64,000 nucleotides of DNA from Bacillus sp. 103mf (GTDB lineage: Bacteria > Bacillota > Bacilli > Bacillales > Bacillaceae_G), in NCBI RefSeq assembly GCF_900116295.1, contig NZ_FPAF01000001.1, positions 62,001 to 126,000 on the forward strand. Reading direction: 5' to 3'. This document shows positions 1-64,000 of this stretch, one piece after another (position 1 is the stretch's first letter; each line of letters begins with the position of its first letter). A program made the translations under genes and the position numbers. Under the pieces are notes generated by a model. The model saw only the letters and a program-made list of their open reading frames with translations, did no database searches and was not told the DNA's origin.

Positions 1-48
1 GAAAGCCCACCCAATCGGGGTCTTACTGCCCTAAAGTAGCGGGATAAA
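1..48 (+). repeat. bcr1 repeat, internally deleted and cut by window edge
   Basis: The sequence shares the central AATCGGG and the terminal TCTTACTGCC...GCGGGATAAA blocks with the full bcr1-like copies at 2843, 23684 and 27686, but most of the middle is missing. It ends in the ATAAA (TTTAT on the other strand) that borders the other copies. Confidence 0.6.
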
Positions 49-75
49 CTTACTAAAAAGAACGAGATGTCCATA

Positions 76-213
76 ATGGCAAAAACATACGATAACGAGT
101 TTAAACTATATGCAGTAAAGTTAGTGGTAGAAAAAGGAAGGAAAGGAGCGGAAGTAGTTTGGGAATTAGTATTATTTAACAATAGTGATTGGTTAGAAAA
201 TCATTTATGCTAG
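76..213 (+). pseudogene. IS3-family transposase OrfA, 5' fragment
   Basis: The frame starts MAKTYDNEFKLYAVKLV and continues to about residue 30 like the helix-turn-helix OrfA (InsE-like) of IS3/IS150-group elements, which binds the element ends. After VVWEL the similarity stops and the frame ends after 45 codons, so only about a third of a normal OrfA remains and the OrfB part is absent here. A decayed OrfB C-terminus lies far away at 57157. I infer a dead insertion sequence remnant. Confidence 0.6.
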
Positions 214-266
214 TATAGGAGAAAATAACATTTCTTTGGAAATAAACCTGTAGAGGTGTATATAAT

Positions 267-1493
267 ATGATGTCTTTTCTATCTGAATTTGTAATATGGT
301 ATCCAATTTGTATGTCTATTATTTGGATGATGGGTGCTATTATATTTTATATTTGTATAGAATCTAAGCAAATACTATCTCGAGATGAAACACCATTTGT
401 TTCAATTTTAATACCTTGTTACAATGAAGAACATACAATTCGAGAAACGATAGATTATGTAATGAAACAAAAATATCCCCATTATGAAGTTATTGTGATA
501 AATGATGGAAGTACAGATCAAACCGTTTCTATTGTGAAACAACTCATTGATAAATATCCGAATTTGCGCTGTATCAATGTGAAAAAAAATTTCGGAAAAG
601 CCAATGCATTACATGCCGGATTATTAGCTTCTAAAGGAGATTTTTTAGTTTGTATAGATGCAGATGCGATATTAGATGTACATGCGTTACAATATATGAT
701 TCCACATTTTTCAACTGCTAATCAAGGAAACAATATAGGTGCAGTAACTGGAAATCCAAGAGTTAGAAATCGGAATAACTTATTAAGTAAAATCCAAATA
801 TCTGAATTTTCAAGTATAGTAGGCATGATTAAAAGAACACAAAGTATATATGGAAGTATAATGACAGTTTCGGGTGTCGTTGTTGCTTTTCGAAAACAAG
901 CATTATTAGATTGTCAATTATGGGATCGAGATATTTTAACGGAAGATATTGCGGTGACATGGAAATTACAGAAAAAAGGTTGGCAAATTAAATATGAACC
1001 CCGCGCTATTTGTTGGATGTTAGTTCCTGAAACCCTATATGGATTGTGGAAACAAAGAGTTCGATGGGCACAAGGCGGTTTAGAAGTTTTAATCAAACAT
1101 AGGGATATCTTTTTAAATTGGAAATATAAAAGTTTATATATCATTTATATAGAACAACTTGTAAGTATTGTATGGTCAATCGTATGGTTTCTCATGAGTG
1201 TCACTCTTTTCATAAATATTTCTTTTACATTTGATTTTTTGAAATTATTTACAGTATCATCAGGGATATTATCGATGATATGCGTGTTTCAATTTTTCAT
1301 TGCGATCATGATAGATAAAAAATATGATGTGAATTTAATAAGAGAATATTTATGGGCTGCTTGGTATCCCATATGTTATTGGTATATTAATGTTTTTGTG
1401 ATTTTAATGGCTATTATGAAAGTTTTAACAAAGCAGAAAGGAAAATTTGCAGTATGGGAAAGTCCAGACAGAGGTCTACAACAAACGAAATAA
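267..1493 (+). CDS. Poly-N-acetylglucosamine synthase-like glycosyltransferase (PgaC/IcaA type)
   Basis: This is a processive family 2 glycosyltransferase of the membrane, expected to polymerise UDP-N-acetylglucosamine into a beta-1,6-linked surface polysaccharide. The 408 residues show an N-terminal membrane helix (about 8-30), a GT-A fold starting at SILIPCYNEE (46), DGS at 80, DAD at 131-133, the catalytic TED at 225-227, QRVRW at 263-267 and three C-terminal helices (about 294-388). This is the IcaA/PgaC layout and length. A ribosome site AGAGGTG precedes an ATG-ATG start. The next gene overlaps its end by 40 bases, and a deacetylase faces it. The family is clear; the exact sugar is inferred. 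Confidence 0.85.
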   Translation: MMSFLSEFVIWYPICMSIIWMMGAIIFYICIESKQILSRDETPFVSILIPCYNEEHTIRETIDYVMKQKYPHYEVIVINDGSTDQTVSIVKQLIDKYPNLRCINVKKNFGKANALHAGLLASKGDFLVCIDADAILDVHALQYMIPHFSTANQGNNIGAVTGNPRVRNRNNLLSKIQISEFSSIVGMIKRTQSIYGSIMTVSGVVVAFRKQALLDCQLWDRDILTEDIAVTWKLQKKGWQIKYEPRAICWMLVPETLYGLWKQRVRWAQGGLEVLIKHRDIFLNWKYKSLYIIYIEQLVSIVWSIVWFLMSVTLFINISFTFDFLKLFTVSSGILSMICVFQFFIAIMIDKKYDVNLIREYLWAAWYPICYWYINVFVILMAIMKVLTKQKGKFAVWESPDRGLQQTK

Positions 1494-1894
1494 TTGTATA
1501 TGATTTGAATTTAACGAAAATGAAATTTTTACAATATAGCATATCCTTCTCTTTATGGTTGTATATTATAATGTTTGGTATTTTTATTATCATGATTTGT
1601 CTCAAATGGAATATGGAGTATACGGAATTCCTATTATTTTTATTGAATACAAACCCATCACATATTCGAATAATGATGTTTATTATTTTGGCATGGGGTA
1701 TTCTCTCATTTTTTTTCATATTTCTGTGGAATACGTATAGGTCTTATAATTTTCAATCAAAAACAAAAAGACAGGTTTGGAATATGGAACAACATGCATA
1801 TATGACATCTCGTTTTTTCAATTTGACGAAAGAAGAGAATATATATTTCCAAACGGAAACATATATAGAAATAGAATACCCATTGGATGCCTAA
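1454..1894 (+). CDS. PgaD/IcaD-like auxiliary membrane protein
   Basis: A 146-residue protein with two strongly hydrophobic segments (about 26-48 and 72-93) followed by a basic, aromatic cytoplasmic tail. PgaD and IcaD are small two-helix partners that the PgaC/IcaA synthase needs for activity. Sequence similarity is weak, so the call rests on size, topology and position: it overlaps the synthase by 40 bases, and AAAGGA stands about 12 bases before the ATG. A later internal Met (position 23) has no good ribosome site. It ends 15 bases before the convergent deacetylase stop. Confidence 0.65.
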   Translation: MGKSRQRSTTNEIIVYDLNLTKMKFLQYSISFSLWLYIIMFGIFIIMICLKWNMEYTEFLLFLLNTNPSHIRIMMFIILAWGILSFFFIFLWNTYRSYNFQSKTKRQVWNMEQHAYMTSRFFNLTKEENIYFQTETYIEIEYPLDA

Positions 1895-1909
1895 CATATA
1901 CTGCATGTT

Positions 1910-2782
1910 TCATGAAGTTGTATGGACCCAATTTTGTATCGCTTTCCAAGAAACATCATCAATTAATACTCTTTGAATAAAAAAAGGTAAACTATGTTGA
2001 TTAACGATTCCTGGTGATAGAGTGAATAGTAAATCATATTTCTCAGATAATAATATGTTATCTGTCTGTGGTGTCCCATATCCATATGGATATGCAAAAT
2101 ATTTAGGTTCATACCCGAAATGATCATAAAAAACTTGTTTTGCTCGTTTGGAATCTGTAATAAATTTAGATATATTTTCACTTTTTAAAAAAGGTGGTTT
2201 CTCATCTTTTTCAATGTAATGTAACTGATGAGTATGTGTCCCCACTGTTACTAGATTTGATCGTGTCATTTCAAAAATTTGATCCCAGTTAATCATGGTT
2301 AATCCATTAAAATTTGGATTTCCTACTTCTCCTGTAATAATGAAAATTGTAAAAGGGATTTGTTGTTTTTTTAAAAAGGGATACGCATAACGATAAACGC
2401 TCTGATCAATGTCATCAAATGTAATCATCGCACATTTGGGAGGCATTTTTTTTTGTTGATTTATGTAATCATATAATTCTTTTGGTGTGATAAATTGAAA
2501 TTGATGTTTTTGTAAAAATGCAATTTGCTTCATAAAATCATCTTTAAAAACAGAATACGTTGTTAATTCTGAGTTTCCACTTACTTTCGCAAGATATTTG
2601 ATGATGGCATTACCGGGACGAATTCGATGGTAATTTAATATGATACACCCCTTTCCAGAAAGTTTTTTAACTTGTGTCAAGGGGTGTTCTTTTTCTCTTG
2701 TCATATAAGCATAAGTATATGTATATAAAATGATAAGCAGAAACATGCTAATCAATAGTTTTCTTTTCACACTATCCCTCAT
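1910..2782 (-). CDS. Polysaccharide N-deacetylase (IcaB/PgaB-like)
   Basis: A predicted metal-dependent carbohydrate esterase family 4 enzyme that would partly deacetylate the poly-N-acetylglucosamine made by the neighbouring synthase, keeping the polymer on the surface. The 290 residues begin with an uncleaved-looking hydrophobic anchor (8-28). The NodB-fold motifs are visible: LNYHRI at 49-54, TFDD at 121-124 (IcaB-type, without the usual Gly), HTHQLH at 183-188 for metal binding, and YPYGYG at 231. It is convergent with the synthase pair rather than in one operon with it, unlike staphylococcal icaADBC. No IcaC-like acyltransferase is visible. Confidence 0.8.
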   Translation of the reverse strand: MRDSVKRKLLISMFLLIILYTYTYAYMTREKEHPLTQVKKLSGKGCIILNYHRIRPGNAIIKYLAKVSGNSELTTYSVFKDDFMKQIAFLQKHQFQFITPKELYDYINQQKKMPPKCAMITFDDIDQSVYRYAYPFLKKQQIPFTIFIITGEVGNPNFNGLTMINWDQIFEMTRSNLVTVGTHTHQLHYIEKDEKPPFLKSENISKFITDSKRAKQVFYDHFGYEPKYFAYPYGYGTPQTDNILLSEKYDLLFTLSPGIVNQHSLPFFIQRVLIDDVSWKAIQNWVHTTS

Positions 2783-2842
2783 TTTATGTTGTGTATACAG
2801 TATGTTTAATATTTCCTTATGTCCAGGTATTTATGACAGCGA

Positions 2843-2999
2843 ATAAAGTGAAACTTCCATCAGTGGAGAGTTTTTTCATCTCCCACTGATGGTTAGTTGA
2901 ACCAATCGGGCTTTTACAGGCAGTTATCCCCCACCTATCTTCCTCGTTTCTCTCTGAATCTTGAGGTGGGGGTCTTACTGCCCGTTAATGCGGGATAAA
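2843..2999 (+). repeat. bcr1-type repeat, full length
   Basis: A 157-base element bounded by ATAAA at both ends. It contains a first hairpin (CATCAGTGGGAGA-like arms around a T-rich loop) and a second, larger palindrome (CCCCCACCT ... AGGTGGGGG). bcr1 is a mobile, MITE-like repeat of the B. cereus group that carries no gene. Confidence 0.85.
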
Positions 3000-3165
3000 G
3001 CAAATGTAATCACTTGACATGGAGCCTCTGTATACAAGATGTTCCCCTGAAAGCCGCGATTTGCAGGTTATCTAGCCTATCATGCACGCCTCTTCGTGTA
3101 AAACAGGTGCTTCGAACTGAAAAAAAGCGCTCAGCCTTATCAAACAGTAAAGTATCCAATCTTAT
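3000..3165. other. Stretch without a recognised gene
   Basis: An open but startless minus-strand frame (DKAERFFSVRST and following) runs through here and ends at a stop near 3014. It looks like the tail of a lost gene or a repeat. I cannot name it. Confidence 0.3.
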
Positions 3166-3513
3166 TTAGTGGTTACATTTGATACCGTTATCTGTCTCTT
3201 CTAATTGTTTCTGTATATGATTCTTACCCCATTCACACATACAATCAAGTACAGGCGTTAAAGATTTTCCATACTCACTTAAAGAGTATTCTACTTTAGG
3301 AGGTACTTGATTATAAACCGTACGATTAATGATCCCATCTGCTTCTAATTCCCTTAATTGTTGGGTAAGCATCTTTTGTGTAATACTAGGCATCGCACGT
3401 TTAATCTCACTAGTCCTCTTTTTTCCATTTAATAAAATACATAATAATACTACTTTCCATTTACCACCTACAACATCAAGAGTTGCCTCTATAGGAAAAT
3501 TGTATTTTTTCAT
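3166..3513 (-). CDS. HxlR-family transcriptional regulator
   Basis: The 115-residue protein is a typical HxlR winged-helix regulator: WKVVLL at about 19, the recognition region PSITQKMLTQQLRELEADG at 42-60, and the wing motif PPKVEYSLSEYGKSL at about 71-85. It has one Cys in the N-terminal half (C25), relevant because YodB/HypR-type members sense quinones, aldehydes or disulfide stress through such a residue. It is divergent from the oxidoreductase at 3806, and the shared 290-base spacer carries repeated operator-like motifs. I infer that it represses that enzyme. Confidence 0.88.
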   Translation of the reverse strand: MKKYNFPIEATLDVVGGKWKVVLLCILLNGKKRTSEIKRAMPSITQKMLTQQLRELEADGIINRTVYNQVPPKVEYSLSEYGKSLTPVLDCMCEWGKNHIQKQLEETDNGIKCNH

Positions 3514-3644
3514 AAAATTATCCCCCTTTACTTGTCAGAAAAAGAACCCTTAATTTCTTCACTAACTTTTTAACTTATACTAGAGCTACAATAGTTCTAA
3601 ATCTAAAGCTTGCGAAAAAATGAATAAGTACTTCCTTTCCCCTT

Positions 3645-3705
3645 CTATAGGCACTTAAAAGTATCTATAGAACTTAAAAGTACCTATAGCACTTTTAAGT
3701 GCGTA
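3645..3705. promoter_or_regulatory. Triple 19-base operator-like repeat
   Basis: ACTTAAAAGT occurs at 3653 and 3672, and its inverse ACTTTTAAGT at 3691, with CTATAG at 3645, 3665 and 3684. The period of 19-20 bases puts the sites on one DNA face. The position between a divergent HxlR gene and its presumed target suggests operator sites. Confidence 0.55.
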
Positions 3706-3726
3706 CTTTAAAGATTAATATATATA

Positions 3727-3777
3727 CTACATAATATCAATATGATCAAAATATGAGATGTTATTGATATCATGTAG
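3727..3777. promoter_or_regulatory. 16-base inverted repeat before the oxidoreductase
   Basis: The arms CTACATAATATCAATA (3727-3742) and TATTGATATCATGTAG (3762-3777) match at 15 of 16 positions across a 19-base spacer. It ends 28 bases before the start codon, so it could be an operator or a leader hairpin. Confidence 0.5.
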
Positions 3778-3805
3778 CATTACTTTTTTGAAAGGGGAAA
3801 TATTT

Positions 3806-4342
3806 ATGAAAACACTTGTAGTCATTGCGCATCCAAATATTGAAGAATCACGAGTGAATAAACGTTGGTTAGAGGAAATGAAAAAATATCCAGAAGACTT
3901 CACTGTACACGAAATATATAAACGTTACCCAGATTGGAACTTTGATCTTGAATATGAGCAAAATCTCTTATTAAAACATGATCGTTATATTTTCCAATTT
4001 CCATTTTACTGGTATAGTTCACCACCACTATTAAAAAAATGGTTTGACGATATTTTAACATATGGTTTTGCATACGGATCTAAAGGAGATAAGCTTCAAG
4101 GAAAAGAGTTCGGTTTAGCAATCTCCGCAGGCGTAATAGAGAAGGAATATCAAGCAGGTGAAGCAAATGAATATACATTAAGCGAATTATTAAAGCCCTA
4201 TCAAGCTACATGCCTCTATACTGGTATGAAGTTCTTACCAACATTTGCTGTATATGGTGCTGAACACAATTTGACAGATGAAAAATTGGAAGAAAGCGCC
4301 AAAAATTACATACTTCACACGAAAAAAATATCTAATAATTAA
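3806..4342 (+). CDS. NAD(P)H oxidoreductase, flavodoxin fold (KefF/YwrO/MdaB type)
   Basis: A 178-residue flavoprotein with an FMN-binding flavodoxin-like fold that reduces quinones or related electrophiles. The start KTLVVIAHPNIEESRVNKRW, the FQFPFYWYSSPPLLKKWFD block (residues about 66-84) and GYGAEH-type C-terminus are those of the KefF/NQO1 family. A longer frame opens at 3758, but AAAGGGG sits 8 bases before the ATG at 3806, so I use that start. Divergent HxlR control fits a quinone- or aldehyde-stress enzyme. A terminator follows. Confidence 0.85.
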   Translation: MKTLVVIAHPNIEESRVNKRWLEEMKKYPEDFTVHEIYKRYPDWNFDLEYEQNLLLKHDRYIFQFPFYWYSSPPLLKKWFDDILTYGFAYGSKGDKLQGKEFGLAISAGVIEKEYQAGEANEYTLSELLKPYQATCLYTGMKFLPTFAVYGAEHNLTDEKLEESAKNYILHTKKISNN

Positions 4343-4386
4343 AAATATTAATTATTTAACATCCTTTTAATTTTTAAGAATACTTC

Positions 4387-4415
4387 AGAGTTCCAAGTAT
4401 AGGAACTCTTTTTTT
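4387..4415 (+). terminator. Intrinsic terminator of the oxidoreductase gene
   Basis: AGAGTTCC and GGAACTCT form an 8-bp stem around a 7-base loop, followed by seven T. Confidence 0.85.
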
Positions 4416-4607
4416 GACCCAATATCAGTATAGATGGGATTAGGGACAAAATAATTTTTCCAAGGAAAGAAGACAAGAAAAAATTCATTGTTAATTTAAA
4501 AGAAGGTTTAATCAAAAACATTAATTAGGCTTGTATTTTGCAACAAACAAAAAGAAACCTAAACCCCTTCCATTGCCTAGAATAAGTTATTTCAGTTCAT
4601 CTTTTTT

Positions 4608-4888
4608 ATAAAGTGAAACTTTAATCAGTGGGGGGTTTCTTCATCCCCCACTGATTATCAGCCCTCGCCAATCGGGCGCATGCCAGCAGTTTATCTTCCA
4701 CCTAACTTCTTAAGAAAAGCGGAAGTGGCTCGTTCAGAATGTGAGGGGGATGGAGCTTCTGACGTAGAGGGAGTTTTTTACCTCGTAGGAAGAAGCGAAG
4801 CCACCGAACATTCTAGCCACTGGAGCTGGACAATGCTTTTGCTGAATTTTGAGGTGGGAGTATTACTGCCCACGAATAGCGGGATAAA
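4608..4888 (+). repeat. Long bcr1 variant carrying an internal insert
   Basis: The ends match bcr1 (ATAAAGTGAAACTTTAATCAG ... GCGGGATAAA), but about 125 bases replace the tip of the second hairpin. The insert opens with CTTAAGAAAAGCGGAAGTGG and contains paired GAATGT.../CATTC and GCGAAGCC blocks. The same structure recurs at 44956. Frames open through it are not taken as coding. Confidence 0.75.
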
Positions 4889-5148
4889 CGGTTCAACTTT
4901 TTTCAAAACAGTACGACTTTCTTACAAACGGTGCATCATTGCTTCAAACCGATAGTTGGGTCAAGCATCCTTCTTAAACTCTCATTTTACGCCAAAACAA
5001 AAGAATCCATTTTGAAAAAAGATTGATCAAAACTCATGAACATGTCTATTACAAAAGTTTACTTACCCGTAATAGAATTAACCTATTCTTCAAACCAAAA
5101 TAGAACTTCAATAGGTGCTTGCTAAAGTAATAACTTTATTGTAGAGAG
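4889..5148. other. Gap without a recognised gene
   Basis: Apart from the 4608 repeat and the 4387 terminator, the 4343-5148 interval shows no convincing frame, RNA or promoter. Short A/T-rich direct similarities (ATTAT-AAACTTTATTTCAAA at 5870, and nearly the same at 14725) suggest old element scraps in this part of the window. Confidence 0.3.
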
Positions 5149-5694
5149 CTACTCAAATATAAAATACCAGTATATCGCTATTTCGTCACTCAGCTGATTG
5201 ATGCCTTTGTAGACATATTTGTCAAAGCCACCAATAAAGAAACCATAGCGTTCATAAAACTTACATGCACCTACATTGTTATTTTGTGTCTCTAACATAA
5301 TCCCAGTCATTCGGTTATCTTGAGCCCAATCTTTGACCTTATCCATAAGTAGGCGGCCGATACCATGTCGCCGATATTTTTGATCTACTTTGATGTCTTC
5401 GATGTAAGCAAACTCATTCCAGTTTCGCCTTACTATAACCAAGCCGACAATATCATTTCCTTCAATCGCCAAGAATATCGCTTTATCTGGATGATCAATG
5501 TATTTTTGCAAGTCAAGTAGATTATCTGGATCCTCTGAATACTGTTTTTCATAAGGAAGGACTTTCTTCACCGTATACTGGATGGAATGCTCCGTTGCTG
5601 TTAAAAAAAGAATCGAATCTACTGTGAATCGATCATTGATGATAACAGAATAATCCAAGTCTTCTCCTGTGAATTTTTTAATAGTTACGCCCAT
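5149..5694 (-). CDS. satA: Streptothricin N-acetyltransferase-like GNAT (SatA/Sat4 family)
   Basis: A 181-residue acetyl-CoA-dependent acetyltransferase. Members of this branch acetylate the beta-lysine of streptothricin and inactivate it. The core RRNWNEFAYIEDIKV, the acetyl-CoA loop RRHGIG, LETQNNNVGACKFYERYGF and the closing EIAIYWY are diagnostic of the Sat4/SatA group. The frame extends ten residues further up, but AGGAG lies about 9 bases before the ATG at 5694 and falls inside that extension, so I start there. It stands alone, with bcr1 material downstream. The substrate is inferred from family. Confidence 0.8.
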   Translation of the reverse strand: MGVTIKKFTGEDLDYSVIINDRFTVDSILFLTATEHSIQYTVKKVLPYEKQYSEDPDNLLDLQKYIDHPDKAIFLAIEGNDIVGLVIVRRNWNEFAYIEDIKVDQKYRRHGIGRLLMDKVKDWAQDNRMTGIMLETQNNNVGACKFYERYGFFIGGFDKYVYKGINQLSDEIAIYWYFIFE

Positions 5695-6025
5695 TTTTTC
5701 ATTCTCCTCATTATCTGATTCCAAATACCATTCATTAAGCGATGTGCAACAGGAACATTAATTTGATTTCATTTAACAATTTGGCCTGTTTGTTGAACAT
5801 AAGAATCCTACATACCTACACAGTATTTTTGATCAAACTTTTTTACAAATTATTGTTCTTTATTATAAATTATCAAACTTTATTTCAAATTTACAACAGA
5901 CGATTCAAGAGGTCCACTTAACACTAAACACATGAAAGTTAAAAATGTATCTAAAGGGGTATGTTTTCCCTGTACATTAAGGAACTGGTTATTTATTTTA
6001 CTACCTTTCTATTTAAAATTTATGT

Positions 6026-6056
6026 TTGACTATGACGTAACGTCATAGTTTAAGAT
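6026..6056 (+). promoter_or_regulatory. MerR-type promoter with 19-bp spacer and perfect palindrome
   Basis: TTGACT (6026-6031) and TAAGAT (6051-6056) are separated by 19 bases. The 19-base perfect palindrome CTATGACGTAACGTCATAG (6030-6048) fills the spacer. MerR-family activators bind exactly such elongated promoters. The MerR/TipA gene is the second gene of the operon, which points to autoregulation. Confidence 0.8.
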
Positions 6057-6077
6057 ATAAAAAAAGGAGTGAGGAAA

Positions 6078-7004
6078 ATGAATATAAAAGCATTACGTTC
6101 TGATAAAATTTATCAAAAGATTTTACAAGTTCCTCAAGAAGAAAAAGTTGAACTATACAGAGCGGAAATGATGGCACCATTTAAGAAAAAATGGGAGATA
6201 CAACATATCCCTTTTAAAACAAATGTGCCTAACGGATTTGATGTTATCATGTTTAATAATGTGACAAATTTATCTCCTACTAAAGTCACAAATGAAATCA
6301 AGTCAGAATTAGAGTTAATTTCTTCGGATAGTTTTTGGTTAGAATGCAAAGATGCAGTTACCAATAGCTTACGGTTATTCACTAAACACGGAATCAAACT
6401 AACCGTGTCAGAATATCTTTTTACTATCCTTTTAGGAAACTCGGAAAGCCAAATACTGATGTTAAGCGAAGGTTACACTGGTGATGGTGGCATACCAGGG
6501 TATATCTTATGTACGCTAGTTCCTAATAATTATACGTTACCTCGTATTAAAGCGGCCTTAGCACATGAGTGTAATCATAACGTTAGATATCAATTTATTC
6601 AATGGAATAATAATATTACGCTGGGAGAAATGATAGTTAGCGAAGGATTAGCAGAAAACTTTGCTACATCAATCTATGGAGAAGAATTTCTAGGTCCATG
6701 GGTAAGCAAAACAAGTATGGAGATACTTAATAAGCGTATTAAACCTGTTATGAAAGAACAATTAAATCTTTGTGGTTTTGATAAAATTAGTCCCTATCTT
6801 TATGGGGATGAAATTGCAAAACTTCAACATTTTTCTCCTGTTAATATGCCCTATTGTGCTGGATATGCTTGTGGCTACTATCTGATAAAATACTATTTGA
6901 AAAAAACAGGAAAAACTATAATTGAAGCTACAATTACACCTGCTAATTTAATACTAGAAGAAGTAGAAGGATTTTGGAATGAAGAAACAATTATTAACCG
7001 TTAA
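6078..7004 (+). CDS. DUF2268 putative zinc protease
   Basis: A 308-residue predicted metalloprotease. The gluzincin motif HECNH lies at 163-167 and SEGLAENFA about 35 residues later would give the third metal ligand. This is the DUF2268 layout ('predicted Zn-dependent protease'). No signal peptide or membrane segment is seen, so it should be cytosolic. The start is the ATG at 6078, 9 bases after AAGGAG; an in-frame GTG at 6069 is too close to the ribosome site. The MerR/TipA regulator overlaps its last 26 bases, so the two are co-transcribed from the palindromic promoter. The substrate is unknown. Confidence 0.8.
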   Translation: MNIKALRSDKIYQKILQVPQEEKVELYRAEMMAPFKKKWEIQHIPFKTNVPNGFDVIMFNNVTNLSPTKVTNEIKSELELISSDSFWLECKDAVTNSLRLFTKHGIKLTVSEYLFTILLGNSESQILMLSEGYTGDGGIPGYILCTLVPNNYTLPRIKAALAHECNHNVRYQFIQWNNNITLGEMIVSEGLAENFATSIYGEEFLGPWVSKTSMEILNKRIKPVMKEQLNLCGFDKISPYLYGDEIAKLQHFSPVNMPYCAGYACGYYLIKYYLKKTGKTIIEATITPANLILEEVEGFWNEETIINR

Positions 7005-7737
7005 AGATATTGTTCAGATAACAGGGATAACTCCAAGAACATTACGTTATTACGATAAAATAAATTTATTAAGGCCCAGTCGTAAATCAAAAAATGGTTA
7101 TCGAGTATATGATAGAAATGATTTAGAAAATCTTCAAATGATTTTGTTTTTTAAGGAAATGGATTTAACTTTAAAAGAAATATCAGATATTATGCGACTT
7201 CCAAAACAAGAACAACATAAAATGTTAGAAATGCATTACCAAACTTTAATATTAAAGCAACAACGATTAGGAACAATTATTAATGCGTTGGAAGATTATA
7301 TATCGGGTGGAGATATATTTAATTTAAATATTTTTAACAATTCAACAGTTCTACCATTACAAGAACAATATAATCGTGAAGCCAAAATACTATATGGTGA
7401 AACAGAGAAATACAAAGAATATGAGAAAAAACTAGAAAAACTCTCTGATGATGAAAAAACGAATTTATATTATAAATTTGCAAATAACATGGAGAAAGTA
7501 TTTAAAAAATTAGCAACACATATTAGTGAATCCCCTTCATCCGATGAGGTTCAACAATTAATTGTTGAATGGAAAAGTTACCTAGAGCAATACATTGTTT
7601 GTGATACAGACATACTAGAATGTATTGCTAATACTTATAAATCCGATAATAGATTTAAAAATTACCTTAACCAATTCAGTGATGAAGATTTGAGTAAATT
7701 TCTTTATCAAGCAATTATGTGCTATTGTCAAAAATAG
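6979..7737 (+). CDS. MerR-family regulator with TipAS ligand domain
   Basis: A 252-residue regulator: MerR DNA-binding domain at residues 4-72 (LTVKDIVQITGITPRTLRYY, NGYRVYD), a coiled-coil dimerisation helix (75-108), and a C-terminal TipAS-like domain (about 130-250) containing FSDEDLSKFLYQAI. TipAS domains trap amphipathic antibiotics such as thiopeptides, or other cyclic molecules, and then activate the promoter. Overlap with the DUF2268 gene and the 19-bp-spacer promoter imply an autoinduced drug- or ligand-responsive operon. There is only a weak hairpin (TACTGT/ACAGTA, 7741-7754) after the stop. Confidence 0.88.
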   Translation: MKKQLLTVKDIVQITGITPRTLRYYDKINLLRPSRKSKNGYRVYDRNDLENLQMILFFKEMDLTLKEISDIMRLPKQEQHKMLEMHYQTLILKQQRLGTIINALEDYISGGDIFNLNIFNNSTVLPLQEQYNREAKILYGETEKYKEYEKKLEKLSDDEKTNLYYKFANNMEKVFKKLATHISESPSSDEVQQLIVEWKSYLEQYIVCDTDILECIANTYKSDNRFKNYLNQFSDEDLSKFLYQAIMCYCQK

Positions 7738-7841
7738 ATGTACTGTTTACACAGTAAATAAAAAATAGAAGAAATGGAACAATGATTTATTCCAGAGAAG
7801 AAGATTAATATTTAAAAATAATGCGTCTGATAACTCTTGAA

Positions 7842-7914
7842 TTAGTTGTAACAAAATACTGTGTCAAAAGTAATTTGTAATATTATTGATTTAATACTTT
7901 TTTGTTACAACTAA
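7842..7914. repeat. 15-bp perfect inverted repeat, intergenic
   Basis: TTAGTTGTAACAAAA (7842-7856) and TTTTGTTACAACTAA (7900-7914) are exact inverse copies around 43 AT-rich bases. It may be a transcript hairpin or a tiny palindromic element. Nothing else is recognised in 7738-8090. Confidence 0.5.
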
Positions 7915-8090
7915 AACTATGAATTGAAAATAAAATACAGACTATGACCCAAAATTACATGTATCTCGGCTGATCCCCTATTTGGTAAATAAATTAGAAT
8001 TTAATAATAGAAAAAATTTTTACCTATTCGTATATAAGAATTGACCTTTTTGATTACCGATAACAAAGATTATGGTAACTAAATTTTATA

Positions 8091-8130
8091 AGAATAACCC
8101 CTTACCATTTCAAAGGTAAGGGGTTATTCT
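8091..8130. terminator. Strong stem-loop, probable terminator
   Basis: AGAATAACCCCTTACC and its exact complement form a 16-bp stem with an 8-base loop. It lies 27 bases downstream of the small minus-strand gene at 8157. The T-run is poor on both strands, so termination is inferred. Confidence 0.6.
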
Positions 8131-8156
8131 ACTGCTGTTGTTTAGCATAAATGAAG

Positions 8157-8318
8157 TTATTTCTTTCGTTTTATTTTAGAAACTCCAAATCCAATAGCAA
8201 CACCAATCATTATACCAAGAGCAAGATTATTAATAAGTAGCCCAAAAGTTGTCCCCAAACACATTCCTATAGATATTCCAATTACCGTTTTTGCATCACT
8301 TTGTTTATTTTTATTCAA
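8157..8318 (-). CDS. Small glycine-rich membrane protein
   Basis: A frame of about 53 residues has two hydrophobic glycine-patterned stretches (VIGISIGMCLGTTFGLL, ALGIMIGVAIGFGV) and a basic end KIKRKK. Similar short glycine-zipper proteins are common in the B. cereus group. No ATG is available near the N-terminus; a TTG at 8318 is the likeliest start, and the frame is open further up without a good start, so the 5' end may be damaged. The function is unknown. Confidence 0.45.
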   Translation of the reverse strand: MNKNKQSDAKTVIGISIGMCLGTTFGLLINNLALGIMIGVAIGFGVSKIKRKK

Positions 8319-8541
8319 GAAGATATATTTCTTTTCTGCAGAATTATGAATTGTAAGTTTACATGACTTATTTATAGTATGGTAAAGATGAATAACAAAT
8401 CATTAATTTAATTATATAACAAGATTTATTTATTTTGTTCATCTATGCTGGTTTATAAGGATTTTTAATTAAATGCTATTTAAAATCTACAGTTACAAAA
8501 GAATCTGGGCTTGAGGAGCTTAAAGACTTATTGACCTAAAT

Positions 8542-9069
8542 CTAAACTTCTTTCGTTATATCATACTTTAACAATTGTCGATGGTCATAAAATTTTTCAA
8601 AAATAACACCCATTAAATAGAAAAATAATAAACCAAAACAAATGTGAATGAGTGTAAATTTAACTCCAAATGAAGCAAATTCATATACAATAACCGGTAA
8701 TTTTGCAGTTGTCCAAACTCCTAAAAAAAATACAATGTACCGTATGCTTGCTCCTTTTTTTAATAAAAGTGCCGCAATTGGAAAAGCCACGTAAAGGGGG
8801 CCAGCTGCAATTCCTCCTAATAATAGGGAAAATAAGATGCCATAAATGCCAGATTTTTCCCCCATATATCTAATTAGCGTTTCTTTCTCCACCCATTTGT
8901 CAAGCAAACCTACGAATACTAAGACAGGAGGGAGTAGAAGCAACATATCTAAAATGCTTTTTCCTGTTAATTGAAATGCCTTCCATCCCACCGTTTGGTT
9001 TATAAGAGTTAGGATAATGAGACCAGATAGTAAAATAAAAAAGAAACGATACTTTCTTAATTCATTCAT
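8542..9069 (-). CDS. Half-size permease, second of a pair
   Basis: A 175-residue membrane protein with about five helices. GEKSGIYGILFSLLLGGIAAGP resembles the GEKSG-plus-glycine segment of COG0701/DUF318-type permeases and of its upstream neighbour. The two proteins share internal motifs (IIGEKSGLIGIVYSTIIGS in the partner), so they look like two homologous halves of one permease. The start is the ATG at 9069, which overlaps the TGA of the upstream gene (ATGA), showing translational coupling. A five-residue longer start lacks its own ribosome site. The substrate is unknown. Confidence 0.65.
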   Translation of the reverse strand: MNELRKYRFFFILLSGLIILTLINQTVGWKAFQLTGKSILDMLLLLPPVLVFVGLLDKWVEKETLIRYMGEKSGIYGILFSLLLGGIAAGPLYVAFPIAALLLKKGASIRYIVFFLGVWTTAKLPVIVYEFASFGVKFTLIHICFGLLFFYLMGVIFEKFYDHRQLLKYDITKEV

Positions 9070-9548
9070 ATCATCACCACCCAAATAATATATGAAAATA
9101 TGAGAGACATTACCACTGCAGATGCATTGCGAGAATAAGCAAAACTTCGTCCAAATATTTTTTGTTCCATAGGTAAAGTTGTGATTCCTACTGACATTAA
9201 TGTAGACATTAATGCAGCTACTTGAGGAAGACCCGCACCATTTTGGACTAATGTATGTCCAAGAGGAAATACAACGAAGCTTGGAAGTAGTGCAACAGAG
9301 CCAATTATTGTCGAATAAACAATACCTATCAATCCAGATTTTTCTCCAATGATTGAAGAAATGATTGATGGCGTTAATATAGATAGTGATAGTCCAACGA
9401 AAAGCATAATTGATAACATGTCAGGTATAATATTACGAAACATTTTCCATGACTTTAATAGAGCATCTTTTGTTTTATTTCGATCCTTTATAAAAGAAAT
9501 ACTGATAAGAATAATAGCGATAGCGTAAAGGATAACACCATTAATCAT
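9066..9548 (-). CDS. Half-size permease, first of a pair
   Basis: A 160-residue protein of about five membrane helices with the GEKSG motif near residue 69 and a conserved PLGHT/FPLGHTLVQNGAG segment. The family is the COG0701-like permeases. AAGGAG lies 10 bases before its ATG. It overlaps the PadR stop region upstream by 8 bases and the second half permease downstream by 4 bases, so all three genes form one tightly coupled operon. The full channel is probably the heterodimer. Confidence 0.65.
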   Translation of the reverse strand: MINGVILYAIAIILISISFIKDRNKTKDALLKSWKMFRNIIPDMLSIMLFVGLSLSILTPSIISSIIGEKSGLIGIVYSTIIGSVALLPSFVVFPLGHTLVQNGAGLPQVAALMSTLMSVGITTLPMEQKIFGRSFAYSRNASAVVMSLIFSYIIWVVMI

Positions 9549-9882
9549 GATCAGACTCCTTCCATTCTTTATATTTGTTTAAGAAAAATGATAAATTCTT
9601 AATTTTTTCTTCAATATCTATTTGAAAATCTTTTAATTTTCTTTTTCCAACTGTAGTAATTTTGTACATCTTTATCGGCTTATCTTGATCAGTTGTATCC
9701 AGATAAGACTCAACAGCACCTTCTTTCTCTAATTTTTTTAGTGTGCGATATATGATGGCACTATCAATTGGATTGATGGGAAGCTCTTCTTCACATTTCT
9801 GCAGAAGTTTCCCTCCATAGCAATCTCCCTCTGTTAAAAACAGCAAAAGAAATGCACCTGTATGTCTCCCTGTATGTTTCAT
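9541..9882 (-). CDS. PadR-family transcriptional regulator
   Basis: A 113-residue winged-helix repressor: GAFLLLFLTEGDCYGGKL for the first helices, DSAIIYRTLKKLEKEGAVES for the recognition helix and wing, and a short C-terminal dimerisation helix (ERKIKNLSFFLNKY-like). AGGAGG precedes the ATG by 11 bases. It is the first gene of an operon with two half permeases, and the upstream region carries a matching dyad. I infer autorepression of the permease operon, relieved by a small ligand or by phenolic or drug stress, as is usual for PadR. Confidence 0.85.
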   Translation of the reverse strand: MKHTGRHTGAFLLLFLTEGDCYGGKLLQKCEEELPINPIDSAIIYRTLKKLEKEGAVESYLDTTDQDKPIKMYKITTVGKRKLKDFQIDIEEKIKNLSFFLNKYKEWKESDHD

Positions 9883-9945
9883 AAAATATACAACCTCCTA
9901 ATTTAAATGTGAAAATTTTTTCGTTAACATAACATTAAAACCATT

Positions 9946-9994
9946 ACTGTTAATAACATTATACTGTCATTAACAGTAATATGTTATTAACAGT
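9946..9994. promoter_or_regulatory. PadR-type operator cluster
   Basis: ACTGTTAATAACAT (9946-9959) and ATGTTATTAACAGT (9981-9994) are exact inverted repeats, and between them lies a further dyad TACTGT...ACAGTA (9962-9978). The core ATACTGT/ACAGTAT resembles known PadR dyads (ATGT-8N-ACAT class). Confidence 0.65.
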
Positions 9995-10138
9995 ATAAAA
10001 TTAATATAATCTCATGTCAATTCTAAAATATACAACATGTTTTTTATCTTTGTGATAACATGAATTCAATTGCAAATATTACTGAAGAATTGATAAAGTC
10101 AACAGAAATGAATGCGATGTCTTCTATGGGGCTTGCCG

Positions 10139-10267
10139 CATGCCCATCAAGCTAACATTTTAAAGTGACCCCATAACGAAAATTTCATCTTTTCATAGGT
10201 GTCCATGGGAATTTAGTTCATTTTTTTCGTTTTGGGGAACAATTAATTTCTTAAGTTGATGGGCATG
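10139..10267. mobile_element. IS231-derived mini-element (copy 1)
   Basis: About 129 bases bounded by IS231-type terminal inverted repeats: CATGCCCATCAAGCTAA at the left and CTTAAGTTGATGGGCATG at the right. There is no transposase. An inverted, diverged copy is at 15609-15747, and the similarity continues about 30 bases past the right end (GGGTCACCATATCAAAAAAA). Confidence 0.7.
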
Positions 10268-10396
10268 GGGTCACCATATCAAAAAAAGAAAATTGTACGT
10301 TAAGACACAATTTAGCCGGTTCCTTGTACGTTAAGGAACCGGCTACTTACTTTATTACTTTTTAATATAATTTTTTTTCGTAATGGTCTTAGATTA

Positions 10397-10732
10397 TTAA
10401 AATTTGTTTTTTTCACTTAAGTTCCAAACATAATCACCTGTCAACGTAATATGTTCCCATCCAAGTGGAGATATATGTTGTAAATATTCTTCTGAAATGT
10501 CCACGCCTTTTGCACGTAAAGCATCTACTGCACGTGATATATATACCGTATTCCATAATACAATTGCTGAAATAAGAAGTTGCAAACCACTCGCTCTATG
10601 TAATTGGTCCTCATAAGAACGATCACGAATTTCCCCTAATCGATTAAAAAATACAGCTCGAGCAAGTGCATGCTTTGCTTCACCTTTATTTAAACCAACC
10701 TGTACACGTCTTCTAAGCTCAAGACTCTGCAA
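10397..10732 (-). pseudogene. Tn3-family transposase TnpA, C-terminal fragment
   Basis: About 111 residues match the very end of Tn3/Tn4430-type Tnp[50 protein letters not shown]-like helix and [14 protein letters not shown]. Full TnpA is close to 1000 residues, so only the last tenth remains. The frame opens at a TTG inside the protein, not at a true start. A second short TnpA fragment lies at 23538 and a Tn3-type end at 18868. Confidence 0.85.
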
Positions 10733-10811
10733 CCATTATAATGTTATATAAAGTTCTTTCAATCCTTCCTATTTTACTTCTTTCAGGATATCAGATACAT
10801 CACGATAACTT

Positions 10812-10860
10812 AAAGAAAAACGACAATAGTAGCCGACGGCTATTATTGTCGTTTTTCTTT
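10812..10860. terminator. Bidirectional terminator of the ABC transporter operon
   Basis: A 23-bp stem (AAAGAAAAACGACAATAGTA... and inverse, one mismatch) with a 3-base loop, rich in A on one side and T on the other. It is 81 bases downstream of the permease stop. Confidence 0.8.
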
Positions 10861-10941
10861 AAAATACTCCTTATATCATTCTCCTCCGCACACTTTTTCT
10901 AAAGATTAGCTTAGTTTAGAGATCTTTGCAACAGAACCTTC

Positions 10942-12792
10942 TTAGTCCTCTTTCGGAAGGACAATTCTTTTATACAATTGAACTGTAATGAAGTAGTAAA
11001 TCGCGTAAATGACTACGAACATAACAATCGGAACCCAAATACGGAAATACGGATCATGTAATATAAATCCAAACATATTCATACCAACTAAAACGTGAGC
11101 AATACCCACAATCGCTGGGAATAAGAACACTAAAAATAGCTCTTTATAAATAGATTTTGTTAATAGTTCGCGGCGAACACCGATTTTACGAAGCATCTGA
11201 TAACGTGTAATATCTTTTGATGCACCAGATAAAATCTTAAACATTAAACAACTTGCCATCATCGCTAAGAAGGCAATTCCTAGGAAGAAGCCCATGAATA
11301 CAGTTCCGCTTGTAAAACCGTAAAACTCAGTGTATATAGAATATTTACTTGTCAACTCGACTTCTGCTATTTTATATTTAGCTAATTGCAATTCGTCAAT
11401 TTTTTTCAATTCTTTTTTATATGTTAACAAATCATTTGTTTTTCCAAGAAATGCAATGTTCTCTTTACCTTGCAAACCATCATACATTTTTTTATCTACA
11501 ATTTTGATTGTTTGATCAGTGTATAGATAATGTGGTTGAATCTTTTTGAATGCGGTACGCCACTCCTCGGGAATCACATTATCAGATGTCTTCTTAATAT
11601 CATTTAAAATAGCACCTACTGGTAATTCTCCAGAAACGCGTTTGATTTTACTGGCATCTGCCAGTCTTTTAGCATTTTTTGAATCTTGTACTAAAGGACG
11701 ATTTTTCTCTAATTCATCTTTTATATAATACACATATTTATCGTCTGTTTTGTAATGATATTCATTTTTCTCTTGGAATGTCATACCATCTAATATTTTC
11801 TTTTCCTCTGTGCTTGGATTATGAATCGCTACATCATAAATCGCCAAAGTATCTACAGTGCGCATAACGTTATTTTTAAAGGCCATACCAGTTGAAATTG
11901 CACCTGCTCCAAGTGCAACTAACATCGCTATTGTCGCTAGTACTTTTGTTAAATTATTAATACGGAAGTTTAATTGCGCGAATGTAAAAGCATTAAGACC
12001 TTTTTCACTACGTTTTTTATTACTCTTTAGTTTTTTAATCATAAATGGAAGGGCGGATCCAAATAACATGTAAGTCCCTGATGTTATTGTAATTAATGCA
12101 ATGATAACTCCCATTTCTTGTAACTTAGATATATTAATCATGGAATGATAACCAACGCCTAGTAAAATGATTGCAAAAACTGCAACTATTCCCGTGATTT
12201 TCCCTTTAACCACAGGACGTTCGGTTTGTGCATCTGCATGTACAAGTTGTAATACTGAAATACGTGATAATTTAATGCTATTCATAATGGCAGCTAACAC
12301 AAATAGTGCACAGAAGAAAATACAAGTAACAGTTATTGATGGAACATAAAAGGCTTGATAACCACCTCCAGTAAACTCAAGTTGCTTCATAAGTAACTGT
12401 CCAACCCCTTGTGCAAGACCTACACCGACTGCAATTCCGATTACAAGGGACGCCGCACCTAACACTATGGTCTCAATAAACATAAGAAATGTAACCTTAT
12501 GCTTCTTTGCTCCTAACATCATATACATACCAAATTCTTTTTGCCGAAGTGATAGTAAGAAAGAATTCGCATACAAAATGTAGAAGAATATGATGATCGC
12601 TAGTAGCACCGTACCAGCATGGAAGACGAATCCAATTTGACTAATAGTAGAATTTGCTTTAAGAAATGCTTCATTCTGCGCTAATGTTTGGAACATGTAA
12701 AAAATTGAAATTGACATAACGAGACCAACAAGTAAGACGATATAATCTTTTAGCTTACTTGTTAGTCCTGACATGGAAAGCTTAAATAACAT
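10942..12792 (-). CDS. BceB/YxdM-type ABC transporter permease (FtsX-like)
   Basis: A 616-residue permease with ten predicted helices and a large extracellular loop (about residues 310-500) between helices 7 and 8, the hallmark of BceB-type peptide-antibiotic resistance transporters. The FtsX-like blocks (FSLRQKEFGMYMMLGAKK-type segment near 80-100; ITRYQMLRKIGV near 540) are visible. AGGAGG precedes the ATG. It is the second gene of a two-gene operon after its ATPase. Members remove lantibiotics or bacitracin-like peptides from their lipid targets and signal to a paired histidine kinase. No such kinase is nearby. Confidence 0.85.
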   Translation of the reverse strand: MLFKLSMSGLTSKLKDYIVLLVGLVMSISIFYMFQTLAQNEAFLKANSTISQIGFVFHAGTVLLAIIIFFYILYANSFLLSLRQKEFGMYMMLGAKKHKVTFLMFIETIVLGAASLVIGIAVGVGLAQGVGQLLMKQLEFTGGGYQAFYVPSITVTCIFFCALFVLAAIMNSIKLSRISVLQLVHADAQTERPVVKGKITGIVAVFAIILLGVGYHSMINISKLQEMGVIIALITITSGTYMLFGSALPFMIKKLKSNKKRSEKGLNAFTFAQLNFRINNLTKVLATIAMLVALGAGAISTGMAFKNNVMRTVDTLAIYDVAIHNPSTEEKKILDGMTFQEKNEYHYKTDDKYVYYIKDELEKNRPLVQDSKNAKRLADASKIKRVSGELPVGAILNDIKKTSDNVIPEEWRTAFKKIQPHYLYTDQTIKIVDKKMYDGLQGKENIAFLGKTNDLLTYKKELKKIDELQLAKYKIAEVELTSKYSIYTEFYGFTSGTVFMGFFLGIAFLAMMASCLMFKILSGASKDITRYQMLRKIGVRRELLTKSIYKELFLVFLFPAIVGIAHVLVGMNMFGFILHDPYFRIWVPIVMFVVIYAIYYFITVQLYKRIVLPKED

Positions 12793-12808
12793 GCTTGAAC
12801 CTCCTTTC

Positions 12809-13570
12809 TTATGATTTTTGTGTACCTAAATCTGCAAGCACATCTAAAATTTCTTTATAGAACTTTTCACGCGTACCAGTACGATGAATTTCTTTATATA
12901 ATTCGCCATCTTGAATAAATAGAATACGTCGGCAGTAACTTGCACTAAACGGATCATGTGTAACCATCATAATGGAAACACCTTGTTCTTCATTTAGATT
13001 TGTCATCGCATCTAAAAGACTCGTTGCATTTTTAGAATCAAGTGACCCTGTTGGCTCATCTCCTAAAATAATTGCTGGTTCATGTACAAGCGCACGGGCT
13101 GCTGCTGAACGTTGCTTTTGCCCACCAGATACTTCAGATGGATACTTTTGAAGTATTGCTGAAATCCCTAACATGTCCGCTACTTTTTCCACTTTCGGTC
13201 CAATCTTACGAGACGGAACACCTTGAAGTGAAAGCGGCAATGCAATATTTTCATAAATTGATAGGTTCTCTAGTAAATTAAAGTCCTGGAAGATGAATCC
13301 TAATTTTTGAGAACGGAAATCAGAAAGCGCTCCTTGCTTCATCTTCGTAATATCCGTGCCTGCAATTTCAACAGCACCGCCCGTTGCTTTATCCAATGTT
13401 GAGATTACATTTAGTAACGTTGTTTTGCCTGAACCAGATGGTCCCATGATGCCAACAAATTCACCCTCTTGAATCGAGAACGACACACCTTTTAATGCGT
13501 GTGATTGGCTTTCGCCTTTTTTACCGTATACTTTTTGGACGTTTTTAACGTCGACAACTGGTTTGTTCAT
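12809..13570 (-). CDS. BceA-type ABC transporter ATPase
   Basis: A 253-residue ATPase: Walker A GPSGSGKTT (about 48-56), Q-loop FIFQDFNLL, signature SGGQKQRSAAARAL (about 147), Walker B IILGDEPTGSLDS and the switch MVTHDP. The signature and D-loop are the MacB/BceA subfamily form. A longer frame runs to 13642, but AGGAGG stands 7 bases before the ATG at 13570. The permease follows after 16 bases. It powers the BceB-type permease, and the pair probably gives resistance to a cell-wall-active peptide. Confidence 0.9.
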   Translation of the reverse strand: MNKPVVDVKNVQKVYGKKGESQSHALKGVSFSIQEGEFVGIMGPSGSGKTTLLNVISTLDKATGGAVEIAGTDITKMKQGALSDFRSQKLGFIFQDFNLLENLSIYENIALPLSLQGVPSRKIGPKVEKVADMLGISAILQKYPSEVSGGQKQRSAAARALVHEPAIILGDEPTGSLDSKNATSLLDAMTNLNEEQGVSIMMVTHDPFSASYCRRILFIQDGELYKEIHRTGTREKFYKEILDVLADLGTQKS

Positions 13571-13641
13571 ATATATCCTCCTATAATTGTTTTTCCTTTT
13601 CCTATTCTGCATTTTTCGACATAATCTGCCATGGGTTAACA

Positions 13642-13659
13642 TTACATTTACCTTACATT
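13642..13659 (-). promoter_or_regulatory. Direct repeat upstream of the BceAB-type operon
   Basis: TTACATT occurs at 13642 and 13653, spaced by 11 bases (AATGTAA repeats on the coding strand). OmpR-family response regulators, which control BceAB operons, bind such 11-base-phased direct repeats. Confidence 0.4.
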
Positions 13660-13690
13660 TTTGTAATATACAAAAACACCTCTATATGGG

Positions 13691-13749
13691 GTACGGCAAC
13701 ATCGCTATCAAGCTAAGATTCTTAATTACCCCCATAATGAAAATTTTAT
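13691..13749. mobile_element. IS231-type terminus, solo
   Basis: CAACATCGCTATCAAGCTAAG followed by TTAATTACCCCCATAATGAAAATTT is homologous to the outer 50 bases of the mini-elements at 10139 and 15747, but no second end is found nearby. It is a leftover of a third element upstream of the ABC operon. Confidence 0.5.
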
Positions 13750-13900
13750 ATCTTTGCAAATTGTATTTCTCTGCATCTACAACTGTATAGGGGGCAAGGG
13801 AATGGAAAATTATCGCTTAAAAATATAAAACCCTATTATTAGGTAATGTTACTGCAGACTAGACCAGGTACCTTGTCACTAGGCCTATTATGACTAAAAA

Positions 13901-13937
13901 AACAGTCCTTTTATCATAATTTAATAAAAGGACTGTT
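13901..13937. terminator. Stem-loop terminator between GNAT and ABC operon
   Basis: AACAGTCCTTTTAT and ATAAAAGGACTGTT form a 14-bp stem with a 9-base loop; A- and T-rich flanks suit both directions. It lies about 140 bases downstream of the GNAT stop. The rest of 13750-14075 is featureless. Confidence 0.7.
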
Positions 13938-14075
13938 CTTAATAACATACCGTTTTGAATTTCTCAAAATAAATTTCTGAAATTCTGTGGTCTTATTTAG
14001 AATGTCGAACATCTATCTTTCAAGTCCTCCCCCTTATAAGTTTGATTATCAAAAGGGTGAAGAATGTTATGTTTA

Positions 14076-14615
14076 TTATCTCTTTTGCTTTTCATAATCC
14101 CTTTTTAATACACTCATAATGATTTCATCAGAAAATTGATTATTAATGAATATCGATTCTCTCAATCTTCCTTCTTGTATAAAACCTGCTTTTTCATATG
14201 CGCGAATTCCTCGTGGATTATGGCTATATACTTCTAACTGGACACGATTAAGTTGTAATACATCAAATGCATAACTTAGTGCCAGTTGAGTAGCTTCTGA
14301 GCCGTACCCTTTCCCTACTATGTTTAAATTATGCATCGAAATACGATAAAACGCTTTTCGATTCTCCTCATCTATTTCTAAAATAGCTAAATCTCCAATG
14401 ACTTCATTTGTTTCACTTAGGCAAACAGCAAAATCTACACGTGTTGGATCAGCAACACTTTTTTGAATATGTGCTTCGACTTCTTCAAGTTTAAATCGTT
14501 TCGTAGTCCCTGTCATAAAACGAATTTCTTCTATTTCTGTTGAATCAAATATGAATATCGCGTCTTCTCTACTAAGTAATCTTAAAAATACTTTATCCCC
14601 TTGAATTTTGTTCAT
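14076..14615 (-). CDS. RimJ/RimL-type GNAT acetyltransferase
   Basis: A 179-residue acetyltransferase of the Acetyltransf_3 type. The acetyl-CoA region reads GKGYGSEATQLALSYAF (about 105-121) and is followed by LNRVQLEVYSHNPRGIRAYEKAGF, the usual beta4-alpha4 block. These enzymes acetylate ribosomal protein N-termini, antibiotics or small amines; the substrate here cannot be told. Two starts are possible. GGAGAG lies 5 bases before the ATG at 14615 and overlaps the upstream ATG at 14627, so I prefer 14615. It has its own terminator. Confidence 0.82.
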   Translation of the reverse strand: MNKIQGDKVFLRLLSREDAIFIFDSTEIEEIRFMTGTTKRFKLEEVEAHIQKSVADPTRVDFAVCLSETNEVIGDLAILEIDEENRKAFYRISMHNLNIVGKGYGSEATQLALSYAFDVLQLNRVQLEVYSHNPRGIRAYEKAGFIQEGRLRESIFINNQFSDEIIMSVLKRDYEKQKR

Positions 14616-14814
14616 AATTCTCTCCATCCTGTCCTATAGTCAAATGAAAATTCTTACAATTATTGTACATGAAATACTATAGAAAAACAGTTTAAGATTT
14701 TTCTTAATCAGCAATCTTTTTTAGAAATTATCGAACTTTATTTCAAAGCCACATAGAGTTTGATTCATTGTATATATCTTTATCAATTGAGTGTACCCTA
14801 TTGGGATGGTTCTT

Positions 14815-14860
14815 TGAACCTGGTATAATGGTACTTCAGAGTGTCCCATATGACTTGTTT
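14815..14860. promoter_or_regulatory. Dyad region upstream of the resolvase
   Basis: GGTTCTTTGAACC (14816-14828) is a short exact dyad, close to TATAAT and about 50 bases before the resolvase start. Serine resolvases act at res sites beside their own gene, so this region is a candidate res/operator. Confidence 0.35.
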
Positions 14861-14879
14861 CAAAATAGGAGAGTAGAAT

Positions 14880-15452
14880 ATGAGAAAAATAGGGTATGTA
14901 CGAGTAAGTTCTGTTGATCAGAACCCTAAGAGACAATTACAACAAATGAAGGAAATTGGAATAGACATTATATATGAAGAAAAAGTGTCAGGTGCTACAC
15001 AAGACAGGCCTGAACTTCAAAATATGTTAAATGACCTGGGAGTAGGCGATACAATTTATGTGACTGACCTAACCCGGATTACTCGTAGTACAAGAGATTT
15101 ATTTGAACTAGTTGATTACATAAAAACTAAAAAGGCAAACTTAAAATCATTAAAAGATACTTGGTTGGATTTATCTGAAGAAAATCCATATAGTCATTTC
15201 TTGATGACCGTAATGGGGGGAGTAAACCAATTAGAACGTGACTTAATTCGAATGCGTCAACGTGAGGGGATTGACCTTGCAAAAAAAGAAGGAAAGTATC
15301 AAGGACGAGTTAAAAAGTATCATGAAAAGCATGCAGGAATGAAGTATGCCATTAAACTTTATGACGAAGGGAATATGACGGTGAAACAAATTTGTGAAAT
15401 TACCAATGTTTCAAGATCTTCTTTATATAGGAAACTACAAGATAAATCATAA
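14880..15452 (+). CDS. Tn3-type serine resolvase/recombinase
   Basis: A 190-residue small serine recombinase. The catalytic region reads RKIGYVRVSSVDQNPKRQ with the nucleophile Ser in VSS (residues 9-10). DLTRITRSTRDL and the long E-helix follow, and a C-terminal helix-turn-helix (MTVKQICEITNVSRSSLYRKL, about 163-184) is intact. Such enzymes resolve Tn3-family cointegrates or invert DNA. AGGAG stands 6 bases before the ATG. It lies between two inverted IS231-type mini-elements and within 5 kb of a Tn3 transposase fragment, so it may be the resolvase of a lost Tn3-family transposon. Confidence 0.85.
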   Translation: MRKIGYVRVSSVDQNPKRQLQQMKEIGIDIIYEEKVSGATQDRPELQNMLNDLGVGDTIYVTDLTRITRSTRDLFELVDYIKTKKANLKSLKDTWLDLSEENPYSHFLMTVMGGVNQLERDLIRMRQREGIDLAKKEGKYQGRVKKYHEKHAGMKYAIKLYDEGNMTVKQICEITNVSRSSLYRKLQDKS

Positions 15453-15459
15453 TAAAAAT

Positions 15460-15505
15460 ACCCGCCCGAATTGGAAAATTTTTCAGATGTGGCGGGTTAT
15501 TCTTT
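15460..15505 (+). terminator. Probable resolvase terminator
   Basis: ACCCGCC and GGCGGGT pair across a 24-base loop and are followed by TATTCTTT. The long loop makes this moderate. Confidence 0.45.
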
Positions 15506-15608
15506 GAATTGTTTCCGTACCCCAGAAACGGCAATAATACTCCAAACCCTTAAAATGTGTCCAAAATGTGTCTAAATGTACGATTTTCTTTTTTTGATAT
15601 GGTGACCC

Positions 15609-15747
15609 CATGCCTATCAACTTAAAAAATTAATTGTTCCTCAAAAAGAAAAAATGAACTAAATTCCCATGGACACTTATATGCCTATGAAAAAATGAAA
15701 TTTTGTTTTTGGGGGCACTTCAAAATGTTAGCTTGATAGCGATGCGG
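15609..15747. mobile_element. IS231-derived mini-element (copy 2, inverted)
   Basis: CATGCCTATCAACTTAA at the left and TTAGCTTGATAGCGATGCGG at the right bound about 139 bases that are homologous, in reverse orientation, to 10139-10267, including flanking GGTGACC and TTTTTTTGATAT. The two copies enclose the ABC, GNAT and resolvase genes. Confidence 0.7.
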
Positions 15748-15812
15748 CGAGACCCCTTTTCATCATTTGTCATCTTCTACTTAAAAAATATCTCATTAAT
15801 GGTGTGTTGATA

Positions 15813-16034
15813 TCAAGCAAATCTAAATTCTGCGAGATCTATAAATCTAATGTTTTTAAATTTATGTTTTTCAATAATTTCTTTCACTTTTTCTGTCACA
15901 ATAATGACCCCAAACCAGTTTTTGAAGAAAAATATGTCTGAACCATCCCATTCTTTTGTATTCACACTTAATCCTTCTATAGTACGTGTATTCTCTAAAA
16001 TTCTCCCACAATGATGGCATTTTTTAATTTGCAT
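15813..16034 (-). CDS. Small protein with N-terminal CxxC, unknown function
   Basis: A 73-residue protein starts MQIKKCHHCGRILENT, a CxxC knuckle, and has no second Cys pair, so a zinc ribbon would be incomplete unless it dimerises. The second half (WDGSDIFFFKNWFGVIIVTEK, IRFIDLAEFRF) resembles the C-terminal half of some bacterial immunity-type proteins, but too weakly to name it. GAGAG precedes the start by about 8 bases. It may be a truncated copy of a longer gene. Confidence 0.5.
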   Translation of the reverse strand: MQIKKCHHCGRILENTRTIEGLSVNTKEWDGSDIFFFKNWFGVIIVTEKVKEIIEKHKFKNIRFIDLAEFRFA

Positions 16035-16090
16035 AAGTTTCTCTCATTATATAAAAAGTCAAAATCATCACTTCCTGTTATTTTTTAGGT

Positions 16091-16119
16091 TTGGCTTGAT
16101 ATGATATTATTATTATATT
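16091..16119 (+). promoter_or_regulatory. Promoter of the small membrane protein gene
   Basis: TTGGCT (16091-16096), a 17-base spacer and TATATT (16114-16119), about 34 bases before the start codon. Confidence 0.5.
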
Positions 16120-16152
16120 AATGATTATTAATATTAAATAGGAGAATTATTG

Positions 16153-16338
16153 ATGAAGAAAAAAACAGGTAAAATATTTTTTTATTTAGATTTTATATGT
16201 CTTATAATATCAATTGGTCTTGTATTTGCTAGCTTAATTTATTTTAATTCGTGGGCCTATCCAATAATATTTATTATGTTTACTTTAAGAATGTTTTATA
16301 ACGTATTAGATTATGTTAAATCTAAGCCTGAAAAATAG
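16153..16338 (+). CDS. Small two-helix membrane protein
   Basis: A 61-residue protein with two hydrophobic segments (about 8-27 and 32-50) and basic ends (MKKKTGK, VKSKPEK). The start is ATG at 16153, 8 bases after AGGAG, with a sigma-A-like promoter upstream. Its function is unknown; no family is recognised. Confidence 0.6.
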   Translation: MKKKTGKIFFYLDFICLIISIGLVFASLIYFNSWAYPIIFIMFTLRMFYNVLDYVKSKPEK

Positions 16339-16412
16339 TCTTAATAATTTATTAGAAATTTATTTCTTCCCAAATTTACTTGGTAATGTGACGGTATCCT
16401 AAATAAGACAAA

Positions 16413-16763
16413 TTATTCTTTTATTTTTTCCTCATATAGTTTAGCAATCTTATAAAAAGAAGAACGTTTGATGCCATACTTTCTCATAGCTCCTACGACT
16501 GTAATTGAACCAGATTTCCATTCCTTGTAAGCATCCTTAAATTCTTCTGTTATTTCGACAGGCGGACGTCCTAAACGTTTACCTTGTTTTCTGGCAAGAG
16601 CAATTCCTTCAGCTTGACGTTGTTTAATATCAATGCGCTCTTTTTCTGCAAAGGCTGATAATATTGTAAGAGTTGCTTTTTGAATTGCGCTCTGAATGAC
16701 ATCATTTGTACCTTCTCCAGTATAATTGACGTTAATAGGTTCTGGTACAAAAAAATCTGCCAA
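16413..16763 (-). pseudogene. DNA invertase/resolvase, N-terminally truncated
   Basis: About 110 residues match the second half of a serine recombinase: the E-helix part TILSAFAEKERIDIKQRQAEGIALARKQGK, GRPP, and a terminal helix-turn-helix ending MRKYGIKRSSFYKIAKLY. The catalytic N-terminal half with the nucleophile serine is missing, so it cannot recombine DNA, although it may still bind. The first residues (MADFFVPEPI) are not recombinase-like. It borders a phage-type gene, suggesting prophage or invertible tail-gene remains. Confidence 0.75.
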
Positions 16764-16810
16764 ACTTGGACATACTAATACTATTAATCTAAAAAGGATG
16801 TGGATTATGT

Positions 16811-16879
16811 ATGTCTAAGCCGAGTGCATTCAATTTAAATACACGATTTCAAATTGATGAATTTGTTGATGTAAAATAA
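16811..16879 (+). CDS. 22-codon ORF, possible 5' remnant
   Basis: A short frame starts MSKPSAFNLNTRFQIDEF after AAGGATGTGG and ends 22 codons later, just before a terminator hairpin. It could be a leader peptide or the truncated start of a lost gene. I do not recognise it. Confidence 0.3.
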   Translation: MSKPSAFNLNTRFQIDEFVDVK

Positions 16880-16881
16880 AA

Positions 16882-16913
16882 AAACCGACTCAGAATTAAG
16901 AGCCGGCTTTTTT
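16882..16913. terminator. Stem-loop terminator
   Basis: ACCGACTC and GAGCCGGCT pair imperfectly with A- and T-runs on either side, so it can serve both the plus-strand ORF and the beta-helix gene. A near copy stands at 18802-18826 on the other side of the beta-helix gene. Confidence 0.7.
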
Positions 16914-16929
16914 CCATCTCGTCCTCTAC

Positions 16930-18660
16930 TTATACAGGGCTAGAAACTAAAGTACCATTATTGTCAATGGTTACTTTTCTTTTTACACCATTCGTATCAT
17001 AAGCGAAGAAACCAACAAATCCTGCAGATGAGGATACTAAAACACAACCTGTTTTTCCTTCCACATCATTATTAAATACTTGTACATTAGAACATGTAGG
17101 AGTAACTTCAATCCCATATTTATTTTTATTTTCGGTAGTTGACATCCTCACTCTATTATCACGAATGTACCCTTCTTTAGAAGCACTACCAACTAAAATA
17201 GCACTACGTTGATTGTCAGCTTCAAGCGAAGTATTGCGAATGTTATTCTTATCAATAAAGAATCTTGTAATAGATTGGAGGAAGATTCCTACACGACCTG
17301 AGTTAATCATAATATTATTAGAAATATCAACATCCTCTAAAAAATCAGTGTTATCTGAAGAAGTTAATGCTGTATTATAGATGAATTCATTTCGTGAATC
17401 TTCAAAAGAATTATATTTAATTTCTAACTTTCTACATTGTTTGAAAAAAATATGTCTAAATGATTTCTTGAATGTATTGCCTCTAATTTTACATCTGTCA
17501 ACATACGAAAGTACGATAGTAGCAAAATCTTCGGGTGAATTGCTCTCTTTAAATTCATTATCAATAATTTTAACGCTATCAAAGAAAGCTGCTTTCTTAT
17601 CATTTTGCCATCCAACAATATAGATATCTTCTCGTCTTGTTCCTGAGAATGTATTTTCTTTTACAACAAAGTTATAACCTGATTCTGGCATTCCTGTGTC
17701 ATTACCTTCGCGGTCTTTTTGCCCCTCACCAGAACTTCCATCAGGATTCGAATGTGCTATAGCTCTCTCACAATTTAAGAATGTATTTCCTTGTATAGTC
17801 ATATCGCCAAATTTCAAAGCACGAACACCTGCATAAGTTGCATTCTCAAATGTATTATTGATAACTTTAATATTTCTATTGAAAAGGAACATTACAGAAG
17901 AATGATTTCCTATTCCCGTAGCTATCGGATTCATCCCTTTCGTATCACTACTACCAAAATAACAGTCACGAATAGTTATATTATCACAAGGTTCTCCATC
18001 CCATGCTCCAAAATCAGAAAATCCTAACTTAGTATGGTTAGAGATTTGAATAGATTCTGCATACCCTCTTGATTTATCCGTGGTTGCATCTTTGTAGCCT
18101 AAAAACTTACATCTTTCAATTACAACATTACGACAAGCGTTAATATCCATCATATGAGCATTAATAACATCTTTGAAAGTAATATCTCTAAACGTTAGAT
18201 TTCCCCCTCGAGCCCATCCTGTCATGTTAAATCCTTGGGGAAACTCAAGGACATTACCATCAAACGTTCCACCTTCAATACTTATGTTGCCGTTACCATT
18301 ATAGCCTTCAAACAAATCTCCTGAATTTCCATTTTTCATAATACCTCCTGGATGCCCTCTTAATAAAATCGCATTTTTCCCCAGACGTATTTTCGTATTT
18401 TTGTAAACAGTTAAATATTTTGTTATACGATAAATACCTGAAGGAATAAAAATATCAACTCCTCCTTCATTTAATGCAATATCTAATGCTCTTTGTATAG
18501 CTTCGGTTGTTAATGTACCTTGTGTTCCGTCTGCTTTTGCACCATACATTCTTACATCAACATAAGGAAAAGTTGAGTCCTCAGTTTTCACATTAGTTTC
18601 CATTTCAATATTCTCGTTACCTAAGGATTTATTTGAATTATTATCTATTTGATGAATCAT
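16930..18660 (-). CDS. Right-handed beta-helix (pectate lyase-like) phage tail-spike-type protein
   Basis: A 576-residue protein with the start YVDVRMYGAKADGTQGTLTTEAIQRAL, typical of the N-terminal cap of pectate_lyase_3 tailspikes and depolymerases. Then come many degenerate right-handed beta-helix turns (about 120-520; repeated patterns such as KIIDNEF, VINNTF, IRGNTF). The C-terminal tail TIDNNGTLVSSPV may be a small trimerisation or receptor tip. There is no signal peptide, so it is not a classic secreted lyase. Tail spikes bind or cut surface polysaccharide. No other structural phage gene is nearby; similar terminators sit on both sides, as if it were a cassette. Confidence 0.75.
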   Translation of the reverse strand: MIHQIDNNSNKSLGNENIEMETNVKTEDSTFPYVDVRMYGAKADGTQGTLTTEAIQRALDIALNEGGVDIFIPSGIYRITKYLTVYKNTKIRLGKNAILLRGHPGGIMKNGNSGDLFEGYNGNGNISIEGGTFDGNVLEFPQGFNMTGWARGGNLTFRDITFKDVINAHMMDINACRNVVIERCKFLGYKDATTDKSRGYAESIQISNHTKLGFSDFGAWDGEPCDNITIRDCYFGSSDTKGMNPIATGIGNHSSVMFLFNRNIKVINNTFENATYAGVRALKFGDMTIQGNTFLNCERAIAHSNPDGSSGEGQKDREGNDTGMPESGYNFVVKENTFSGTRREDIYIVGWQNDKKAAFFDSVKIIDNEFKESNSPEDFATIVLSYVDRCKIRGNTFKKSFRHIFFKQCRKLEIKYNSFEDSRNEFIYNTALTSSDNTDFLEDVDISNNIMINSGRVGIFLQSITRFFIDKNNIRNTSLEADNQRSAILVGSASKEGYIRDNRVRMSTTENKNKYGIEVTPTCSNVQVFNNDVEGKTGCVLVSSSAGFVGFFAYDTNGVKRKVTIDNNGTLVSSPV

Positions 18661-18801
18661 GTTATCTCTCCTTTTTATAGAAACAGTTAAAGTTATATAA
18701 GATAATATTATATCGTTATATATTTATATTACTAGCCATAATATAAAAGATTTTCCCTCACTACGTGATTTTAAAAACAAAAATACAGAAAAAATAAAAA
18801 A

Positions 18802-18830
18802 TCCGACTCATAAGAGCCGGTTTCTTTTGC
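18802..18830. terminator. Stem-loop near the start of the beta-helix gene
   Basis: TCCGACTC and GAGCCGG pair around a 4-base loop with A-run and T-rich flanks. It is nearly the same stem as at 16882, so the beta-helix gene is bracketed by twin hairpins. Confidence 0.6.
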
Positions 18831-18867
18831 GTTAAGTTAACATACGTTTACATATACATCACTAGCC

Positions 18868-18906
18868 GGGGTCCCGCCAACCAAATGTCATAAAACCCAC
18901 GCTAAG
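18868..18906. mobile_element. Tn3-family (Tn4430-like) terminal inverted repeat
   Basis: The 39 bases start GGGGTCCCGCCAACC and end ACCCACGCTAAG. I recall the 38-bp Tn4430 end as GGGGTACCGCCAGC... ...CCACGCTAAG, so the match at both extremities is close. No matching opposite end was found in the window. Confidence 0.6.
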
Positions 18907-18989
18907 AGCATGCAAAATTTTATACAGTTTTTCGGCTAATCCAGTAACAAACGAGAACCCGAAAACCGCGCCAGGATAGGAATGCATAA

Positions 18990-19060
18990 AAAATGCATCG
19001 ATCCATAGAACAAAAAAAGGAGGTTCCCTTGTGAGAGTAAGGGTCCGTCTTTTTCCTTGC
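18990..19060. other. Hairpin-rich gap next to the Tn3 end
   Basis: The interval holds AATGCATAAAAAATGCATCG (a palindrome) and a hairpin CCCTT...AAGGG flanked by A- and T-runs (19013-19055). It is probably transposon end DNA with a terminator. No gene. Confidence 0.35.
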
Positions 19061-19067
19061 TACCGCT

Positions 19068-19105
19068 AATGTTGCGTTATGTTAACCGAGCATGTATAGG
19101 ATATA
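19068..19105 (+). repeat. Direct repeat copy 1, GTTATGTTAACC type
   Basis: CGTTATGTTAACCGAGCATG followed by TATAGGATATACA. A second copy is at 19422 with 26 of about 31 bases alike; a reversed relative (GTTAAGTTAACATACG) is at 18831. The core GTTATGTTAAC is a dyad, like the arms of tyrosine recombinase sites. Confidence 0.45.
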
Positions 19106-19143
19106 CAATCCAAAAAACACCGCACATCACTTTTTAGAAATGG

Positions 19144-19149
19144 TATAAT
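19144..19149 (+). promoter_or_regulatory. -10 element of the small membrane protein gene
   Basis: TATAAT 28 bases before the start codon; the -35 region is weak. Confidence 0.4.
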
Positions 19150-19176
19150 AAGGAAAAACGACAAAGTGGAAAGCTA

Positions 19177-19374
19177 ATGGAAGATTCTATGTTTGCGTTT
19201 CGAGTTATTTTCAATGCACTAACATCATTCTTTTCCAACGGGGTCTGGGTCGTTTTGTTCTTCTTCTTGTTAAATAAAACATATGAAAACAAAACTTTCA
19301 GAACAACATCGAATATTATTACTGTTGTTGTCTTGGTATTTTATTTGTTTTATTGCATTTGGAATAGCATGTAA
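19177..19374 (+). CDS. Small membrane protein between direct repeats
   Basis: A 65-residue protein with two hydrophobic segments (about 5-30 and 43-62). The start ATG has GTGGAAAG about 6 bases upstream and TATAAT before that. It sits between two direct repeats about 350 bases apart, as a one-gene cassette would. The function is unknown. Confidence 0.5.
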   Translation: MEDSMFAFRVIFNALTSFFSNGVWVVLFFFLLNKTYENKTFRTTSNIITVVVLVFYLFYCIWNSM

Positions 19375-19421
19375 TACCTTTCTTTGAATAAAAGAGGTTT
19401 ACTTTACTTCCAATAATGAGA

Positions 19422-19458
19422 CGTTATGTTAACCAATCATGTATAGAATATTCATCTT
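19422..19458 (+). repeat. Direct repeat copy 2, GTTATGTTAACC type
   Basis: CGTTATGTTAACCAATCATG followed by TATAGAATATTCA. See copy 1 at 19068. Both lie on the same strand. Confidence 0.45.
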
Positions 19459-19568
19459 ATGTTGTTCCATTAAAGGACCAGTTTAATTCCGTAAGAAGGA
19501 AATTTTATTAGACAAAGGGAAGTACAAGTTAGTTGGCAATTGAATAAGTTAAGGAGATCATATTTATA

Positions 19569-20015
19569 ATGAATACTACAAAAACCACAGGGTGCTTTAC
19601 TATTGTTAATAATACTGAAGGCAAAATATTGCTAGTTAAACGAAATGATTATCCTATCTGGGATTTGCCTGGGGGAACATTAGAAGAGAATGAACAGTTA
19701 GATAAGTGTGCTATAAGAGAAGCTAAAGAAGAAACGGGCTATATAATTGCTATTGAACGTAAAATAGGAGAATATCACCAACCTCAATACGATGATATGC
19801 AACATATATTTTCAGGAAAATTACTAGGGGGAGAACCAATAAATAATGGACCTGAAACTGCAAAAATTGGGTGGTTTAATCCTAGTAAATTACCTTTGTT
19901 AATGGTTCCAAATAGAAGAAAACAGATCAATAATTTTATGAAACACAAAAATTCACTAATAAAAGAGACATTAAAGACACCATTTATGGTAAGGTTATTG
20001 AAAAAAATTATGTGA
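19569..20015 (+). CDS. Nudix hydrolase
   Basis: A 148-residue Nudix enzyme that would hydrolyse a nucleoside diphosphate linked to another moiety. The complete Nudix box GGTLEENEQLDKCAIREAKE followed by ETGYII begins near residue 35, with all catalytic glutamates (REAKEETG) present. AAGGAG lies 13 bases before the ATG. The C-terminus after residue 110 is basic and not typical of MutT proper. It has its own downstream terminator and no operon partner. The substrate is undetermined. Confidence 0.88.
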   Translation: MNTTKTTGCFTIVNNTEGKILLVKRNDYPIWDLPGGTLEENEQLDKCAIREAKEETGYIIAIERKIGEYHQPQYDDMQHIFSGKLLGGEPINNGPETAKIGWFNPSKLPLLMVPNRRKQINNFMKHKNSLIKETLKTPFMVRLLKKIM

Positions 20016-20123
20016 GATGGTTATTGAATTAACGGGTACTTTTCTTGAGTAAGGATCAGTTCTTAATTTCTTGTATTTATCAAAAAAGATAATTTTCACT
20101 TCCGATTTCGAGAATTATGTAAA

Positions 20124-20150
20124 AAAGCTAGTATGAATCTAGCTTTTTTT
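20124..20150 (+). terminator. Terminator after the Nudix gene
   Basis: AAAGCTAG/CTAGCTTT 8-bp stem, 7-base loop, then a T-run. Confidence 0.85.
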
Positions 20151-20249
20151 GATCACGGGTGTCTTAATCTCTCTATTCATCATATTTTGAATGTATACTT
20201 TTGCTAAAAATAGCTAAAGTTAATAAGGCTAATGAAATCAATATTTTGA

Positions 20250-20288
20250 ATGTAAACTAATAATAAAAAGTTTACATTTGTTTTTTTA
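20250..20288 (+). terminator. Second stem-loop with T-run
   Basis: AATGTAAACT (20250-20259) pairs with AGTTTACATT (20270-20279) and is followed by GTTTTTTT. The left arm is the second copy of TATTTTGAATGTA, also seen at 20189, so the hairpin may belong to a tiny repeat. No gene lies in 20016-20370. Confidence 0.6.
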
Positions 20289-20370
20289 ATATGAACATCT
20301 AAAAGTTTTTACAGTTTGATAACATTATAGTTAAACAAATTAATGAAGAACAATGAATTAATATAATATT

Positions 20371-20592
20371 TTATAAAGATAGATTATCGAAAGTTCTGCG
20401 TAATATTAAAGTGATTTCTAAAAAAACAGTTATACTAAGCCACAAAAAAATAATTATAAAAAGACAATTAATAATTATTATTAAATAGTTTTTTGACTCT
20501 TTTTTTAGCTCTGTATTTAGTGCTGAAATAAAATTAATTTTCACTAAAATTAAGACTAAAAAAAATAATAAATTGAATAAAAAAATATCCAT
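20371..20592 (-). CDS. Small membrane protein, unknown
   Basis: A 73-residue protein with two hydrophobic segments (about 3-25 and 36-60) separated by a charged loop (NTELKKESKN). AAAGGGG lies 9 bases before the ATG. Short membrane proteins of this sort are common and poorly named in the group; I do not recognise it. Confidence 0.5.
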   Translation of the reverse strand: MDIFLFNLLFFLVLILVKINFISALNTELKKESKNYLIIIINCLFIIIFLWLSITVFLEITLILRRTFDNLSL

Positions 20593-20774
20593 TATGAGAC
20601 CCCTTTGTACATTTTGGCGATAAGTGTCATTTATTACTAAATATACATAATTTTTTATTACAGAGTAAGGCCAGATAGATAAAAAATTAAACTTTTATGT
20701 AAAAGTTTAATTCATCTTTTTACATTATTTTCTAATTGATTTGTACTATATTTATTAGAAAAGGGGATGAATTA

Positions 20775-20968
20775 ATGCTGAAATTTATTTGGTCTTTAGT
20801 TTTTGCTCTTATATTTTTTGGGTGGTATGTGGTCCACTGATACCATACATATCTTCAAATCAAAATATCGTTGCTATTTTAGTTATTTTCACAGTAGTTA
20901 TTATTAATTCTTGGATTATTGATTTAATAAATCGTTTATACAAGAAAAAAAGAATCCTAAATAAATAA
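20775..20968 (+). pseudogene. Frameshifted small membrane protein gene
   Basis: After AAGGGGATG-type ribosome site, MLKFIWSLVFALIFFGWYV reads into a TGA after 21 codons. One base offset restores a long frame: GPLIPYISSNQNIVAILVIF and onward to KKKRILNK. The joined product is about 65 residues with two helices. A single-base deletion near 20831 (TATGTGGTCC) explains it. Confidence 0.6.
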
Positions 20969-20980
20969 GATTCTTTTAGT
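20951..20980 (+). terminator. Terminator of the frameshifted gene
   Basis: AAGAATC and GATTCTTTT pair around an AT-rich loop that includes the stop codon. Confidence 0.45.
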
Positions 20981-21049
20981 TTTGTTAAATTTTTATTTAT
21001 CTTGTTTTACTAGTTCATTTGATGATGATTTGTTTAGGAATTTTCACAG

Positions 21050-21811
21050 TTATCTTTCTTGGTTATCATAATATGTTTTATCTGCGTATTTTTTATCATT
21101 TCCTTTTAGGTAGGCTAAGATTACTTTTGGATTTTTAAGTAAAGACCAGTCTCCATATTTATCAAATCTTCTGCATGAAGTTATCATTCCATTTTTAATT
21201 GTACCGAATTTCTTATTATTTTGCTTTCCCCATTCTTTTAACCGTTTAGCGAAATCTGCATCCTCTGCCATAAGCATGTTTTCATTAAAGCCGTTGATTA
21301 CCATAAAGTCTTTTCTATAGCACCAAAAAATCCCTACAGATATAGCTCCATACTTAAAAAGTAGGGGGATTATTATTAACATTGCGGAAAGGAATATTCC
21401 TAAAGATATTCTTTCAAACTTCCCAGTTACCCCACCGCCAATGTATTTACCTGAAGCTAAATATTTATCTACATTAGACAACATAGACTCTGTCATTTGG
21501 GTATCAGCGTCTATAGTAATGATTATTTCTCCACTAGCTATTTTGGCCCCTGCATTTCGGATTTTGGATAAGTTTTTATCGTTATTTTTTAATGTAATAC
21601 AGTTATAAGATTTTGCTATTTCCTCTGTTTTATCTGTGCAACGATTTAAAACAACTATGACTTCAGTTTGATCTTTATATGCCTCTGATGCCTTTGCAAT
21701 TGAATCCAAACATTTTCTAATATACTTTTCTTCATTGTGTGCAGGGATTATAATAGAAAACTTCACATCTTTTTTAAAATTGACTCCTGAAGATTCGTTT
21801 GTTTCAGTCAT
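21050..21811 (-). CDS. Family 2 glycosyltransferase, membrane-associated
   Basis: A 253-residue GT-A glycosyltransferase: FSIIIPAHNEEKYIRKCLDS at about 18-37, VVLNRCTDKTEE, the DAD motif in IITIDADTQM (about 99-106), and AEDADFAKRLKEWG near 195 as the acceptor-side acidic motif. One hydrophobic hairpin (about 145-170, IFLSAMLIIIPLLFKYG) suggests membrane association. The ATG at 21811 follows GGGGG by 7 bases; the longer frame to 21868 lacks a site. It stands alone, with no sugar biosynthesis genes. It is plausibly a glycolipid or teichoic-type transferase, but this cannot be decided. Confidence 0.8.
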   Translation of the reverse strand: MTETNESSGVNFKKDVKFSIIIPAHNEEKYIRKCLDSIAKASEAYKDQTEVIVVLNRCTDKTEEIAKSYNCITLKNNDKNLSKIRNAGAKIASGEIIITIDADTQMTESMLSNVDKYLASGKYIGGGVTGKFERISLGIFLSAMLIIIPLLFKYGAISVGIFWCYRKDFMVINGFNENMLMAEDADFAKRLKEWGKQNNKKFGTIKNGMITSCRRFDKYGDWSLLKNPKVILAYLKGNDKKYADKTYYDNQER

Positions 21812-22024
21812 AATATTCCCCCTTATTTTATAAAGTAAATATCTATTATACATAACATATATTAACATTTATTAACGTTTATTAACATTTATTAGGTTGT
21901 ATTATAGAAACTGAAGGTAAACTATTATTTAACAGTTTACTTTGGAGTATTTAAAAAATAACATAAATTGTAGTGGATTAGTGTATCTCAATGATTCTAC
22001 ATGGAATGTATCTAAGCTGAACAC

Positions 22025-22064
22025 AAAAGAAACCCTTCTAATTAGTTTAGAGGGATTTCTTTTG
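22025..22064 (-). terminator. Terminator of the double-MerR gene
   Basis: AAAAGAAACCCTTCTAA pairs with TTTAGAGGGATTTCTTTT around a 4-base loop, with A/T flanks. It is 74 bases past the stop at 22138. Confidence 0.75.
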
Positions 22065-22137
22065 TTTATAATAAATCAACCTTATTCCCCCTTTTCGGGG
22101 ATTTGGGCAAAATTACCCTGTATTAATATTTTCTTAG

Positions 22138-22839
22138 TTATTTTAATCCTAACTTTGCACATAATCGATACAAAAAGTATAGTCCATGTAACTGTTCTTG
22201 ATTACGTTTATTTAAATGCTGTTGGCACTCCTCTACAATACTTTTTGCCCCTTCAATATTGTATTCCTCCAAATTTCTAATAGATTTTTTTAATTGAACA
22301 ATTTCGTGTGAATACACAGCGTTTTGTGTAAGCTTCATTAACAAAATTTTAATAAACTGATATGAATTAAAGTAGCGATAATTATTTTCACCTCTCTTTG
22401 AATTAACATATCTCTCTTTTTCCCAATATCGTATAGTAGAAGTAGAAATTTTTGTTTTATTTGCTACCTCTCCAATCGTCATCAGGTTATTTGCTATCGA
22501 TTGAGAATCAACAATATTGTTTAAGTCTTTTATTATTCTAGTAGCTAACTCTTTTTCTTGATAGGTGACTGCTTGTATCTCGTTGATTATCCAGAGTGCA
22601 GAATTTAGATTTTTTTGTTGCAGTTTTTTTAATACAGCTGTTGTTATCTCCATTCCAAACCCGGGTGACATGGCTACTATACATTCAAAATATGCTAAAT
22701 GTTCCTCCGTATAGATTCGATATCCTGTACCCAACCTTTCTGTGGTTGGGATAATCCCCCTTGTTTCGTAACTTCTTAAAGTGCTAGTACTTAAATTTAA
22801 CCTTTTCGCAATATCAATAGGCCTTATATTATTCTTCAT
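22138..22839 (-). CDS. Regulator with two MerR-type DNA-binding domains
   Basis: A 233-residue protein carries two separate MerR winged-helix modules. The first spans residues 4-68 (IRPIDIAKRLNLSTSTLRSY, GTGYRIYTEEHL); the second spans about 118-182 (LMTIGEVANKTKISTSTIRYW, NNYRYFNSYQF). A helical linker joins them and a helical tail follows. Ordinary MerR proteins have one module and dimerise through a coiled coil. No cysteine cluster or drug-binding domain is visible. It is divergent from an unknown gene at 22988, with an inverted repeat between them, suggesting control of that gene and itself. Confidence 0.8.
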   Translation of the reverse strand: MKNNIRPIDIAKRLNLSTSTLRSYETRGIIPTTERLGTGYRIYTEEHLAYFECIVAMSPGFGMEITTAVLKKLQQKNLNSALWIINEIQAVTYQEKELATRIIKDLNNIVDSQSIANNLMTIGEVANKTKISTSTIRYWEKERYVNSKRGENNYRYFNSYQFIKILLMKLTQNAVYSHEIVQLKKSIRNLEEYNIEGAKSIVEECQQHLNKRNQEQLHGLYFLYRLCAKLGLK

Positions 22840-22868
22840 TCTTTTTCATCCCTATCAACGTTAAATTT

Positions 22869-22930
22869 ATTATAAAGTTTATCATTTAATCCCCTCTAAA
22901 ATAAGTATATACAATTGAAAACTTTATAAT
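22869..22930. promoter_or_regulatory. 12-bp inverted repeat between divergent genes
   Basis: ATTATAAAGTTT (22869-22880) and AAACTTTATAAT (22919-22930) match exactly across 38 bases. TTGAAA at 22915 may be a -35 element for the plus-strand gene. A protein with two MerR domains could bridge the half-sites. Confidence 0.55.
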
Positions 22931-22987
22931 TGGCTTTAATGTTATAAGATTAAGAAGTAAGTAATAAAAAATGATGGAGGGATCTAA

Positions 22988-23482
22988 GTGTCAAAATTAA
23001 ACATTCAACCCGAAATGTCAATTGAAGAGTTAGGACAAAAAGTATCTGGTTATCTAAAGGACCATTGGGAAGAAGTTCTTGCAAATACCATTGAGGAACT
23101 CCAAAAATTATTTCCTGAGTATGAAGATGCCACGTATGGTATGTACTTAGATAAACTACTTCCCCCAGCATGGAAAGAGCTTGAGAAAGCAGGTTTTCAG
23201 TCTGCTGAAAAAACAAAAGAAGATGACTTTATTATTGCTGGGTGCTTAAATTTTAGAAATTCTATTGAAAAAGCAAAATGGGGAACGCCCGATCATGAAA
23301 AGCGTATCTTTTGGATTGTCATTGAAAACCGAAATAAACAATTAATTGGTACTTTTCTTTTTGAATTATCTCATTCTCATGTAAATTTCAACATCCCTTC
23401 AGCTCCAAAACTAATGACTTTTACAAGTACTGAAAGAAATGAAATTACCAAAAAAATTCTAAGCCTAAACGAAAATTCTTGA
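22988..23482 (+). CDS. Unknown protein divergent from double-MerR regulator
   Basis: A 164-residue soluble, acidic protein starts at GTG after GGAGG (spacing 7-8). No signal, membrane segment or catalytic motif is recognised. The first half is helical (EELGQKVSGYLKDHWEEVL) and the second half has alternating hydrophobic strands (RIFWIVIENRNKQLIGTFLF). I cannot assign a family. Its divergent neighbour with two MerR domains is the probable regulator. Confidence 0.6.
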   Translation: MSKLNIQPEMSIEELGQKVSGYLKDHWEEVLANTIEELQKLFPEYEDATYGMYLDKLLPPAWKELEKAGFQSAEKTKEDDFIIAGCLNFRNSIEKAKWGTPDHEKRIFWIVIENRNKQLIGTFLFELSHSHVNFNIPSAPKLMTFTSTERNEITKKILSLNENS

Positions 23483-23537
23483 TTAATGTAACAAGAGGCT
23501 GTCTAAAAAGGGCTTGACCCATCCAACAAGTAACAAT

Positions 23538-23683
23538 ATATGGAACTACCTACTATTTAAGTTCCTATAGTCAAAATAAAGTAACTAAAGCATTACGAGA
23601 AATGGGGAGGATTGAAAAAACCATTTTTATTTTGGATTATCTATCTGATAAAGCCATGCGTTGGCGAATCCAGAGAGGATTGA
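23538..23683 (+). pseudogene. Tn3-family transposase fragment
   Basis: The frame reads VTIYGTTYYLSSYSQNKVTK, then ALREMGRIEKTIFILDYLSD and MRWRIQRGLNK, which aligns with the region of Tn3-type TnpA just upstream of the fragment at 10397. Similarity ends exactly where the bcr1 element begins (AATAAA). DNA past the repeat is not tnpA, so the element sits at a deletion edge. Confidence 0.8.
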
Positions 23684-23838
23684 ATAAAGTGAAACTTCCA
23701 TCCGAGGGGGTTTTCTTCATCCCCCTCGGATGGTTAGTTGAACCAATCGGGCTTTTACGGGCAGTTTCCCCCACCTATCTTCTTTGCTTCTCTCTCAATC
23801 TTGAGGTGGGGGTCTTACTGCCCGTTAATGCGGGATAA
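23684..23838 (+). repeat. bcr1-type repeat, full length
   Basis: ATAAAGTGAAACTTCCATCC... to ...GCGGGATAA. The first hairpin arm has the compensated variant CCGAGGGGG/CCCCCTCGG instead of the CAGTGGGGG-type arm of other copies, so the stem is kept while its sequence changes. Confidence 0.85.
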
Positions 23839-23852
23839 GTTAATATTTCATA

Positions 23853-23890
23853 ATTCTCAAAACCCCTAATATACCAAGGGTTTTGAGAAT
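23853..23890 (-). terminator. Terminator of the HAD phosphatase gene
   Basis: ATTCTCAAAACCC pairs exactly with GGGTTTTGAGAAT; 12-base loop, 29 bases past the stop. Confidence 0.75.
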
Positions 23891-23918
23891 ACAAAAAATG
23901 ATCGTTATTTATTCATAC

Positions 23919-24692
23919 TTAAATAATTCCGTATTTTCTAAGAGCAAAGTCGATTCCATCTTCACTTGACTCTTTCGTGACGAAATCTGCAACTGCTTTT
24001 AATTCTTCATTCCCATTTCCCATAGCAATCCCAAGTCCTACTAATTCCAACATGTCTATATCATTTCCACCATCCCCAAACGCAATAGCCTCTGATTTAT
24101 CAATGCCAAAATACTGTAAGACACTTTTAATTGCTAAAGATTTGGATACTTCTTCTTGTAAAACATTTAAAACAAAAGGATGCCATCTGCTAAATGTTAA
24201 ATGTGGGAACTTATGAATGTATTTCTCTACTGTTTCATCAGTAGCATATAAACACATCAAATAGACCTCTTGATTATAAATATGTTTATCTATAGTTGGA
24301 TAAGCATTCAATGACAACGTTTCATTCAATGCTTTTAGTATTTCTTTATCTTCTACACCATTCATACTAAAATCTTCTGTAAAAAATGAGAGCCCATTAT
24401 TCTCCATATTTGCAAATTCAACCACTTCTCGAATGATATTTTTATCCATTGGTACTTTATGAAGAACCTCTTGATTGTGCTTCACATAAGCTCCATTTGC
24501 TGTAATGAATGTATCTACTCCTAATTTCCTTATTTCATCGCACATCGATAACGGTCTTCCAGTTGCTGCAACCACCCTTAATCCTTTATTTTTCAGTAGT
24601 TTTATAGCTTCTTTCGTATGATCTGAAATACTACCATTTTCATGATGTGTAAGGGTTCCATCAACATCAAAAAATACAATTTTATAATCCAT
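23919..24692 (-). CDS. Cof-type HAD-IIB sugar phosphatase
   Basis: A 257-residue HAD hydrolase of the Cof/YbiV group. Motif I is FFDVDGTL (7-14, nucleophile Asp10, acid Asp12), motif II ATGRP (43-47), a C2-type cap lies at about 85-185, a lysine comes at about 188 (SKSLAIKSVL) and motif IV is GDGGNDIDML (about 211). It dephosphorylates small phosphorylated metabolites such as sugar phosphates or FMN in the cytosol; the true substrate cannot be read from sequence. It is monocistronic with its own terminator. Confidence 0.9.
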   Translation of the reverse strand: MDYKIVFFDVDGTLTHHENGSISDHTKEAIKLLKNKGLRVVAATGRPLSMCDEIRKLGVDTFITANGAYVKHNQEVLHKVPMDKNIIREVVEFANMENNGLSFFTEDFSMNGVEDKEILKALNETLSLNAYPTIDKHIYNQEVYLMCLYATDETVEKYIHKFPHLTFSRWHPFVLNVLQEEVSKSLAIKSVLQYFGIDKSEAIAFGDGGNDIDMLELVGLGIAMGNGNEELKAVADFVTKESSEDGIDFALRKYGII

Positions 24693-24767
24693 AAAATAAC
24701 TCCTTTACAAATCAATACATAAATCAGAAGATAAGTACCTAAAAATAAAAAATCTGAAAATTATGTA

Positions 24768-24989
24768 CTATAATAATATAAAGGCAAATACATTAATTAG
24801 CAATATTTCTAAAAACAAGAAAAATATGACGCGTTGTGAAATATAATGAAAATGTTTAACCTTTAAGTCTCGATAACTCTCAAATATATAATGGTTATCA
24901 TCGTAAAATCCTACTTGAAGTCTTGATCTTGCGGAGGCGCAATTTAACATATATGTAAAAACAAGTGTTACTTTGTAGTGTTTCTCCAT
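24768..24989 (-). CDS. Doubtful small ORF
   Basis: A 73-residue frame with a hydrophobic end (about 53-73, FFLFLEILLINVFAFILL). The ribosome site is poor (AAAAGGG only 2 bases before ATG), and no family is recognised. It may be spurious. Confidence 0.25.
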   Translation of the reverse strand: MEKHYKVTLVFTYMLNCASARSRLQVGFYDDNHYIFESYRDLKVKHFHYISQRVIFFLFLEILLINVFAFILL

Positions 24990-25150
24990 ACCCTTTTAAT
25001 AACAACTGAATATATATACATTCTATATTTAAAATTAACCTTATGTTACTTTATTAAGTTAAGTATAAAGGATTTACATATTTTGGTGTTGTATTATTAT
25101 ATATAATAATATTTTATTTGTCCTAATTTAAACAGTAAGGGGATATGACA

Positions 25151-26353
25151 ATGGAACAAGCTATTCATATTGACGGTTTTGTCAAACCTGGATTTGAAAA
25201 AATCAAACAAGTATTTATAGAAAATTTTACAGATCGTGAAGAATTAGGGGCAGCTTGCTGCATCTATTACAACGGTGAGTGTGTTGTTGATCTATGGGGT
25301 GGATATTGTGATCATATTACAAAAGAACTCTGGCAAAAAGATACAGCCGTTCTCATATTTTCTGGAACAAAAGGTTTCGCTTCTCTTGCTCTGGCCTTAG
25401 CTCATTCAAAAGGTTATATAGATTACGAAGAAAAAGTATCTACTTATTGGAACGAATTCGGGGTAAACGGAAAAGAAAACATCACAGTTCGTCAACTACT
25501 TGGACACGAAGCTGGTTTATGTTGTATTAACAAATTACCACTACATACACTGAGTGATTTCGATACCAAAAACGTTGCTCCTTATTTGGAAACCATGAAA
25601 CCAGCTTGGGAACCTGGTACAAGACATGGCTATCATACTTGGACAATCGGTTGGTATATAAGTGAATTAATTCGTCATGTAGATCCAAAAAGAAGGAATC
25701 TAACTCAATTTTTCAATGAAGAGATTGCACAGCCTTTACAAGCAGAAATGTATATTGGTATCCCCTCTTCATTTCCAGATGAACGAATAGCGACTATTAA
25801 AGGAATTCAATCTATCTTTGACATATTTAAAAGTTTTGGTTCTTTCCCCAAAAGCTTACTATGGGCATTTATGAATCCAAAATCCTTAGCAAAACGCAGT
25901 ATGGTGGATCCAAAAGGATTACTAGCGCATGATAATTTTAACAAAAGAGAATTACGAGAAATAGAATTCCCATCTGGAAATGGTATCGGTATAGTGCGTG
26001 ATATGGCAAAAATATATAGTGAATTTGCTAATGGTGGTCCCATATTAGGTTTAAGCCCATATACTTTAAGCGAACTATCAAAACCACCTGCACAAACGGG
26101 CGGTGGCTGGCGTGATGCTGTCCAAACCATTGACACCGCTTTTTCATTAGGTTTTTTCAAACCGTTAGAAACAGGTTCTCACTACGGAAATTCCTCATGC
26201 TTTGGTCATCCAGGCGCGGGTGGCTCTTTATGTTTCGCTGATCCGATAAACCGAGTTGGCTTTTCTTATGCGATGACACGCGTTGGTATGCAAATGTTTG
26301 ATGATCCTAGAGAAACAGCGATTCGCAAAGCTTTTTATAAAATAATTCTATAA
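25151..26353 (+). CDS. Class C beta-lactamase-fold serine hydrolase/esterase
   Basis: A 400-residue cytosolic enzyme of the beta-lactamase/EstB family. The SxxK motif is SGTK (near 73-76). The Tyr motif is YHT in RHGYHTWTIGWY (near 165), and the third motif region is HPGAGGS (near 355). There is no signal peptide, so an esterase or amide hydrolase role is likelier than beta-lactam resistance. Two ATGs stand at 25145 and 25151; AAGGGG is 9 bases before the second and too close to the first. It is single, with open intergenic DNA on both sides. Confidence 0.82.
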   Translation: MEQAIHIDGFVKPGFEKIKQVFIENFTDREELGAACCIYYNGECVVDLWGGYCDHITKELWQKDTAVLIFSGTKGFASLALALAHSKGYIDYEEKVSTYWNEFGVNGKENITVRQLLGHEAGLCCINKLPLHTLSDFDTKNVAPYLETMKPAWEPGTRHGYHTWTIGWYISELIRHVDPKRRNLTQFFNEEIAQPLQAEMYIGIPSSFPDERIATIKGIQSIFDIFKSFGSFPKSLLWAFMNPKSLAKRSMVDPKGLLAHDNFNKRELREIEFPSGNGIGIVRDMAKIYSEFANGGPILGLSPYTLSELSKPPAQTGGGWRDAVQTIDTAFSLGFFKPLETGSHYGNSSCFGHPGAGGSLCFADPINRVGFSYAMTRVGMQMFDDPRETAIRKAFYKIIL

Positions 26354-26700
26354 CAACAGTGTAAAATCCTTAATATATGTTCAATATAATTCAACTAAAT
26401 TCACATAATTTACAAATCATTTTTTCACTTCCTTTCATAGAAATGGATCCTATTAATTGTATTAGTACTAGAATTACTTCTTAGGTCAGATCAATGTCAA
26501 AGAGTCATTTTATCCAAGTCAAGATAAAATACCTTTTGTTATAATAGGAAAATTTTTATATCAAGATTATTAATAAGTACCATATAAACTCTCCTTATAT
26601 TACATCACTATTATGCAAAATAAGAACTACTGTTAAGTATGAGAATATTAGGGTTACACAACCTGGCCAATCTCCATTGACTTATCATATATAGTCTCAA
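26354..26700. other. Gap without a recognised gene
   Basis: No frame with a start, no hairpin and no repeat are seen apart from the large terminator at 26701. The following 26760-26890 is also empty. Confidence 0.3.
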
Positions 26701-26750
26701 AAAATAATAAACACTCAAAGTAAAAAATTACTTTAAGTGTTTATTATTTT
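26701..26750. terminator. Large bidirectional stem-loop
   Basis: AAAATAATAAACACTCAAAG and CTTTAAGTGTTTATTATTTT pair over nearly 20 bases, with A-run before and T-run after. Confidence 0.75.
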
Positions 26751-26890
26751 TCTTGTATACATTCCACCAACATTAGCAACATACTTTTTACACTTTTCAA
26801 TCGTATCTCTACACCAGCGAAACCAAGCAGGAATTCACTAAAATAAGAAGATAGAATTACACATTATACAAATATTAATTTCACATAAAA

Positions 26891-27295
26891 TTATATGTTG
26901 AAAACTTTGGAATGATAAATAGATATATCACCTAACAACCTCATTTTCTTTTCTTTGAGGTGTATAAGTGCGTCATTAGGCAAATCGTAGACCATATTAT
27001 CTGGATATTCATAAATATATTCAGTGATAATAGATTCTTTTTCTTCTGTGTAGTGTGGAAAAATTTCAAAGCTAAACAAACATAATCCGTTATCATTTTC
27101 TACTATATCATTCTCTAATAAAGTAGCTATTCTTGTTGATTTCCCCATTATTATTGCACCTGCACTCATTCCAATAAGCATTTTTCCACTTAAGATGAAC
27201 TCTCTAATTATTTTGTGAAATCCCCTCTTTTTAATCATCCTATAAAAATAACTCGTTTGTCCTCCGGATAAATGAATAGCATCACAATAAACTGG
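26891..27295 (-). pseudogene. Peptidase S51 family, N-terminally truncated
   Basis: The frame reads DAIHLSGGQTSYFYRMIKKR, then IGMSAGAI with the nucleophile serine, and a C-terminal half ending GDISIYHSKVFNI. This is the class I glutamine-amidotransferase-like S51 (dipeptidase E/cyanophycinase-like) family. A TAA at 27296 blocks the frame just before the conserved SGG segment, and the N-terminal half is missing upstream, so this is a remnant. An internal Met allows a 115-residue product without the first catalytic-side loop. Confidence 0.75.
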
Positions 27296-27366
27296 TTATA
27301 TCTTCAATTGCAACGAAGTTAGTTCGCAAAATATGAAAACAGCAATTTCGCTCATCATCGCTAATA

Positions 27367-27866
27367 TTATATAATTTGATAAAAAATAGCTCCGAGTGTT
27401 CCTGCAGAACAAATAATAATTCCCGCATTTCGAATACTCACAATTTGATTACTAATCCCACTCAAGCATGTAAATAACCCCGTTAAAGCAAACAAACTCC
27501 AGTACATAACAGTTGGAATCGGAATAAGTTCCTCCATATCGATACCCATCCCTAAGAAAACAAAAGGCATAATGATAAATGAACAACAAACAATTCCTGA
27601 TATGATAACGAGTAATTTGCGATACTTAGCCCCTGCTATAATTAAAAAGATTCCTCCAATAATTCCACATAATATAAGTATTGGCATAAAGTGAAACTTC
27701 CGTCAGTGGGAGTTTTCTTCATCCCCCACTGACGGTTAGTTGAACCAATCGGGCTTTTACGGGCAGTTATCCCCCACCTATCTTCCTCGTTTCTCTCTGA
27801 ATCTTGAGGTGGGGGTCTTACTGCCCGTTAATGCGGGATAAAGAAAATCCAAAGTAAAATTTGCAT
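27367..27866 (-). pseudogene. Membrane protein gene split by a bcr1 element
   Basis: The main frame (27367-27687, 106 residues, about four helices) begins MPILILCGIIGG with no ribosome site, because bcr1 lies right before it. Beyond the repeat, GGAGAG and an ATG at 27866 open MQILLWIFF. Removing the repeat and one TTTAT copy joins the two in frame as MQILLWIFFMPILILCGI. The intact protein would have about 115 residues. With the element present, translation from the real start stops at a TAA inside bcr1. No family is recognised. Confidence 0.75.
27686..27842 (+). repeat. bcr1-type repeat inserted in a gene
   Basis: Full-length copy bordered by ATAAA (TTTAT on the coding strand) on both sides; 157 bases including the duplicates. 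It interrupts the membrane gene at 27367-27866. Confidence 0.9.
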
Positions 27867-28022
27867 ATATAAAGTCTCTCCATATCATACATTTTATTTT
27901 TTGGCTGTGCTAAGCGTAAACCTACATCTAAATTGTACCAAAAAAGTATTTCTTAGGATATGATTTAGATGTAACAATATTTCTAACTATTTATATATCA
28001 ATGTGAACGGAGGAGGAGTTAT

Positions 28023-28469
28023 ATGATTCGCGAAGCTGAATCAAAGGACAGTAATGCAATTGAAAATCTCTATAAAATATTAGCACCGCACAGTAAAAAC
28101 ATTAAGGTTTTGCCAGAAAGAATTGAACAAATTAGGAATGATGCTAATAACTTCTTGTTTGTTTATGAGGAGCATGGCAAGGTGAAAGGAAGTATATTTA
28201 TGACTTTTTGCCTTGACCCTGGATATCAATTTCGACCATATACTGTTCTAGAATATGTGATTGTAAATGAAGAATTTCGAGGGAATAGAATAGGTGAAAA
28301 ATTATTAAAACATGTAGAACAGCTATCAATTGCAAGAGGATCTACAAGAATTATTTTATTAAGTAGCGCAACTAGAGTAGAAGCACATAAATTCTTCACG
28401 AAAAATGGCTATAATGGAACCATAAGCAAGGGATTCAAAAAATACATACCTATTCAGTCAACTCCCTAG
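28023..28469 (+). CDS. GNAT acetyltransferase
   Basis: A 148-residue single-domain N-acetyltransferase. VLEYVIVNEEFRGNRIGEKL carries the beta4 strand and the acetyl-CoA loop (R-G-N-R-I-G), and HKFFTKNGY is the usual end of helix 4. GGAGGAGG lies before the ATG. The stop codon lies inside a small hairpin (CCCTAG/CTAGGG, 28463-28487, T-rich tail) that acts as terminator. It is single and its substrate is unknown. Confidence 0.85.
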   Translation: MIREAESKDSNAIENLYKILAPHSKNIKVLPERIEQIRNDANNFLFVYEEHGKVKGSIFMTFCLDPGYQFRPYTVLEYVIVNEEFRGNRIGEKLLKHVEQLSIARGSTRIILLSSATRVEAHKFFTKNGYNGTISKGFKKYIPIQSTP

Positions 28470-28661
28470 GTAATTATTTGTCTAGGGGTATTTTCTTTTT
28501 AACTAACGGGGCAGGTTCGTTCAAAAAGCAGTAATCTCTTTTATTAATTGTCAGTAAATGTTTTTACAAATAATGTAACCTATATTTATTTCAACTGTGT
28601 TAAAGTAAAAAGGTAATAATTTACTTTTGACAAATAAACACATTAAGAAGAAAGGGGTCAT

Positions 28662-29696
28662 ATGAAAAATATAAAAAAATTAATAAAATGTATCGGAGTA
28701 ATTATTATCATATTACTAATCATAGCACTTTTTTTCCCTACATGGACTTCGCATATAAAAGGTGATAACAGTATAAGTACATTAGAACAAGTAGAGATAA
28801 ATGGAAGTAATCATGAAATTATGATACGTGGCAAAAATAAGGATAATCCAGTTATTATTTTTGTACATGGAGGACCTGGATGTCCGGAAATACCGTATGC
28901 CGATAAGTACCAAGACTTATTGGAAAACAATTTTACGGTTGTTAATTACGACCAAAGAGCAAGTGGAAAATCATATCATTTTTTTGAGGATTATTCTAAT
29001 CTTTCATCAAACTTACTCGTAGAGGACTTATTAGCTATGACGGATTATATATCAGAACGTCTTGGCAAAGAAAAGGTAATACTAATTGGTCATTCTTATG
29101 GTACATATATTGGAATGCAAGCTGCCTATAAAGCTCCTGAAAAATATGAAGCATATGTTGGTATTGGACAGATGAGTGATACAGTAGAAAACGAGATTGA
29201 CAGTTTGAATTACTCTATTAATCAGGCTAAAAATGATGGCAATACGGATGATGTTTTATATTTACAAGGGTTAACTGAAAAAATCAAAAATGGCAACACG
29301 TTTACTCCACGAAATTATGTTATGAAATATGGTGGGAGTTCAAAACTTATTGATAACCCCGATGGTAATAACATCGGTATGTTATTTAGTAGTGAGTACA
29401 ATTTATTAGATGTAATCCGTTATAACTATGGGTTAGCCTATTCACAAAAGATTTTGTTAAAGGAAGTATTAAAAAATCCATTACCTACTTTAGTAACAAA
29501 ACTTAAATTACCGTGCTATTTTATCATGGGTAAACATGACTATATGACTTCATCTAATGCAGCAAAAAAATATTTTGATATGATTGAAGCCAATAAAAAA
29601 GAATTTATTGCTTTTGAGAAATCAGCTCATTATCCACAATTTGAAGAGAAGGAAAAATTTTATGAATGGATGTGCAATACATTTATCCCGTATTAA
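28662..29696 (+). CDS. Membrane-anchored alpha/beta hydrolase (proline iminopeptidase-like)
   Basis: A 344-residue hydrolase with an N-terminal membrane anchor (about 11-28), so the domain faces outside. The oxyanion motif HGGPG lies near 68, DQRASGKS near 96, the nucleophile elbow GHSYG near 142, and a catalytic Asp/His pair is likely in GKHDYM and SAHYP. HGGPG with this spacing is typical of proline iminopeptidases and related hydrolases. The last codons (FIPY then TAA) come from an inserted half bcr1 element, so the native C-terminus was replaced. AAAGGGG is 6 bases before the ATG. Confidence 0.82.
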   Translation: MKNIKKLIKCIGVIIIILLIIALFFPTWTSHIKGDNSISTLEQVEINGSNHEIMIRGKNKDNPVIIFVHGGPGCPEIPYADKYQDLLENNFTVVNYDQRASGKSYHFFEDYSNLSSNLLVEDLLAMTDYISERLGKEKVILIGHSYGTYIGMQAAYKAPEKYEAYVGIGQMSDTVENEIDSLNYSINQAKNDGNTDDVLYLQGLTEKIKNGNTFTPRNYVMKYGGSSKLIDNPDGNNIGMLFSSEYNLLDVIRYNYGLAYSQKILLKEVLKNPLPTLVTKLKLPCYFIMGKHDYMTSSNAAKKYFDMIEANKKEFIAFEKSAHYPQFEEKEKFYEWMCNTFIPY

Positions 29697-29758
29697 CGGG
29701 TAGTAAGACCCCCACCTCAATATTCAGAGAGAATCGAAGAAGATAGGCGGGGGATAAA
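29682..29758 (-). repeat. Half bcr1 element
   Basis: Only the 3' hairpin half of bcr1 is present, inverted. It runs from TTTATCCCG to GGGGATAAA, so ATAAA/TTTAT motifs bound it on both sides. It supplies the stop codon of the hydrolase at 28662. Confidence 0.7.
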
Positions 29759-29864
29759 TTCAAGATAAAGTCATCCCTTCAAAGGTTCTTGTTCATCTAT
29801 TAAATATAATTAGAATTTTCAGTACAATAAATATACACATATGGTATTTTATAGGAGGATGCCA

Positions 29865-30071
29865 ATGAGAAACTTCATTGTAATGTTCTTTTCTATTCTG
29901 CTTTCAAATCTCATTTCCAAATTCATATATTCCTATATCGGCCTGAATTACAACATATTTCAGGATAAATTCGACATTTTATTATTCACAATTGATTTCG
30001 GGATTTATATCATCATTTTTCTATCAATATACTCTCTTTTACGTAGATTGATAGTAAAAGAAAAACATTGA
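29865..30071 (+). CDS. Small membrane protein, unknown
   Basis: A 68-residue protein with two hydrophobic segments (about 3-22 and 38-58) and a basic tail (RRLIVKEKH). AGGAGG lies 7 bases before the ATG at 29865, so the longer frame from 29841 is not used. The function is unknown. Confidence 0.6.
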   Translation: MRNFIVMFFSILLSNLISKFIYSYIGLNYNIFQDKFDILLFTIDFGIYIIIFLSIYSLLRRLIVKEKH

Positions 30072-30148
30072 ATTGCTCTACTCCTTTTCTTATTTGATCC
30101 AAAGAATTTTGTAGTCTTCAAATTAACAAATGATGAGGTGAAATAAAA

Positions 30149-30415
30149 ATGAAAACATGTCCCAAATGCCATAGCGAAATAAAGAAAAGAACCCTCTTTT
30201 TACGAAACAACACTCATAAGCTTGTTTGTCCAAACTGCGATACAACATTACATGCAACAAAAAAATCTTTTCTGATCTATGTTCTATTTCATTTACTAAC
30301 TTGTTTATTAATTTTTATAAGCCCAATGACGAATACATTCCTTATCCTTGCCATATGGATCTTAATTTCAACTTTTATAATTCAACCGGTTGCTTTTTTC
30401 TATGAGGAAACATAA
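30149..30415 (+). CDS. CXXC-x20-CXXC zinc-ribbon membrane protein
   Basis: An 88-residue protein with an N-terminal two-knuckle zinc ribbon (CPKC at 4-7, CPNC at 27-30) and two C-terminal membrane helices (about 42-58 and 61-82). This matches the TIGR04104 'cxxc_20_cxxc' family, which is widespread in Bacillus and of unknown role. A GAGGTG site lies 9 bases before the ATG. It follows a small membrane protein gene by 77 bases, and both may be co-transcribed. Confidence 0.75.
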   Translation: MKTCPKCHSEIKKRTLFLRNNTHKLVCPNCDTTLHATKKSFLIYVLFHLLTCLLIFISPMTNTFLILAIWILISTFIIQPVAFFYEET

Positions 30416-30491
30416 CATCCTTTTTCACACACGTTTATTATTTTTCATTTTAAAAGAAGTGCTCGATTCACGAATAAGCACAAGACAATTA

Positions 30492-30674
30492 TCAAATAAA
30501 TTCAATGAAATTATTCGCTATTTTATATCCGTGTCCGTCTCCATCATCATGACTAAGGTAGACTATTGGAGCATCATTACTATGATTCAAATCAAACGCT
30601 AAGTAATCGCCATTTCCCACTTCACAAAAAGCGAACTTGTTATGCCAAACCACATCATATTCATCTTCTAGATT
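30492..30674 (-). pseudogene. SMI1/KNR4 (SUKH) domain fragment
   Basis: The open frame encodes LEDEYDVVWHNKFAFCEVGN, then GDYLAFDLN, APIVYLSHDDGD and GHGYKIANNFIEFI. This is the C-terminal half of a SUKH-family immunity-type protein. A stop lies upstream and no start is present. Confidence 0.7.
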
Positions 30675-30733
30675 TTAAAAAGCCTCAACATTATTTTAAA
30701 TCAATAATAGCATTAAGAAATAGAACTAAATTC

Positions 30734-30942
30734 TTATATATAATCCCTTATTAATAAATCAGATGAAACAGGCTTTAAGCCAATTTCTCGTAACCAAACA
30801 GACAACTGTCCAATGTGATGAATTTCATGAGTAATGATATGACGAATAATTCTTTCATAAGTAAATGAAAATGAATTACCACTCTTACTTCTCATAGAAA
30901 TCAAGAGCATACCACTCTAAAAAGTTCTCTGTCACTGGTCTG
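30734..30942 (-). pseudogene. DinB-family protein, frameshifted C-terminal fragment
   Basis: RPVTENFLEWYALDFYEK ends in a TAA, but one base out of register the frame continues SFSFTYERIIRHIITHEIHH and IGQLSVWLREIGLKP. That is the last metal-binding helix region of a DinB four-helix protein (His ligands in HEIHHIGQ). It is a single-base frameshift in an N-terminally truncated copy. Confidence 0.7.
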
Positions 30943-30959
30943 GTTATATTATATATATT

Positions 30960-31152
30960 CATTTTAATTTTTCAACATATAAGTCGCTGCTATGCAGAAT
31001 ACAACATGATCGCTACTTGCTGTCTCCTTTTGTTTTCAACCTTGCATGTGGCAGAAAAAGGCCCTGACCGCTTCTATGCATGGCTAGATGCTCTCGCCCG
31101 CCTAAAAAGAAGGACGGTTTTTATGTCGATTTTTAAATTTGTATTTATATAG
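30960..31152 (+). repeat. About 200-base dispersed repeat (copy 1)
   Basis: It starts CATTTTAATTTTTCAACATA, passes through CTCCTTTTGTTTTCAACCTTG, GGCCCTGACCGCTTCTATGC and GCTCTCGCCC, and ends GTATTTATATAG. It is closely related to 52605-52800 and more distantly to 45234-45403. There is no coding frame. It behaves as a B. cereus group interspersed element or small RNA. Confidence 0.7.
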
Positions 31153-31237
31153 AAAAAATTTTCACATCGCTTAGGCTAGAAATCGTAATTATATCCTTAA
31201 TTAAATTTAAAAATCATATATATTTATAAGTATGAAT

Positions 31238-31283
31238 AAGAAGAGGGATTTACTTTTCATTAGAAAAGCGAATCCCTCTTCTT
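31238..31283 (-). terminator. Terminator of the OFA transporter gene
   Basis: AAGAAGAGGGATT pairs exactly with AATCCCTCTTCTT, T-rich on both strands, about 35 bases past the stop. Confidence 0.75.
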
Positions 31284-31317
31284 TTATCTTTAAACTTTAA
31301 ATAAAAATGAAACATGC

Positions 31318-32520
31318 TCACGCTGCACTGCGATAATTTTCTTGTTTTTCTTTTTGCTGATTAGGTGGTTGAATTAAAATAGCGATAATAAATGACACGA
31401 TGCACAATGCGCCAATTACCATAAAAGTTGGTTTAAATCCACCTAGAAGTGCACCGATAAAGGAACCTGCGAGTGCTCCAAAACCAAAGCCTTGATATAC
31501 GATACCGTAGTTTTTACTATGATTTTTTAGACCGAAGAAATCACCAACAATTGCTGGGAAAATCGTGATATTTCCACCAAAACAAAAAGCAACGCTCGCT
31601 ACACATGCGAAATAGATACCATAATTTAAATTCACAAAACTGAGAACAAAAACAGACATAGCTATAACGACAAACGTTGTGGAAATAATTTTCAAACGAC
31701 CGATTTTATCTGACAACGGTCCTAAAATAATTCGTCCAACCGTATTAAAGATCGCAACCATAGCGACAGCATTAGCTGCTGTTGCTGCGTTAAGTCCTAC
31801 AAGTTTAACACCGATATCTTTTACCATACCAATTAAGTATAAGCCACTCATACATGATGTAAAAAACATAATAAATAACAGATATACTTCTTTTGTACGT
31901 AGCATTTCTCTTATTGTAAAGTCATGACTTTTTGTTTCATGAACTGTATCTTGTTCAGCCGCTTTATGGATAAAACAAGCGCCTATCACTATCATAACTG
32001 CAACAATTAAGCCCCAGTATAAAAATGCTTGTGATACACCAACTGAACCAATGAACTTTGCGTTAATGTATTTAAAAATTAGGCTACCCGCGCCATATGC
32101 GGAGACAGATATACCAGAAATTAAACCTTTACGCTCTGGAAACCACTTTATTAAATTGGATAGTGAAGTGATATATGCTGTACCATCTGCGTAACCAACA
32201 ACAACGCCTGCTAGTACATAAAGCATTGGTAATGAGGAAACTTGTGAACTAAGCATCAAGCCAATTCCTAAAGCTAATCCGGCTATCATAATGAGTTTAC
32301 GAAGCCCCAATTTCTCTTGTAATTTACCCGCAAACAAAGTTGAAAATGCTAATGAAAAGCTAGTGATTGAGAAGGTTATAGCAACAGCGTTAAGACTCCA
32401 TCCGTATTTACTCACTAAAGGCTGATTGAATAAGCTCCATGTATATATCGTTCCAAGTCCCATTTGGACAATGACTGTACCAAGGACAACAAGCCATGGA
32501 TTAATAGATGATTTTTTCAT
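31318..32520 (-). CDS. OFA-family MFS transporter (oxalate/formate or lactate type)
   Basis: A 400-residue protein with 12 helices. GLGTIYTWSLFNQPL in helix 1, the helix 2-3 loop region LGLRKLIMIAG and GNITIFPAIVGDFFGLKNHSKNYG near helix 11 are typical of the oxalate:formate antiporter/YhjX-like family. These carry monocarboxylates. A terminator follows. No oxalate or formate enzyme lies nearby, so lactate or pyruvate is as likely as oxalate. The TnpB element lies upstream. Confidence 0.85.
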   Translation of the reverse strand: MKKSSINPWLVVLGTVIVQMGLGTIYTWSLFNQPLVSKYGWSLNAVAITFSITSFSLAFSTLFAGKLQEKLGLRKLIMIAGLALGIGLMLSSQVSSLPMLYVLAGVVVGYADGTAYITSLSNLIKWFPERKGLISGISVSAYGAGSLIFKYINAKFIGSVGVSQAFLYWGLIVAVMIVIGACFIHKAAEQDTVHETKSHDFTIREMLRTKEVYLLFIMFFTSCMSGLYLIGMVKDIGVKLVGLNAATAANAVAMVAIFNTVGRIILGPLSDKIGRLKIISTTFVVIAMSVFVLSFVNLNYGIYFACVASVAFCFGGNITIFPAIVGDFFGLKNHSKNYGIVYQGFGFGALAGSFIGALLGGFKPTFMVIGALCIVSFIIAILIQPPNQQKEKQENYRSAA

Positions 32521-32659
32521 ACTATCCTTCCACCTCTTTCGATTTGATACCGTTATTGTATAGGATGTAAACGATTGTGTAGGTGCTTACAACACAGGGC
32601 GTCAAATATATGAACTCAGTTACAGAAAAGGAAGGATGAAATGCAAAAAGCTGCTTGGT

Positions 32660-32830
32660 GAATAGCCCCTCCTTATCTACCTTACGTTCTGAATGAAGAA
32701 GGGACTTCCTGTTTCATAGACCGTTGCATAGTGGGGTGTCCCACTGCGTCTTACACGGTCTCCACAGGCGTGGATTATACTGTTCGGACATAACCTTGCC
32801 CTACAGTTTGTAGACTTTAGTTTGTGGCAA
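32660..32830 (-). ncRNA. Candidate omega RNA/right end of the IS605-type element
   Basis: The 150 bases after the tnpB stop, read on the minus strand, are structured (GTGGGACACCCCAC; CCGTGTAAGACGC...ACGGTC pairing) and end in TTCATTCAGAACG. TnpB proteins bind an RNA made from the tnpB 3' end and the right end of the element. The exact 3' boundary, beyond which guide sequence begins, cannot be fixed from one copy. Confidence 0.55.
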
Positions 32831-33935
32831 GCAGTTCTTCTAATCCTTTTTGTAAGATGTTCCGGCTCGCGTTATAATCTCTATCCAATACCGTACCGCA
32901 CTTTATACAAATGTGAGTACGAATAGAGAGAGACTTCTTCACACGATTCCCACAAACAGAACAGTCTTGTGAAGTATACTTTGGTTCTACTTTGATCAGT
33001 ACTCCGCCATGATTTTCACATTTGTAAGCAAGCATGTTTCGAAACATTCCCCACCCAGCATCAGAAATAGCCTTCGATAACTTTCTGTTTCTAACCATGT
33101 TACGAATGTTCAGATTTTCTACAACGATAACGGAATGCTCTTTCGCTAGATTGTAACTGAGTTTATGAAGAAAATCTCTGCGCTGATTCGCTACTTTTTC
33201 ATGTAGCTTGCGAACACGCTCGGCCTGTTTTATAAAGTTAGTAGAACCTTTTTTCTTCTTAGAAAGTTTCCGCCCTGCTTTCTTTAGTTGTTTTTCTTTT
33301 TCACGGAGAAATCTAGGGTTCTCATATTCTAAACCATTAGAAAGAGCGGCATACTTATGTAATCCCACGTCAATTCCTATCGCACGATTGGTATCGATAT
33401 CAGATGGTGCCACTTGTCTTTCGACACAGAAAATAGCGTACCACCTTTTCCCTTGACGTTTGAGGATCAGTTGCTTGATTGTTCCTTCGATTGGTCTGTG
33501 GAGTAGAATATCTATTTCTCCCAATTTTTTATTGTATAACTTACCGTTATCAGAAAAAGACATGGCATAACGATGCTTTCCGTTTCGTTTAAATCCAAAT
33601 TGCGGAAATGTCATACTCGTATAGGCTTTATACTTTTTCTGTTTTGGATACTTTGCATCTTTACGAAAGAAATGATCGAACGCTTTTTTCAGACGTACAA
33701 AAACTTCTTGCAGCGGCTGAGAAGGCACTTCTTTTAGAAAAGGATACATCTTCTTGTCCAATGTAAGTTGTCTTTGCATATCATAACGATTGTAATTTTC
33801 TTTGTTTTTCTTATATTTCCGTTCTTTGTCTAGTAAGGCAGAATTATAGGTTTGACGACAATATTGTAACCAACGGTCTAACACTTCTTTTTGCGCTTCT
33901 GTTGGAAAGATTTCATATTTTTGATTCAACAACAT
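32817..33935 (-). CDS. tnpB: TnpB RNA-guided nuclease, IS605/OrfB family
   Basis: A 372-residue TnpB, near normal length. The RuvC-like catalytic residues lie in IGIDVGL (Asp about 189), VVENLN (Glu about 274) and LDRDYNASRNI (Asp about 354). A zinc ribbon CSVCG...CIKCG lies at about 329-349, and the N-terminal helix-turn-helix/OrfB block starts LLNQKYEIFPTEAQ. All look intact. GGAGG stands 8 bases before the ATG at 33935. TnpB cuts DNA guided by omega RNA and keeps the element at its donor site. A tnpA C-terminal remnant precedes it, so the element cannot move by itself. Confidence 0.9.
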   Translation of the reverse strand: MLLNQKYEIFPTEAQKEVLDRWLQYCRQTYNSALLDKERKYKKNKENYNRYDMQRQLTLDKKMYPFLKEVPSQPLQEVFVRLKKAFDHFFRKDAKYPKQKKYKAYTSMTFPQFGFKRNGKHRYAMSFSDNGKLYNKKLGEIDILLHRPIEGTIKQLILKRQGKRWYAIFCVERQVAPSDIDTNRAIGIDVGLHKYAALSNGLEYENPRFLREKEKQLKKAGRKLSKKKKGSTNFIKQAERVRKLHEKVANQRRDFLHKLSYNLAKEHSVIVVENLNIRNMVRNRKLSKAISDAGWGMFRNMLAYKCENHGGVLIKVEPKYTSQDCSVCGNRVKKSLSIRTHICIKCGTVLDRDYNASRNILQKGLEELLATN

Positions 33936-33950
33936 TGTCATCACCTCCCA

Positions 33951-34034
33951 TTAGTTTTGTCCTTGGGTTTCGATGTATTGATTTAGCATTTCTAATGGTG
34001 CACCGCCTACAGTCAGCAAACAATAACTTTGAGA
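33951..34034 (-). pseudogene. IS200-type TnpA, C-terminal remnant
   Basis: SYCLLTVGGAPLEMLNQYIE then TQGQN and a stop is the closing helix of a Y1 transposase. The rest of tnpA, including the catalytic HUH and Tyr, is missing; a TGA blocks the frame upstream. Confidence 0.75.
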
Positions 34035-34059
34035 TCAAAAGCATTCTTTACATACATTC

Positions 34060-34165
34060 TATCTAATTTGAGGAAATTCCTTTTTCATTCCTTTGGCTTA
34101 CGCCAACTAAAATTCATCCCCTTCATACTCATGGGGCTTCACCCTTCTCATTCCTTGAGGAAAGG
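34060..34165 (-). mobile_element. Probable left end of the IS605-type element
   Basis: Read on the minus strand, GAAGCCCCATGAGTATGAAG then GGGATGAATTTTAGTTGGCG can fold a CCCC...GGGG hairpin, and TTGGCGTAAGCCAA is a second palindrome. IS200/605 ends are such subterminal hairpins. The whole element would span about 32660-34165, starting about 20 bases past the lytR stop. Confidence 0.45.
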
Positions 34166-34184
34166 GAATTCTTTTGGAAATATG

Positions 34185-34922
34185 TTAAATACGAAGCAGC
34201 TTCTTTAATTCTTTTGCATATGTTCGGCTTACAGGCACTTTTGAATCCTCTTTCATAATTAAATTATACGTAGAGTTAAACCACGGCTGAATTTCAGAAA
34301 TATGGTTTACATTTACGATAAAACTGCGATGCACACGTAGAAAATTCATTTGTGGCAATTTCTTTTCTAATATGGCAAGCGTATCGTTCGTCACATACGT
34401 ATCACAAATCGTTTTCACAATTACTTTTCCATCTAACAATCCAGCATATACGATATCTTCTATATTCACTAATACAATCGATTCATCAATCAGCAGCGCT
34501 AATTTTTTCATTCTGCTAGATACATCTGACGCATGTACTTCTTGTTTCTCTTCCATTTCATGTTGCTTTCGTTTTTTAAATTTCTTAATCGTTTGGACAA
34601 TGCGCTCTTCGTCAAACGGCTTTAAAATATAATCTAAAGCATCTACTTCAAATGCCTGAATGGCATATTGATCATAGGCTGTTGCAAATACAATAGCAGG
34701 TGGCTTTTTCATCTTCTTTAGTATATTAGCAATTTCAAATCCATTATCATCCGACAGCTGAATATCTAAAAAAACAAGATCTTGTTTACTTTCTATCAAC
34801 TTCTCTAACGCTTCTTCTACACTGTCTGCCTCATCAATAATATCGACTTCTTTCGTTCGATATAATAAATATTTTAATTCGTCACGTGCCAACATTTCAT
34901 CATCAACTACTAATATTCTCAA
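34185..34922 (-). CDS. lytR: LytTR response regulator LytR
   Basis: A 245-residue response regulator. The receiver domain occupies residues 1-120 (DDE at 7-9, phospho-acceptor Asp in VFLDIQL near 54, T/A in FATAYDQY, K in LKPF). The LytTR DNA-binding domain occupies about 140-243 (KKLALLIDESIVLVNIEDI, FLRVHRSFIVNVNHI, VPVSRTYAKELKKLL). It overlaps the LytS gene by 20 bases, so the pair is co-translated. In Bacillus and Staphylococcus it activates lrgAB to control murein hydrolases and programmed lysis; here lrgAB is not next to it. Confidence 0.92.
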   Translation of the reverse strand: MRILVVDDEMLARDELKYLLYRTKEVDIIDEADSVEEALEKLIESKQDLVFLDIQLSDDNGFEIANILKKMKKPPAIVFATAYDQYAIQAFEVDALDYILKPFDEERIVQTIKKFKKRKQHEMEEKQEVHASDVSSRMKKLALLIDESIVLVNIEDIVYAGLLDGKVIVKTICDTYVTNDTLAILEKKLPQMNFLRVHRSFIVNVNHISEIQPWFNSTYNLIMKEDSKVPVSRTYAKELKKLLRI

Positions 34923-36669
34923 TATCGCTTCCTCCTTTTCTTTGAATTGGAATCATAAAGGACATCTCCGTCCCTGCTTCTAGCTCACTAACAATATGAA
35001 GTGTTGTATCTTTTCCAAACAAGCCCATTAACCGTTCATTAATATTATATAATGCTGTTCCCGTTCCTTTTTTTGACGATACAATTGCTTTTCCTAACCG
35101 CTCTAATCGTTCTGGTTCAATCCCTTGACCGTTATCTTTTACTTTGAAATGTACGCTGCCCTGCTTGGCATAAACATGAATTTCAACTTGACATATAGGC
35201 TGTTTTTGGGAAAATGCATGACGAAGAGCATTTTCTACTAATAATTGCAGCACAAACGGTGGAAGCAAAATATTATGCAATTCATCTTCAATATACATTT
35301 TTACTTCATATTTATTCGGAAATCTTGCTTGTTCTAACGACAAAAACGCATGTACATGATTTAACTCTTGTTCCAATGGAATAAGAAGCTGCCTTGCACC
35401 TTGTAAATTGCAGCGAAAATACACGCTTAGCTGTAACAATAATTTCCTTGCTTTCTCTACATCTGTACGACATAAAGCAGAGACTGTATTAATCGCATTA
35501 AAAAGAAAATGAGGGTTAATTTGTGCTTGCAGCGCCTTTATTTCCGCATCTTGCAACAATTTACTTTGAAGTTCTGCTTCTCCAAGCTCAAGCTGCGTTG
35601 AAAAGATTTTCGCTAATCCTTCTGCCAGCTCCTCCTCTACGGGGCTTAATGAATTGGGATTTTTAAAATAAAGCTTTAACGTACCGATGGTCTTTCCACG
35701 TGATGTGAGCGGAATCACGATTGCAGCTTGTAATAAACACCCTCCATGCTGACAATTAATCTCTTCACGCGACTTTGCTTTCATAATCTCCCCGACCTTT
35801 AACACCTCTTTTGACAATTCAGTAATTAAGCTATGGGAAGGGATATGATGATCAGATCCTAATCCAACATGTGCTAATATTTTTTCTGTATCTGTTAAAG
35901 AAACTGCATCTGTTCCTGTAAAGTGATGGATAATTTGCGCCACCTGCGTACATGATTCTTCCGTTAATCCTTGGCGAAAATACGGAAGTGTTTTATCAGC
36001 AATGCGCAATACTTTATGCGTTTGTAATGCCTTCGCATGTTCTTCTTGTCGTAACATGGACTGAATCATTGACAATAGAATAAAACTTCCGAAACCATTT
36101 ACGATAATCATTGGAATTGCAATTGTTTTCACAATGCTCCAGCCGTCGTCGATTATAAAAAGAATCATAAGCATTTCCAGCGATACCATACAGATGCTAA
36201 GCACCGAAGAAAACTTAGGGGTCACAACGCGATTTCGTTTTTGATATAAATGGCCAATATAACCTGTCACAATCCCAGCTAAAATTGAAGAGACTGCACA
36301 GCTCAATGCAGTCGTTCCCCCTAGCATATAACGATGAATGCCAGCTATAAATCCTACTCCTATTCCAACAATTGGGCCTCCAAGTAACCCGCTAATCCCA
36401 ATTCCCATAATACGCGTATTCGCAATCGTACTAGAAGAAGAGACACCCCGCAGCCAGTTATCATTCAAAATCGTATTACCAGAAATCTCAATCCCTGTGT
36501 AGTTGCTTACAATTGTAAATAATGAAAATATGCCAATTAACATAAAGCTACCTTTATAACCATCTTGCTTATGCAGCAGCCAACGGAACGCCTTAATATG
36601 TGAAAGTGAATATCCTAAAATAACGATTAAACCAACACGTTCAATCATCATCAATAATAAATCTCCCAT
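34903..36669 (-). CDS. lytS: LytS sensor histidine kinase
   Basis: A 588-residue kinase: an N-terminal 5TM_5TMR_LYT membrane domain (about 1-200, with the NDNWLRG and GGPIVGIGVG conserved parts), a GAF-like domain (about 215-355), a LytS-type HisKA_7 with NPHFLFNAIN (His about 386) and HATPase (DNGQGIE near 530, GTGTALYNI). It senses membrane potential or cell-wall state and phosphorylates LytR. The frame extends to 36687, but AAGGATGG lies 7 bases before the ATG at 36669, so I start there. Confidence 0.92.
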   Translation of the reverse strand: MGDLLLMMIERVGLIVILGYSLSHIKAFRWLLHKQDGYKGSFMLIGIFSLFTIVSNYTGIEISGNTILNDNWLRGVSSSSTIANTRIMGIGISGLLGGPIVGIGVGFIAGIHRYMLGGTTALSCAVSSILAGIVTGYIGHLYQKRNRVVTPKFSSVLSICMVSLEMLMILFIIDDGWSIVKTIAIPMIIVNGFGSFILLSMIQSMLRQEEHAKALQTHKVLRIADKTLPYFRQGLTEESCTQVAQIIHHFTGTDAVSLTDTEKILAHVGLGSDHHIPSHSLITELSKEVLKVGEIMKAKSREEINCQHGGCLLQAAIVIPLTSRGKTIGTLKLYFKNPNSLSPVEEELAEGLAKIFSTQLELGEAELQSKLLQDAEIKALQAQINPHFLFNAINTVSALCRTDVEKARKLLLQLSVYFRCNLQGARQLLIPLEQELNHVHAFLSLEQARFPNKYEVKMYIEDELHNILLPPFVLQLLVENALRHAFSQKQPICQVEIHVYAKQGSVHFKVKDNGQGIEPERLERLGKAIVSSKKGTGTALYNINERLMGLFGKDTTLHIVSELEAGTEMSFMIPIQRKGGSDIENISS

Positions 36670-37100
36670 TTTATGTCCATCCTTCATGTATTTTCATTCA
36701 ATATATTACATCATTATGTCTATACCGTAAACGTCAATAAAATCCAAGTTACACCATAAAGATTGATTTTAGAGTTACTTTTTGTTTACTTCATTTTTTA
36801 CAGCAGATTACCACTTTAATTAACAGGCTAATAAACATGTTAATAGTTACAAAAAATACGGGTTTTTGATAACGAATCTTATTATTTTATAACAATTTAC
36901 CTTGCACTCTATGACAGAAACCTTGTGACTATGCTTTATACAAAGTGACAAATTTGTAAGAATACAAGCTTAATTTGTAAGACAGATACATGTCTTCTTT
37001 AACCATATTCTTCTAAAATATTTAAATATCCGTTGTCCTTCACGCCCGTCTCTCGTTTATGTTGTATACAAAAGACATATGATCTAGTACACCAACAATG
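36670..37100. other. Divergent promoter region, no gene recognised
   Basis: AT-rich DNA between lytS and the serine hydrolase. It must hold the lytS promoter. Nothing firmer than A/T tracts and short repeats can be pointed out. Confidence 0.35.
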
Positions 37101-37121
37101 TATAAGGAGGAATTAAAGTAC

Positions 37122-37166
37122 ATGAAGACATTTACGTGGCAATGCAAACGATTTACTTTTATGTAG
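37122..37166 (+). CDS. 14-residue upstream ORF (possible leader peptide)
   Basis: TAAGGAGG (37103-37110) is followed 11 bases later by an ATG and a short frame MKTFTWQCKRFTFM. The stop is 49 bases before the serine hydrolase start. The perfect ribosome site suggests it is translated, as a leader or as the remnant of a lost gene. Confidence 0.35.
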   Translation: MKTFTWQCKRFTFM

Positions 37167-37215
37167 CCAGCAACAGCTATATGAAAAGCATAAATTTAAT
37201 CAAGGAGAATCGGTA

Positions 37216-38721
37216 ATGAAATCATCAATAAGACTTTGTATGTTAATGATTGCTATAATTCTGGCGGTTAGTGGCTTCATACCCAAAATAGCTAACGCTG
37301 AATCAAGTGAAAAAATTCAAAAGATCGAACAGTTTGTTGAAGAGCAAAGAAGCATTAGTAAAATTCCAGGGATATCGTTAGTTATTGTAGAGAAAGGGAA
37401 AACGGTTTATCAAAAAGGCTTCGGGTACGCTGATGTAAAGACGAAAACACTTGTGACCTCTAATACGTTATTTGAAATCGGATCTACAACGAAAGCATTT
37501 ACAGGTCTAGCCATTTTACAATTAGAAAAAGAAGGGCTGTTAAAACAATCAGATGATGTCCGGAAGTATATCCCATGGTTAGAGTTAAAATATAATGGAG
37601 AACCGCAGACGATTACTTTGAATCAGCTGCTTCATCATACCAGCGGGATAGCTTCTAATTCTATAACACAAATTCCTGAAAGTAATGCAGATAACGCCCT
37701 TGAGTTAACCGTAAGAAAATTACTGAATCAGCAATTAAACCGAAAGCCAGGTAGCTCTTTTGAATATGCGACAATCAATTATGATATACTGGGACTCGTT
37801 ATCGAGAGCGTAACAAAGCAGCCCTATGATATATATATGAAAAAACAGATATTAGAGCCGATCGGTATGAAAGACTCGTTCGTTGGGTTGCATCAAGTTC
37901 AGTCCACTGAAATGGCTTCTGGTTATAAAAGAGGATTTATGAAAGAGCAGTATTACACGCCGCCTATTTATCGGGGGAACATACCAGCGGGATATCTTAT
38001 CAGCAATACGAATGATATAGCGAAATGGATGAAAATACAATTAGGAAACGATCCGAGCAATACAATCGACAAGCAGCTCATTCAAGAATCGCATATCCCT
38101 GATCAGTCAGTGGAGCCTTTCGATAAGGATACCTACTATGCCAGCGGATGGGCAGTTATGAAAAAAAACGAAAAACAATATATTTTCCATGCCGGAGAGA
38201 ATCCAACATTCACCTCATATTTCATCATGCAGCCCGATGAACAATTAGGGGTAGCAATTCTGTCCAATATGAATACGAACTTTACAGCAGCCATAGGTGA
38301 AGGCGTGATGGATCTATGGGAGGGAAACAATGTTACTAATCATCATTCCGATAACTATCAAAAGTTAGATAGATTCGTGACTATCCTATGTATTGTAGTC
38401 GGCTGTTTTGGTTTATTTTTTATCCTACTATCGCTAAGAATAATACGGAAGCTCGTTAGAAAACAACGAGTTAGGACATCATTAAACGCAAAGAGGATCT
38501 TGTTATTATCCATTCATACGTTGATTGTAGCTGCAATCTTGACGCTTACAATCATGTTTCCGAAAATTTTACTTGGAGGATGGTCTTGGGCATTTATTAA
38601 AGTATGGGCTCCAACGACGATTCCAGTGTTTACTTATAGTGTTATAACAGTAAGTATCATTTATTATTTATTTGGATTATTGCTTGTTTTCACCAAGAAC
38701 ATGAAATTAAAGACGAAATAG
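37216..38721 (+). CDS. Serine hydrolase, beta-lactamase fold with C-terminal membrane domain
   Basis: A 501-residue exported protein of the class C beta-lactamase/FmtA/PBP4*-like group. The signal peptide (1-28, ending IANAE) precedes the catalytic domain: SxxK is STTK (near 93), the Tyr motif reads YATINY near 190 instead of the usual YxN, and HAGENPT (near 330) replaces KTG. Three hydrophobic segments follow (about 390-412, 430-450, 470-492), fixing the domain to the membrane outside. AAGGAG precedes the ATG. It probably acts on cell-wall peptides or teichoic D-alanine esters. A shared terminator follows. Confidence 0.82.
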   Translation: MKSSIRLCMLMIAIILAVSGFIPKIANAESSEKIQKIEQFVEEQRSISKIPGISLVIVEKGKTVYQKGFGYADVKTKTLVTSNTLFEIGSTTKAFTGLAILQLEKEGLLKQSDDVRKYIPWLELKYNGEPQTITLNQLLHHTSGIASNSITQIPESNADNALELTVRKLLNQQLNRKPGSSFEYATINYDILGLVIESVTKQPYDIYMKKQILEPIGMKDSFVGLHQVQSTEMASGYKRGFMKEQYYTPPIYRGNIPAGYLISNTNDIAKWMKIQLGNDPSNTIDKQLIQESHIPDQSVEPFDKDTYYASGWAVMKKNEKQYIFHAGENPTFTSYFIMQPDEQLGVAILSNMNTNFTAAIGEGVMDLWEGNNVTNHHSDNYQKLDRFVTILCIVVGCFGLFFILLSLRIIRKLVRKQRVRTSLNAKRILLLSIHTLIVAAILTLTIMFPKILLGGWSWAFIKVWAPTTIPVFTYSVITVSIIYYLFGLLLVFTKNMKLKTK

Positions 38722-38766
38722 ATTTCACCTAAACAACTTCAGCAATAATGAAGTAAGTAGAATACA

Positions 38767-38810
38767 AGGTTATCCAAAACATCATTTTTTACTGATGTTT
38801 TGGATAACCT
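38767..38810. terminator. Bidirectional terminator between convergent genes
   Basis: AGGTTATCCAAAACATCA pairs exactly with TGATGTTTTGGATAACCT around an 8-base loop; it serves the hydrolase and the sigma factor operon. Confidence 0.85.
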
Positions 38811-38811
38811 C

Positions 38812-39705
38812 TTAAATATTTTCGTTTAAACGGCTAAGCTTATCAGGATTCGCCACCATGTAAATGGAATTGATTTTCCCTTCTTTAAACTCAAATGAAA
38901 TTACGTAGGCTAGGTAACCGTTAATCATAACAACAATTCCCGGTCCACCGTTAACCTTTTTAAATTTGAACAAAGCACCTTGAGGTAACCTTTTAATTAC
39001 ATTCAAGAATAGGTGTGAAATTCGATCCGCAGTATAAATAGGTTTAAGTGCAGTTGTAACTTTCCCACCACCATCTGCATAAAAGATTGCGTCTTTCTGC
39101 ATCATTTGAATCATTTCTGAAATTTCACCGTTTTGCAATGCCGCAGTGAACCTTTCTACATAGTTACTAAATTGCTGATAATCTTGTTGGTAAACATTCG
39201 GTTCATATACAAGGCCTTTCTTTGCTCTATGAAATATTTGCCGACAGTTTGTGCTGCTTTTATCCACCATAGAGGCAATCTCATCATATTCGTATTGAAA
39301 GACTTCTCGTAAAAGAAACACCGCTCTTTCAACTTCAGATAACTGTTGCAACAACATTATATAGGCGGTGGATAAAGATTCCTTCATAAAATATGAATTA
39401 GCCGGATCATCAAGGTAATCTTCCACAATCGGTTCAGGAAGCCATGTGCCCACATAAGTTTCTCTCTTGTGGGCAGCAGACCTTAAGTGATCAATACAAC
39501 AATTGGTCGTAATTTTACACAAATAGGCTTTTACGCTTGTAATGTACTTGTAATCTTTAAGTTTTGCAAAAGTAACGAATGATTCATGAACAATATCTTC
39601 TGCATCCATCACACTTCCTAGCATTCGATATGCCAGAGAAAAAAGCAGTGGCTTGTAATCTTGATAAATTTGTTCTAATTCCATCTTCTTTTTCTCTTGA
39701 TTCAT
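38812..39705 (-). CDS. ECF41-group sigma factor with fused SnoaL-like domain
   Basis: A 297-residue sigma factor. Region 2 (LAYRMLGSVMDAEDIVHESF, about 25-45) and region 4 (SEVERAVFLLREVFQYEYDEIA, about 120-145) are followed by a C-terminal SnoaL-like extension. The ECF41 signatures are present: WLPEP in the linker, DGGGKV in the extension, and NPDKL close to the C-terminus. In this group the extension itself controls activity; there is no anti-sigma factor. The ATG at 39705 overlaps the TGA of the upstream flavoprotein gene, so they are coupled. Its target promoter is visible upstream of the operon. Confidence 0.9.
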   Translation of the reverse strand: MNQEKKKMELEQIYQDYKPLLFSLAYRMLGSVMDAEDIVHESFVTFAKLKDYKYITSVKAYLCKITTNCCIDHLRSAAHKRETYVGTWLPEPIVEDYLDDPANSYFMKESLSTAYIMLLQQLSEVERAVFLLREVFQYEYDEIASMVDKSSTNCRQIFHRAKKGLVYEPNVYQQDYQQFSNYVERFTAALQNGEISEMIQMMQKDAIFYADGGGKVTTALKPIYTADRISHLFLNVIKRLPQGALFKFKKVNGGPGIVVMINGYLAYVISFEFKEGKINSIYMVANPDKLSRLNENI

Positions 39706-40985
39706 ACTAACACCCAATCTTTTTTCAATATGTGTAATGCTGCACGTTTCGCGCTTGCAACAGCTGCATCGACCAATAATTCCTCGTCTCCTGCCCAATC
39801 TCCTGCTATATAAAGGCCCTTTATTTCTGGAACTGCTGGACCTGGTTTTTCCGTTCTACCGGTATGAGGAAAATTATGCACAACGGTTATTTTAGGTAAA
39901 TATTGCTGTTCGACCACTTCTTTTTGCCAGCCTGGATGAAGCAAATCCATTGTATGTTCTAATTGTTGTTTATCTGTTCGAGAATCTATCGAAATTCTAT
40001 TCAAATCATGATATTTAACCAAGGAAACTACAGATGTTCCGTCATTACTCAGCTTTGCTGCCCTGGATTGATTTGTAAAGGCGACTGGTTGGTCAAGCCC
40101 CAGCACAAATTGATGATTTATATTAGGTAACGTTTTTAATCCTAAATCGTAGCAGGATGCGGTTACAGGAATTGCTTCCTCCTTCCAACGATACAGGGAG
40201 GTTTTTTCAACATGGGGCACAAGACGACATGCTTCGTTAGGAGGTGTTGCAATAATCACACTTTCTACATCAAACGATTCTCCATTCGTACAACTCACTC
40301 GTTCAACTTGGCCATTGTAGTCAATACTATTCACATTCATAGATTCAAGAAGTTTAACACCAAAACTAACAGCTTTAGACCTTAATTCGGTTACAATAGA
40401 TTCCCAACCATGGTCGATATAGAGAACACCTTCTTTTATCCCCCTCTGGATCTGCCTTACAACTGGGCGAGCTAGCTGTATACTTGGAGCATATGTTAGA
40501 GTGGTTAATCTACATAATGCATAAAAGAAGTGGCGTACCATTGGATCAATGATTTCCCTTTCTGCCCAAGCTTGCACGCTTTCATTTGAAACCGAATTCA
40601 CATCCATTTTACTGAGATGAAACATAAGCTTTGCAAGACGGACCTTCCCTAAACCATTAAGAAATTGCTTCGAAAATAAGGAACGTAAACCCATCGGTAC
40701 TTGATAAACCTCATTTTTCCAAATAACATGTGCACCCGTAGACGGTTCATTTCCCTTGATTGTAATCCCGAGTTCATCAAATATCTTCATTGCTTCACCG
40801 CCTTTATAAAGGGCATGTGCACCTAGGTTCATGAGAACGCCATTTTTATTAATGGTCATCGACCGTCCTCCGTATCGGTCTGATTTTTCAAGCACCACTA
40901 CCTTCTTACCTTCCTTTGCTAGAAAAAGAGCAGCTGTTAATCCAGCAAACCCACCACCAATAATGGCAACATCAAATTTATTCAT
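39702..40985 (-). CDS. FAD-dependent oxidoreductase (amine oxidase/phytoene desaturase type)
   Basis: A 427-residue flavoprotein. The Rossmann dinucleotide motif is VAIIGGGFAGLTAALFLAKE (6-25), followed by EKSDRYGGRS, and the C-terminal FAD motif is GLYIAGDWAGDEELLVDAAV (near 395-415). The group includes phytoene desaturase, protoporphyrinogen oxidase and amine oxidases; the substrate cannot be decided. ECF41 sigma genes are characteristically linked to a carboxymuconolactone decarboxylase, oxidoreductase or epimerase ('COE') gene, and this is the oxidoreductase type. AGGAGGG lies 5 bases before the ATG. Confidence 0.85.
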   Translation of the reverse strand: MNKFDVAIIGGGFAGLTAALFLAKEGKKVVVLEKSDRYGGRSMTINKNGVLMNLGAHALYKGGEAMKIFDELGITIKGNEPSTGAHVIWKNEVYQVPMGLRSLFSKQFLNGLGKVRLAKLMFHLSKMDVNSVSNESVQAWAEREIIDPMVRHFFYALCRLTTLTYAPSIQLARPVVRQIQRGIKEGVLYIDHGWESIVTELRSKAVSFGVKLLESMNVNSIDYNGQVERVSCTNGESFDVESVIIATPPNEACRLVPHVEKTSLYRWKEEAIPVTASCYDLGLKTLPNINHQFVLGLDQPVAFTNQSRAAKLSNDGTSVVSLVKYHDLNRISIDSRTDKQQLEHTMDLLHPGWQKEVVEQQYLPKITVVHNFPHTGRTEKPGPAVPEIKGLYIAGDWAGDEELLVDAAVASAKRAALHILKKDWVLV

Positions 40986-41016
40986 TTAAATCCCTCCTAT
41001 TCTTTTCATTAATCAA

Positions 41017-41043
41017 GACGTATAGAGGGTTTCAATTGTGACA
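41017..41043 (-). promoter_or_regulatory. ECF41-type promoter
   Basis: On the minus strand TGTCACA (41043-41037), a 16-base spacer, then CGTC (41020-41017) stand 32 bases before the flavoprotein start. TGTCACA/CGTC is the published promoter motif of ECF41 sigma factors, so the operon should be autoregulated. Confidence 0.8.
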
Positions 41044-41055
41044 AAAAAACTTAAT

Positions 41056-41598
41056 TTATGAAAACTTTTTTTTGGCCGAATATACGAACCAGTTTACCTG
41101 TGGGCTATATTCATTATTGGACATATGGTGGCACAATTCGCAGATACTACCTTTACTTGCGGTATCCATCATGTAAATAGTTATTTCACAATCTTGCCCT
41201 TTAACGGAACAACTTTATGTCACTCAACTAAAGGGCCAGGTTGTTGAAGATAAAGGGAAAATAAAAATAATTATAGAAATGGATACAACCAGCATCGCGC
41301 GATATTCAAGGAGATGGGAATATCTCTAGTTAATATCTATACATTGTCTTTTATATATAAAATAACTATGATAAAATATCGAATAGATTATTTTTTCTAA
41401 AAATTCAAATATATTTTAGTTAAGGTGGTGAAATACTTTGGAAAGATCGTAATGGAGGGTTTTTTAAAGCATATGTTTTTGTCTTACATAACAAATGGCA
41501 CTTTTAATCTGCTTTTTTATTACTATATTTGATTCACAAAAAATGATATACAAAACACCTACTACAATTGCACTACAAGATCTATAAATGGGGGACAC
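41056..41598. other. Gap with gene scraps
   Basis: A minus-strand frame (41056-41172 and a little beyond; CELCHHMSNNEYSPQVNWF) lacks a ribosome site. A plus-strand frame (41205-41328; QLYVTQLKGQVVEDKGKIKI then EMDTTSIARYSRRWEYL) lacks a start. Both look like ends of lost genes that I cannot name. A short frame from GTG at about 41429 has a ribosome site (AAGGTGG) but no family. Confidence 0.3.
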
Positions 41599-42927
41599 AT
41601 GATGAAGAATAAATATAGATATTTTATCATTTTTATGATTGTTCTTATGACGATTATTAACTATATCGATCGAGGCGCCATGTCTTACGCACAAGCTGCC
41701 ATTATTAAAGAATTCAACTTGAATCCAGTAAGCTGGGGAGCAATTCTTGGCTACTTTGGATATGGGTACATATTTGGCGCTTTATTTGGCGGAGCGCTTG
41801 CAGATAAAAAGGGACCGAAATTTATGTGGATCCTAGCAGGTACAAGCTGGTCAATCTTTGAAATTGGAACGATTTTTGCTGGGCAATTGGGCGCTGCACT
41901 ATTTGGCGGTTCAGCATTAGCTGGCTTTGCTGTGTTTCGTGTATTGTTCGGTTTTGCAGAAGGTCCTACACTTTCAACGATGAATCGTACCATGGCAAAC
42001 TGGGTATCACCAAAGGAAAAAGGATTTGCGGTCGCACTTGGATTAATTGGAACACCCGTCGGTGCTCTCATTACCGCACCAATTGTTGTTGGTCTTCTCT
42101 CTGTTACAAACTGGAAGGTCACATTCATTATTTTAGGCGTTGTCGGGTTACTATGGGTATTTGTATGGGCGAAAGTGTTTACGGATTTACCAGAAGATCA
42201 TCCGAACGTATCAAAAGAAGAATTAGAAGAAATTCGAAGTACAGATGGCTTGCTTGATGGGGAAAGTCAATTAGAAAATAAAGAACAAACCCAGATCCCT
42301 TGGTATCATTTTTTCAAAAACCCTTCCTTAGTCATGAATGCCATTGGATATTTTGCGTTTTTATATGTGAATATTTTACTACTTACGTGGACACCAAAAT
42401 ATCTACAAGATGAATTTGGATTTTCATTAGCTTCGCTTGGGTTTTTAGGAATGACCCCATGGATTGGTGCGATATTCACAGGACTGCTTGGCGGGAAAAT
42501 TTCTGATAAAATACGAGAAAAAACAGGGAATTTGCGCCTAGCAAGATCTTGGTTTACCGTTGCATCTTTATTTTGCACTGCTGTTTGTTTTATGCTGATT
42601 CCGACTGTAAAAAGTCCTGCAATGGTACTAACTTTAATGTGTATTGGGAATGCATTCAATTACTTACCTAACTCAATTTACTGGACGGTTGTATTAGATA
42701 CAGAGCCCAATAAGGCAGGTACATTTGGAGGTGTTACGCATTTCATTGCCAATCTTGCGACAATCCTTGCACCGACCTTAACAGGAAGCCTTGTTGCAAA
42801 ATATGGATATCAAGCCATGTTCCTTGCTGCCGCAATTGCAGTCGTTATTGGTATGCTGGCCATGGTATTTGTGAAACCAGGAAAACAGCAATCTTCGTCT
42901 CAAGGTGCTGAAAGTTTAAAAGCATAA
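41599..42927 (+). CDS. ACS-family MFS transporter (hexuronate/sugar acid type)
   Basis: A 442-residue symporter of 12 helices. TIINYIDRGAMSYAQAAI in helix 1, GYGYIFGALFGGALADKKGPK in the helix 2-3 loop, FGFAEGPTLSTMNRTMANW in helix 4 and WTPKYLQDEFGFS define the anion:cation symporter family (glucarate, galactonate, hexuronate carriers). GGGGG lies 4-7 bases before the ATG-ATG start. No sugar-acid catabolic gene is adjacent. A terminator follows. Confidence 0.85.
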   Translation: MMKNKYRYFIIFMIVLMTIINYIDRGAMSYAQAAIIKEFNLNPVSWGAILGYFGYGYIFGALFGGALADKKGPKFMWILAGTSWSIFEIGTIFAGQLGAALFGGSALAGFAVFRVLFGFAEGPTLSTMNRTMANWVSPKEKGFAVALGLIGTPVGALITAPIVVGLLSVTNWKVTFIILGVVGLLWVFVWAKVFTDLPEDHPNVSKEELEEIRSTDGLLDGESQLENKEQTQIPWYHFFKNPSLVMNAIGYFAFLYVNILLLTWTPKYLQDEFGFSLASLGFLGMTPWIGAIFTGLLGGKISDKIREKTGNLRLARSWFTVASLFCTAVCFMLIPTVKSPAMVLTLMCIGNAFNYLPNSIYWTVVLDTEPNKAGTFGGVTHFIANLATILAPTLTGSLVAKYGYQAMFLAAAIAVVIGMLAMVFVKPGKQQSSSQGAESLKA

Positions 42928-42991
42928 TAAAGCAGTTCTTCTAATAGTAACGGGTTCGGATTTGAAATACAAAATTAAAAATGACCATTCA

Positions 42992-43018
42992 AAAATAGGT
43001 GCAATTAGCACCTATTTT
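42992..43018 (+). terminator. Terminator of the ACS transporter gene
   Basis: AAAATAGGTGC pairs exactly with GCACCTATTTT around a 5-base loop. Confidence 0.8.
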
Positions 43019-43067
43019 GCATTTATTTAGCAATTAAATTAATACTTTTGATAATATCAGTTTATCA

Positions 43068-43712
43068 CTAATTTGTCCTAACGGTTTCTTGGAGTTTTTC
43101 CATTACTCTTGATAAAGCTAAAATTGAATTTGTTGTTTCGAGTTCTCCAACATTTAAGGAATGATTTGCATTTTGAATTACATCAACTTTTAAATTCGCT
43201 TTACTTAATTGGTCAATTTGATTTGCATTGTAATAATGATCTTTATCCCCGATAACGAAAAGACCTTGATGATGACTATTCAAGATTGAGTCAAAGATTG
43301 AATCAAAATTTATTAGAGGAGTAAATAAAATCATTTTTGACTTTAGGAATTCTTCTCTCTTCATTAGGTCATTCGCGATTGGTATTGTTCCGAGTGATTT
43401 TCCTAAAAAAATAGAATTGTTATATTGTCCATTTTTTAAAACATCTAAAATCACAGGATTAATATCATCCATCATTATTTTTGTTATCTTTTCAATATTG
43501 TTTTTCGTTGGTTGCTCATTATAGGAGTAATGGATATGGACAATATCAATTTTATTTTGGAGCATTGCCATTGTCGCGTAATAAAACAATGGTTTATCGT
43601 AATTGTAACCTGAACCTGAAAACATAAAGCAAATCGTTTTGAAACCCCTTTCTATATGTGTATAACGAATCGTCTTGTCGTTTGTTTGTATCTCCTTTTT
43701 ATTTCCTTTCAT
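43068..43712 (-). CDS. Small alpha/beta hydrolase
   Basis: A hydrolase of about 214 residues. The nucleophile elbow is GKSLG in IFLGKSLGTIP (near 103); the His is in NANHSLN near 190 and the Asp in GDKDHYY near 157. The oxyanion part FMFSGSGYNYDKP is short, as in dienelactone-hydrolase-like or YqiA-type members. GGAGG precedes a pair of ATGs; the second (43712) has the better 8-base spacing. It is single. The substrate is unknown. Confidence 0.75.
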   Translation of the reverse strand: MKGNKKEIQTNDKTIRYTHIERGFKTICFMFSGSGYNYDKPLFYYATMAMLQNKIDIVHIHYSYNEQPTKNNIEKITKIMMDDINPVILDVLKNGQYNNSIFLGKSLGTIPIANDLMKREEFLKSKMILFTPLINFDSIFDSILNSHHQGLFVIGDKDHYYNANQIDQLSKANLKVDVIQNANHSLNVGELETTNSILALSRVMEKLQETVRTN

Positions 43713-43875
43713 CATTTTCCCCTCCAAAACTTTTATAATATTACAATATAAATTACCAATTGTTTTTATTTCATTTATGTCAAAGACCTTTTTATCAATT
43801 CAAACATTTTAAAGTTGAGAAAAATATTTTCATCTCTAACTCTACAATCCATGTCCTCAAAAGTTACTAATTAAC

Positions 43876-44718
43876 CTATATCTTCATGTAACATTCCCTG
43901 TTTGGATTGTAGACTTGTAGCCATCTATCAGCTTCACTAACCATCCATTTTCCAAATTCATTTAAAAATAATAATAGTACTTTTGTATCTATTATAGGTG
44001 TTATTGCATATTCAAGTGCTTTTCTCATATCATGTTCCTTTTCAGGGAAATATTTCAAAAACAATTTATAAGCAGGATATAAATCTCTTGTATATGTGTT
44101 TTCTTTCGTTATAACAAGTGCAAGTCCAGCTCTTACTATAATTTTCATAATCCACTTGCAACAATCTTTAATATCCTCTATGTCACAATTATTTTGAAGG
44201 TCATCACAAGCATTTTTAATTTGAGCTTCTAAGTGAATAAGATGGTCATTTGCTAAAGCTTCGTTAGCTTTATATTTTGGTAATTGAGGTATAAAATCCT
44301 CCCCAAATACACATATTCCATTGGTTTTAAGTATAAAACTCATTATAGAAAAAGATGAAGAATTTAGAATATCTTCTATGGAATAGAAGCTTAGTTCAAT
44401 ACCATCTACACAATCATATTTTTGATTTAACCTGTGTTCTATTTTTTTCACCCAATTTAACTGTATTTCAGTAGGGCGTTGCTTTGTAACCGCTATTGTA
44501 TCTAAATCAGCCACACCTTCAATGCCTATCCCTTTTGGAATTGATCCTCTTATATATACACTATGTAAATCATCTTTGAGATAGGTAGAATAAGCATGAA
44601 TCACATCATGTATTACAGGTAAAAAAATAGGATTGATTTTCTTCTTATCCGACTGGTTGATAATATGCCCCTCTTTATCTACCATACATAGACTTCCGAT
44701 ATCTTGAATAACAGTCAT
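43876..44718 (-). CDS. Nucleotidyltransferase-domain protein
   Basis: A 280-residue protein of the polymerase beta/aminoglycoside nucleotidyltransferase superfamily. The motif RGSIPKGIGIEGVADLDTIA (about 59-78) carries GS and the D-x-D metal ligands, and a helical C-terminal domain (about 150-275) follows, as in ANT(9)/AadA-like or DUF4111-type enzymes. It may adenylylate a drug or a small molecule. No ATG ambiguity. It stands alone between an alpha/beta hydrolase and repeats. Confidence 0.72.
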   Translation of the reverse strand: MTVIQDIGSLCMVDKEGHIINQSDKKKINPIFLPVIHDVIHAYSTYLKDDLHSVYIRGSIPKGIGIEGVADLDTIAVTKQRPTEIQLNWVKKIEHRLNQKYDCVDGIELSFYSIEDILNSSSFSIMSFILKTNGICVFGEDFIPQLPKYKANEALANDHLIHLEAQIKNACDDLQNNCDIEDIKDCCKWIMKIIVRAGLALVITKENTYTRDLYPAYKLFLKYFPEKEHDMRKALEYAITPIIDTKVLLLFLNEFGKWMVSEADRWLQVYNPNRECYMKI

Positions 44719-44955
44719 TCTATCGCCCCTATTACTATTTTAAAAATGTATTTGTATTTCTTTATTATATTCAACCCAATTTTGATCACTAAAAAGCATG
44801 ATTACCACCGATATATTTCTTCCCCCCATTATAAGTTAGTTTTATCCGCCCAAATTCAGAATTCGCGATTATAAAAAAAGGGAACTACTCAGCTATACCT
44901 TTTAGAAATTTAGAAAAGGGTATGGTTCTAGTGAAGATGTGTCCCTCTATTACTT
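44719..44955. other. Intergenic stretch with one hairpin
   Basis: TATACCTTTT and AAAAGGGTAT (44896-44928) can pair; otherwise there is nothing before the repeat at 44956. Frames crossing the repeat are not considered coding. Confidence 0.3.
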
Positions 44956-45225
44956 ATAAAGTGAAGCTTCCATCAGTGACGCTTTTCTCACTGATGGAAA
45001 GCCCGTCCAATCAGGCCTTTACTGGCAGTTATCCCCCACCTATCTTCTTAAGAAAAGCGGAAGCGGCTCGCTTAGAATCTCAGGACGTTGGAGCACCCGG
45101 CAAAGAGGCGCTTTTTTCCTCGTCCGAGGGGGCGAAACGACCGGAGATTCTAGCCGCTAGAGCTGGACAACGTTCCTCTCTGCATCTTGAGGTGGGGGTC
45201 TTACTGCTCGTTAATGCGGGATAAA
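44956..45225 (+). repeat. Long bcr1 variant with internal insert (copy 2)
   Basis: bcr1 ends (ATAAAGTGAAGCTTCCATCA ... TTAATGCGGGATAAA) enclose an extra 115-120 bases that begin CTTAAGAAAAGCGGAAGCGG and end GCTAGAGCTGGACAACG. The insert is homologous to that at 4608 and has long pairable GAATCT/AGATTC and AGCGGCT/AGCCGCT arms. Confidence 0.75.
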
Positions 45226-45233
45226 TTCATTTT

Positions 45234-45403
45234 TTGGTATATAGACTGCTGTCATGCAAACAAGGGCAGGAGCCTGCTCTTATTGTCTACTTTTGTTTTC
45301 AAACCTTGCACGTGGTAGGAAAAGGCCCTGACCGCTCCTATGCATCTCCACTCCCTCTCGCCCACTAAAAAAAATGCTTTTCTGCCTTTTTTTATAAAGT
45401 AGT
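45234..45403 (+). repeat. About 200-base dispersed repeat (copy 2, diverged)
   Basis: It shares CTTTTGTTTTCAAACCTTGC, GTGGTAGGAAAAGGCCCTGA, CCGCTCCTATGCAT and CTCTCGCCCACTAAAAA with copies at 30960 and 52605, but the ends are diverged. It directly follows the long bcr1 variant. The rest up to 45525 holds nothing recognised. Confidence 0.6.
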
Positions 45404-45525
45404 TGAGTAATTACAAAAAAGAGAAGATAACTTTCGTCACCTTCCCATTTCCATACAGTGTAAATATTTATACTAATCTAGAAACTACTAAACTACTGTT
45501 CATTTAAAATCATTGACATCTAAAC

Positions 45526-48249
45526 TTAGTTAGAAACCTTAGACTCTTCTAATTTCTCACGAAGAACCATTTGTAAGATACCGCCGTGACGGTAGTAGTC
45601 GATTTCTACTTCGCTGTCGAAACGTGCTACAACTTCAAATTGTTTTTTGTTTCCTTCTGAGTCAGTCGCAACTACTTTTACAAGGTCGCGTGGTTTTACT
45701 GTTTTATCAACTTGAATTTCAAATGATTCTTGACCAGTAAGACCTAATGTTTCTGCACTTTCGCCATCTTTAAATTGCAGTGGTAATACACCCATTAATA
45801 CAAGGTTACTGCGGTGGATACGCTCGAAGCTTTCTGCGATAACTGCTTTAATGCCTAATAGGTTTGTACCTTTTGCAGCCCAGTCACGTGAGCTTCCCAT
45901 ACCGTAGTCTTTACCAGCGATAACAAGAAGACCTGTACCGTCTTGTTTGTATTTCATTGCTGCATCATAGATAGATGTCACTTCGCCTGTTGGCCAGTAC
46001 GTTGTGAATCCACCTTCTGTGCCAGGTGCGATTTGGTTTTTAATGCGGATGTTCGCAAATGTACCACGCATCATAACTTCATGGTTACCACGGCGAGAAC
46101 CGTAAGAGTTGAAGTCAACTGGCTGTACGCCATTTTCTAATAAGTAACGGCCTGCTGGTGTATTTTTACCAATAGATCCTGCTGGTGAAATATGATCTGT
46201 TGTTACAGAATCACCAAATTTACCAACTACGCGCAGTCCTGAAAGTGTTTCTACTTCACCTGGCTCTTTAGATAATCCTTCAAAGAACGGTGGGTTTTGG
46301 ATATATGTTGAGTCATTATCCCAAGTATATAACGCTTCGTTTGAAGTTTGGATTTCATTCCAACGTTCATTGCTGTTAAATACTTGTGCATACTCTTTCT
46401 TAAATAGTTCAGATGTTACTACGTTCTGTACTACTTCTTCGATTTCTGCCGCTGTTGGCCAGATGTCGTTAAAGTAAATTGGGTTGCCGTTTGCATCGTT
46501 ACCGATTGCATCATTTTTCAAGTCGATATCTACTGTACCAGCAAGTGCGTATGCAACTACAAGCGGTGGTGATGCTAAGTAGTTTGCTTTTACAAGCGGA
46601 TGAATACGACCTTCAAAGTTACGGTTACCAGATAATACTGATGTTACTAATAAGTCATTTGCAGCAATTGATTCTTCTAATTCTAGTGCTAATGGACCAG
46701 AGTTACCGATACAAGTTGTACAACCATAACCTACTGTTTGGAAACCTAATTGATCTAAATAAGTTGTTAATCCAGACTTATCTAGGTATTCAGTAACAAC
46801 TTTAGATCCTGGTGCTAATGATGTTTTTACATAACCAGGTACCTTCAGGCCTTTTTCAATTGCTTTTTTCGCAACTAAACCTGCACCAATTAATACATAT
46901 GGGTTAGATGTATTTGTACAGCTTGTAATCGCAGCAATTGCAATTGCACCTGTTTTCATCGTTACTTCTTCATCTTGTAATACTACTTTCACTTCTTTAT
47001 CAAATTCTTGTTCTGTGAAGCCAAACCCTTGGTTACCAACTGGTGCCACAACAGCTTTACGGAAATCATCTCTCATGTTAGAAAGAGGAATTAAGTCTTG
47101 TGGACGTTTCGGACCAGAAAGGTTAGACTCGATTGTATTTAAATCAATTTCAACAAGATCTGTATAAATTGGATCTTGACTATCCGCTGTATAGAATAAG
47201 CCGTTTGCTTTACAATATTCTTCAACGATGCGAATTTGTTCTTCGCTTCTTCCTGTTAAACGTAAGTAATCTAATGAAATATCATCGATTGGGAAGAATC
47301 CACAAGTTGCGCCGTACTCTGGTGCCATGTTAGAAATTGTTGCACGGTCAGCTAATGGCATGCTTTGTAAACCGCTACCGAAGAATTCAACAAATTTTCC
47401 AACTACGCCTTTTTGACGTAATACTTGTGTTACTTTTAATGCAACGTCTGTTGCTGTTGTACCACTTGGAAGTGTACCCGTTAATTTCACACCGATTACT
47501 TCTGGTACTGGGAAGTATGAAGGCTGTCCAAGCATTCCAGCTTCTGCCTCAATACCGCCAACGCCCCATCCAAGAACACCGATACCGTTAATCATCGTTG
47601 TATGAGAATCCGTTCCTACTAATGAATCTGGGTATGCAACAAGTTCACCTTCAGCATTTTTCACTGCATGAACAACTGGTGCTAAATATTCAAGGTTTAC
47701 TTGGTGAACGATACCTGTTGCTGGTGGAACTGCACGGTAGTTATCAAATGATTTTTGTGCCCAGCTTAAGAATTTATAACGTTCTTCATTACGTTTAAAC
47801 TCTAAGTCCATGTTAAATTGAAGCGCATCTGCTGTACCTGCTCTATCAACCTGTACAGAGTGGTCAATAACAAGATCAACTGTAATTTCTGGATTGATTT
47901 TATCAGGATCTCCGCCCATATCTGCCATTGCTTTACGAAGAGAAGCTAAGTCAACAACAGCTGGAACTCCTGTGAAGTCTTGTAAAATAACGCGAGATGG
48001 TTTAAACGGTACATCGATATCTTGAATATCTTTCGTTCCCCACTTCGCTAAATTTTCAACATGTTCTTCTTTAATAACGCGGCCATCAACTTGACGAAGT
48101 ACTGATTCAAGTAATACTTTAATTGAATAAGGTAACTTAGAAACATTACCTACCCCTGCATTTTCAAGCGCTTTCAAATTATAATAATGATACGTGTTTC
48201 CATCTACTTCAAATGTTGCGCGAGCGTGAAATGGATTGTGTTTTACCAT
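45526..48249 (-). CDS. acnA: Aconitate hydratase A
   Basis: A 907-residue citrate-cycle aconitase converting citrate to isocitrate; in Bacillus (CitB) it also binds RNA when iron is low. The [4Fe-4S] ligands lie in [12 protein letters not shown] (Cys about 444) and [12 protein letters not shown] (two Cys, about 510-513). The swivel domain contains [10 protein letters not shown] near 780. The frame runs on to 48315, but GGGGGG lies 9 bases before the ATG at 48249, giving the usual start [10 protein letters not shown]. It is divergent from sspO, as in B. subtilis. AT-rich dyads upstream (for example 48363-48393) may be regulator sites of the CcpC type. Confidence 0.97.
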
Positions 48250-48362
48250 TATGGTTACCCCCCTGTTAAACGTGACTAAAATTGTCTGAATATAAAATGT
48301 AGACAAATTTTTCAATACCTTACGATAATATATTATTACAACTTAATGGATAAGTAAATAAT

Positions 48363-48393
48363 AAGAAACTTATAGTTTCCCATAAGTTTTCTT
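48363..48393. promoter_or_regulatory. Dyad in the acnA-sspO intergenic region
   Basis: AAGAAACTTAT and ATAAGTTTTCTT are near-perfect inverse copies. CcpC, the usual citB repressor, binds ATAA-type dyads, so this is a candidate site, without proof. Confidence 0.3.
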
Positions 48394-48531
48394 TATACCT
48401 TCGTTGTTGTATAATAATTTTCTCGTTAACAGATACTATTCCTGTAAAGTGAAACTTCTTTTTAAAAGATATTTTACTTTATAAATAAGTGGAACAATTC
48501 AAGTTCTTATAGCCAATTAGGGGGAATAGTA

Positions 48532-48681
48532 ATGGGAAAACGTAAAGCAAATCATGTCATTCCTGGAATGAATGCCGCCTCTGCACAAGGACAAGGTACA
48601 GGATACAATGAGGAATTTTCGAATGAGCCATTAACACCTGCACAACGCCAAAACAATAAAAAACGTAAAAAGAATCAATAA
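48532..48681 (+). CDS. sspO: Small acid-soluble spore protein O
   Basis: A 49-residue spore core protein (SspO/CotK). The conserved run is [20 protein letters not shown], with YNEEF in the middle and [10 protein letters not shown] at the end. In B. subtilis sspO lies next to citB and is made in the forespore under sigma G; the same order is seen here. TTAGGGGG precedes the ATG. The terminator follows within 5 bases. Confidence 0.93.
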
Positions 48682-48684
48682 TTC

Positions 48685-48719
48685 AAAATCCCAAAAGATA
48701 ATCTTTTGGGATTTTTTAA
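48685..48719. terminator. Terminator shared by sspO and the deacetylase
   Basis: AAAATCCCAAAAGAT pairs with ATCTTTTGGGATTTT and is followed by TTT. It overlaps the last codons of the convergent deacetylase gene. Confidence 0.85.
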
Positions 48720-49441
48720 TGCTTGTACTTTAATAACTCTGATACTTTCACAAATCGATATCCTTGTTTTTGTAACGCTGGCAAAATTTCTTTTAATGCT
48801 TCAACAGTTTGGCTTCTATCGGTTCCGCCATCATGCAGTAAAACAATATCACCACTTCTTGCATTGTTTAGAACATGCTTTACAATTTTATCTTTTCCAG
48901 GATTAGACCAATCCTTTGGGTCTTGATGCCAAGACCATAATACGATTTGATATCCTGCTTCTGTCGCTGTTTTAAACACCGATTCATTAATATAACCACC
49001 AGGCGGACGGAAAAGGAGTGGTTTCTCTACCCACTTTTCCAAATATTTTTTTCCCTCTAGAATATCATTTTCAAGCTTTTGGCCTGTTGCACTGCGTGCA
49101 TACAAATGGTTCATTGTATGATTCCCAATTTCATGACCATCTTTTAATACTTGTTCGATTAAATATGGATTACGCTGAATTCTGAAGCCAATCATAAAGA
49201 AGGTTGCTTCAGCGTGGTATTCGCGTAATGTTTTTAAAATTTGCGGTGTATATGTAGGATCCGGACCATCATCGAAAGTAATTGCTATTATTTTTTCATT
49301 CGTTGGTACTTCCCATGTTACATAGCCAGTTGGCTCTAACTCTTTTCTCATTAACATTTTTGCATCAACTTTTTCAATTCCCATCAAGCTTAACACTATG
49401 ATTAGACAACTGATTATAATGCGGTTCGTTTTTTTAATCAT
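48716..49441 (-). CDS. Polysaccharide deacetylase (peptidoglycan/chitooligosaccharide type)
   Basis: A 241-residue exported carbohydrate esterase family 4 enzyme. After a signal or anchor (about 6-26), the five NodB motifs are clear: TFDDGPD (about 55-61), HTMNH (metal ligands, about 107-111), RPPGG (about 144), WSWHQDPKDW and IVLLHDGG (about 205). All catalytic residues are present, so it is an active GlcNAc or MurNAc deacetylase. It belongs to the many B. cereus group paralogues acting on peptidoglycan. It is convergent with sspO. Confidence 0.9.
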   Translation of the reverse strand: MIKKTNRIIISCLIIVLSLMGIEKVDAKMLMRKELEPTGYVTWEVPTNEKIIAITFDDGPDPTYTPQILKTLREYHAEATFFMIGFRIQRNPYLIEQVLKDGHEIGNHTMNHLYARSATGQKLENDILEGKKYLEKWVEKPLLFRPPGGYINESVFKTATEAGYQIVLWSWHQDPKDWSNPGKDKIVKHVLNNARSGDIVLLHDGGTDRSQTVEALKEILPALQKQGYRFVKVSELLKYKH

Positions 49442-49490
49442 TATTATCCCTTTTTATGTGAAAAGGCTGCTGAGGACACTCAACAACCTA

Positions 49491-49754
49491 TTAATCACGT
49501 GCTTCCTCCACATTTTGCATAATATGTTGCAACTCTTGCTCATATTGCTGTAATTGCGTTCGCTGCGTTTCAGAAGCGACTTCTAATGCATTTTGGATTT
49601 GTTCATATGCTTCTTGCACTTCTTGACGTAAATGTTTTAAGTCCTGGGCATAATTTGGATCGTTTTTCACAATGTTTTGATATAAATTTTCTGCATCTTC
49701 CGTTCCTTGCTGCGCAGCTTGAAATGCTTGTTGTTTATCCTTGTGGTACGGCAT
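49491..49754 (-). CDS. Small coiled-coil protein, unknown
   Basis: An 87-residue, Gln/Glu-rich, wholly helical protein (EVQEAYEQIQNALEVASETQ; heptad-like). AAAGGGG stands 7 bases before the ATG at 49754, preferred over an ATG two codons earlier. No family is named. Its position among spore genes suggests a spore-associated role, but that is only context. Confidence 0.65.
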   Translation of the reverse strand: MPYHKDKQQAFQAAQQGTEDAENLYQNIVKNDPNYAQDLKHLRQEVQEAYEQIQNALEVASETQRTQLQQYEQELQHIMQNVEEARD

Positions 49755-49962
49755 AATCATTCCCCTTTCTGTCTTTACTCTCCATTATCTTTTACCTTTT
49801 TCTCAAAAAACATTCTCGTATAAATTTATGAAGTTCTCTCATCCTAATATAAAGCGAAACTTTAAGCTGAAGTGCTCTTTCTCAGCTGATTCGTTTCGCT
49901 AATCAAGCTCTACCGTTTATCCAATTCATCACTGGAGCTTAATAAAAAGAGGGGTATTATAA

Positions 49963-50109
49963 ATGGAAAAAAACAACAGCAAATCCATTCGTAAAAATTC
50001 ACCGCAAGGACAAGTTTCTGGAGGACAACCAGAACCATTAAGCGGATCACACAAAGTAAAAAACCGTAAGCATTCACGCCAAAAAAACCATGCTCACCAC
50101 GACATGTAA
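49963..50109 (+). CDS. sspP: Small acid-soluble spore protein P
   Basis: A 48-residue spore protein (SspP/CotL): [20 protein letters not shown], then [18 protein letters not shown]; the QPEPLSGS and VKNR.H.RQK blocks are those of B. subtilis SspP. GAGGGG is 8 bases before the ATG. In B. subtilis sspO and sspP form one operon; here a deacetylase gene and another small gene on the other strand separate them. A strong terminator follows. Confidence 0.9.
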
Positions 50110-50110
50110 A

Positions 50111-50142
50111 AAATAGACAGTGCATGTGCACTGTCTATTTAT
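50111..50142 (+). terminator. Terminator of sspP
   Basis: AAATAGACAGTGCA pairs exactly with TGCACTGTCTATTT. Confidence 0.85.
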
Positions 50143-50257
50143 CATATATTTATATTATCTCCTCTTCTTTTTTAAGCACATTTCCTCTTTCCTTTTCACC
50201 TCTATTTTCAAAGTGAATATCGTATTATGAATGAACTTTTACGGAGGTTTTCTTACA

Positions 50258-50641
50258 ATGGGCAAGAAAAAGAAAAAAGACTGCCTTTTTCATGTTGATG
50301 GCTTTGAAGAATGGATGAATCAATTTTGCTCCGATTTATACGCAAACTCCCCCTCTCCAAACGATATTCACGTTGACCTTTTTGAAACAGAACAAGAATA
50401 TATTTTAGAAGCTGATATCCCGAACGTAGTTGAGCAAAATATTCTTATTAAAAAGATGGAGACAGGCCTACAAATTAGTGTATCTAGTAATAATTCTGCA
50501 TTGCAGCATATGATTTTCTTACCAGCCAATATTATATATAAAAAAATGTTAGCCTATCTTGAAAATGGCCTTCTTGCCATTCACATTTCTAAAACAGAAG
50601 CAGCGCAATTAACAGAACGAACCGTTCTCCTTACAAAATAA
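50258..50641 (+). CDS. Hsp20/alpha-crystallin-like protein (CotP/CotM-like)
   Basis: A 127-residue protein with an alpha-crystallin-type beta-sandwich (about 35-120: DIHVDLFETEQEYILEADIP, then ILIKKMETGLQISVS, LAYLENGLLAIHIS). The N-terminus is a lysine tract (MGKKKKKD). In Bacillus such small Hsp20 relatives are spore coat proteins (CotM, CotP) or chaperones. GGAGG lies 10 bases before the ATG at 50258; the longer frame from 50231 starts before that site. It sits beside spore genes. Confidence 0.78.
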   Translation: MGKKKKKDCLFHVDGFEEWMNQFCSDLYANSPSPNDIHVDLFETEQEYILEADIPNVVEQNILIKKMETGLQISVSSNNSALQHMIFLPANIIYKKMLAYLENGLLAIHISKTEAAQLTERTVLLTK

Positions 50642-50704
50642 TCGTATACAAATTTTCCAAGTAATATAAGAAATACCCTTTCTTTAACTAAAATAATGTA
50701 TACG

Positions 50705-50743
50705 AAAAAAAGGTGGCTGACTACATTCATCCACCTTTTTCTT
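50705..50743. terminator. Bidirectional terminator
   Basis: AAAAAAAGGTGG and CCACCTTTTT flank a 14-base loop between convergent genes. Confidence 0.8.
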
Positions 50744-50769
50744 TCAAAACCTTATTCCTACATGTAAAC

Positions 50770-52008
50770 TCACATTACATTTGTACTGCTCATGTTTTCT
50801 TCTATCGTTCTTTTACGAAGCAAACTTCTTGTTAATAAAAGAATCGGAAATGCAAACATTGAAAGAGTCGCCAAAATTGTAAAAATCACAAAACCACTCT
50901 GATAACCGTAATAATCTAACAGAGCTCCTCCAAACCATGGTCCAATAACAGCACCAATTCCAGAGAACCCCATCGCACCGAAATAAGTTCCCTTTAAATT
51001 TGAAGCTGCAATTTGATCAATAAACACATCTGTCATGGAAAACATTAGTACTTCTCCAATTGTAAATATGATTGTACAAACGAAAACAGCCCACATTGAC
51101 CCTGCAAATCCAAATCCACATAATCCCGCACTAACAAGTAGTGTACCGATCATAATTGATACAAGCGGTGTATACCTTTTACAAGCTTGCACGATTGGAT
51201 ACTGGACGATAACGACAGTAACTGCATTTAATGTTAATGCGTAAGAAAACAACGTCACTCCATTTTCAAATACATGGGAGTTCGCGAAATATTGAGAAAG
51301 CGTTGATGAAAATTGCGCATATCCTGCTGTACTAATAATAATTCCAATTAACGCAACTAAAAAGACAATGTCTTTTCTTATAATGTGCAAAGAATCTATA
51401 AAAGTAGCTGCCTTTTTCTCTTCTTTTTTTCCTTCTTCAATATGATACTTTCGAAACTGTACTACAAGCACAATTGCATATAGAACATACACAACAGCTG
51501 TTATAAAAAATGGCATTGTTGATTTTGCACTGCCAAGCTGAAGACCAATAAGCGGTCCGATTGCAAATCCGACATTAATCGCACCATAGCGCAAGTTAAA
51601 CACCATTAAGCGATGCTCTGGCTTTGTTAAATCGGATAATAAAGCACGGGACGTTGGTTCAAAAAATGAACGGCACATCCCATTTAGTGCATTTAGCAGG
51701 AAAAATGCAACAACATGCTCCGCAAATCCAAATCCAATGAAGACAAGAATCCAAACAAAAATAGAGGCTAACATAATCTTCTTTCGCCCATAACGATCTG
51801 ATAAATTTCCGCCAATAAAACTTGCGAATACACCAACTAATGCGCTCGTTCCAATAATAGCTCCTGCAACTCCAGCTGATATTCCTTTTGCAGTCGTCAA
51901 GTAAATTGCTAAAAATGGAATGCTCATCGATGTTGCAAATCTTGCAAATAATGTTCCAATAATGATATTCATCCCGATTGGATGAATGTTCCTTAACTTC
52001 TCCTTCAT
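50770..52008 (-). CDS. MFS drug/efflux-type transporter
   Basis: A 412-residue MFS protein with 12 helices. The helix 2-3 motif GGNLSDRYGRKKIMLA (motif A) and the helix 4 arginine in NGMCRSFFEPTSRALLSD are those of DHA1 efflux proteins. A long frame runs up to 52098, but that part overlaps the next gene. AAGGTG lies 7 bases before the ATG at 52008, so the start MKEKLRNIHPIG is used. Substrate unknown; it is possibly in one operon with the gene at 52091. Confidence 0.82.
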   Translation of the reverse strand: MKEKLRNIHPIGMNIIIGTLFARFATSMSIPFLAIYLTTAKGISAGVAGAIIGTSALVGVFASFIGGNLSDRYGRKKIMLASIFVWILVFIGFGFAEHVVAFFLLNALNGMCRSFFEPTSRALLSDLTKPEHRLMVFNLRYGAINVGFAIGPLIGLQLGSAKSTMPFFITAVVYVLYAIVLVVQFRKYHIEEGKKEEKKAATFIDSLHIIRKDIVFLVALIGIIISTAGYAQFSSTLSQYFANSHVFENGVTLFSYALTLNAVTVVIVQYPIVQACKRYTPLVSIMIGTLLVSAGLCGFGFAGSMWAVFVCTIIFTIGEVLMFSMTDVFIDQIAASNLKGTYFGAMGFSGIGAVIGPWFGGALLDYYGYQSGFVIFTILATLSMFAFPILLLTRSLLRKRTIEENMSSTNVM

Positions 52009-52090
52009 CTCTTTCACCTTCTCTATATCTAAATGCAAAGAAAAAGAAAGCTGAAAAGCAGCTTCCTTTGAAAACATAATTTTCGTTTTC

Positions 52091-52483
52091 TTAAACACGA
52101 GCTGTTCGTTTCAGCTCCATATCAATACCATATGTAAACTGTAATTCTTTTAATACTTCCTCTACTGTAATATTCACATTATGTTTATTATTAAATTCTG
52201 CTACACAGTTCTCTACTTCTTCATGTGTATAAGCATATTCCCCAGAAATGAAACTTTTCATATCAAAACATTCATTAATACAAAGTTGAATTAGGAGCTG
52301 ATCATACATAGAAACTATATCTTCTTTTTTCCAAAATAATTCTTTCACATATAATCGATCAAATGTTACACTTTCACGGTTACATTCTTTTAAATGACGG
52401 GTCATTTCATGCAATTCTCGGTATAGTTCAGAAATACTTGTGTTTAGATGAATCAGTTTGCGTACGCCATTTTCATACAACAT
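52091..52483 (-). CDS. Conserved small protein, unknown
   Basis: A 130-residue soluble helical protein without recognised motifs; Cys and His are few. GGGGGTGG lies 6 bases before the ATG at 52483, giving MLYENGVRKL; an earlier start at 52516 has no site. It precedes the MFS gene by 82 bases on the same strand. Confidence 0.6.
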   Translation of the reverse strand: MLYENGVRKLIHLNTSISELYRELHEMTRHLKECNRESVTFDRLYVKELFWKKEDIVSMYDQLLIQLCINECFDMKSFISGEYAYTHEEVENCVAEFNNKHNVNITVEEVLKELQFTYGIDMELKRTARV

Positions 52484-52604
52484 ATCATCCACCCCCGTTA
52501 TGTTCCTTTTTCTCATTATAGCAAGAAAATTCCAAAAAGGAGAATTTTTCTTATGAAATATTAGGAAAATTATACGTATTGTTTTACAATAGAACTATAT
52601 TTGT

Positions 52605-52800
52605 CCATTTTAATTTTTCCACATATAACTCGCTGCTATGTAGAATACAAAAGGACTGCTACTTGCTTTCTCCTTTTGTTTTAAACCTTGCCTGTGGCAG
52701 AAAAAAAGGCCCTGACCGCTTCTATGCATGGCCAGATGCTCTCGCTCACCTAAAAAGAAAGAGTGTTTTTAGGTCGATTTTTTAATTTGTATTTATATAG
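52605..52800 (+). repeat. About 200-base dispersed repeat (copy 3)
   Basis: About 85 percent alike by eye to 30960-31152 over its full length: CATTTTAATTTTTCCACATA, CGCTGCTATG, GGCCCTGACCGCTTCTATGC, ATTTATATAG. The common conserved core and fixed ends indicate an interspersed element. Confidence 0.75.
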
Positions 52801-52823
52801 CTAAGTTTGAAAGGAGTAAGATT

Positions 52824-54032
52824 GTGAATCACAAATTATTTTATGCAGATTCATATTTACAAACATTTACAGCTCAAATCACAAAACAAATACGTGACAA
52901 AGACGACAAAGTCTATGTTGTATTAACACAAACAGCGTTTTATCCAACGGGCGGTGGTCAGCCACATGATACAGGGTATTTAAATCAAATTCCTGTTATA
53001 AATGTAGAAGAAATAGATGGAGAAATTCGTCATTACATTACTGAAGAGATACATGCAGATGAAGTAACGGGACATGTTTCTTGGAAACGTCGTTTCGATC
53101 ATATGCAGCAACATGCTGGGCAACATATTTTGTCCGCTATATTTTGGGATCACTTCAACATTCCAACAATCGGTTTTCACTTAGGAAGAGAAATCGTAAC
53201 AATTGATTTAGAAACTTCTGACCTTTCTTTAGAAACAGCTGAAGAAGCTGCTTATCTTGCTAATCAAATTGTATTTGAAAATCGGCCAATTACAGTTCAG
53301 TGGGTAAATTTAGAAGAAGCAAAGCAACTTCCTTTGCGCAAGGAACCAACCGTAACAGAAAATATTCGTGTTGTTATTATTGAAGATCTTGATTATAACG
53401 GATGTGGCGGTACACATCCAAAACAAACTGGTGAAGTCGGCCCAGTTCAAATCATCAATTGGGAGCGTCATAAAGGAAACATTCGCCTTACATTCGTTTG
53501 CGGCTGGCGTGCAATTGAACTGATGAAGCGCAATCAATCCCTCGTAAAAGATGCCACGCAACAATTACATAGTAAAGAAAACGATATCCCAAGCAAAATA
53601 AAGCAGCTCCTTTCTACTCAAAAGGAAACTGAGAAAGCGTTGCAAGCAGTCAACGAAAAACTCATTCTTGTAGAGGCAAATGAATTGTTACAGCAAGCAG
53701 AAAAAACTTCATTTGGGAAACAAATTGGTGTTAATTTTACAGATCGTTCTATGCAGGAACTTGCAAAATTAGCAGCTATCCTTACAGAAAAAGATGAATA
53801 TGCCATTACATATTTTGTTACACAAAACGGCGAAAACTTACAATGCATTTGTGCATGTGGTCCAGCCGTTAAGCTAAATATGAATATCCTTTTAAAAGCA
53901 GCCCTTCCCCTTATAGAAGGAAAAGGTGGCGGAAATCCAAAAAGCGCACGCGGCGGCGGTAAAGCAACTGTTACAGGCGAAGTATTTTTATCGCACCTTA
54001 TTCATATACAAGAAGAAACACAAGAAGCATAA
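52824..54032 (+). CDS. Alanyl-tRNA editing protein AlaX-L (DHHA1 type)
   Basis: A 402-residue free-standing editing enzyme that removes Ser or Gly from mischarged tRNA-Ala. The N-terminal part resembles AlaRS-like beta-barrel (FYPTGGGQPHDTG, 40-52). The zinc site of the editing core is HAGQHIL (His 98/102) and CGGTHP (about 196). A coiled coil and a DHHA1 domain with GKGGGNPKSARGGG (about 370) follow. It starts at GTG after AAAGGAG (7 bases). Confidence 0.9.
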   Translation: MNHKLFYADSYLQTFTAQITKQIRDKDDKVYVVLTQTAFYPTGGGQPHDTGYLNQIPVINVEEIDGEIRHYITEEIHADEVTGHVSWKRRFDHMQQHAGQHILSAIFWDHFNIPTIGFHLGREIVTIDLETSDLSLETAEEAAYLANQIVFENRPITVQWVNLEEAKQLPLRKEPTVTENIRVVIIEDLDYNGCGGTHPKQTGEVGPVQIINWERHKGNIRLTFVCGWRAIELMKRNQSLVKDATQQLHSKENDIPSKIKQLLSTQKETEKALQAVNEKLILVEANELLQQAEKTSFGKQIGVNFTDRSMQELAKLAAILTEKDEYAITYFVTQNGENLQCICACGPAVKLNMNILLKAALPLIEGKGGGNPKSARGGGKATVTGEVFLSHLIHIQEETQEA

Positions 54033-54051
54033 ATAGCTTCTTGTGTTTCTT

Positions 54052-54639
54052 TTATATGTGAAGACTCTTCTCTTTCAGAATATGAAGTAACTGATGATAA
54101 GAATCAATATAATAATCTGCGTCTTGAATTATCTCGTTTTGAAAAGCACATGTTGTGATTCCTAGTTTTGTAGCTGGTATAATGTCTAACTCACGATCTC
54201 CCACGACAAAATTAATAGAGTGTTTCTTTTGCATATGGATATATGCTTCCGGATTCGGCTTTTTAGGAAATCCATCTTCCCATCCAATAATTTCAGAAAA
54301 GTAGTGTAACCACCCATAATACTCTAAGATCCGCAGTACTTCCTGCCTCGAATTATGCGTTACAATGCAATTGCAATTCGCTCTTTGTAATACTCCTTCT
54401 ATTCTAGGAAACAGTTGATATTCTGATGGATGCAAAGACCTTTCCATTTCTAATATTTGATCAATTTGTTGTTGTCATAATCCATAGTATTTTACTACAT
54501 GTGTAAATAAAATCTTTAAATGGTTCATAATTTCATCTTCATGTATATTTTCTTCTACAACTCTTTTAAACATACGTATAAATACACAATAACTATCTAC
54601 TAAGGTACCATCAAAATCCCACAATATATTTACATTCAT
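54052..54639 (-). pseudogene. HAD-family phosphatase with in-frame TGA
   Basis: From the ATG at 54639 (AAGGAGAG, 5 bases upstream), MNVNILWDFDGTLVDSY opens a phosphoglycolate-phosphatase-like HAD enzyme. After 54 codons the frame is cut by TGA (54475-54477), then continues without shift: QQQIDQILEMERS, VTHNS (motif II), PKKPNPEAY (Lys), VGDRELDI (motif IV). Total is 195 codons. Everything except the stop looks intact. A shorter product could start at Met54447 but would lack the catalytic DxD. Confidence 0.8.
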
Positions 54640-54667
54640 ACGCACTCTCCTTAGGATGTATAAAGTC

Positions 54668-54745
54668 CATGCCCATCAACTTAAGATTTTAAAGTACCCC
54701 CAAGATGAAATTTTTCTCGCCAAATTTATTTAGGATAATTAAGTT
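54668..54745 (+). mobile_element. IS231-type terminus, solo
   Basis: CATGCCCATCAACTTAAGA matches the IS231 terminal inverted repeat as I recall it, followed by TTTTAAAGTACCCCCAAGATG as in the mini-element at 10139. There is no transposase gene. The rest of 54640-54913 is empty. Confidence 0.6.
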
Positions 54746-54913
54746 CACTTTTTTGGTTTTTGTTCACGAATAATAAAGTTGTTCAAAATAAAATGGATAC
54801 TAAGAGATTTAGTGTCGTTTTTTCTATATCGTTTATAATGATTATATAGAATATTTGGTAATTGATATTTAACACAAAGACAATAGTAAGAATTAAAAAA
54901 AGGAGAGGTATTT

Positions 54914-55222
54914 ATGGACATTGATTTATTAGTAAATCGGCCAGAGCATATAGAAGATGTTACTAAAATGGTTTACAAAAAATTTGTTATACCAACTAGT
55001 AGTAAAAAAACATATGAAGAAGTTGTCGATTTTTTTAAGGAAACATACGCAGATATATTTCCAATTACTTTTATAACGAATGTAGATGGTCAATGTGTAG
55101 GGACAGTATCAGTATTTGGAGACTTATCTAAAATTGAAAGGAGTGAAATGATTGAAACACTGTTCGGTTTTGTGCTAGCATGTATTTGTGTGGTAGATAT
55201 GGCATATGACTTTCTAAAATAA
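54914..55222 (+). pseudogene. GNAT acetyltransferase, 3'-truncated
   Basis: MDIDLLVNRPEHIEDVTKMV then PITFITNVDGQCVGTVSVFG is the N-terminal half of a GNAT protein (up to strand beta 2-3). After LSKIER the frame becomes unlike a GNAT (ACICVVDMAYDFLK) and ends; the acetyl-CoA loop is missing. A scrap of an IS231-type end (GGGGCATGACAACATCGCC, 55243) follows. AGGAGAGG precedes the ATG. Confidence 0.6.
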
Positions 55223-55267
55223 CTCTATAAAACAACTAAAAGGGGCATGACAACATCGCCATCCCAT

Positions 55268-55311
55268 CTTTTTGTATTAGTAGTTATTGTTATACCTACT
55301 AATACAAAAAG
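55268..55311 (-). terminator. Terminator of the alkaline phosphatase gene
   Basis: CTTTTTGTATTAGTAG and CTACTAATACAAAAAG pair exactly around a 12-base loop. Confidence 0.85.
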
Positions 55312-55344
55312 GGGAAATATGGATAGTAAACATATTTCCGAATT

Positions 55345-56661
55345 TTAAAGCTTAATTCCAGATGCTTTTGCAATTAATTTTGGAAGGTCTGTATTATCAT
55401 GTAACCCTCTAAACCATTCAAAATTCGGACCAAATGCATATACGGGATTATTAACACCTGTATGCCCAATAGTTGTCCACCCTATTACTGCATGTTCACT
55501 AATGATATCATTAATAGTCGGTTTCATATCTGCCGATTCCTTAATTCTTTTTATTTCTTGATCATTTAAATCAATATTTGCATACTGTTTTAACACTTCT
55601 TGTATGTTACTTTTTTCATTATTGATTTGCTTGGTCATAAAATCCCCTGAAGCATTTACATTACGCAAGATTTCAACATGTGTAGCAAAGACGCTTCCTC
55701 TCCCAATTGATAGCCCTCCAGTATCATGATCTCCCGCTATAACAACCAAAGTTTCTCCATCTTTTTTTGCATAATCAAGAGAAACTTTTACTGCTTTTTC
55801 GAATGCCTCAACTTCTTTCATAGCTTTTGCAGCATCATGCTCATGACCCGCATCATCTATTTGACTACCTTCCACCATAAGAAAAAATCCATTTTCATCT
55901 TTTTTTAACGTATTCAGAGCTAATGTTGTCATATCTTCAAGGCTTGGCTGATTGGTGTTTTCCCGATCTAATTCAGGTGACATTGCTTCATTAGCGAATA
56001 AACCTAATATTTTCCCTTTTGTTTTAGCTTTAACAAGCTGTTCATGCGTATCTATTAATTGATATCCTTTTTTTTGTGCCTCAGCAATTAAATTTCTTGT
56101 TGGTTGCTTTCCCCCTTCTGTTACAGGAAGAAAAAATTGTTTTCCTCCCCCTAAGAGTATATCAACATTGTTATCTACTATTTGAGTTGCAATATCCACT
56201 TCTTTAGCACGAGAAACTACATGAGAAGCAAAAGTTGCCGGGGTAGCATCAGTAATACTTGCTGTTGCAACTAATCCCGTTGATTTCCCTGCTTCTTTAG
56301 AAGCTTCAAGAATTGTTTTTAATTTCTCTCCTTGAGGCGAAACACTTACCATATCATTATTAGTTTTTACTCCCGTTGCCATTGCTGTTCCTGCTGCTGC
56401 CGAATCAGTCACTTGCTGATTTGCAGGATGTGTACGAATCATTCCAACAAGTATTTGATCCATCACTAAACCTGAACCTTTATACCAATAGTAACTGCTC
56501 GCATAACCTGCTGAAAAACCATCCGGGATTAAAAAGATTACATTTTTAACTTTCTTATTTACATTTCCATTTTTTGCAGATACTTTTTTATCAAAATGAA
56601 AATAAACTCCTGAAAATAATAGGCTAACTCCCAATACAATTGTTGCTACTTTTTTAAACAT
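55345..56661 (-). CDS. Secreted alkaline phosphatase
   Basis: A 438-residue PhoA-family phosphomonoesterase. A signal peptide (1-29, ending VSAK) precedes IFLIPDGFSAGYAS (first metal Asp), the nucleophile region DSAAAGTAMATGVKTNN (Ser about 89), SQIDDAGHEHD (metal His/Asp) and VIAGDHDTGG plus GWTTIGHTG near the end. It releases phosphate outside the membrane. GGAGG precedes a double ATG; the second, at 56661, has the better spacing. It is single, and phosphate-starvation control would be usual, but I saw no clear Pho box. Confidence 0.9.
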   Translation of the reverse strand: MFKKVATIVLGVSLLFSGVYFHFDKKVSAKNGNVNKKVKNVIFLIPDGFSAGYASSYYWYKGSGLVMDQILVGMIRTHPANQQVTDSAAAGTAMATGVKTNNDMVSVSPQGEKLKTILEASKEAGKSTGLVATASITDATPATFASHVVSRAKEVDIATQIVDNNVDILLGGGKQFFLPVTEGGKQPTRNLIAEAQKKGYQLIDTHEQLVKAKTKGKILGLFANEAMSPELDRENTNQPSLEDMTTLALNTLKKDENGFFLMVEGSQIDDAGHEHDAAKAMKEVEAFEKAVKVSLDYAKKDGETLVVIAGDHDTGGLSIGRGSVFATHVEILRNVNASGDFMTKQINNEKSNIQEVLKQYANIDLNDQEIKRIKESADMKPTINDIISEHAVIGWTTIGHTGVNNPVYAFGPNFEWFRGLHDNTDLPKLIAKASGIKL

Positions 56662-57156
56662 CATCTCTCCTCCAATTAAATATAAATCAATTGATTATTG
56701 ATCTAATAAATAGCTTCATTAAGTATAAATATTTCATTCTCTTCATACTTGCCCTCTTGTTTAGTAGATTCGTATTACAATTCATAGTATAGAATATGCT
56801 ATTGTAAATATGAATAACTCTCACCTAATTTTGGCTTTTTATATATTGAGAAAGTTTTATTCTTACTTAATCTTATCTCGAAGTACCCTTATAATAATTC
56901 CTTTAGTAGAGCTTATTTCTTTTACAATTCTTATAAGAGAGAAACATTTATTTATATAAACAAATAAAAAATACTTACTTATGTGAGTGGAGTACCTCCA
57001 GTAATGGGGGATGAGAAAGGTCCATTATCCAGGAAAAATAAACTGGAAAGGAATTAAAATAAAAAACAAACATAATTCTAATATACGCATATAACGAATT
57101 AACATCTGAGTGAATTGGTAACAATAGCAACGTTGAAACAAACAAAAAAGGTATAA
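56662..57156. other. Gap without a recognised gene
   Basis: AT-rich DNA holding the alkaline phosphatase promoter. Around 56985-57020 the words GAGTGGAGTACCTCC and GTAATGGGGGATGAG recall a degraded bcr1 hairpin. Nothing else is seen. Confidence 0.3.
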
Positions 57157-57456
57157 GGTGTTCTTCTTTATTCTAATCAAGGAAATATTTATATAGCGAA
57201 AGCATTTCAAGTCTCAAAAAACAACAGAATGATTACAAGCACATCATAAAAAGGAAATTTGTATAATAACACCGTAATAGAAGATTTCTTAAAACATTTG
57301 AAAAGTAAAGCTTTTTATTCACCAAAAATAACAAGAGTATCTAACATAGTCGTGCGAAAGAGTGTACTAGCATACATTCATTACTACAATTGTATGCTAA
57401 TTCAAGAGAATTTAAATTACCTGTCCCCTAAAAAATTTAGAGAACAGGTAGTTTAG
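57157..57456 (+). pseudogene. IS3-family transposase OrfB, C-terminal remnant
   Basis: The frame reads YSNQGNIYIAKAFQVSKNN, a TAA, then GNLYNNTVIEDFLKHLKSKA, FYSPKITRVSN and LNYLSPKKFREQVV. This is the end of the IS150-group OrfB integrase (DDE region: the last catalytic Glu is at VIEDF). An in-frame stop and the missing front show decay. An OrfA scrap stands at 76. Confidence 0.75.
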
Positions 57457-57478
57457 TCTTTTTGACAAGCACCCTATT

Positions 57479-58489
57479 CTATTTTGTTAATGCCGTAAAA
57501 TTAAAGTCCGTGATAGGAGTTTGATTCTCTATTTCATCTTTAAATCTAGCAAGCATATCTTTTTCTTCTTGGCCAATTGTATCAAAATCAAAAGCCTGAT
57601 GTAATAATCCATAGATGAGCATGTGACGTAAACGTAGAAAATCAGGAATTCTCTCTAAGGAATTTAAATCCAGCTTATTGTGTTCTTCATACCCTTTCAG
57701 AAAATTACGCATAAATTTTTCCGTGAACGCTGCCTTATCTTCATATGGAATCACTGGGTACCATAAAACATTGTATAATAGAATGCTAATGTCATTTACA
57801 AACCAGTTGTAGCCTACATCATCAAAATCAAACATGGTAATTTTACCATTATCCCAGCAAAAATTACCGTGATGCAAATCCGCATGGACTAGCCCATAAT
57901 TATCTCGATCCTTTGGTAATTGACGTAGTGCATCCATTAACTTATCTGCCTGTTGAAAAACAATTGTTTGATCTTTTGGTACGTATTTTCTCAATTTTAA
58001 TTGTTCCTCTTCATCCCACTCTTGTCTTTTATATGCAGAATTACTTAACTGATAGCTTTTTGTTAAACGATGCATGTTACCTGTATACTTTCCAAGCTGA
58101 TAAAATAATTCTTCGTTCCAATCTGACGCCTCTACTTTATGACCTGTGGCTTTCTCATAAACTCTCAATAAAAATGCGCCACCCTCACCTTTTCCATCAC
58201 ATACTTCTTCAATATAATTTCCTTTTAGTGATGGAATTGGTCTGGAAACAGAGAGTCCTCCCTTTATTAAATGGTGAAGCCATTCCATTTCTCCCATAAT
58301 ATATTCAGGTATTCTGCGAATTGTATGAGTAATTTTCAAAATATATGATACTCGATCTTTCGAAAATTCATATACATAATTTTCTGCATCAGCAAGAAAA
58401 TGAGCATCTTCTCTATTAAACCCATATATTTTTGCTGCTTTTTTTATTATCTCTTCTTCATTAAAAATAGCTTTTATATCTTTATGCAT
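57479..58489 (-). CDS. APH-fold small-molecule kinase coupled to the PKS/NRPS
   Basis: A 336-residue phosphotransferase of the aminoglycoside phosphotransferase/choline kinase fold. An N-lobe with a lysine in YILKITH (about 51) precedes the Brenner motif YGLVHADLHHGNF (about 198-210, catalytic Asp in HADLHHGN) and the metal Asp in MFDFDDVGYNW (about 219). Its ATG lies 8 bases inside the end of the PKS/NRPS gene, so the two are translated together. It may phosphorylate the product for self-protection, a precursor, or a tailoring site. A similar fold also occurs in homoserine kinase and CotS, so the target is open. Confidence 0.82.
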   Translation of the reverse strand: MHKDIKAIFNEEEIIKKAAKIYGFNREDAHFLADAENYVYEFSKDRVSYILKITHTIRRIPEYIMGEMEWLHHLIKGGLSVSRPIPSLKGNYIEEVCDGKGEGGAFLLRVYEKATGHKVEASDWNEELFYQLGKYTGNMHRLTKSYQLSNSAYKRQEWDEEEQLKLRKYVPKDQTIVFQQADKLMDALRQLPKDRDNYGLVHADLHHGNFCWDNGKITMFDFDDVGYNWFVNDISILLYNVLWYPVIPYEDKAAFTEKFMRNFLKGYEEHNKLDLNSLERIPDFLRLRHMLIYGLLHQAFDFDTIGQEEKDMLARFKDEIENQTPITDFNFTALTK

Positions 58490-61400
58490 GCTGATTCTCT
58501 CTCCTCATACATTTTGCGAGTCCTCTAATTGTATGTTCCGTCGCAAAATTCATATTATCAACAACCCATCCTTTTTTTTCTATTTCCACTTCCATTTTGA
58601 TAGCTAACAGCGAATTTCCTCCTAAACTGAAAAAGTCTTGGCACATTCCTATTTTATCTAATTTGAGGATATCTTTCCATATATTCATAAGAATTGCTTC
58701 TTGCTCAGTCATTGATTCAACTTCTTGTAAACTGAATTTTTGATTTTTTCTCACTAATAAAGATTGAAGTTTTTCAGGACAATTCATTTCAAGGGCACGT
58801 AAGTATGATGTATGCATAGATTTTTCAGGATATAACACATCCCATTGATAAACTGAACTTTTTGCTAATCGATCCCTTTTTACTTCATATTCAGCAGCTT
58901 TATCCGATTCATCTTGTTTAATCAATGTTATTTTTTTATCTGTATAGTACTCGATATACGGACTATAATCAGGAATATTTTTCACTGCAATGTGATACGT
59001 CGATTGCTCATCCACATCTATCAGATGTATATCGTGTGTATGCATAAATACTTTAAAAGGCTGGTTTTTCCCTGAATCAACATATTTAAACTTTATATAC
59101 TTAAGCTGTTCGTTTCGACAATATTTAGCGATACCTGATAACACCTTACTTTCAATTCCTTTTCCAAGTGCTCGGCAACTTATTAAAAAGGTATCAATGA
59201 ATAAAGTGTCTTGTGCCTGTTTTGCCAGGATCACTCCGATTATCCCCTCATCGCTAAATCGGTCAGTTGATTCAACAACCCATCCAATTCTCCCCTTTGA
59301 ATTCAACTGTTGGCGAAGCCATTGCTCATCATAAACAGCTGGATTCATATTAAACTGATTAACTCTAGCAGTCATTTGAGAAATGCGAGGTAGATGTTCT
59401 TCTACTATACGATTTAAACTGACCTTTAAATTTAGAGTACTGAGAAAATCCTCAACAGAAGCTGCTGTATGAAGAGCCGATTTCCGCTCTTTTTCTGCCA
59501 AGTATCTTTCCGTTCGTTTTTTATCTTCATCAGTCACATGAAAATGATCAAATGCCCATACATGCTCCAAAAACAGAGGAATCGCTTCAGTGCTAGTCGG
59601 TAAAAGTAGCGTAAGGACATCTGGAAGTCGCTGGTTCATTGTTAAACATTGAGCGGGATCATCATCCAAGAAAATAAAACGATCGGTAGATAAGTTTAAT
59701 TCTTTGGCAAGTTCTACAATGTTATCATTCTTTTGTCCCCAGTTAATACGATGATCAACAAAATCACTTCTCTTTAATATCATATCTGGATGATGATCAA
59801 ACACGCTCCATACATCTTCTTCATTGTTTTTGCTACAAAGAACAAGTAGTAATCCTTCCTCTTGTTTTTTCTTTAAAAACTTCTGTAATTCTTGATGAGC
59901 CTTTGTTATTTCAATTCCTTCAACACCAACCTCAGAAACCACACCTTTCCATAATGTATGGTCACAATCAATTGCTGCAACTTTGAACGGCACTTTTAGC
60001 CAAGCAATTAATTCGCGTGCAATTCTCGTTCCTAATGCTGCATAATAATTTTCAGTGAATGGAATATGCGCAGCTTTTTCAGCTTGATAATCAAATACTT
60101 CATCTAATTGATATGTCTCCCTCAATTGACGGAAATCTATAAGATGAATATTTTCAATTCTAGTTAAACCTTCAATCCAGTCTTTCTGTATTCTCTCAAG
60201 CTGTTTCTGGAATTGACCATTAAATATTTCTCTAAGTGGAAGAATTCCAATCAGGTAAGGTACATGCTTTTCTATGTTCTTAATGATATTTAAAAGATCA
60301 AACAAATTCTGTTGTAAATGCTGCATTTTCTCTTTTTCTGATAGACTTGCATCTCCCATTAAATCCTCTAAACGGATCATTAGAAGATTCGCTCCTTTTT
60401 TACGACGAGATAACAAACTATCTTTATTTAATAATTCCTGAAAGACTTGTCCATAGGGAGAAAATTCAATTTCAACATTCAAATCAAACTGTTCTCCCCA
60501 CCATCTAATGTATGGAGCAAGTGGATTAGCTATAAAAGTCGAACTCACAGTTAGTAAAGTTGAGTTTGAAACTTTGTTTGTTTTCTCCCTCTTCTTTTTT
60601 GCTTCTTCCTGTTCTTTCGGACTAAGTATTGGTATATTTTTCATAATTTCTTGAGGCTGATCACTTACTTTTTCAATCAATGAACTGAAATGTGAGACAA
60701 ATGCCTGCATGGATTCTGATTTAAATAATGAACTATTATACTGAAGTACACATTTTAATTCTCCTGTTACCTCTTTAACTACGTCCATTTTCATATCTAG
60801 TTTCGATATACCTTTTGCAAACTCATAAGTTTCAAATTTCATTCCATCTGCTTCCATTTTAATATTTGGATCATATTCATTATGGTAAATCAACATCGTA
60901 TCAAATAAAGGATTGCGGTTTGGTTCGGTCTTAGGACACAATTCTTCAACAATTTGATTAAACGGATAATCTTGATGATCATATGCTTCAAGTAGAGTCT
61001 GCTTTGTTTTCAATACATTATCAATAAAAGATTGTTCTTGATTAATTCGAAGCCTTATCGGTAGAAAATTAGTAAACATCCCAATTGTATGCTCTATGTC
61101 AGCATGACGTCGGCCAGCAACTAAAGACCCAATCATTAGCTCCTGCTGATTTGTATAACGCGAAAGCAAAATTCCATATAATTGAAATAACAGTACATTG
61201 TTTGTCAAGCGATACTGATCACCAATCTGTTCAAGTTTTTTCACGATTTTAGGGTCAATTGTAAATTTGATGGCTTTTCCAAGAAAGCTCTTTTCTGTTC
61301 GTTCGAAATCAAACGGCATTGCTAATTGCGGTACATCAGCTTCAAGTTGCTGAATCCAATATTGCTTTTGTTTATAGAACATATCACTTTGGAAATATGC

Positions 61401-64000
61401 GTGCTGCCATTCAGCGTAATCCTTATATTGTACTTTTATTTCAGGTAGACTCTCACCTTTGTACAACTGCGTAAATTCCTTAATAAAAATATTCATGCTC
61501 GCGCCATCAGCAACAATATTATGCATATCAACCAATAAAGCATGCTTTCTATTATCTAATTTTACAAACTTCACACGAATTAAAGGGGACACTTTTAAAT
61601 CAAAAGGACGAATAAAATCATCTATTTCCTTATCTAAATTTTCCATATCTGATTCAGTTATTTCAATTGCAAAATCAAACTCACGATGAATTTTTTGTAC
61701 AGGTTCTCCATCCTTCAATTCAAATGTCGTACGAAGTGTTTCATGCCTTTCAATTAGCTGTTTAAAAGTCTTTTCAAAACGTTTCACATCCATTGGACCA
61801 TAGCATATTAGCGCCATTGGCATATTATAAGTGGTCATTTTCCCTATTCTTTGATGAACAAGGAACGTTCTCTTTTGAGCTGCTGATAGCCTATATACAT
61901 CCTTCACTTCAGCAGGTGTAATCGCTGTATATTGATTTCTTTCTGAACGTTCTATAAGTCCTGAAAGTGTTTGTATTGTTGGATGCTTAAATATATCGCT
62001 TAATGTTAATTCTACCCCAAATTCTCTGTGAATTCTTGATATTAATCCCGTAGCATTTAAAGAATGCCCTCCCATTTCAAAGAAATGGGTATCAATATTA
62101 ACTTGGTTAATTCCGAGAATATCCTTCCACATATTAGCCAATACAACCTCAGTTGCATTAAAATCCACGTTATAATTCGAAATGTTTTGTTTATTATCAG
62201 TTTTCGGGCTGTTAGGAATTACAAGTTTAAACTCAGAAGATAAGGCTATATCAGGCCCTTCCGTTACTTTATCGATCCAATAACGTTCTTTCTCAAACGG
62301 ATAAGTAGGTAGTGATACCGTATGACGCTTTTCTACTTGATGAATTTCTTTCCAATCAATTGGTATCCCTTGAAGCCACATATCTCCCAATCTGATTAAA
62401 AGATAACGGTAATCCGAATATTGCTCCTTAGGGTGCCGCAACAATTGAATAGCAGATACTTGTTCTTCTTGATCCATTTTGTGAATAAAGGAACTGAGTG
62501 AATTGCCTGGTCCAACCTCAATAAAAATCGGGTTCAACTCTTCTTGTAAACGCTTTGCACAATCCATAAAACGAACAGTTCCGCGCAGGTGATTTGCCCA
62601 ATATCTTGGATTAGTAGCCTCTGCATTAGTTATCCAATCCCCTGTTACATTTGAAACAAACGGAATACTTGGGCTTTCAAAACAGAATTCTAACAATTTA
62701 TCTTTAAAAGGCTGTACAATAGGATCCATCATAGCTGAATGAAACGCATGCGAAGTATAAAGTTTCCTAGATATGTGTCCATCTACAGTCAACCTTTTTT
62801 CTAACGCATCCAGTGTATCTACTTTTCCAGATACAACACACAAACTAGTTGAATTGACAGCTGCAATCGATACATTATCTTCTAAATAATTCTTTAAATC
62901 TGCTTCACTAAGTTCCACACTTAGCATAGAGCCTGAAGGTAAGCTTTGCAAAGTACTACCTCTGTACGCCACAATTTCTAAAGCATTTTCTAAGGACATA
63001 ACACCTGAAATTGCTGCTGCAGTATATTCCCCTATACTGTGTCCCACCATAGCTTCCGGCTTAATCCCCCAATGAATAAGTGTCTTTGCTAAGGCGTACT
63101 CGATACTAAAAAGAAGAGGTTGTGTAAATTCAGTTTGATTAATTAGATCCGAATCATGGTCCTTTGAGTCAGTAAATAAAACAGTACGAGGATCAACTCT
63201 CATAAACTGCTGTAATAGATTCAGACATTTGTCTAGTTCAGCTTTAAAAGCAGGAACAGTGTCATATAATTCTCTTCCCATATCAACGTACTGTGTACCC
63301 TGACCCGGAAATAAAAAGACAACAGGTCTGCTAGAAGTTTGGGAGCTTGCTAATTTCATCTTGTCTTTTCTATTTTCATTAATTATATCAAGCAGTTCTG
63401 GAACATCCTTACTTACAATCGCTTTCTTATAAGGAAAAACGTGTTTTCCTCTTTGAAGTGTATACGATACATCAGCCAGGTTAATTTGCTGATTTTTAAT
63501 AAGATACTCGGCAAAATTTGTAGTCATTTTTTCTAATGCGGCTGGTGTTTTTGCAGATAACAGTATAAGTTGATCAGAAGGTTCATCTGCAAATGATCTT
63601 TGGACTGACGGTGCTTCTTCTAAAATCACATGGGCATTCGTTCCTCCTATTCCAAATGAACTGACACCAGCACGACGAGGGAAATTTTTCTCTTCCCATG
63701 GAACCAGAGATGTATTCACAATAAATGGTGATTTCTCAAAATCAATTTTAGCATTCGGTTTTTTAAAATTGATTGTTGGAGGAATCAGTTTGTGCTGTAA
63801 ACTTAAAACTGTTTTAATAAACCCTGCAACACCAGAAGCATCATTCAAATGACCAATGTTAGATTTAACCGAACCAATTCGACAAAATCCATACTGTTTA
63901 GTCTGAAAAGCTTGTTTTAAGGCTTCAATCTCAATAGGGTCTCCAAGTGTTGTTCCTGTACCATGAGCCTCTAAATATGTGATTGTCTCTGGATCCACCT
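58482..64000 (-). CDS. Hybrid PKS-NRPS, KS(partial)-AT-ACP-C-FkbH-carrier protein
   Basis: The last 1838 codons of a polyketide/peptide synthase cut by the window edge. Counting from 63998, the order is as follows. Ketosynthase C-terminal part: EAHGTGT 10-16, KSNIGH 45-50. Malonyl-type acyltransferase 225-520: PGQG, GHSIGE 319, HAFH 417. Acyl carrier protein 615-685: GGHSL, Ser646. Condensation domain 700-1110: HNIVADG 826, where the second His is Asn. FkbH domain 1146-1690: HAD motif DCDHTLW 1344, DDDPAQC 1445, with a GNAT-like tail. C-terminal carrier protein 1762-1833: LGGNSL, Ser1796. No adenylation, ketoreductase or thioesterase domain is visible. FkbH domains load a glyceryl unit from 1,3-bisphosphoglycerate. 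The kinase gene at 57479 overlaps its stop. Confidence 0.9.
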   Translation of the reverse strand, partial: VDPETITYLEAHGTGTTLGDPIEIEALKQAFQTKQYGFCRIGSVKSNIGHLNDASGVAGFIKTVLSLQHKLIPPTINFKKPNAKIDFEKSPFIVNTSLVPWEEKNFPRRAGVSSFGIGGTNAHVILEEAPSVQRSFADEPSDQLILLSAKTPAALEKMTTNFAEYLIKNQQINLADVSYTLQRGKHVFPYKKAIVSKDVPELLDIINENRKDKMKLASSQTSSRPVVFLFPGQGTQYVDMGRELYDTVPAFKAELDKCLNLLQQFMRVDPRTVLFTDSKDHDSDLINQTEFTQPLLFSIEYALAKTLIHWGIKPEAMVGHSIGEYTAAAISGVMSLENALEIVAYRGSTLQSLPSGSMLSVELSEADLKNYLEDNVSIAAVNSTSLCVVSGKVDTLDALEKRLTVDGHISRKLYTSHAFHSAMMDPIVQPFKDKLLEFCFESPSIPFVSNVTGDWITNAEATNPRYWANHLRGTVRFMDCAKRLQEELNPIFIEVGPGNSLSSFIHKMDQEEQVSAIQLLRHPKEQYSDYRYLLIRLGDMWLQGIPIDWKEIHQVEKRHTVSLPTYPFEKERYWIDKVTEGPDIALSSEFKLVIPNSPKTDNKQNISNYNVDFNATEVVLANMWKDILGINQVNIDTHFFEMGGHSLNATGLISRIHREFGVELTLSDIFKHPTIQTLSGLIERSERNQYTAITPAEVKDVYRLSAAQKRTFLVHQRIGKMTTYNMPMALICYGPMDVKRFEKTFKQLIERHETLRTTFELKDGEPVQKIHREFDFAIEITESDMENLDKEIDDFIRPFDLKVSPLIRVKFVKLDNRKHALLVDMHNIVADGASMNIFIKEFTQLYKGESLPEIKVQYKDYAEWQHAYFQSDMFYKQKQYWIQQLEADVPQLAMPFDFERTEKSFLGKAIKFTIDPKIVKKLEQIGDQYRLTNNVLLFQLYGILLSRYTNQQELMIGSLVAGRRHADIEHTIGMFTNFLPIRLRINQEQSFIDNVLKTKQTLLEAYDHQDYPFNQIVEELCPKTEPNRNPLFDTMLIYHNEYDPNIKMEADGMKFETYEFAKGISKLDMKMDVVKEVTGELKCVLQYNSSLFKSESMQAFVSHFSSLIEKVSDQPQEIMKNIPILSPKEQEEAKKKREKTNKVSNSTLLTVSSTFIANPLAPYIRWWGEQFDLNVEIEFSPYGQVFQELLNKDSLLSRRKKGANLLMIRLEDLMGDASLSEKEKMQHLQQNLFDLLNIIKNIEKHVPYLIGILPLREIFNGQFQKQLERIQKDWIEGLTRIENIHLIDFRQLRETYQLDEVFDYQAEKAAHIPFTENYYAALGTRIARELIAWLKVPFKVAAIDCDHTLWKGVVSEVGVEGIEITKAHQELQKFLKKKQEEGLLLVLCSKNNEEDVWSVFDHHPDMILKRSDFVDHRINWGQKNDNIVELAKELNLSTDRFIFLDDDPAQCLTMNQRLPDVLTLLLPTSTEAIPLFLEHVWAFDHFHVTDEDKKRTERYLAEKERKSALHTAASVEDFLSTLNLKVSLNRIVEEHLPRISQMTARVNQFNMNPAVYDEQWLRQQLNSKGRIGWVVESTDRFSDEGIIGVILAKQAQDTLFIDTFLISCRALGKGIESKVLSGIAKYCRNEQLKYIKFKYVDSGKNQPFKVFMHTHDIHLIDVDEQSTYHIAVKNIPDYSPYIEYYTDKKITLIKQDESDKAAEYEVKRDRLAKSSVYQWDVLYPEKSMHTSYLRALEMNCPEKLQSLLVRKNQKFSLQEVESMTEQEAILMNIWKDILKLDKIGMCQDFFSLGGNSLLAIKMEVEIEKKGWVVDNMNFATEHTIRGLAKCMRRENQHA

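Follow-up and report, generated by a model that had tools for sequence, protein, structure and literature searches.

Which pathway ends in the FkbH-containing polyketide synthase–nonribosomal peptide synthetase gene at the edge of this window (the whole 64,000-nucleotide stretch of Bacillus sp. 103mf analyzed here), and what does the last module of that gene do? The gene is a single open frame of 1838 residues on the minus strand (the preliminary description names no strand), running past the window edge, and its visible part contains no frameshift and no stop. Pfam and NCBIfam give the order KS (C-terminal part)–AT–ACP–C–FkbH–PCP, i.e., a KS C-terminal domain at residues 1–78 with its extension at 81–186, an AT at 227–507 (8.2e-47), two carrier-protein stretches in Pfam, of which the better one lies at 620–682, a condensation domain at 699–1132, and an FkbH domain at 1339–1656 (TIGR01686, 269.4 bits, with the cut-off at 146.65); for the 1838-residue part, Pfam lists neither an A nor a TE domain. 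The motifs agree with these assignments: GHSIG at residue 319 and HAFH at 417 in the AT, HNIVADG at 826–832 in the condensation domain, DCDHT at 1344–1348 and SCRALGKGIE at 1607 in the FkbH domain, and both carrier serine motifs. This is the same set of domains, including the HAFH-type AT and the lack of A and TE domains, that had been described from the letters before. One of the PDB chains matched by the AT part is from ZmaA. Judged from a 2136-aa relative (genome G018), about 307 KS residues, including the active-site Cys, would lie beyond base 64000. The coordinates are collected in Table 1.

Table 1. Features at the right-hand end of the window (positions of the window; strand as read)
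Feature	Positions	Strand	Basis and remarks
amiM, 3′ part, KS(C-term)-AT-ACP-C-FkbH-PCP	58482..63998, continues past 64000	-	open frame, Pfam, NCBIfam, homology
KS, C-terminal part	63609..63998	-	contains HGTGT and NIGH; the active-site Cys falls beyond the window edge; inner boundary set by us
AT, malonyl-type motifs GHSIG and HAFH	62478..63320	-	Pfam, motifs
ACP of the last polyketide module, GGHSL	61953..62141	-	Pfam, motif
Condensation domain	60603..61904	-	Pfam PF00668, 3.4e-110
C core motif HNIVADG, Asn replacing the second His of HHxxxDG	61503..61523	-	motif reading
FkbH domain TIGR01686; DxDxT, DD, and SCR motifs intact	59031..59984	-	NCBIfam, motifs
Terminal carrier protein, GGNSL	58485..58706	-	Pfam, motif; boundaries chosen by us
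amiN, APH-family kinase	57479..58489	-	homology; 8-base overlap with amiM
Terminator-like hairpin 3′ of amiN	57418..57450	-	weak: 2 sites in a 4.7-kb stretch versus 1.7 expected by chance
Decayed C-terminal piece of a transposase, presumably IS3-type	57160..57453	+	39% identical to the one between amiN and amiO in G810
Alkaline phosphatase at the amiO position, outside the AmiO clade	55345..56664	-	same direction as amiN; tree

Homology, gene order, and the tree together make it almost certain that the region represents the 3′ terminus of an amicoumacin cluster, with amiM preceding amiN, the self-resistance kinase gene of that cluster; it is a known cluster type, present here as a divergent copy. 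The genes amiA-L of this strain would lie upstream of base 64000, outside the window, and we have assumed their presence. Seven of 398 sampled Bacilli genomes matched at E ≤ 1e-60, and the best of them was G018, with 52% identity over nearly the whole query. Its 2136-aa homologue is 59% identical to the window AmiM over 1846 aligned columns, is the last gene of a PKS/NRPS row, and overlaps by 8 bases a 335-aa kinase gene; beyond the latter, on the opposite strand, come genes for an alkaline phosphatase of 468 aa and a protein of 230 aa. The same four lengths are listed for Bacillus safensis CB729 (AmiM, AmiN, AmiO, and Orf2; PMC12366304). In G810, AmiB, AmiD, AmiE, AmiM, AmiN, and AmiO are 501, 233, 284, 2142, 333, and 459 aa long, and each protein of its whole row has the length, to within 10 residues or exactly, that is listed for its counterpart in the Bacillus subtilis BSXE-1601 amicoumacin cluster (PMC7649127, Table 7). 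Please note that the species types given here to the G018- and G810-like genomes are our own assignments from protein lengths and identities.

Over the C-FkbH-PCP part, the window AmiM is 58–64% identical to its nearest AmiM relatives. Within the genus of G018, matches with E ≤ 1e-100 came from 20 of 44 genomes, 12 of them over the whole C-FkbH-PCP query (ten at 58–59% and two at 63–64%) and the remaining eight in C domains only; in the genus of G398, 9 of 40 genomes matched, two of which (43–44%) fall inside the AmiM clade, and in the family of G359, 2 of 10, one (48%) over the whole query. A query with the C-terminal half against genome_contigs returned 28 loci, the two best by E-value at 37% and none above 39% identity. 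The tree and the motif comparison were based on 33 fetched loci of our choice plus the window, from which the 29 rows above 500 bits were kept and G832, G818, G307, L011, and L008 were left out. The 16 AmiM proteins form one clade with 100/100 support, and the window groups with G810 and G787 (92/87). Neighboring genes were read or searched in seven of the 15 other AmiM genomes (G018, G810, G787, G806, G359, G398, and G816), the rest being AmiM by clade.

The preliminary description had taken this locus for the terminus of an unrecognised biosynthetic operon, possibly with a new glycerate-capped or glycerate-extended product. The domain order is as it was described, and an identity of just 58–64% to the nearest AmiM may seem to favor such novelty, but order, neighbors (amiM-amiN), and clade are all those of AmiM from published producers, and the B. 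pumilus- and B. subtilis-type ami clusters, with proteins about 60% identical, yield the same products (PMC8835302); we therefore hold a new operon to be very improbable. A characterized cluster with the same domain order and high identity had been named as what would speak against an unrecognised operon: the amicoumacin cluster has that order, whereas high identity holds only loosely. Zwittermicin, whose related FkbH chemistry the preliminary description had pointed out, is indeed a relative of the amicoumacin cluster, and Bacillus bingmayongensis is among the listed carriers of B. subtilis-type ami clusters (PMC8835302).

Compared with the single types, the window shares with the B. subtilis/B. 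inaquosorum type (PMC4894447 and PMC7649127; G810 and G787) the amiM order, the amiN overlap, and HNxxxDG, at 63–64% identity over C-FkbH-PCP. The B. pumilus/B. safensis type (PMC12366304; G018 and nine others by clade) has the same domain order, and the same genes where G018 was read, but is 58–59% identical, and the AmiO of G018 is convergent with AmiN. The clusters that we label Paenibacillus-type or Paludifilum-like (G398, G816, and G359) also have an AmiM with C(HN)-FkbH-PCP and differ in being 43–48% identical. For the window kinase itself, identity is 75% to the AmiN proteins of G810 and G787, 71–72% to those of G806 and G018, and 56% to the kinase of G359, with no match for AmiN in the searched stretches of G398 and G816; the kinase motifs HxDxxxxN and DFD are seen by eye in its translation, and the 8-base overlap of amiM and amiN recurs in G810 as in G018.

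G810 resembles the window in having an element between amiN and the phosphatase, namely two transposase ORFs at 2768966–2770152 (L103) that we take to be of IS3 type, in the position and direction of the window remnant but only 39% identical to it. The phosphatase of G810 is opposite to amiN and inside the AmiO clade, whereas that of the window is codirectional and outside. The window phosphatase is 38–41% identical to four AmiO and 34–42% identical to ten other alkaline phosphatases; in the tree the four AmiO form a 100/100 clade that excludes it, its own placement being weak. Its assignment as AmiO was ruled out by this tree, in which its row carries a long-branch warning, and it may or may not serve as AmiO. 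A direct orientation of AmiO with transposon flanking is known from a minor group of clusters, and in some ami clusters AmiO is dispensable (PMC8835302). Further on, a HAD-like hydrolase gene at 54052–54639 (minus strand) is broken by an in-frame stop that, on reading by eye, falls near 54,476, and its 131-residue remainder still matches HAD_2.

Candidate mobile origins were also considered and rejected: there was no near DNA match of 52000–64000 in plasmids or of 57479–63998 in phages, and no viral-contig stretch matched the patterns. In the protein search of plasmids, one of 1592 matching records covers 80% of the query, that of Niallia taxi at 35%. Elsewhere in the window, three pieces within 10267–19106 (13% of a 25-kb query) are 97% identical to plasmid NZ_CP127373.1 of Bacillus arachidis, a species near the Bacillus cereus group; the matched plasmid stretch carries ABC transporter and acetyltransferase genes. 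For the MFS gene of the window and its neighbor, no match appeared among 397 genomes of the order at E 1e-200 or among 34 genomes of one family at 1e-20, negatives of little weight because neither search had a positive control; the best aconitase match was 77% among the 361 genomes scored in a sample of 398 Bacilli. No Rfam families and no tRNAs were found in the window.

What is new at this locus is a clade-wide altered C domain inside an otherwise intact FkbH module of AmiM. The second His of the HHxxxDG core is the catalytic one in condensation domains. The core reads HNxxxDG in all 16 AmiM, whereas it starts with HH in 13 of 13 other aligned C-FkbH modules. A C-domain profile search of the ORFs of the fetched loci gave 128 rows, and 101 after duplicates and rows shorter than 250 residues were dropped; among these distinct C domains the second position is His in 79, Asn in 16, a gap in four, Ala in one, and Met in one. 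The 16 with Asn are exactly the AmiM ones, with none among the 85 others. Within the ami clusters, the motif pattern caught HH in AmiA (G810 and G359) and in AmiI (G018, G810, and G359), which are some of the C domains there, others being uncaught. Taken as a candidate glycerate module, the window thus has the FkbH domain with its catalytic motifs and a carrier protein, and HNIVADG where such a module is expected to have HHxxxDG.

A related small cluster, assembled by eye, was seen in the Niallia taxi megaplasmid (L001, 17375–29365) and in Halalkalibacter urbisdiaboli (L003, 2–14551): a FAAL-like gene with a carrier, a lone AT-like gene, a KS-ACP-C-FkbH-ACP-reductase-like gene, and then a ketopantoate-reductase-like gene. 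It is like AmiM in its KS and C-FkbH-ACP core (36–38% identical) and differs in its separate FAAL-like and AT-like genes, its reductase-like end, and its canonical HHxxxDG.

Selection on the terminal module was estimated by Nei–Gojobori dN/dS in eight AmiM pairs, which share genomes (G018 in five) and so are not independent, and in which some dS values are near saturation: 0.047–0.092 for C, 0.052–0.158 for AT, and 0.065–0.145 for FkbH, the carrier-protein values being too noisy for use. C is below AT in eight of eight pairs and below FkbH in seven of eight. Selection on FkbH does not appear unusually strong, because its protein identity is below that of AT in seven of seven pairs and its dN/dS is lower than that of AT in only five of eight. 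The FkbH and PCP motifs are intact in all 16 AmiM, proteins in which as many as about 57% of the residues are different. At the level of sequence, this purifying selection says that the terminal C-FkbH-PCP module probably still does something.

What it does is not apparent from the published scheme, in which eight modules account for three amino acids and five malonates, with no glycerate step; a glycerate-capped or -extended product, as initially proposed, has no place in it. The general FkbH chemistry invoked for that proposal is sound: C-FkbH-T modules of vioprolide and cystomanamide, compared here by description only, resemble AmiM in that FkbH, flanked by C and T, stands where an A domain would be, but differ in that they incorporate glycerate (PMC8949500). 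The main text of the published scheme speaks of amiK-M, with AmiM, FkbH, and a thioesterase unmentioned, and we found no publication joining amicoumacin and FkbH in the open literature, i.e., outside subscription papers and supplements. That some 1,100 residues form a conserved module without a place in the eight-module scheme, as far as that scheme is readable, points to a gap in a pathway regarded as solved. The FkbH domain of AmiM is the second of the cluster, because AmiF is a discrete FkbH protein (TIGR01686; two genomes were scanned, with 279 and 271 bits); a hydroxymalonyl-ACP has been proposed in the amicoumacin pathway (PMC4894447, Fig. 3 legend), and AmiF fits that route.

In Xenorhabdus bovienii, also an amicoumacin producer, AmiL-M is 3419 aa long (PMC5055758, Table 1), about 1240 aa shorter than Bacillus AmiL plus AmiM, which are 2514 and 2142 aa in BSXE-1601 (PMC7649127). 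From the published protein length only, C-FkbH-PCP is apparently absent there, and since X. bovienii makes amicoumacins with this shorter protein, the chemistry apparently does not depend on the module. When 394 genomes were searched for Xenorhabdus xenocoumacin/amicoumacin relatives with AmiF, two matches were found, both with other PKS/NRPS rows. AmiE/F/H-like genes, 41–57% identical, were seen preceding a different large PKS/NRPS row in L129–L133 (G1120 and G1187); an AmiG-like gene was seen in G1187 only, and the row of G1120 has a stand-alone AT-like gene.

According to the published pathway proposal, the last polyketide module of AmiM (KS-AT-ACP) would add the final malonate, and the finished chain would then rearrange, ring closure releasing the dihydroisocoumarin. 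The terminal C-FkbH-PCP keeps the motifs for loading glycerate onto the PCP, yet would add none to the product, a consequence that we infer from the Asn that its C domain carries at the catalytic His position across the AmiM clade, and from a published product scheme that lacks glycerate. We tentatively favor the reading that the module would hold the finished acyl chain beside the glyceryl-PCP and aid its release, any contact with the glyceryl group being traceless. It is possible, although we regard it as rather doubtful, that this amounts to a new FkbH-based traceless release module, in which the Asn-altered C domain and the glyceryl-loaded PCP would hand off the polyketide for ring closure, and that such a device would be fixed in the sampled Bacillota ami clusters and overlooked because the amicoumacin product bears no sign of glycerate.

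Glycerate might also be truly added as a chain-end ester, as in vioprolide, and be expelled at ring closure, a transient acceptor despite the Asn. The intact FkbH and PCP motifs, the purifying selection on C, and the glycerate esters made by other C-FkbH-T modules (PMC8949500) agree with this, but the catalytic residue is Asn in every one of the 16 AmiM and His in 13 of 13 other C-FkbH modules, which makes it unlikely in our judgment. The same Asn suits a module that is a leftover, its C domain inactive and retained just for protein folding or solubility, as do the seeming ability of Xenorhabdus to manage without the module (the length argument), the absence of a glycerate step in the scheme, and the lower identity of FkbH than of AT; the C dN/dS values and the FkbH motifs intact across such divergent proteins speak against a mere leftover, and we would not expect it to be the answer. 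FkbH-PCP might instead act alongside AmiF, supplying glyceryl in trans for the hydroxymalonyl route (AmiE-H). This agrees with the proposed hydroxymalonyl-ACP (PMC4894447) and with AmiF being an FkbH protein, but AmiF together with AmiG, a discrete ACP, would seem to be enough, the C domain would be left without use, and Xenorhabdus keeps AmiE-H with the module seemingly absent by length; this we consider improbable.

A supposed novel operon is thus removed from the inventory of this strain, and an antibiotic and its resistance kinase are named in its place. The Asn codon of the window is AAT, one base from a His codon, so that the change is one base from reversal, yet Asn is kept in 16 of 16 AmiM. 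If the terminal C-FkbH-PCP module acts in release, as we tentatively favor, it would help explain how the product is released without a terminal thioesterase.
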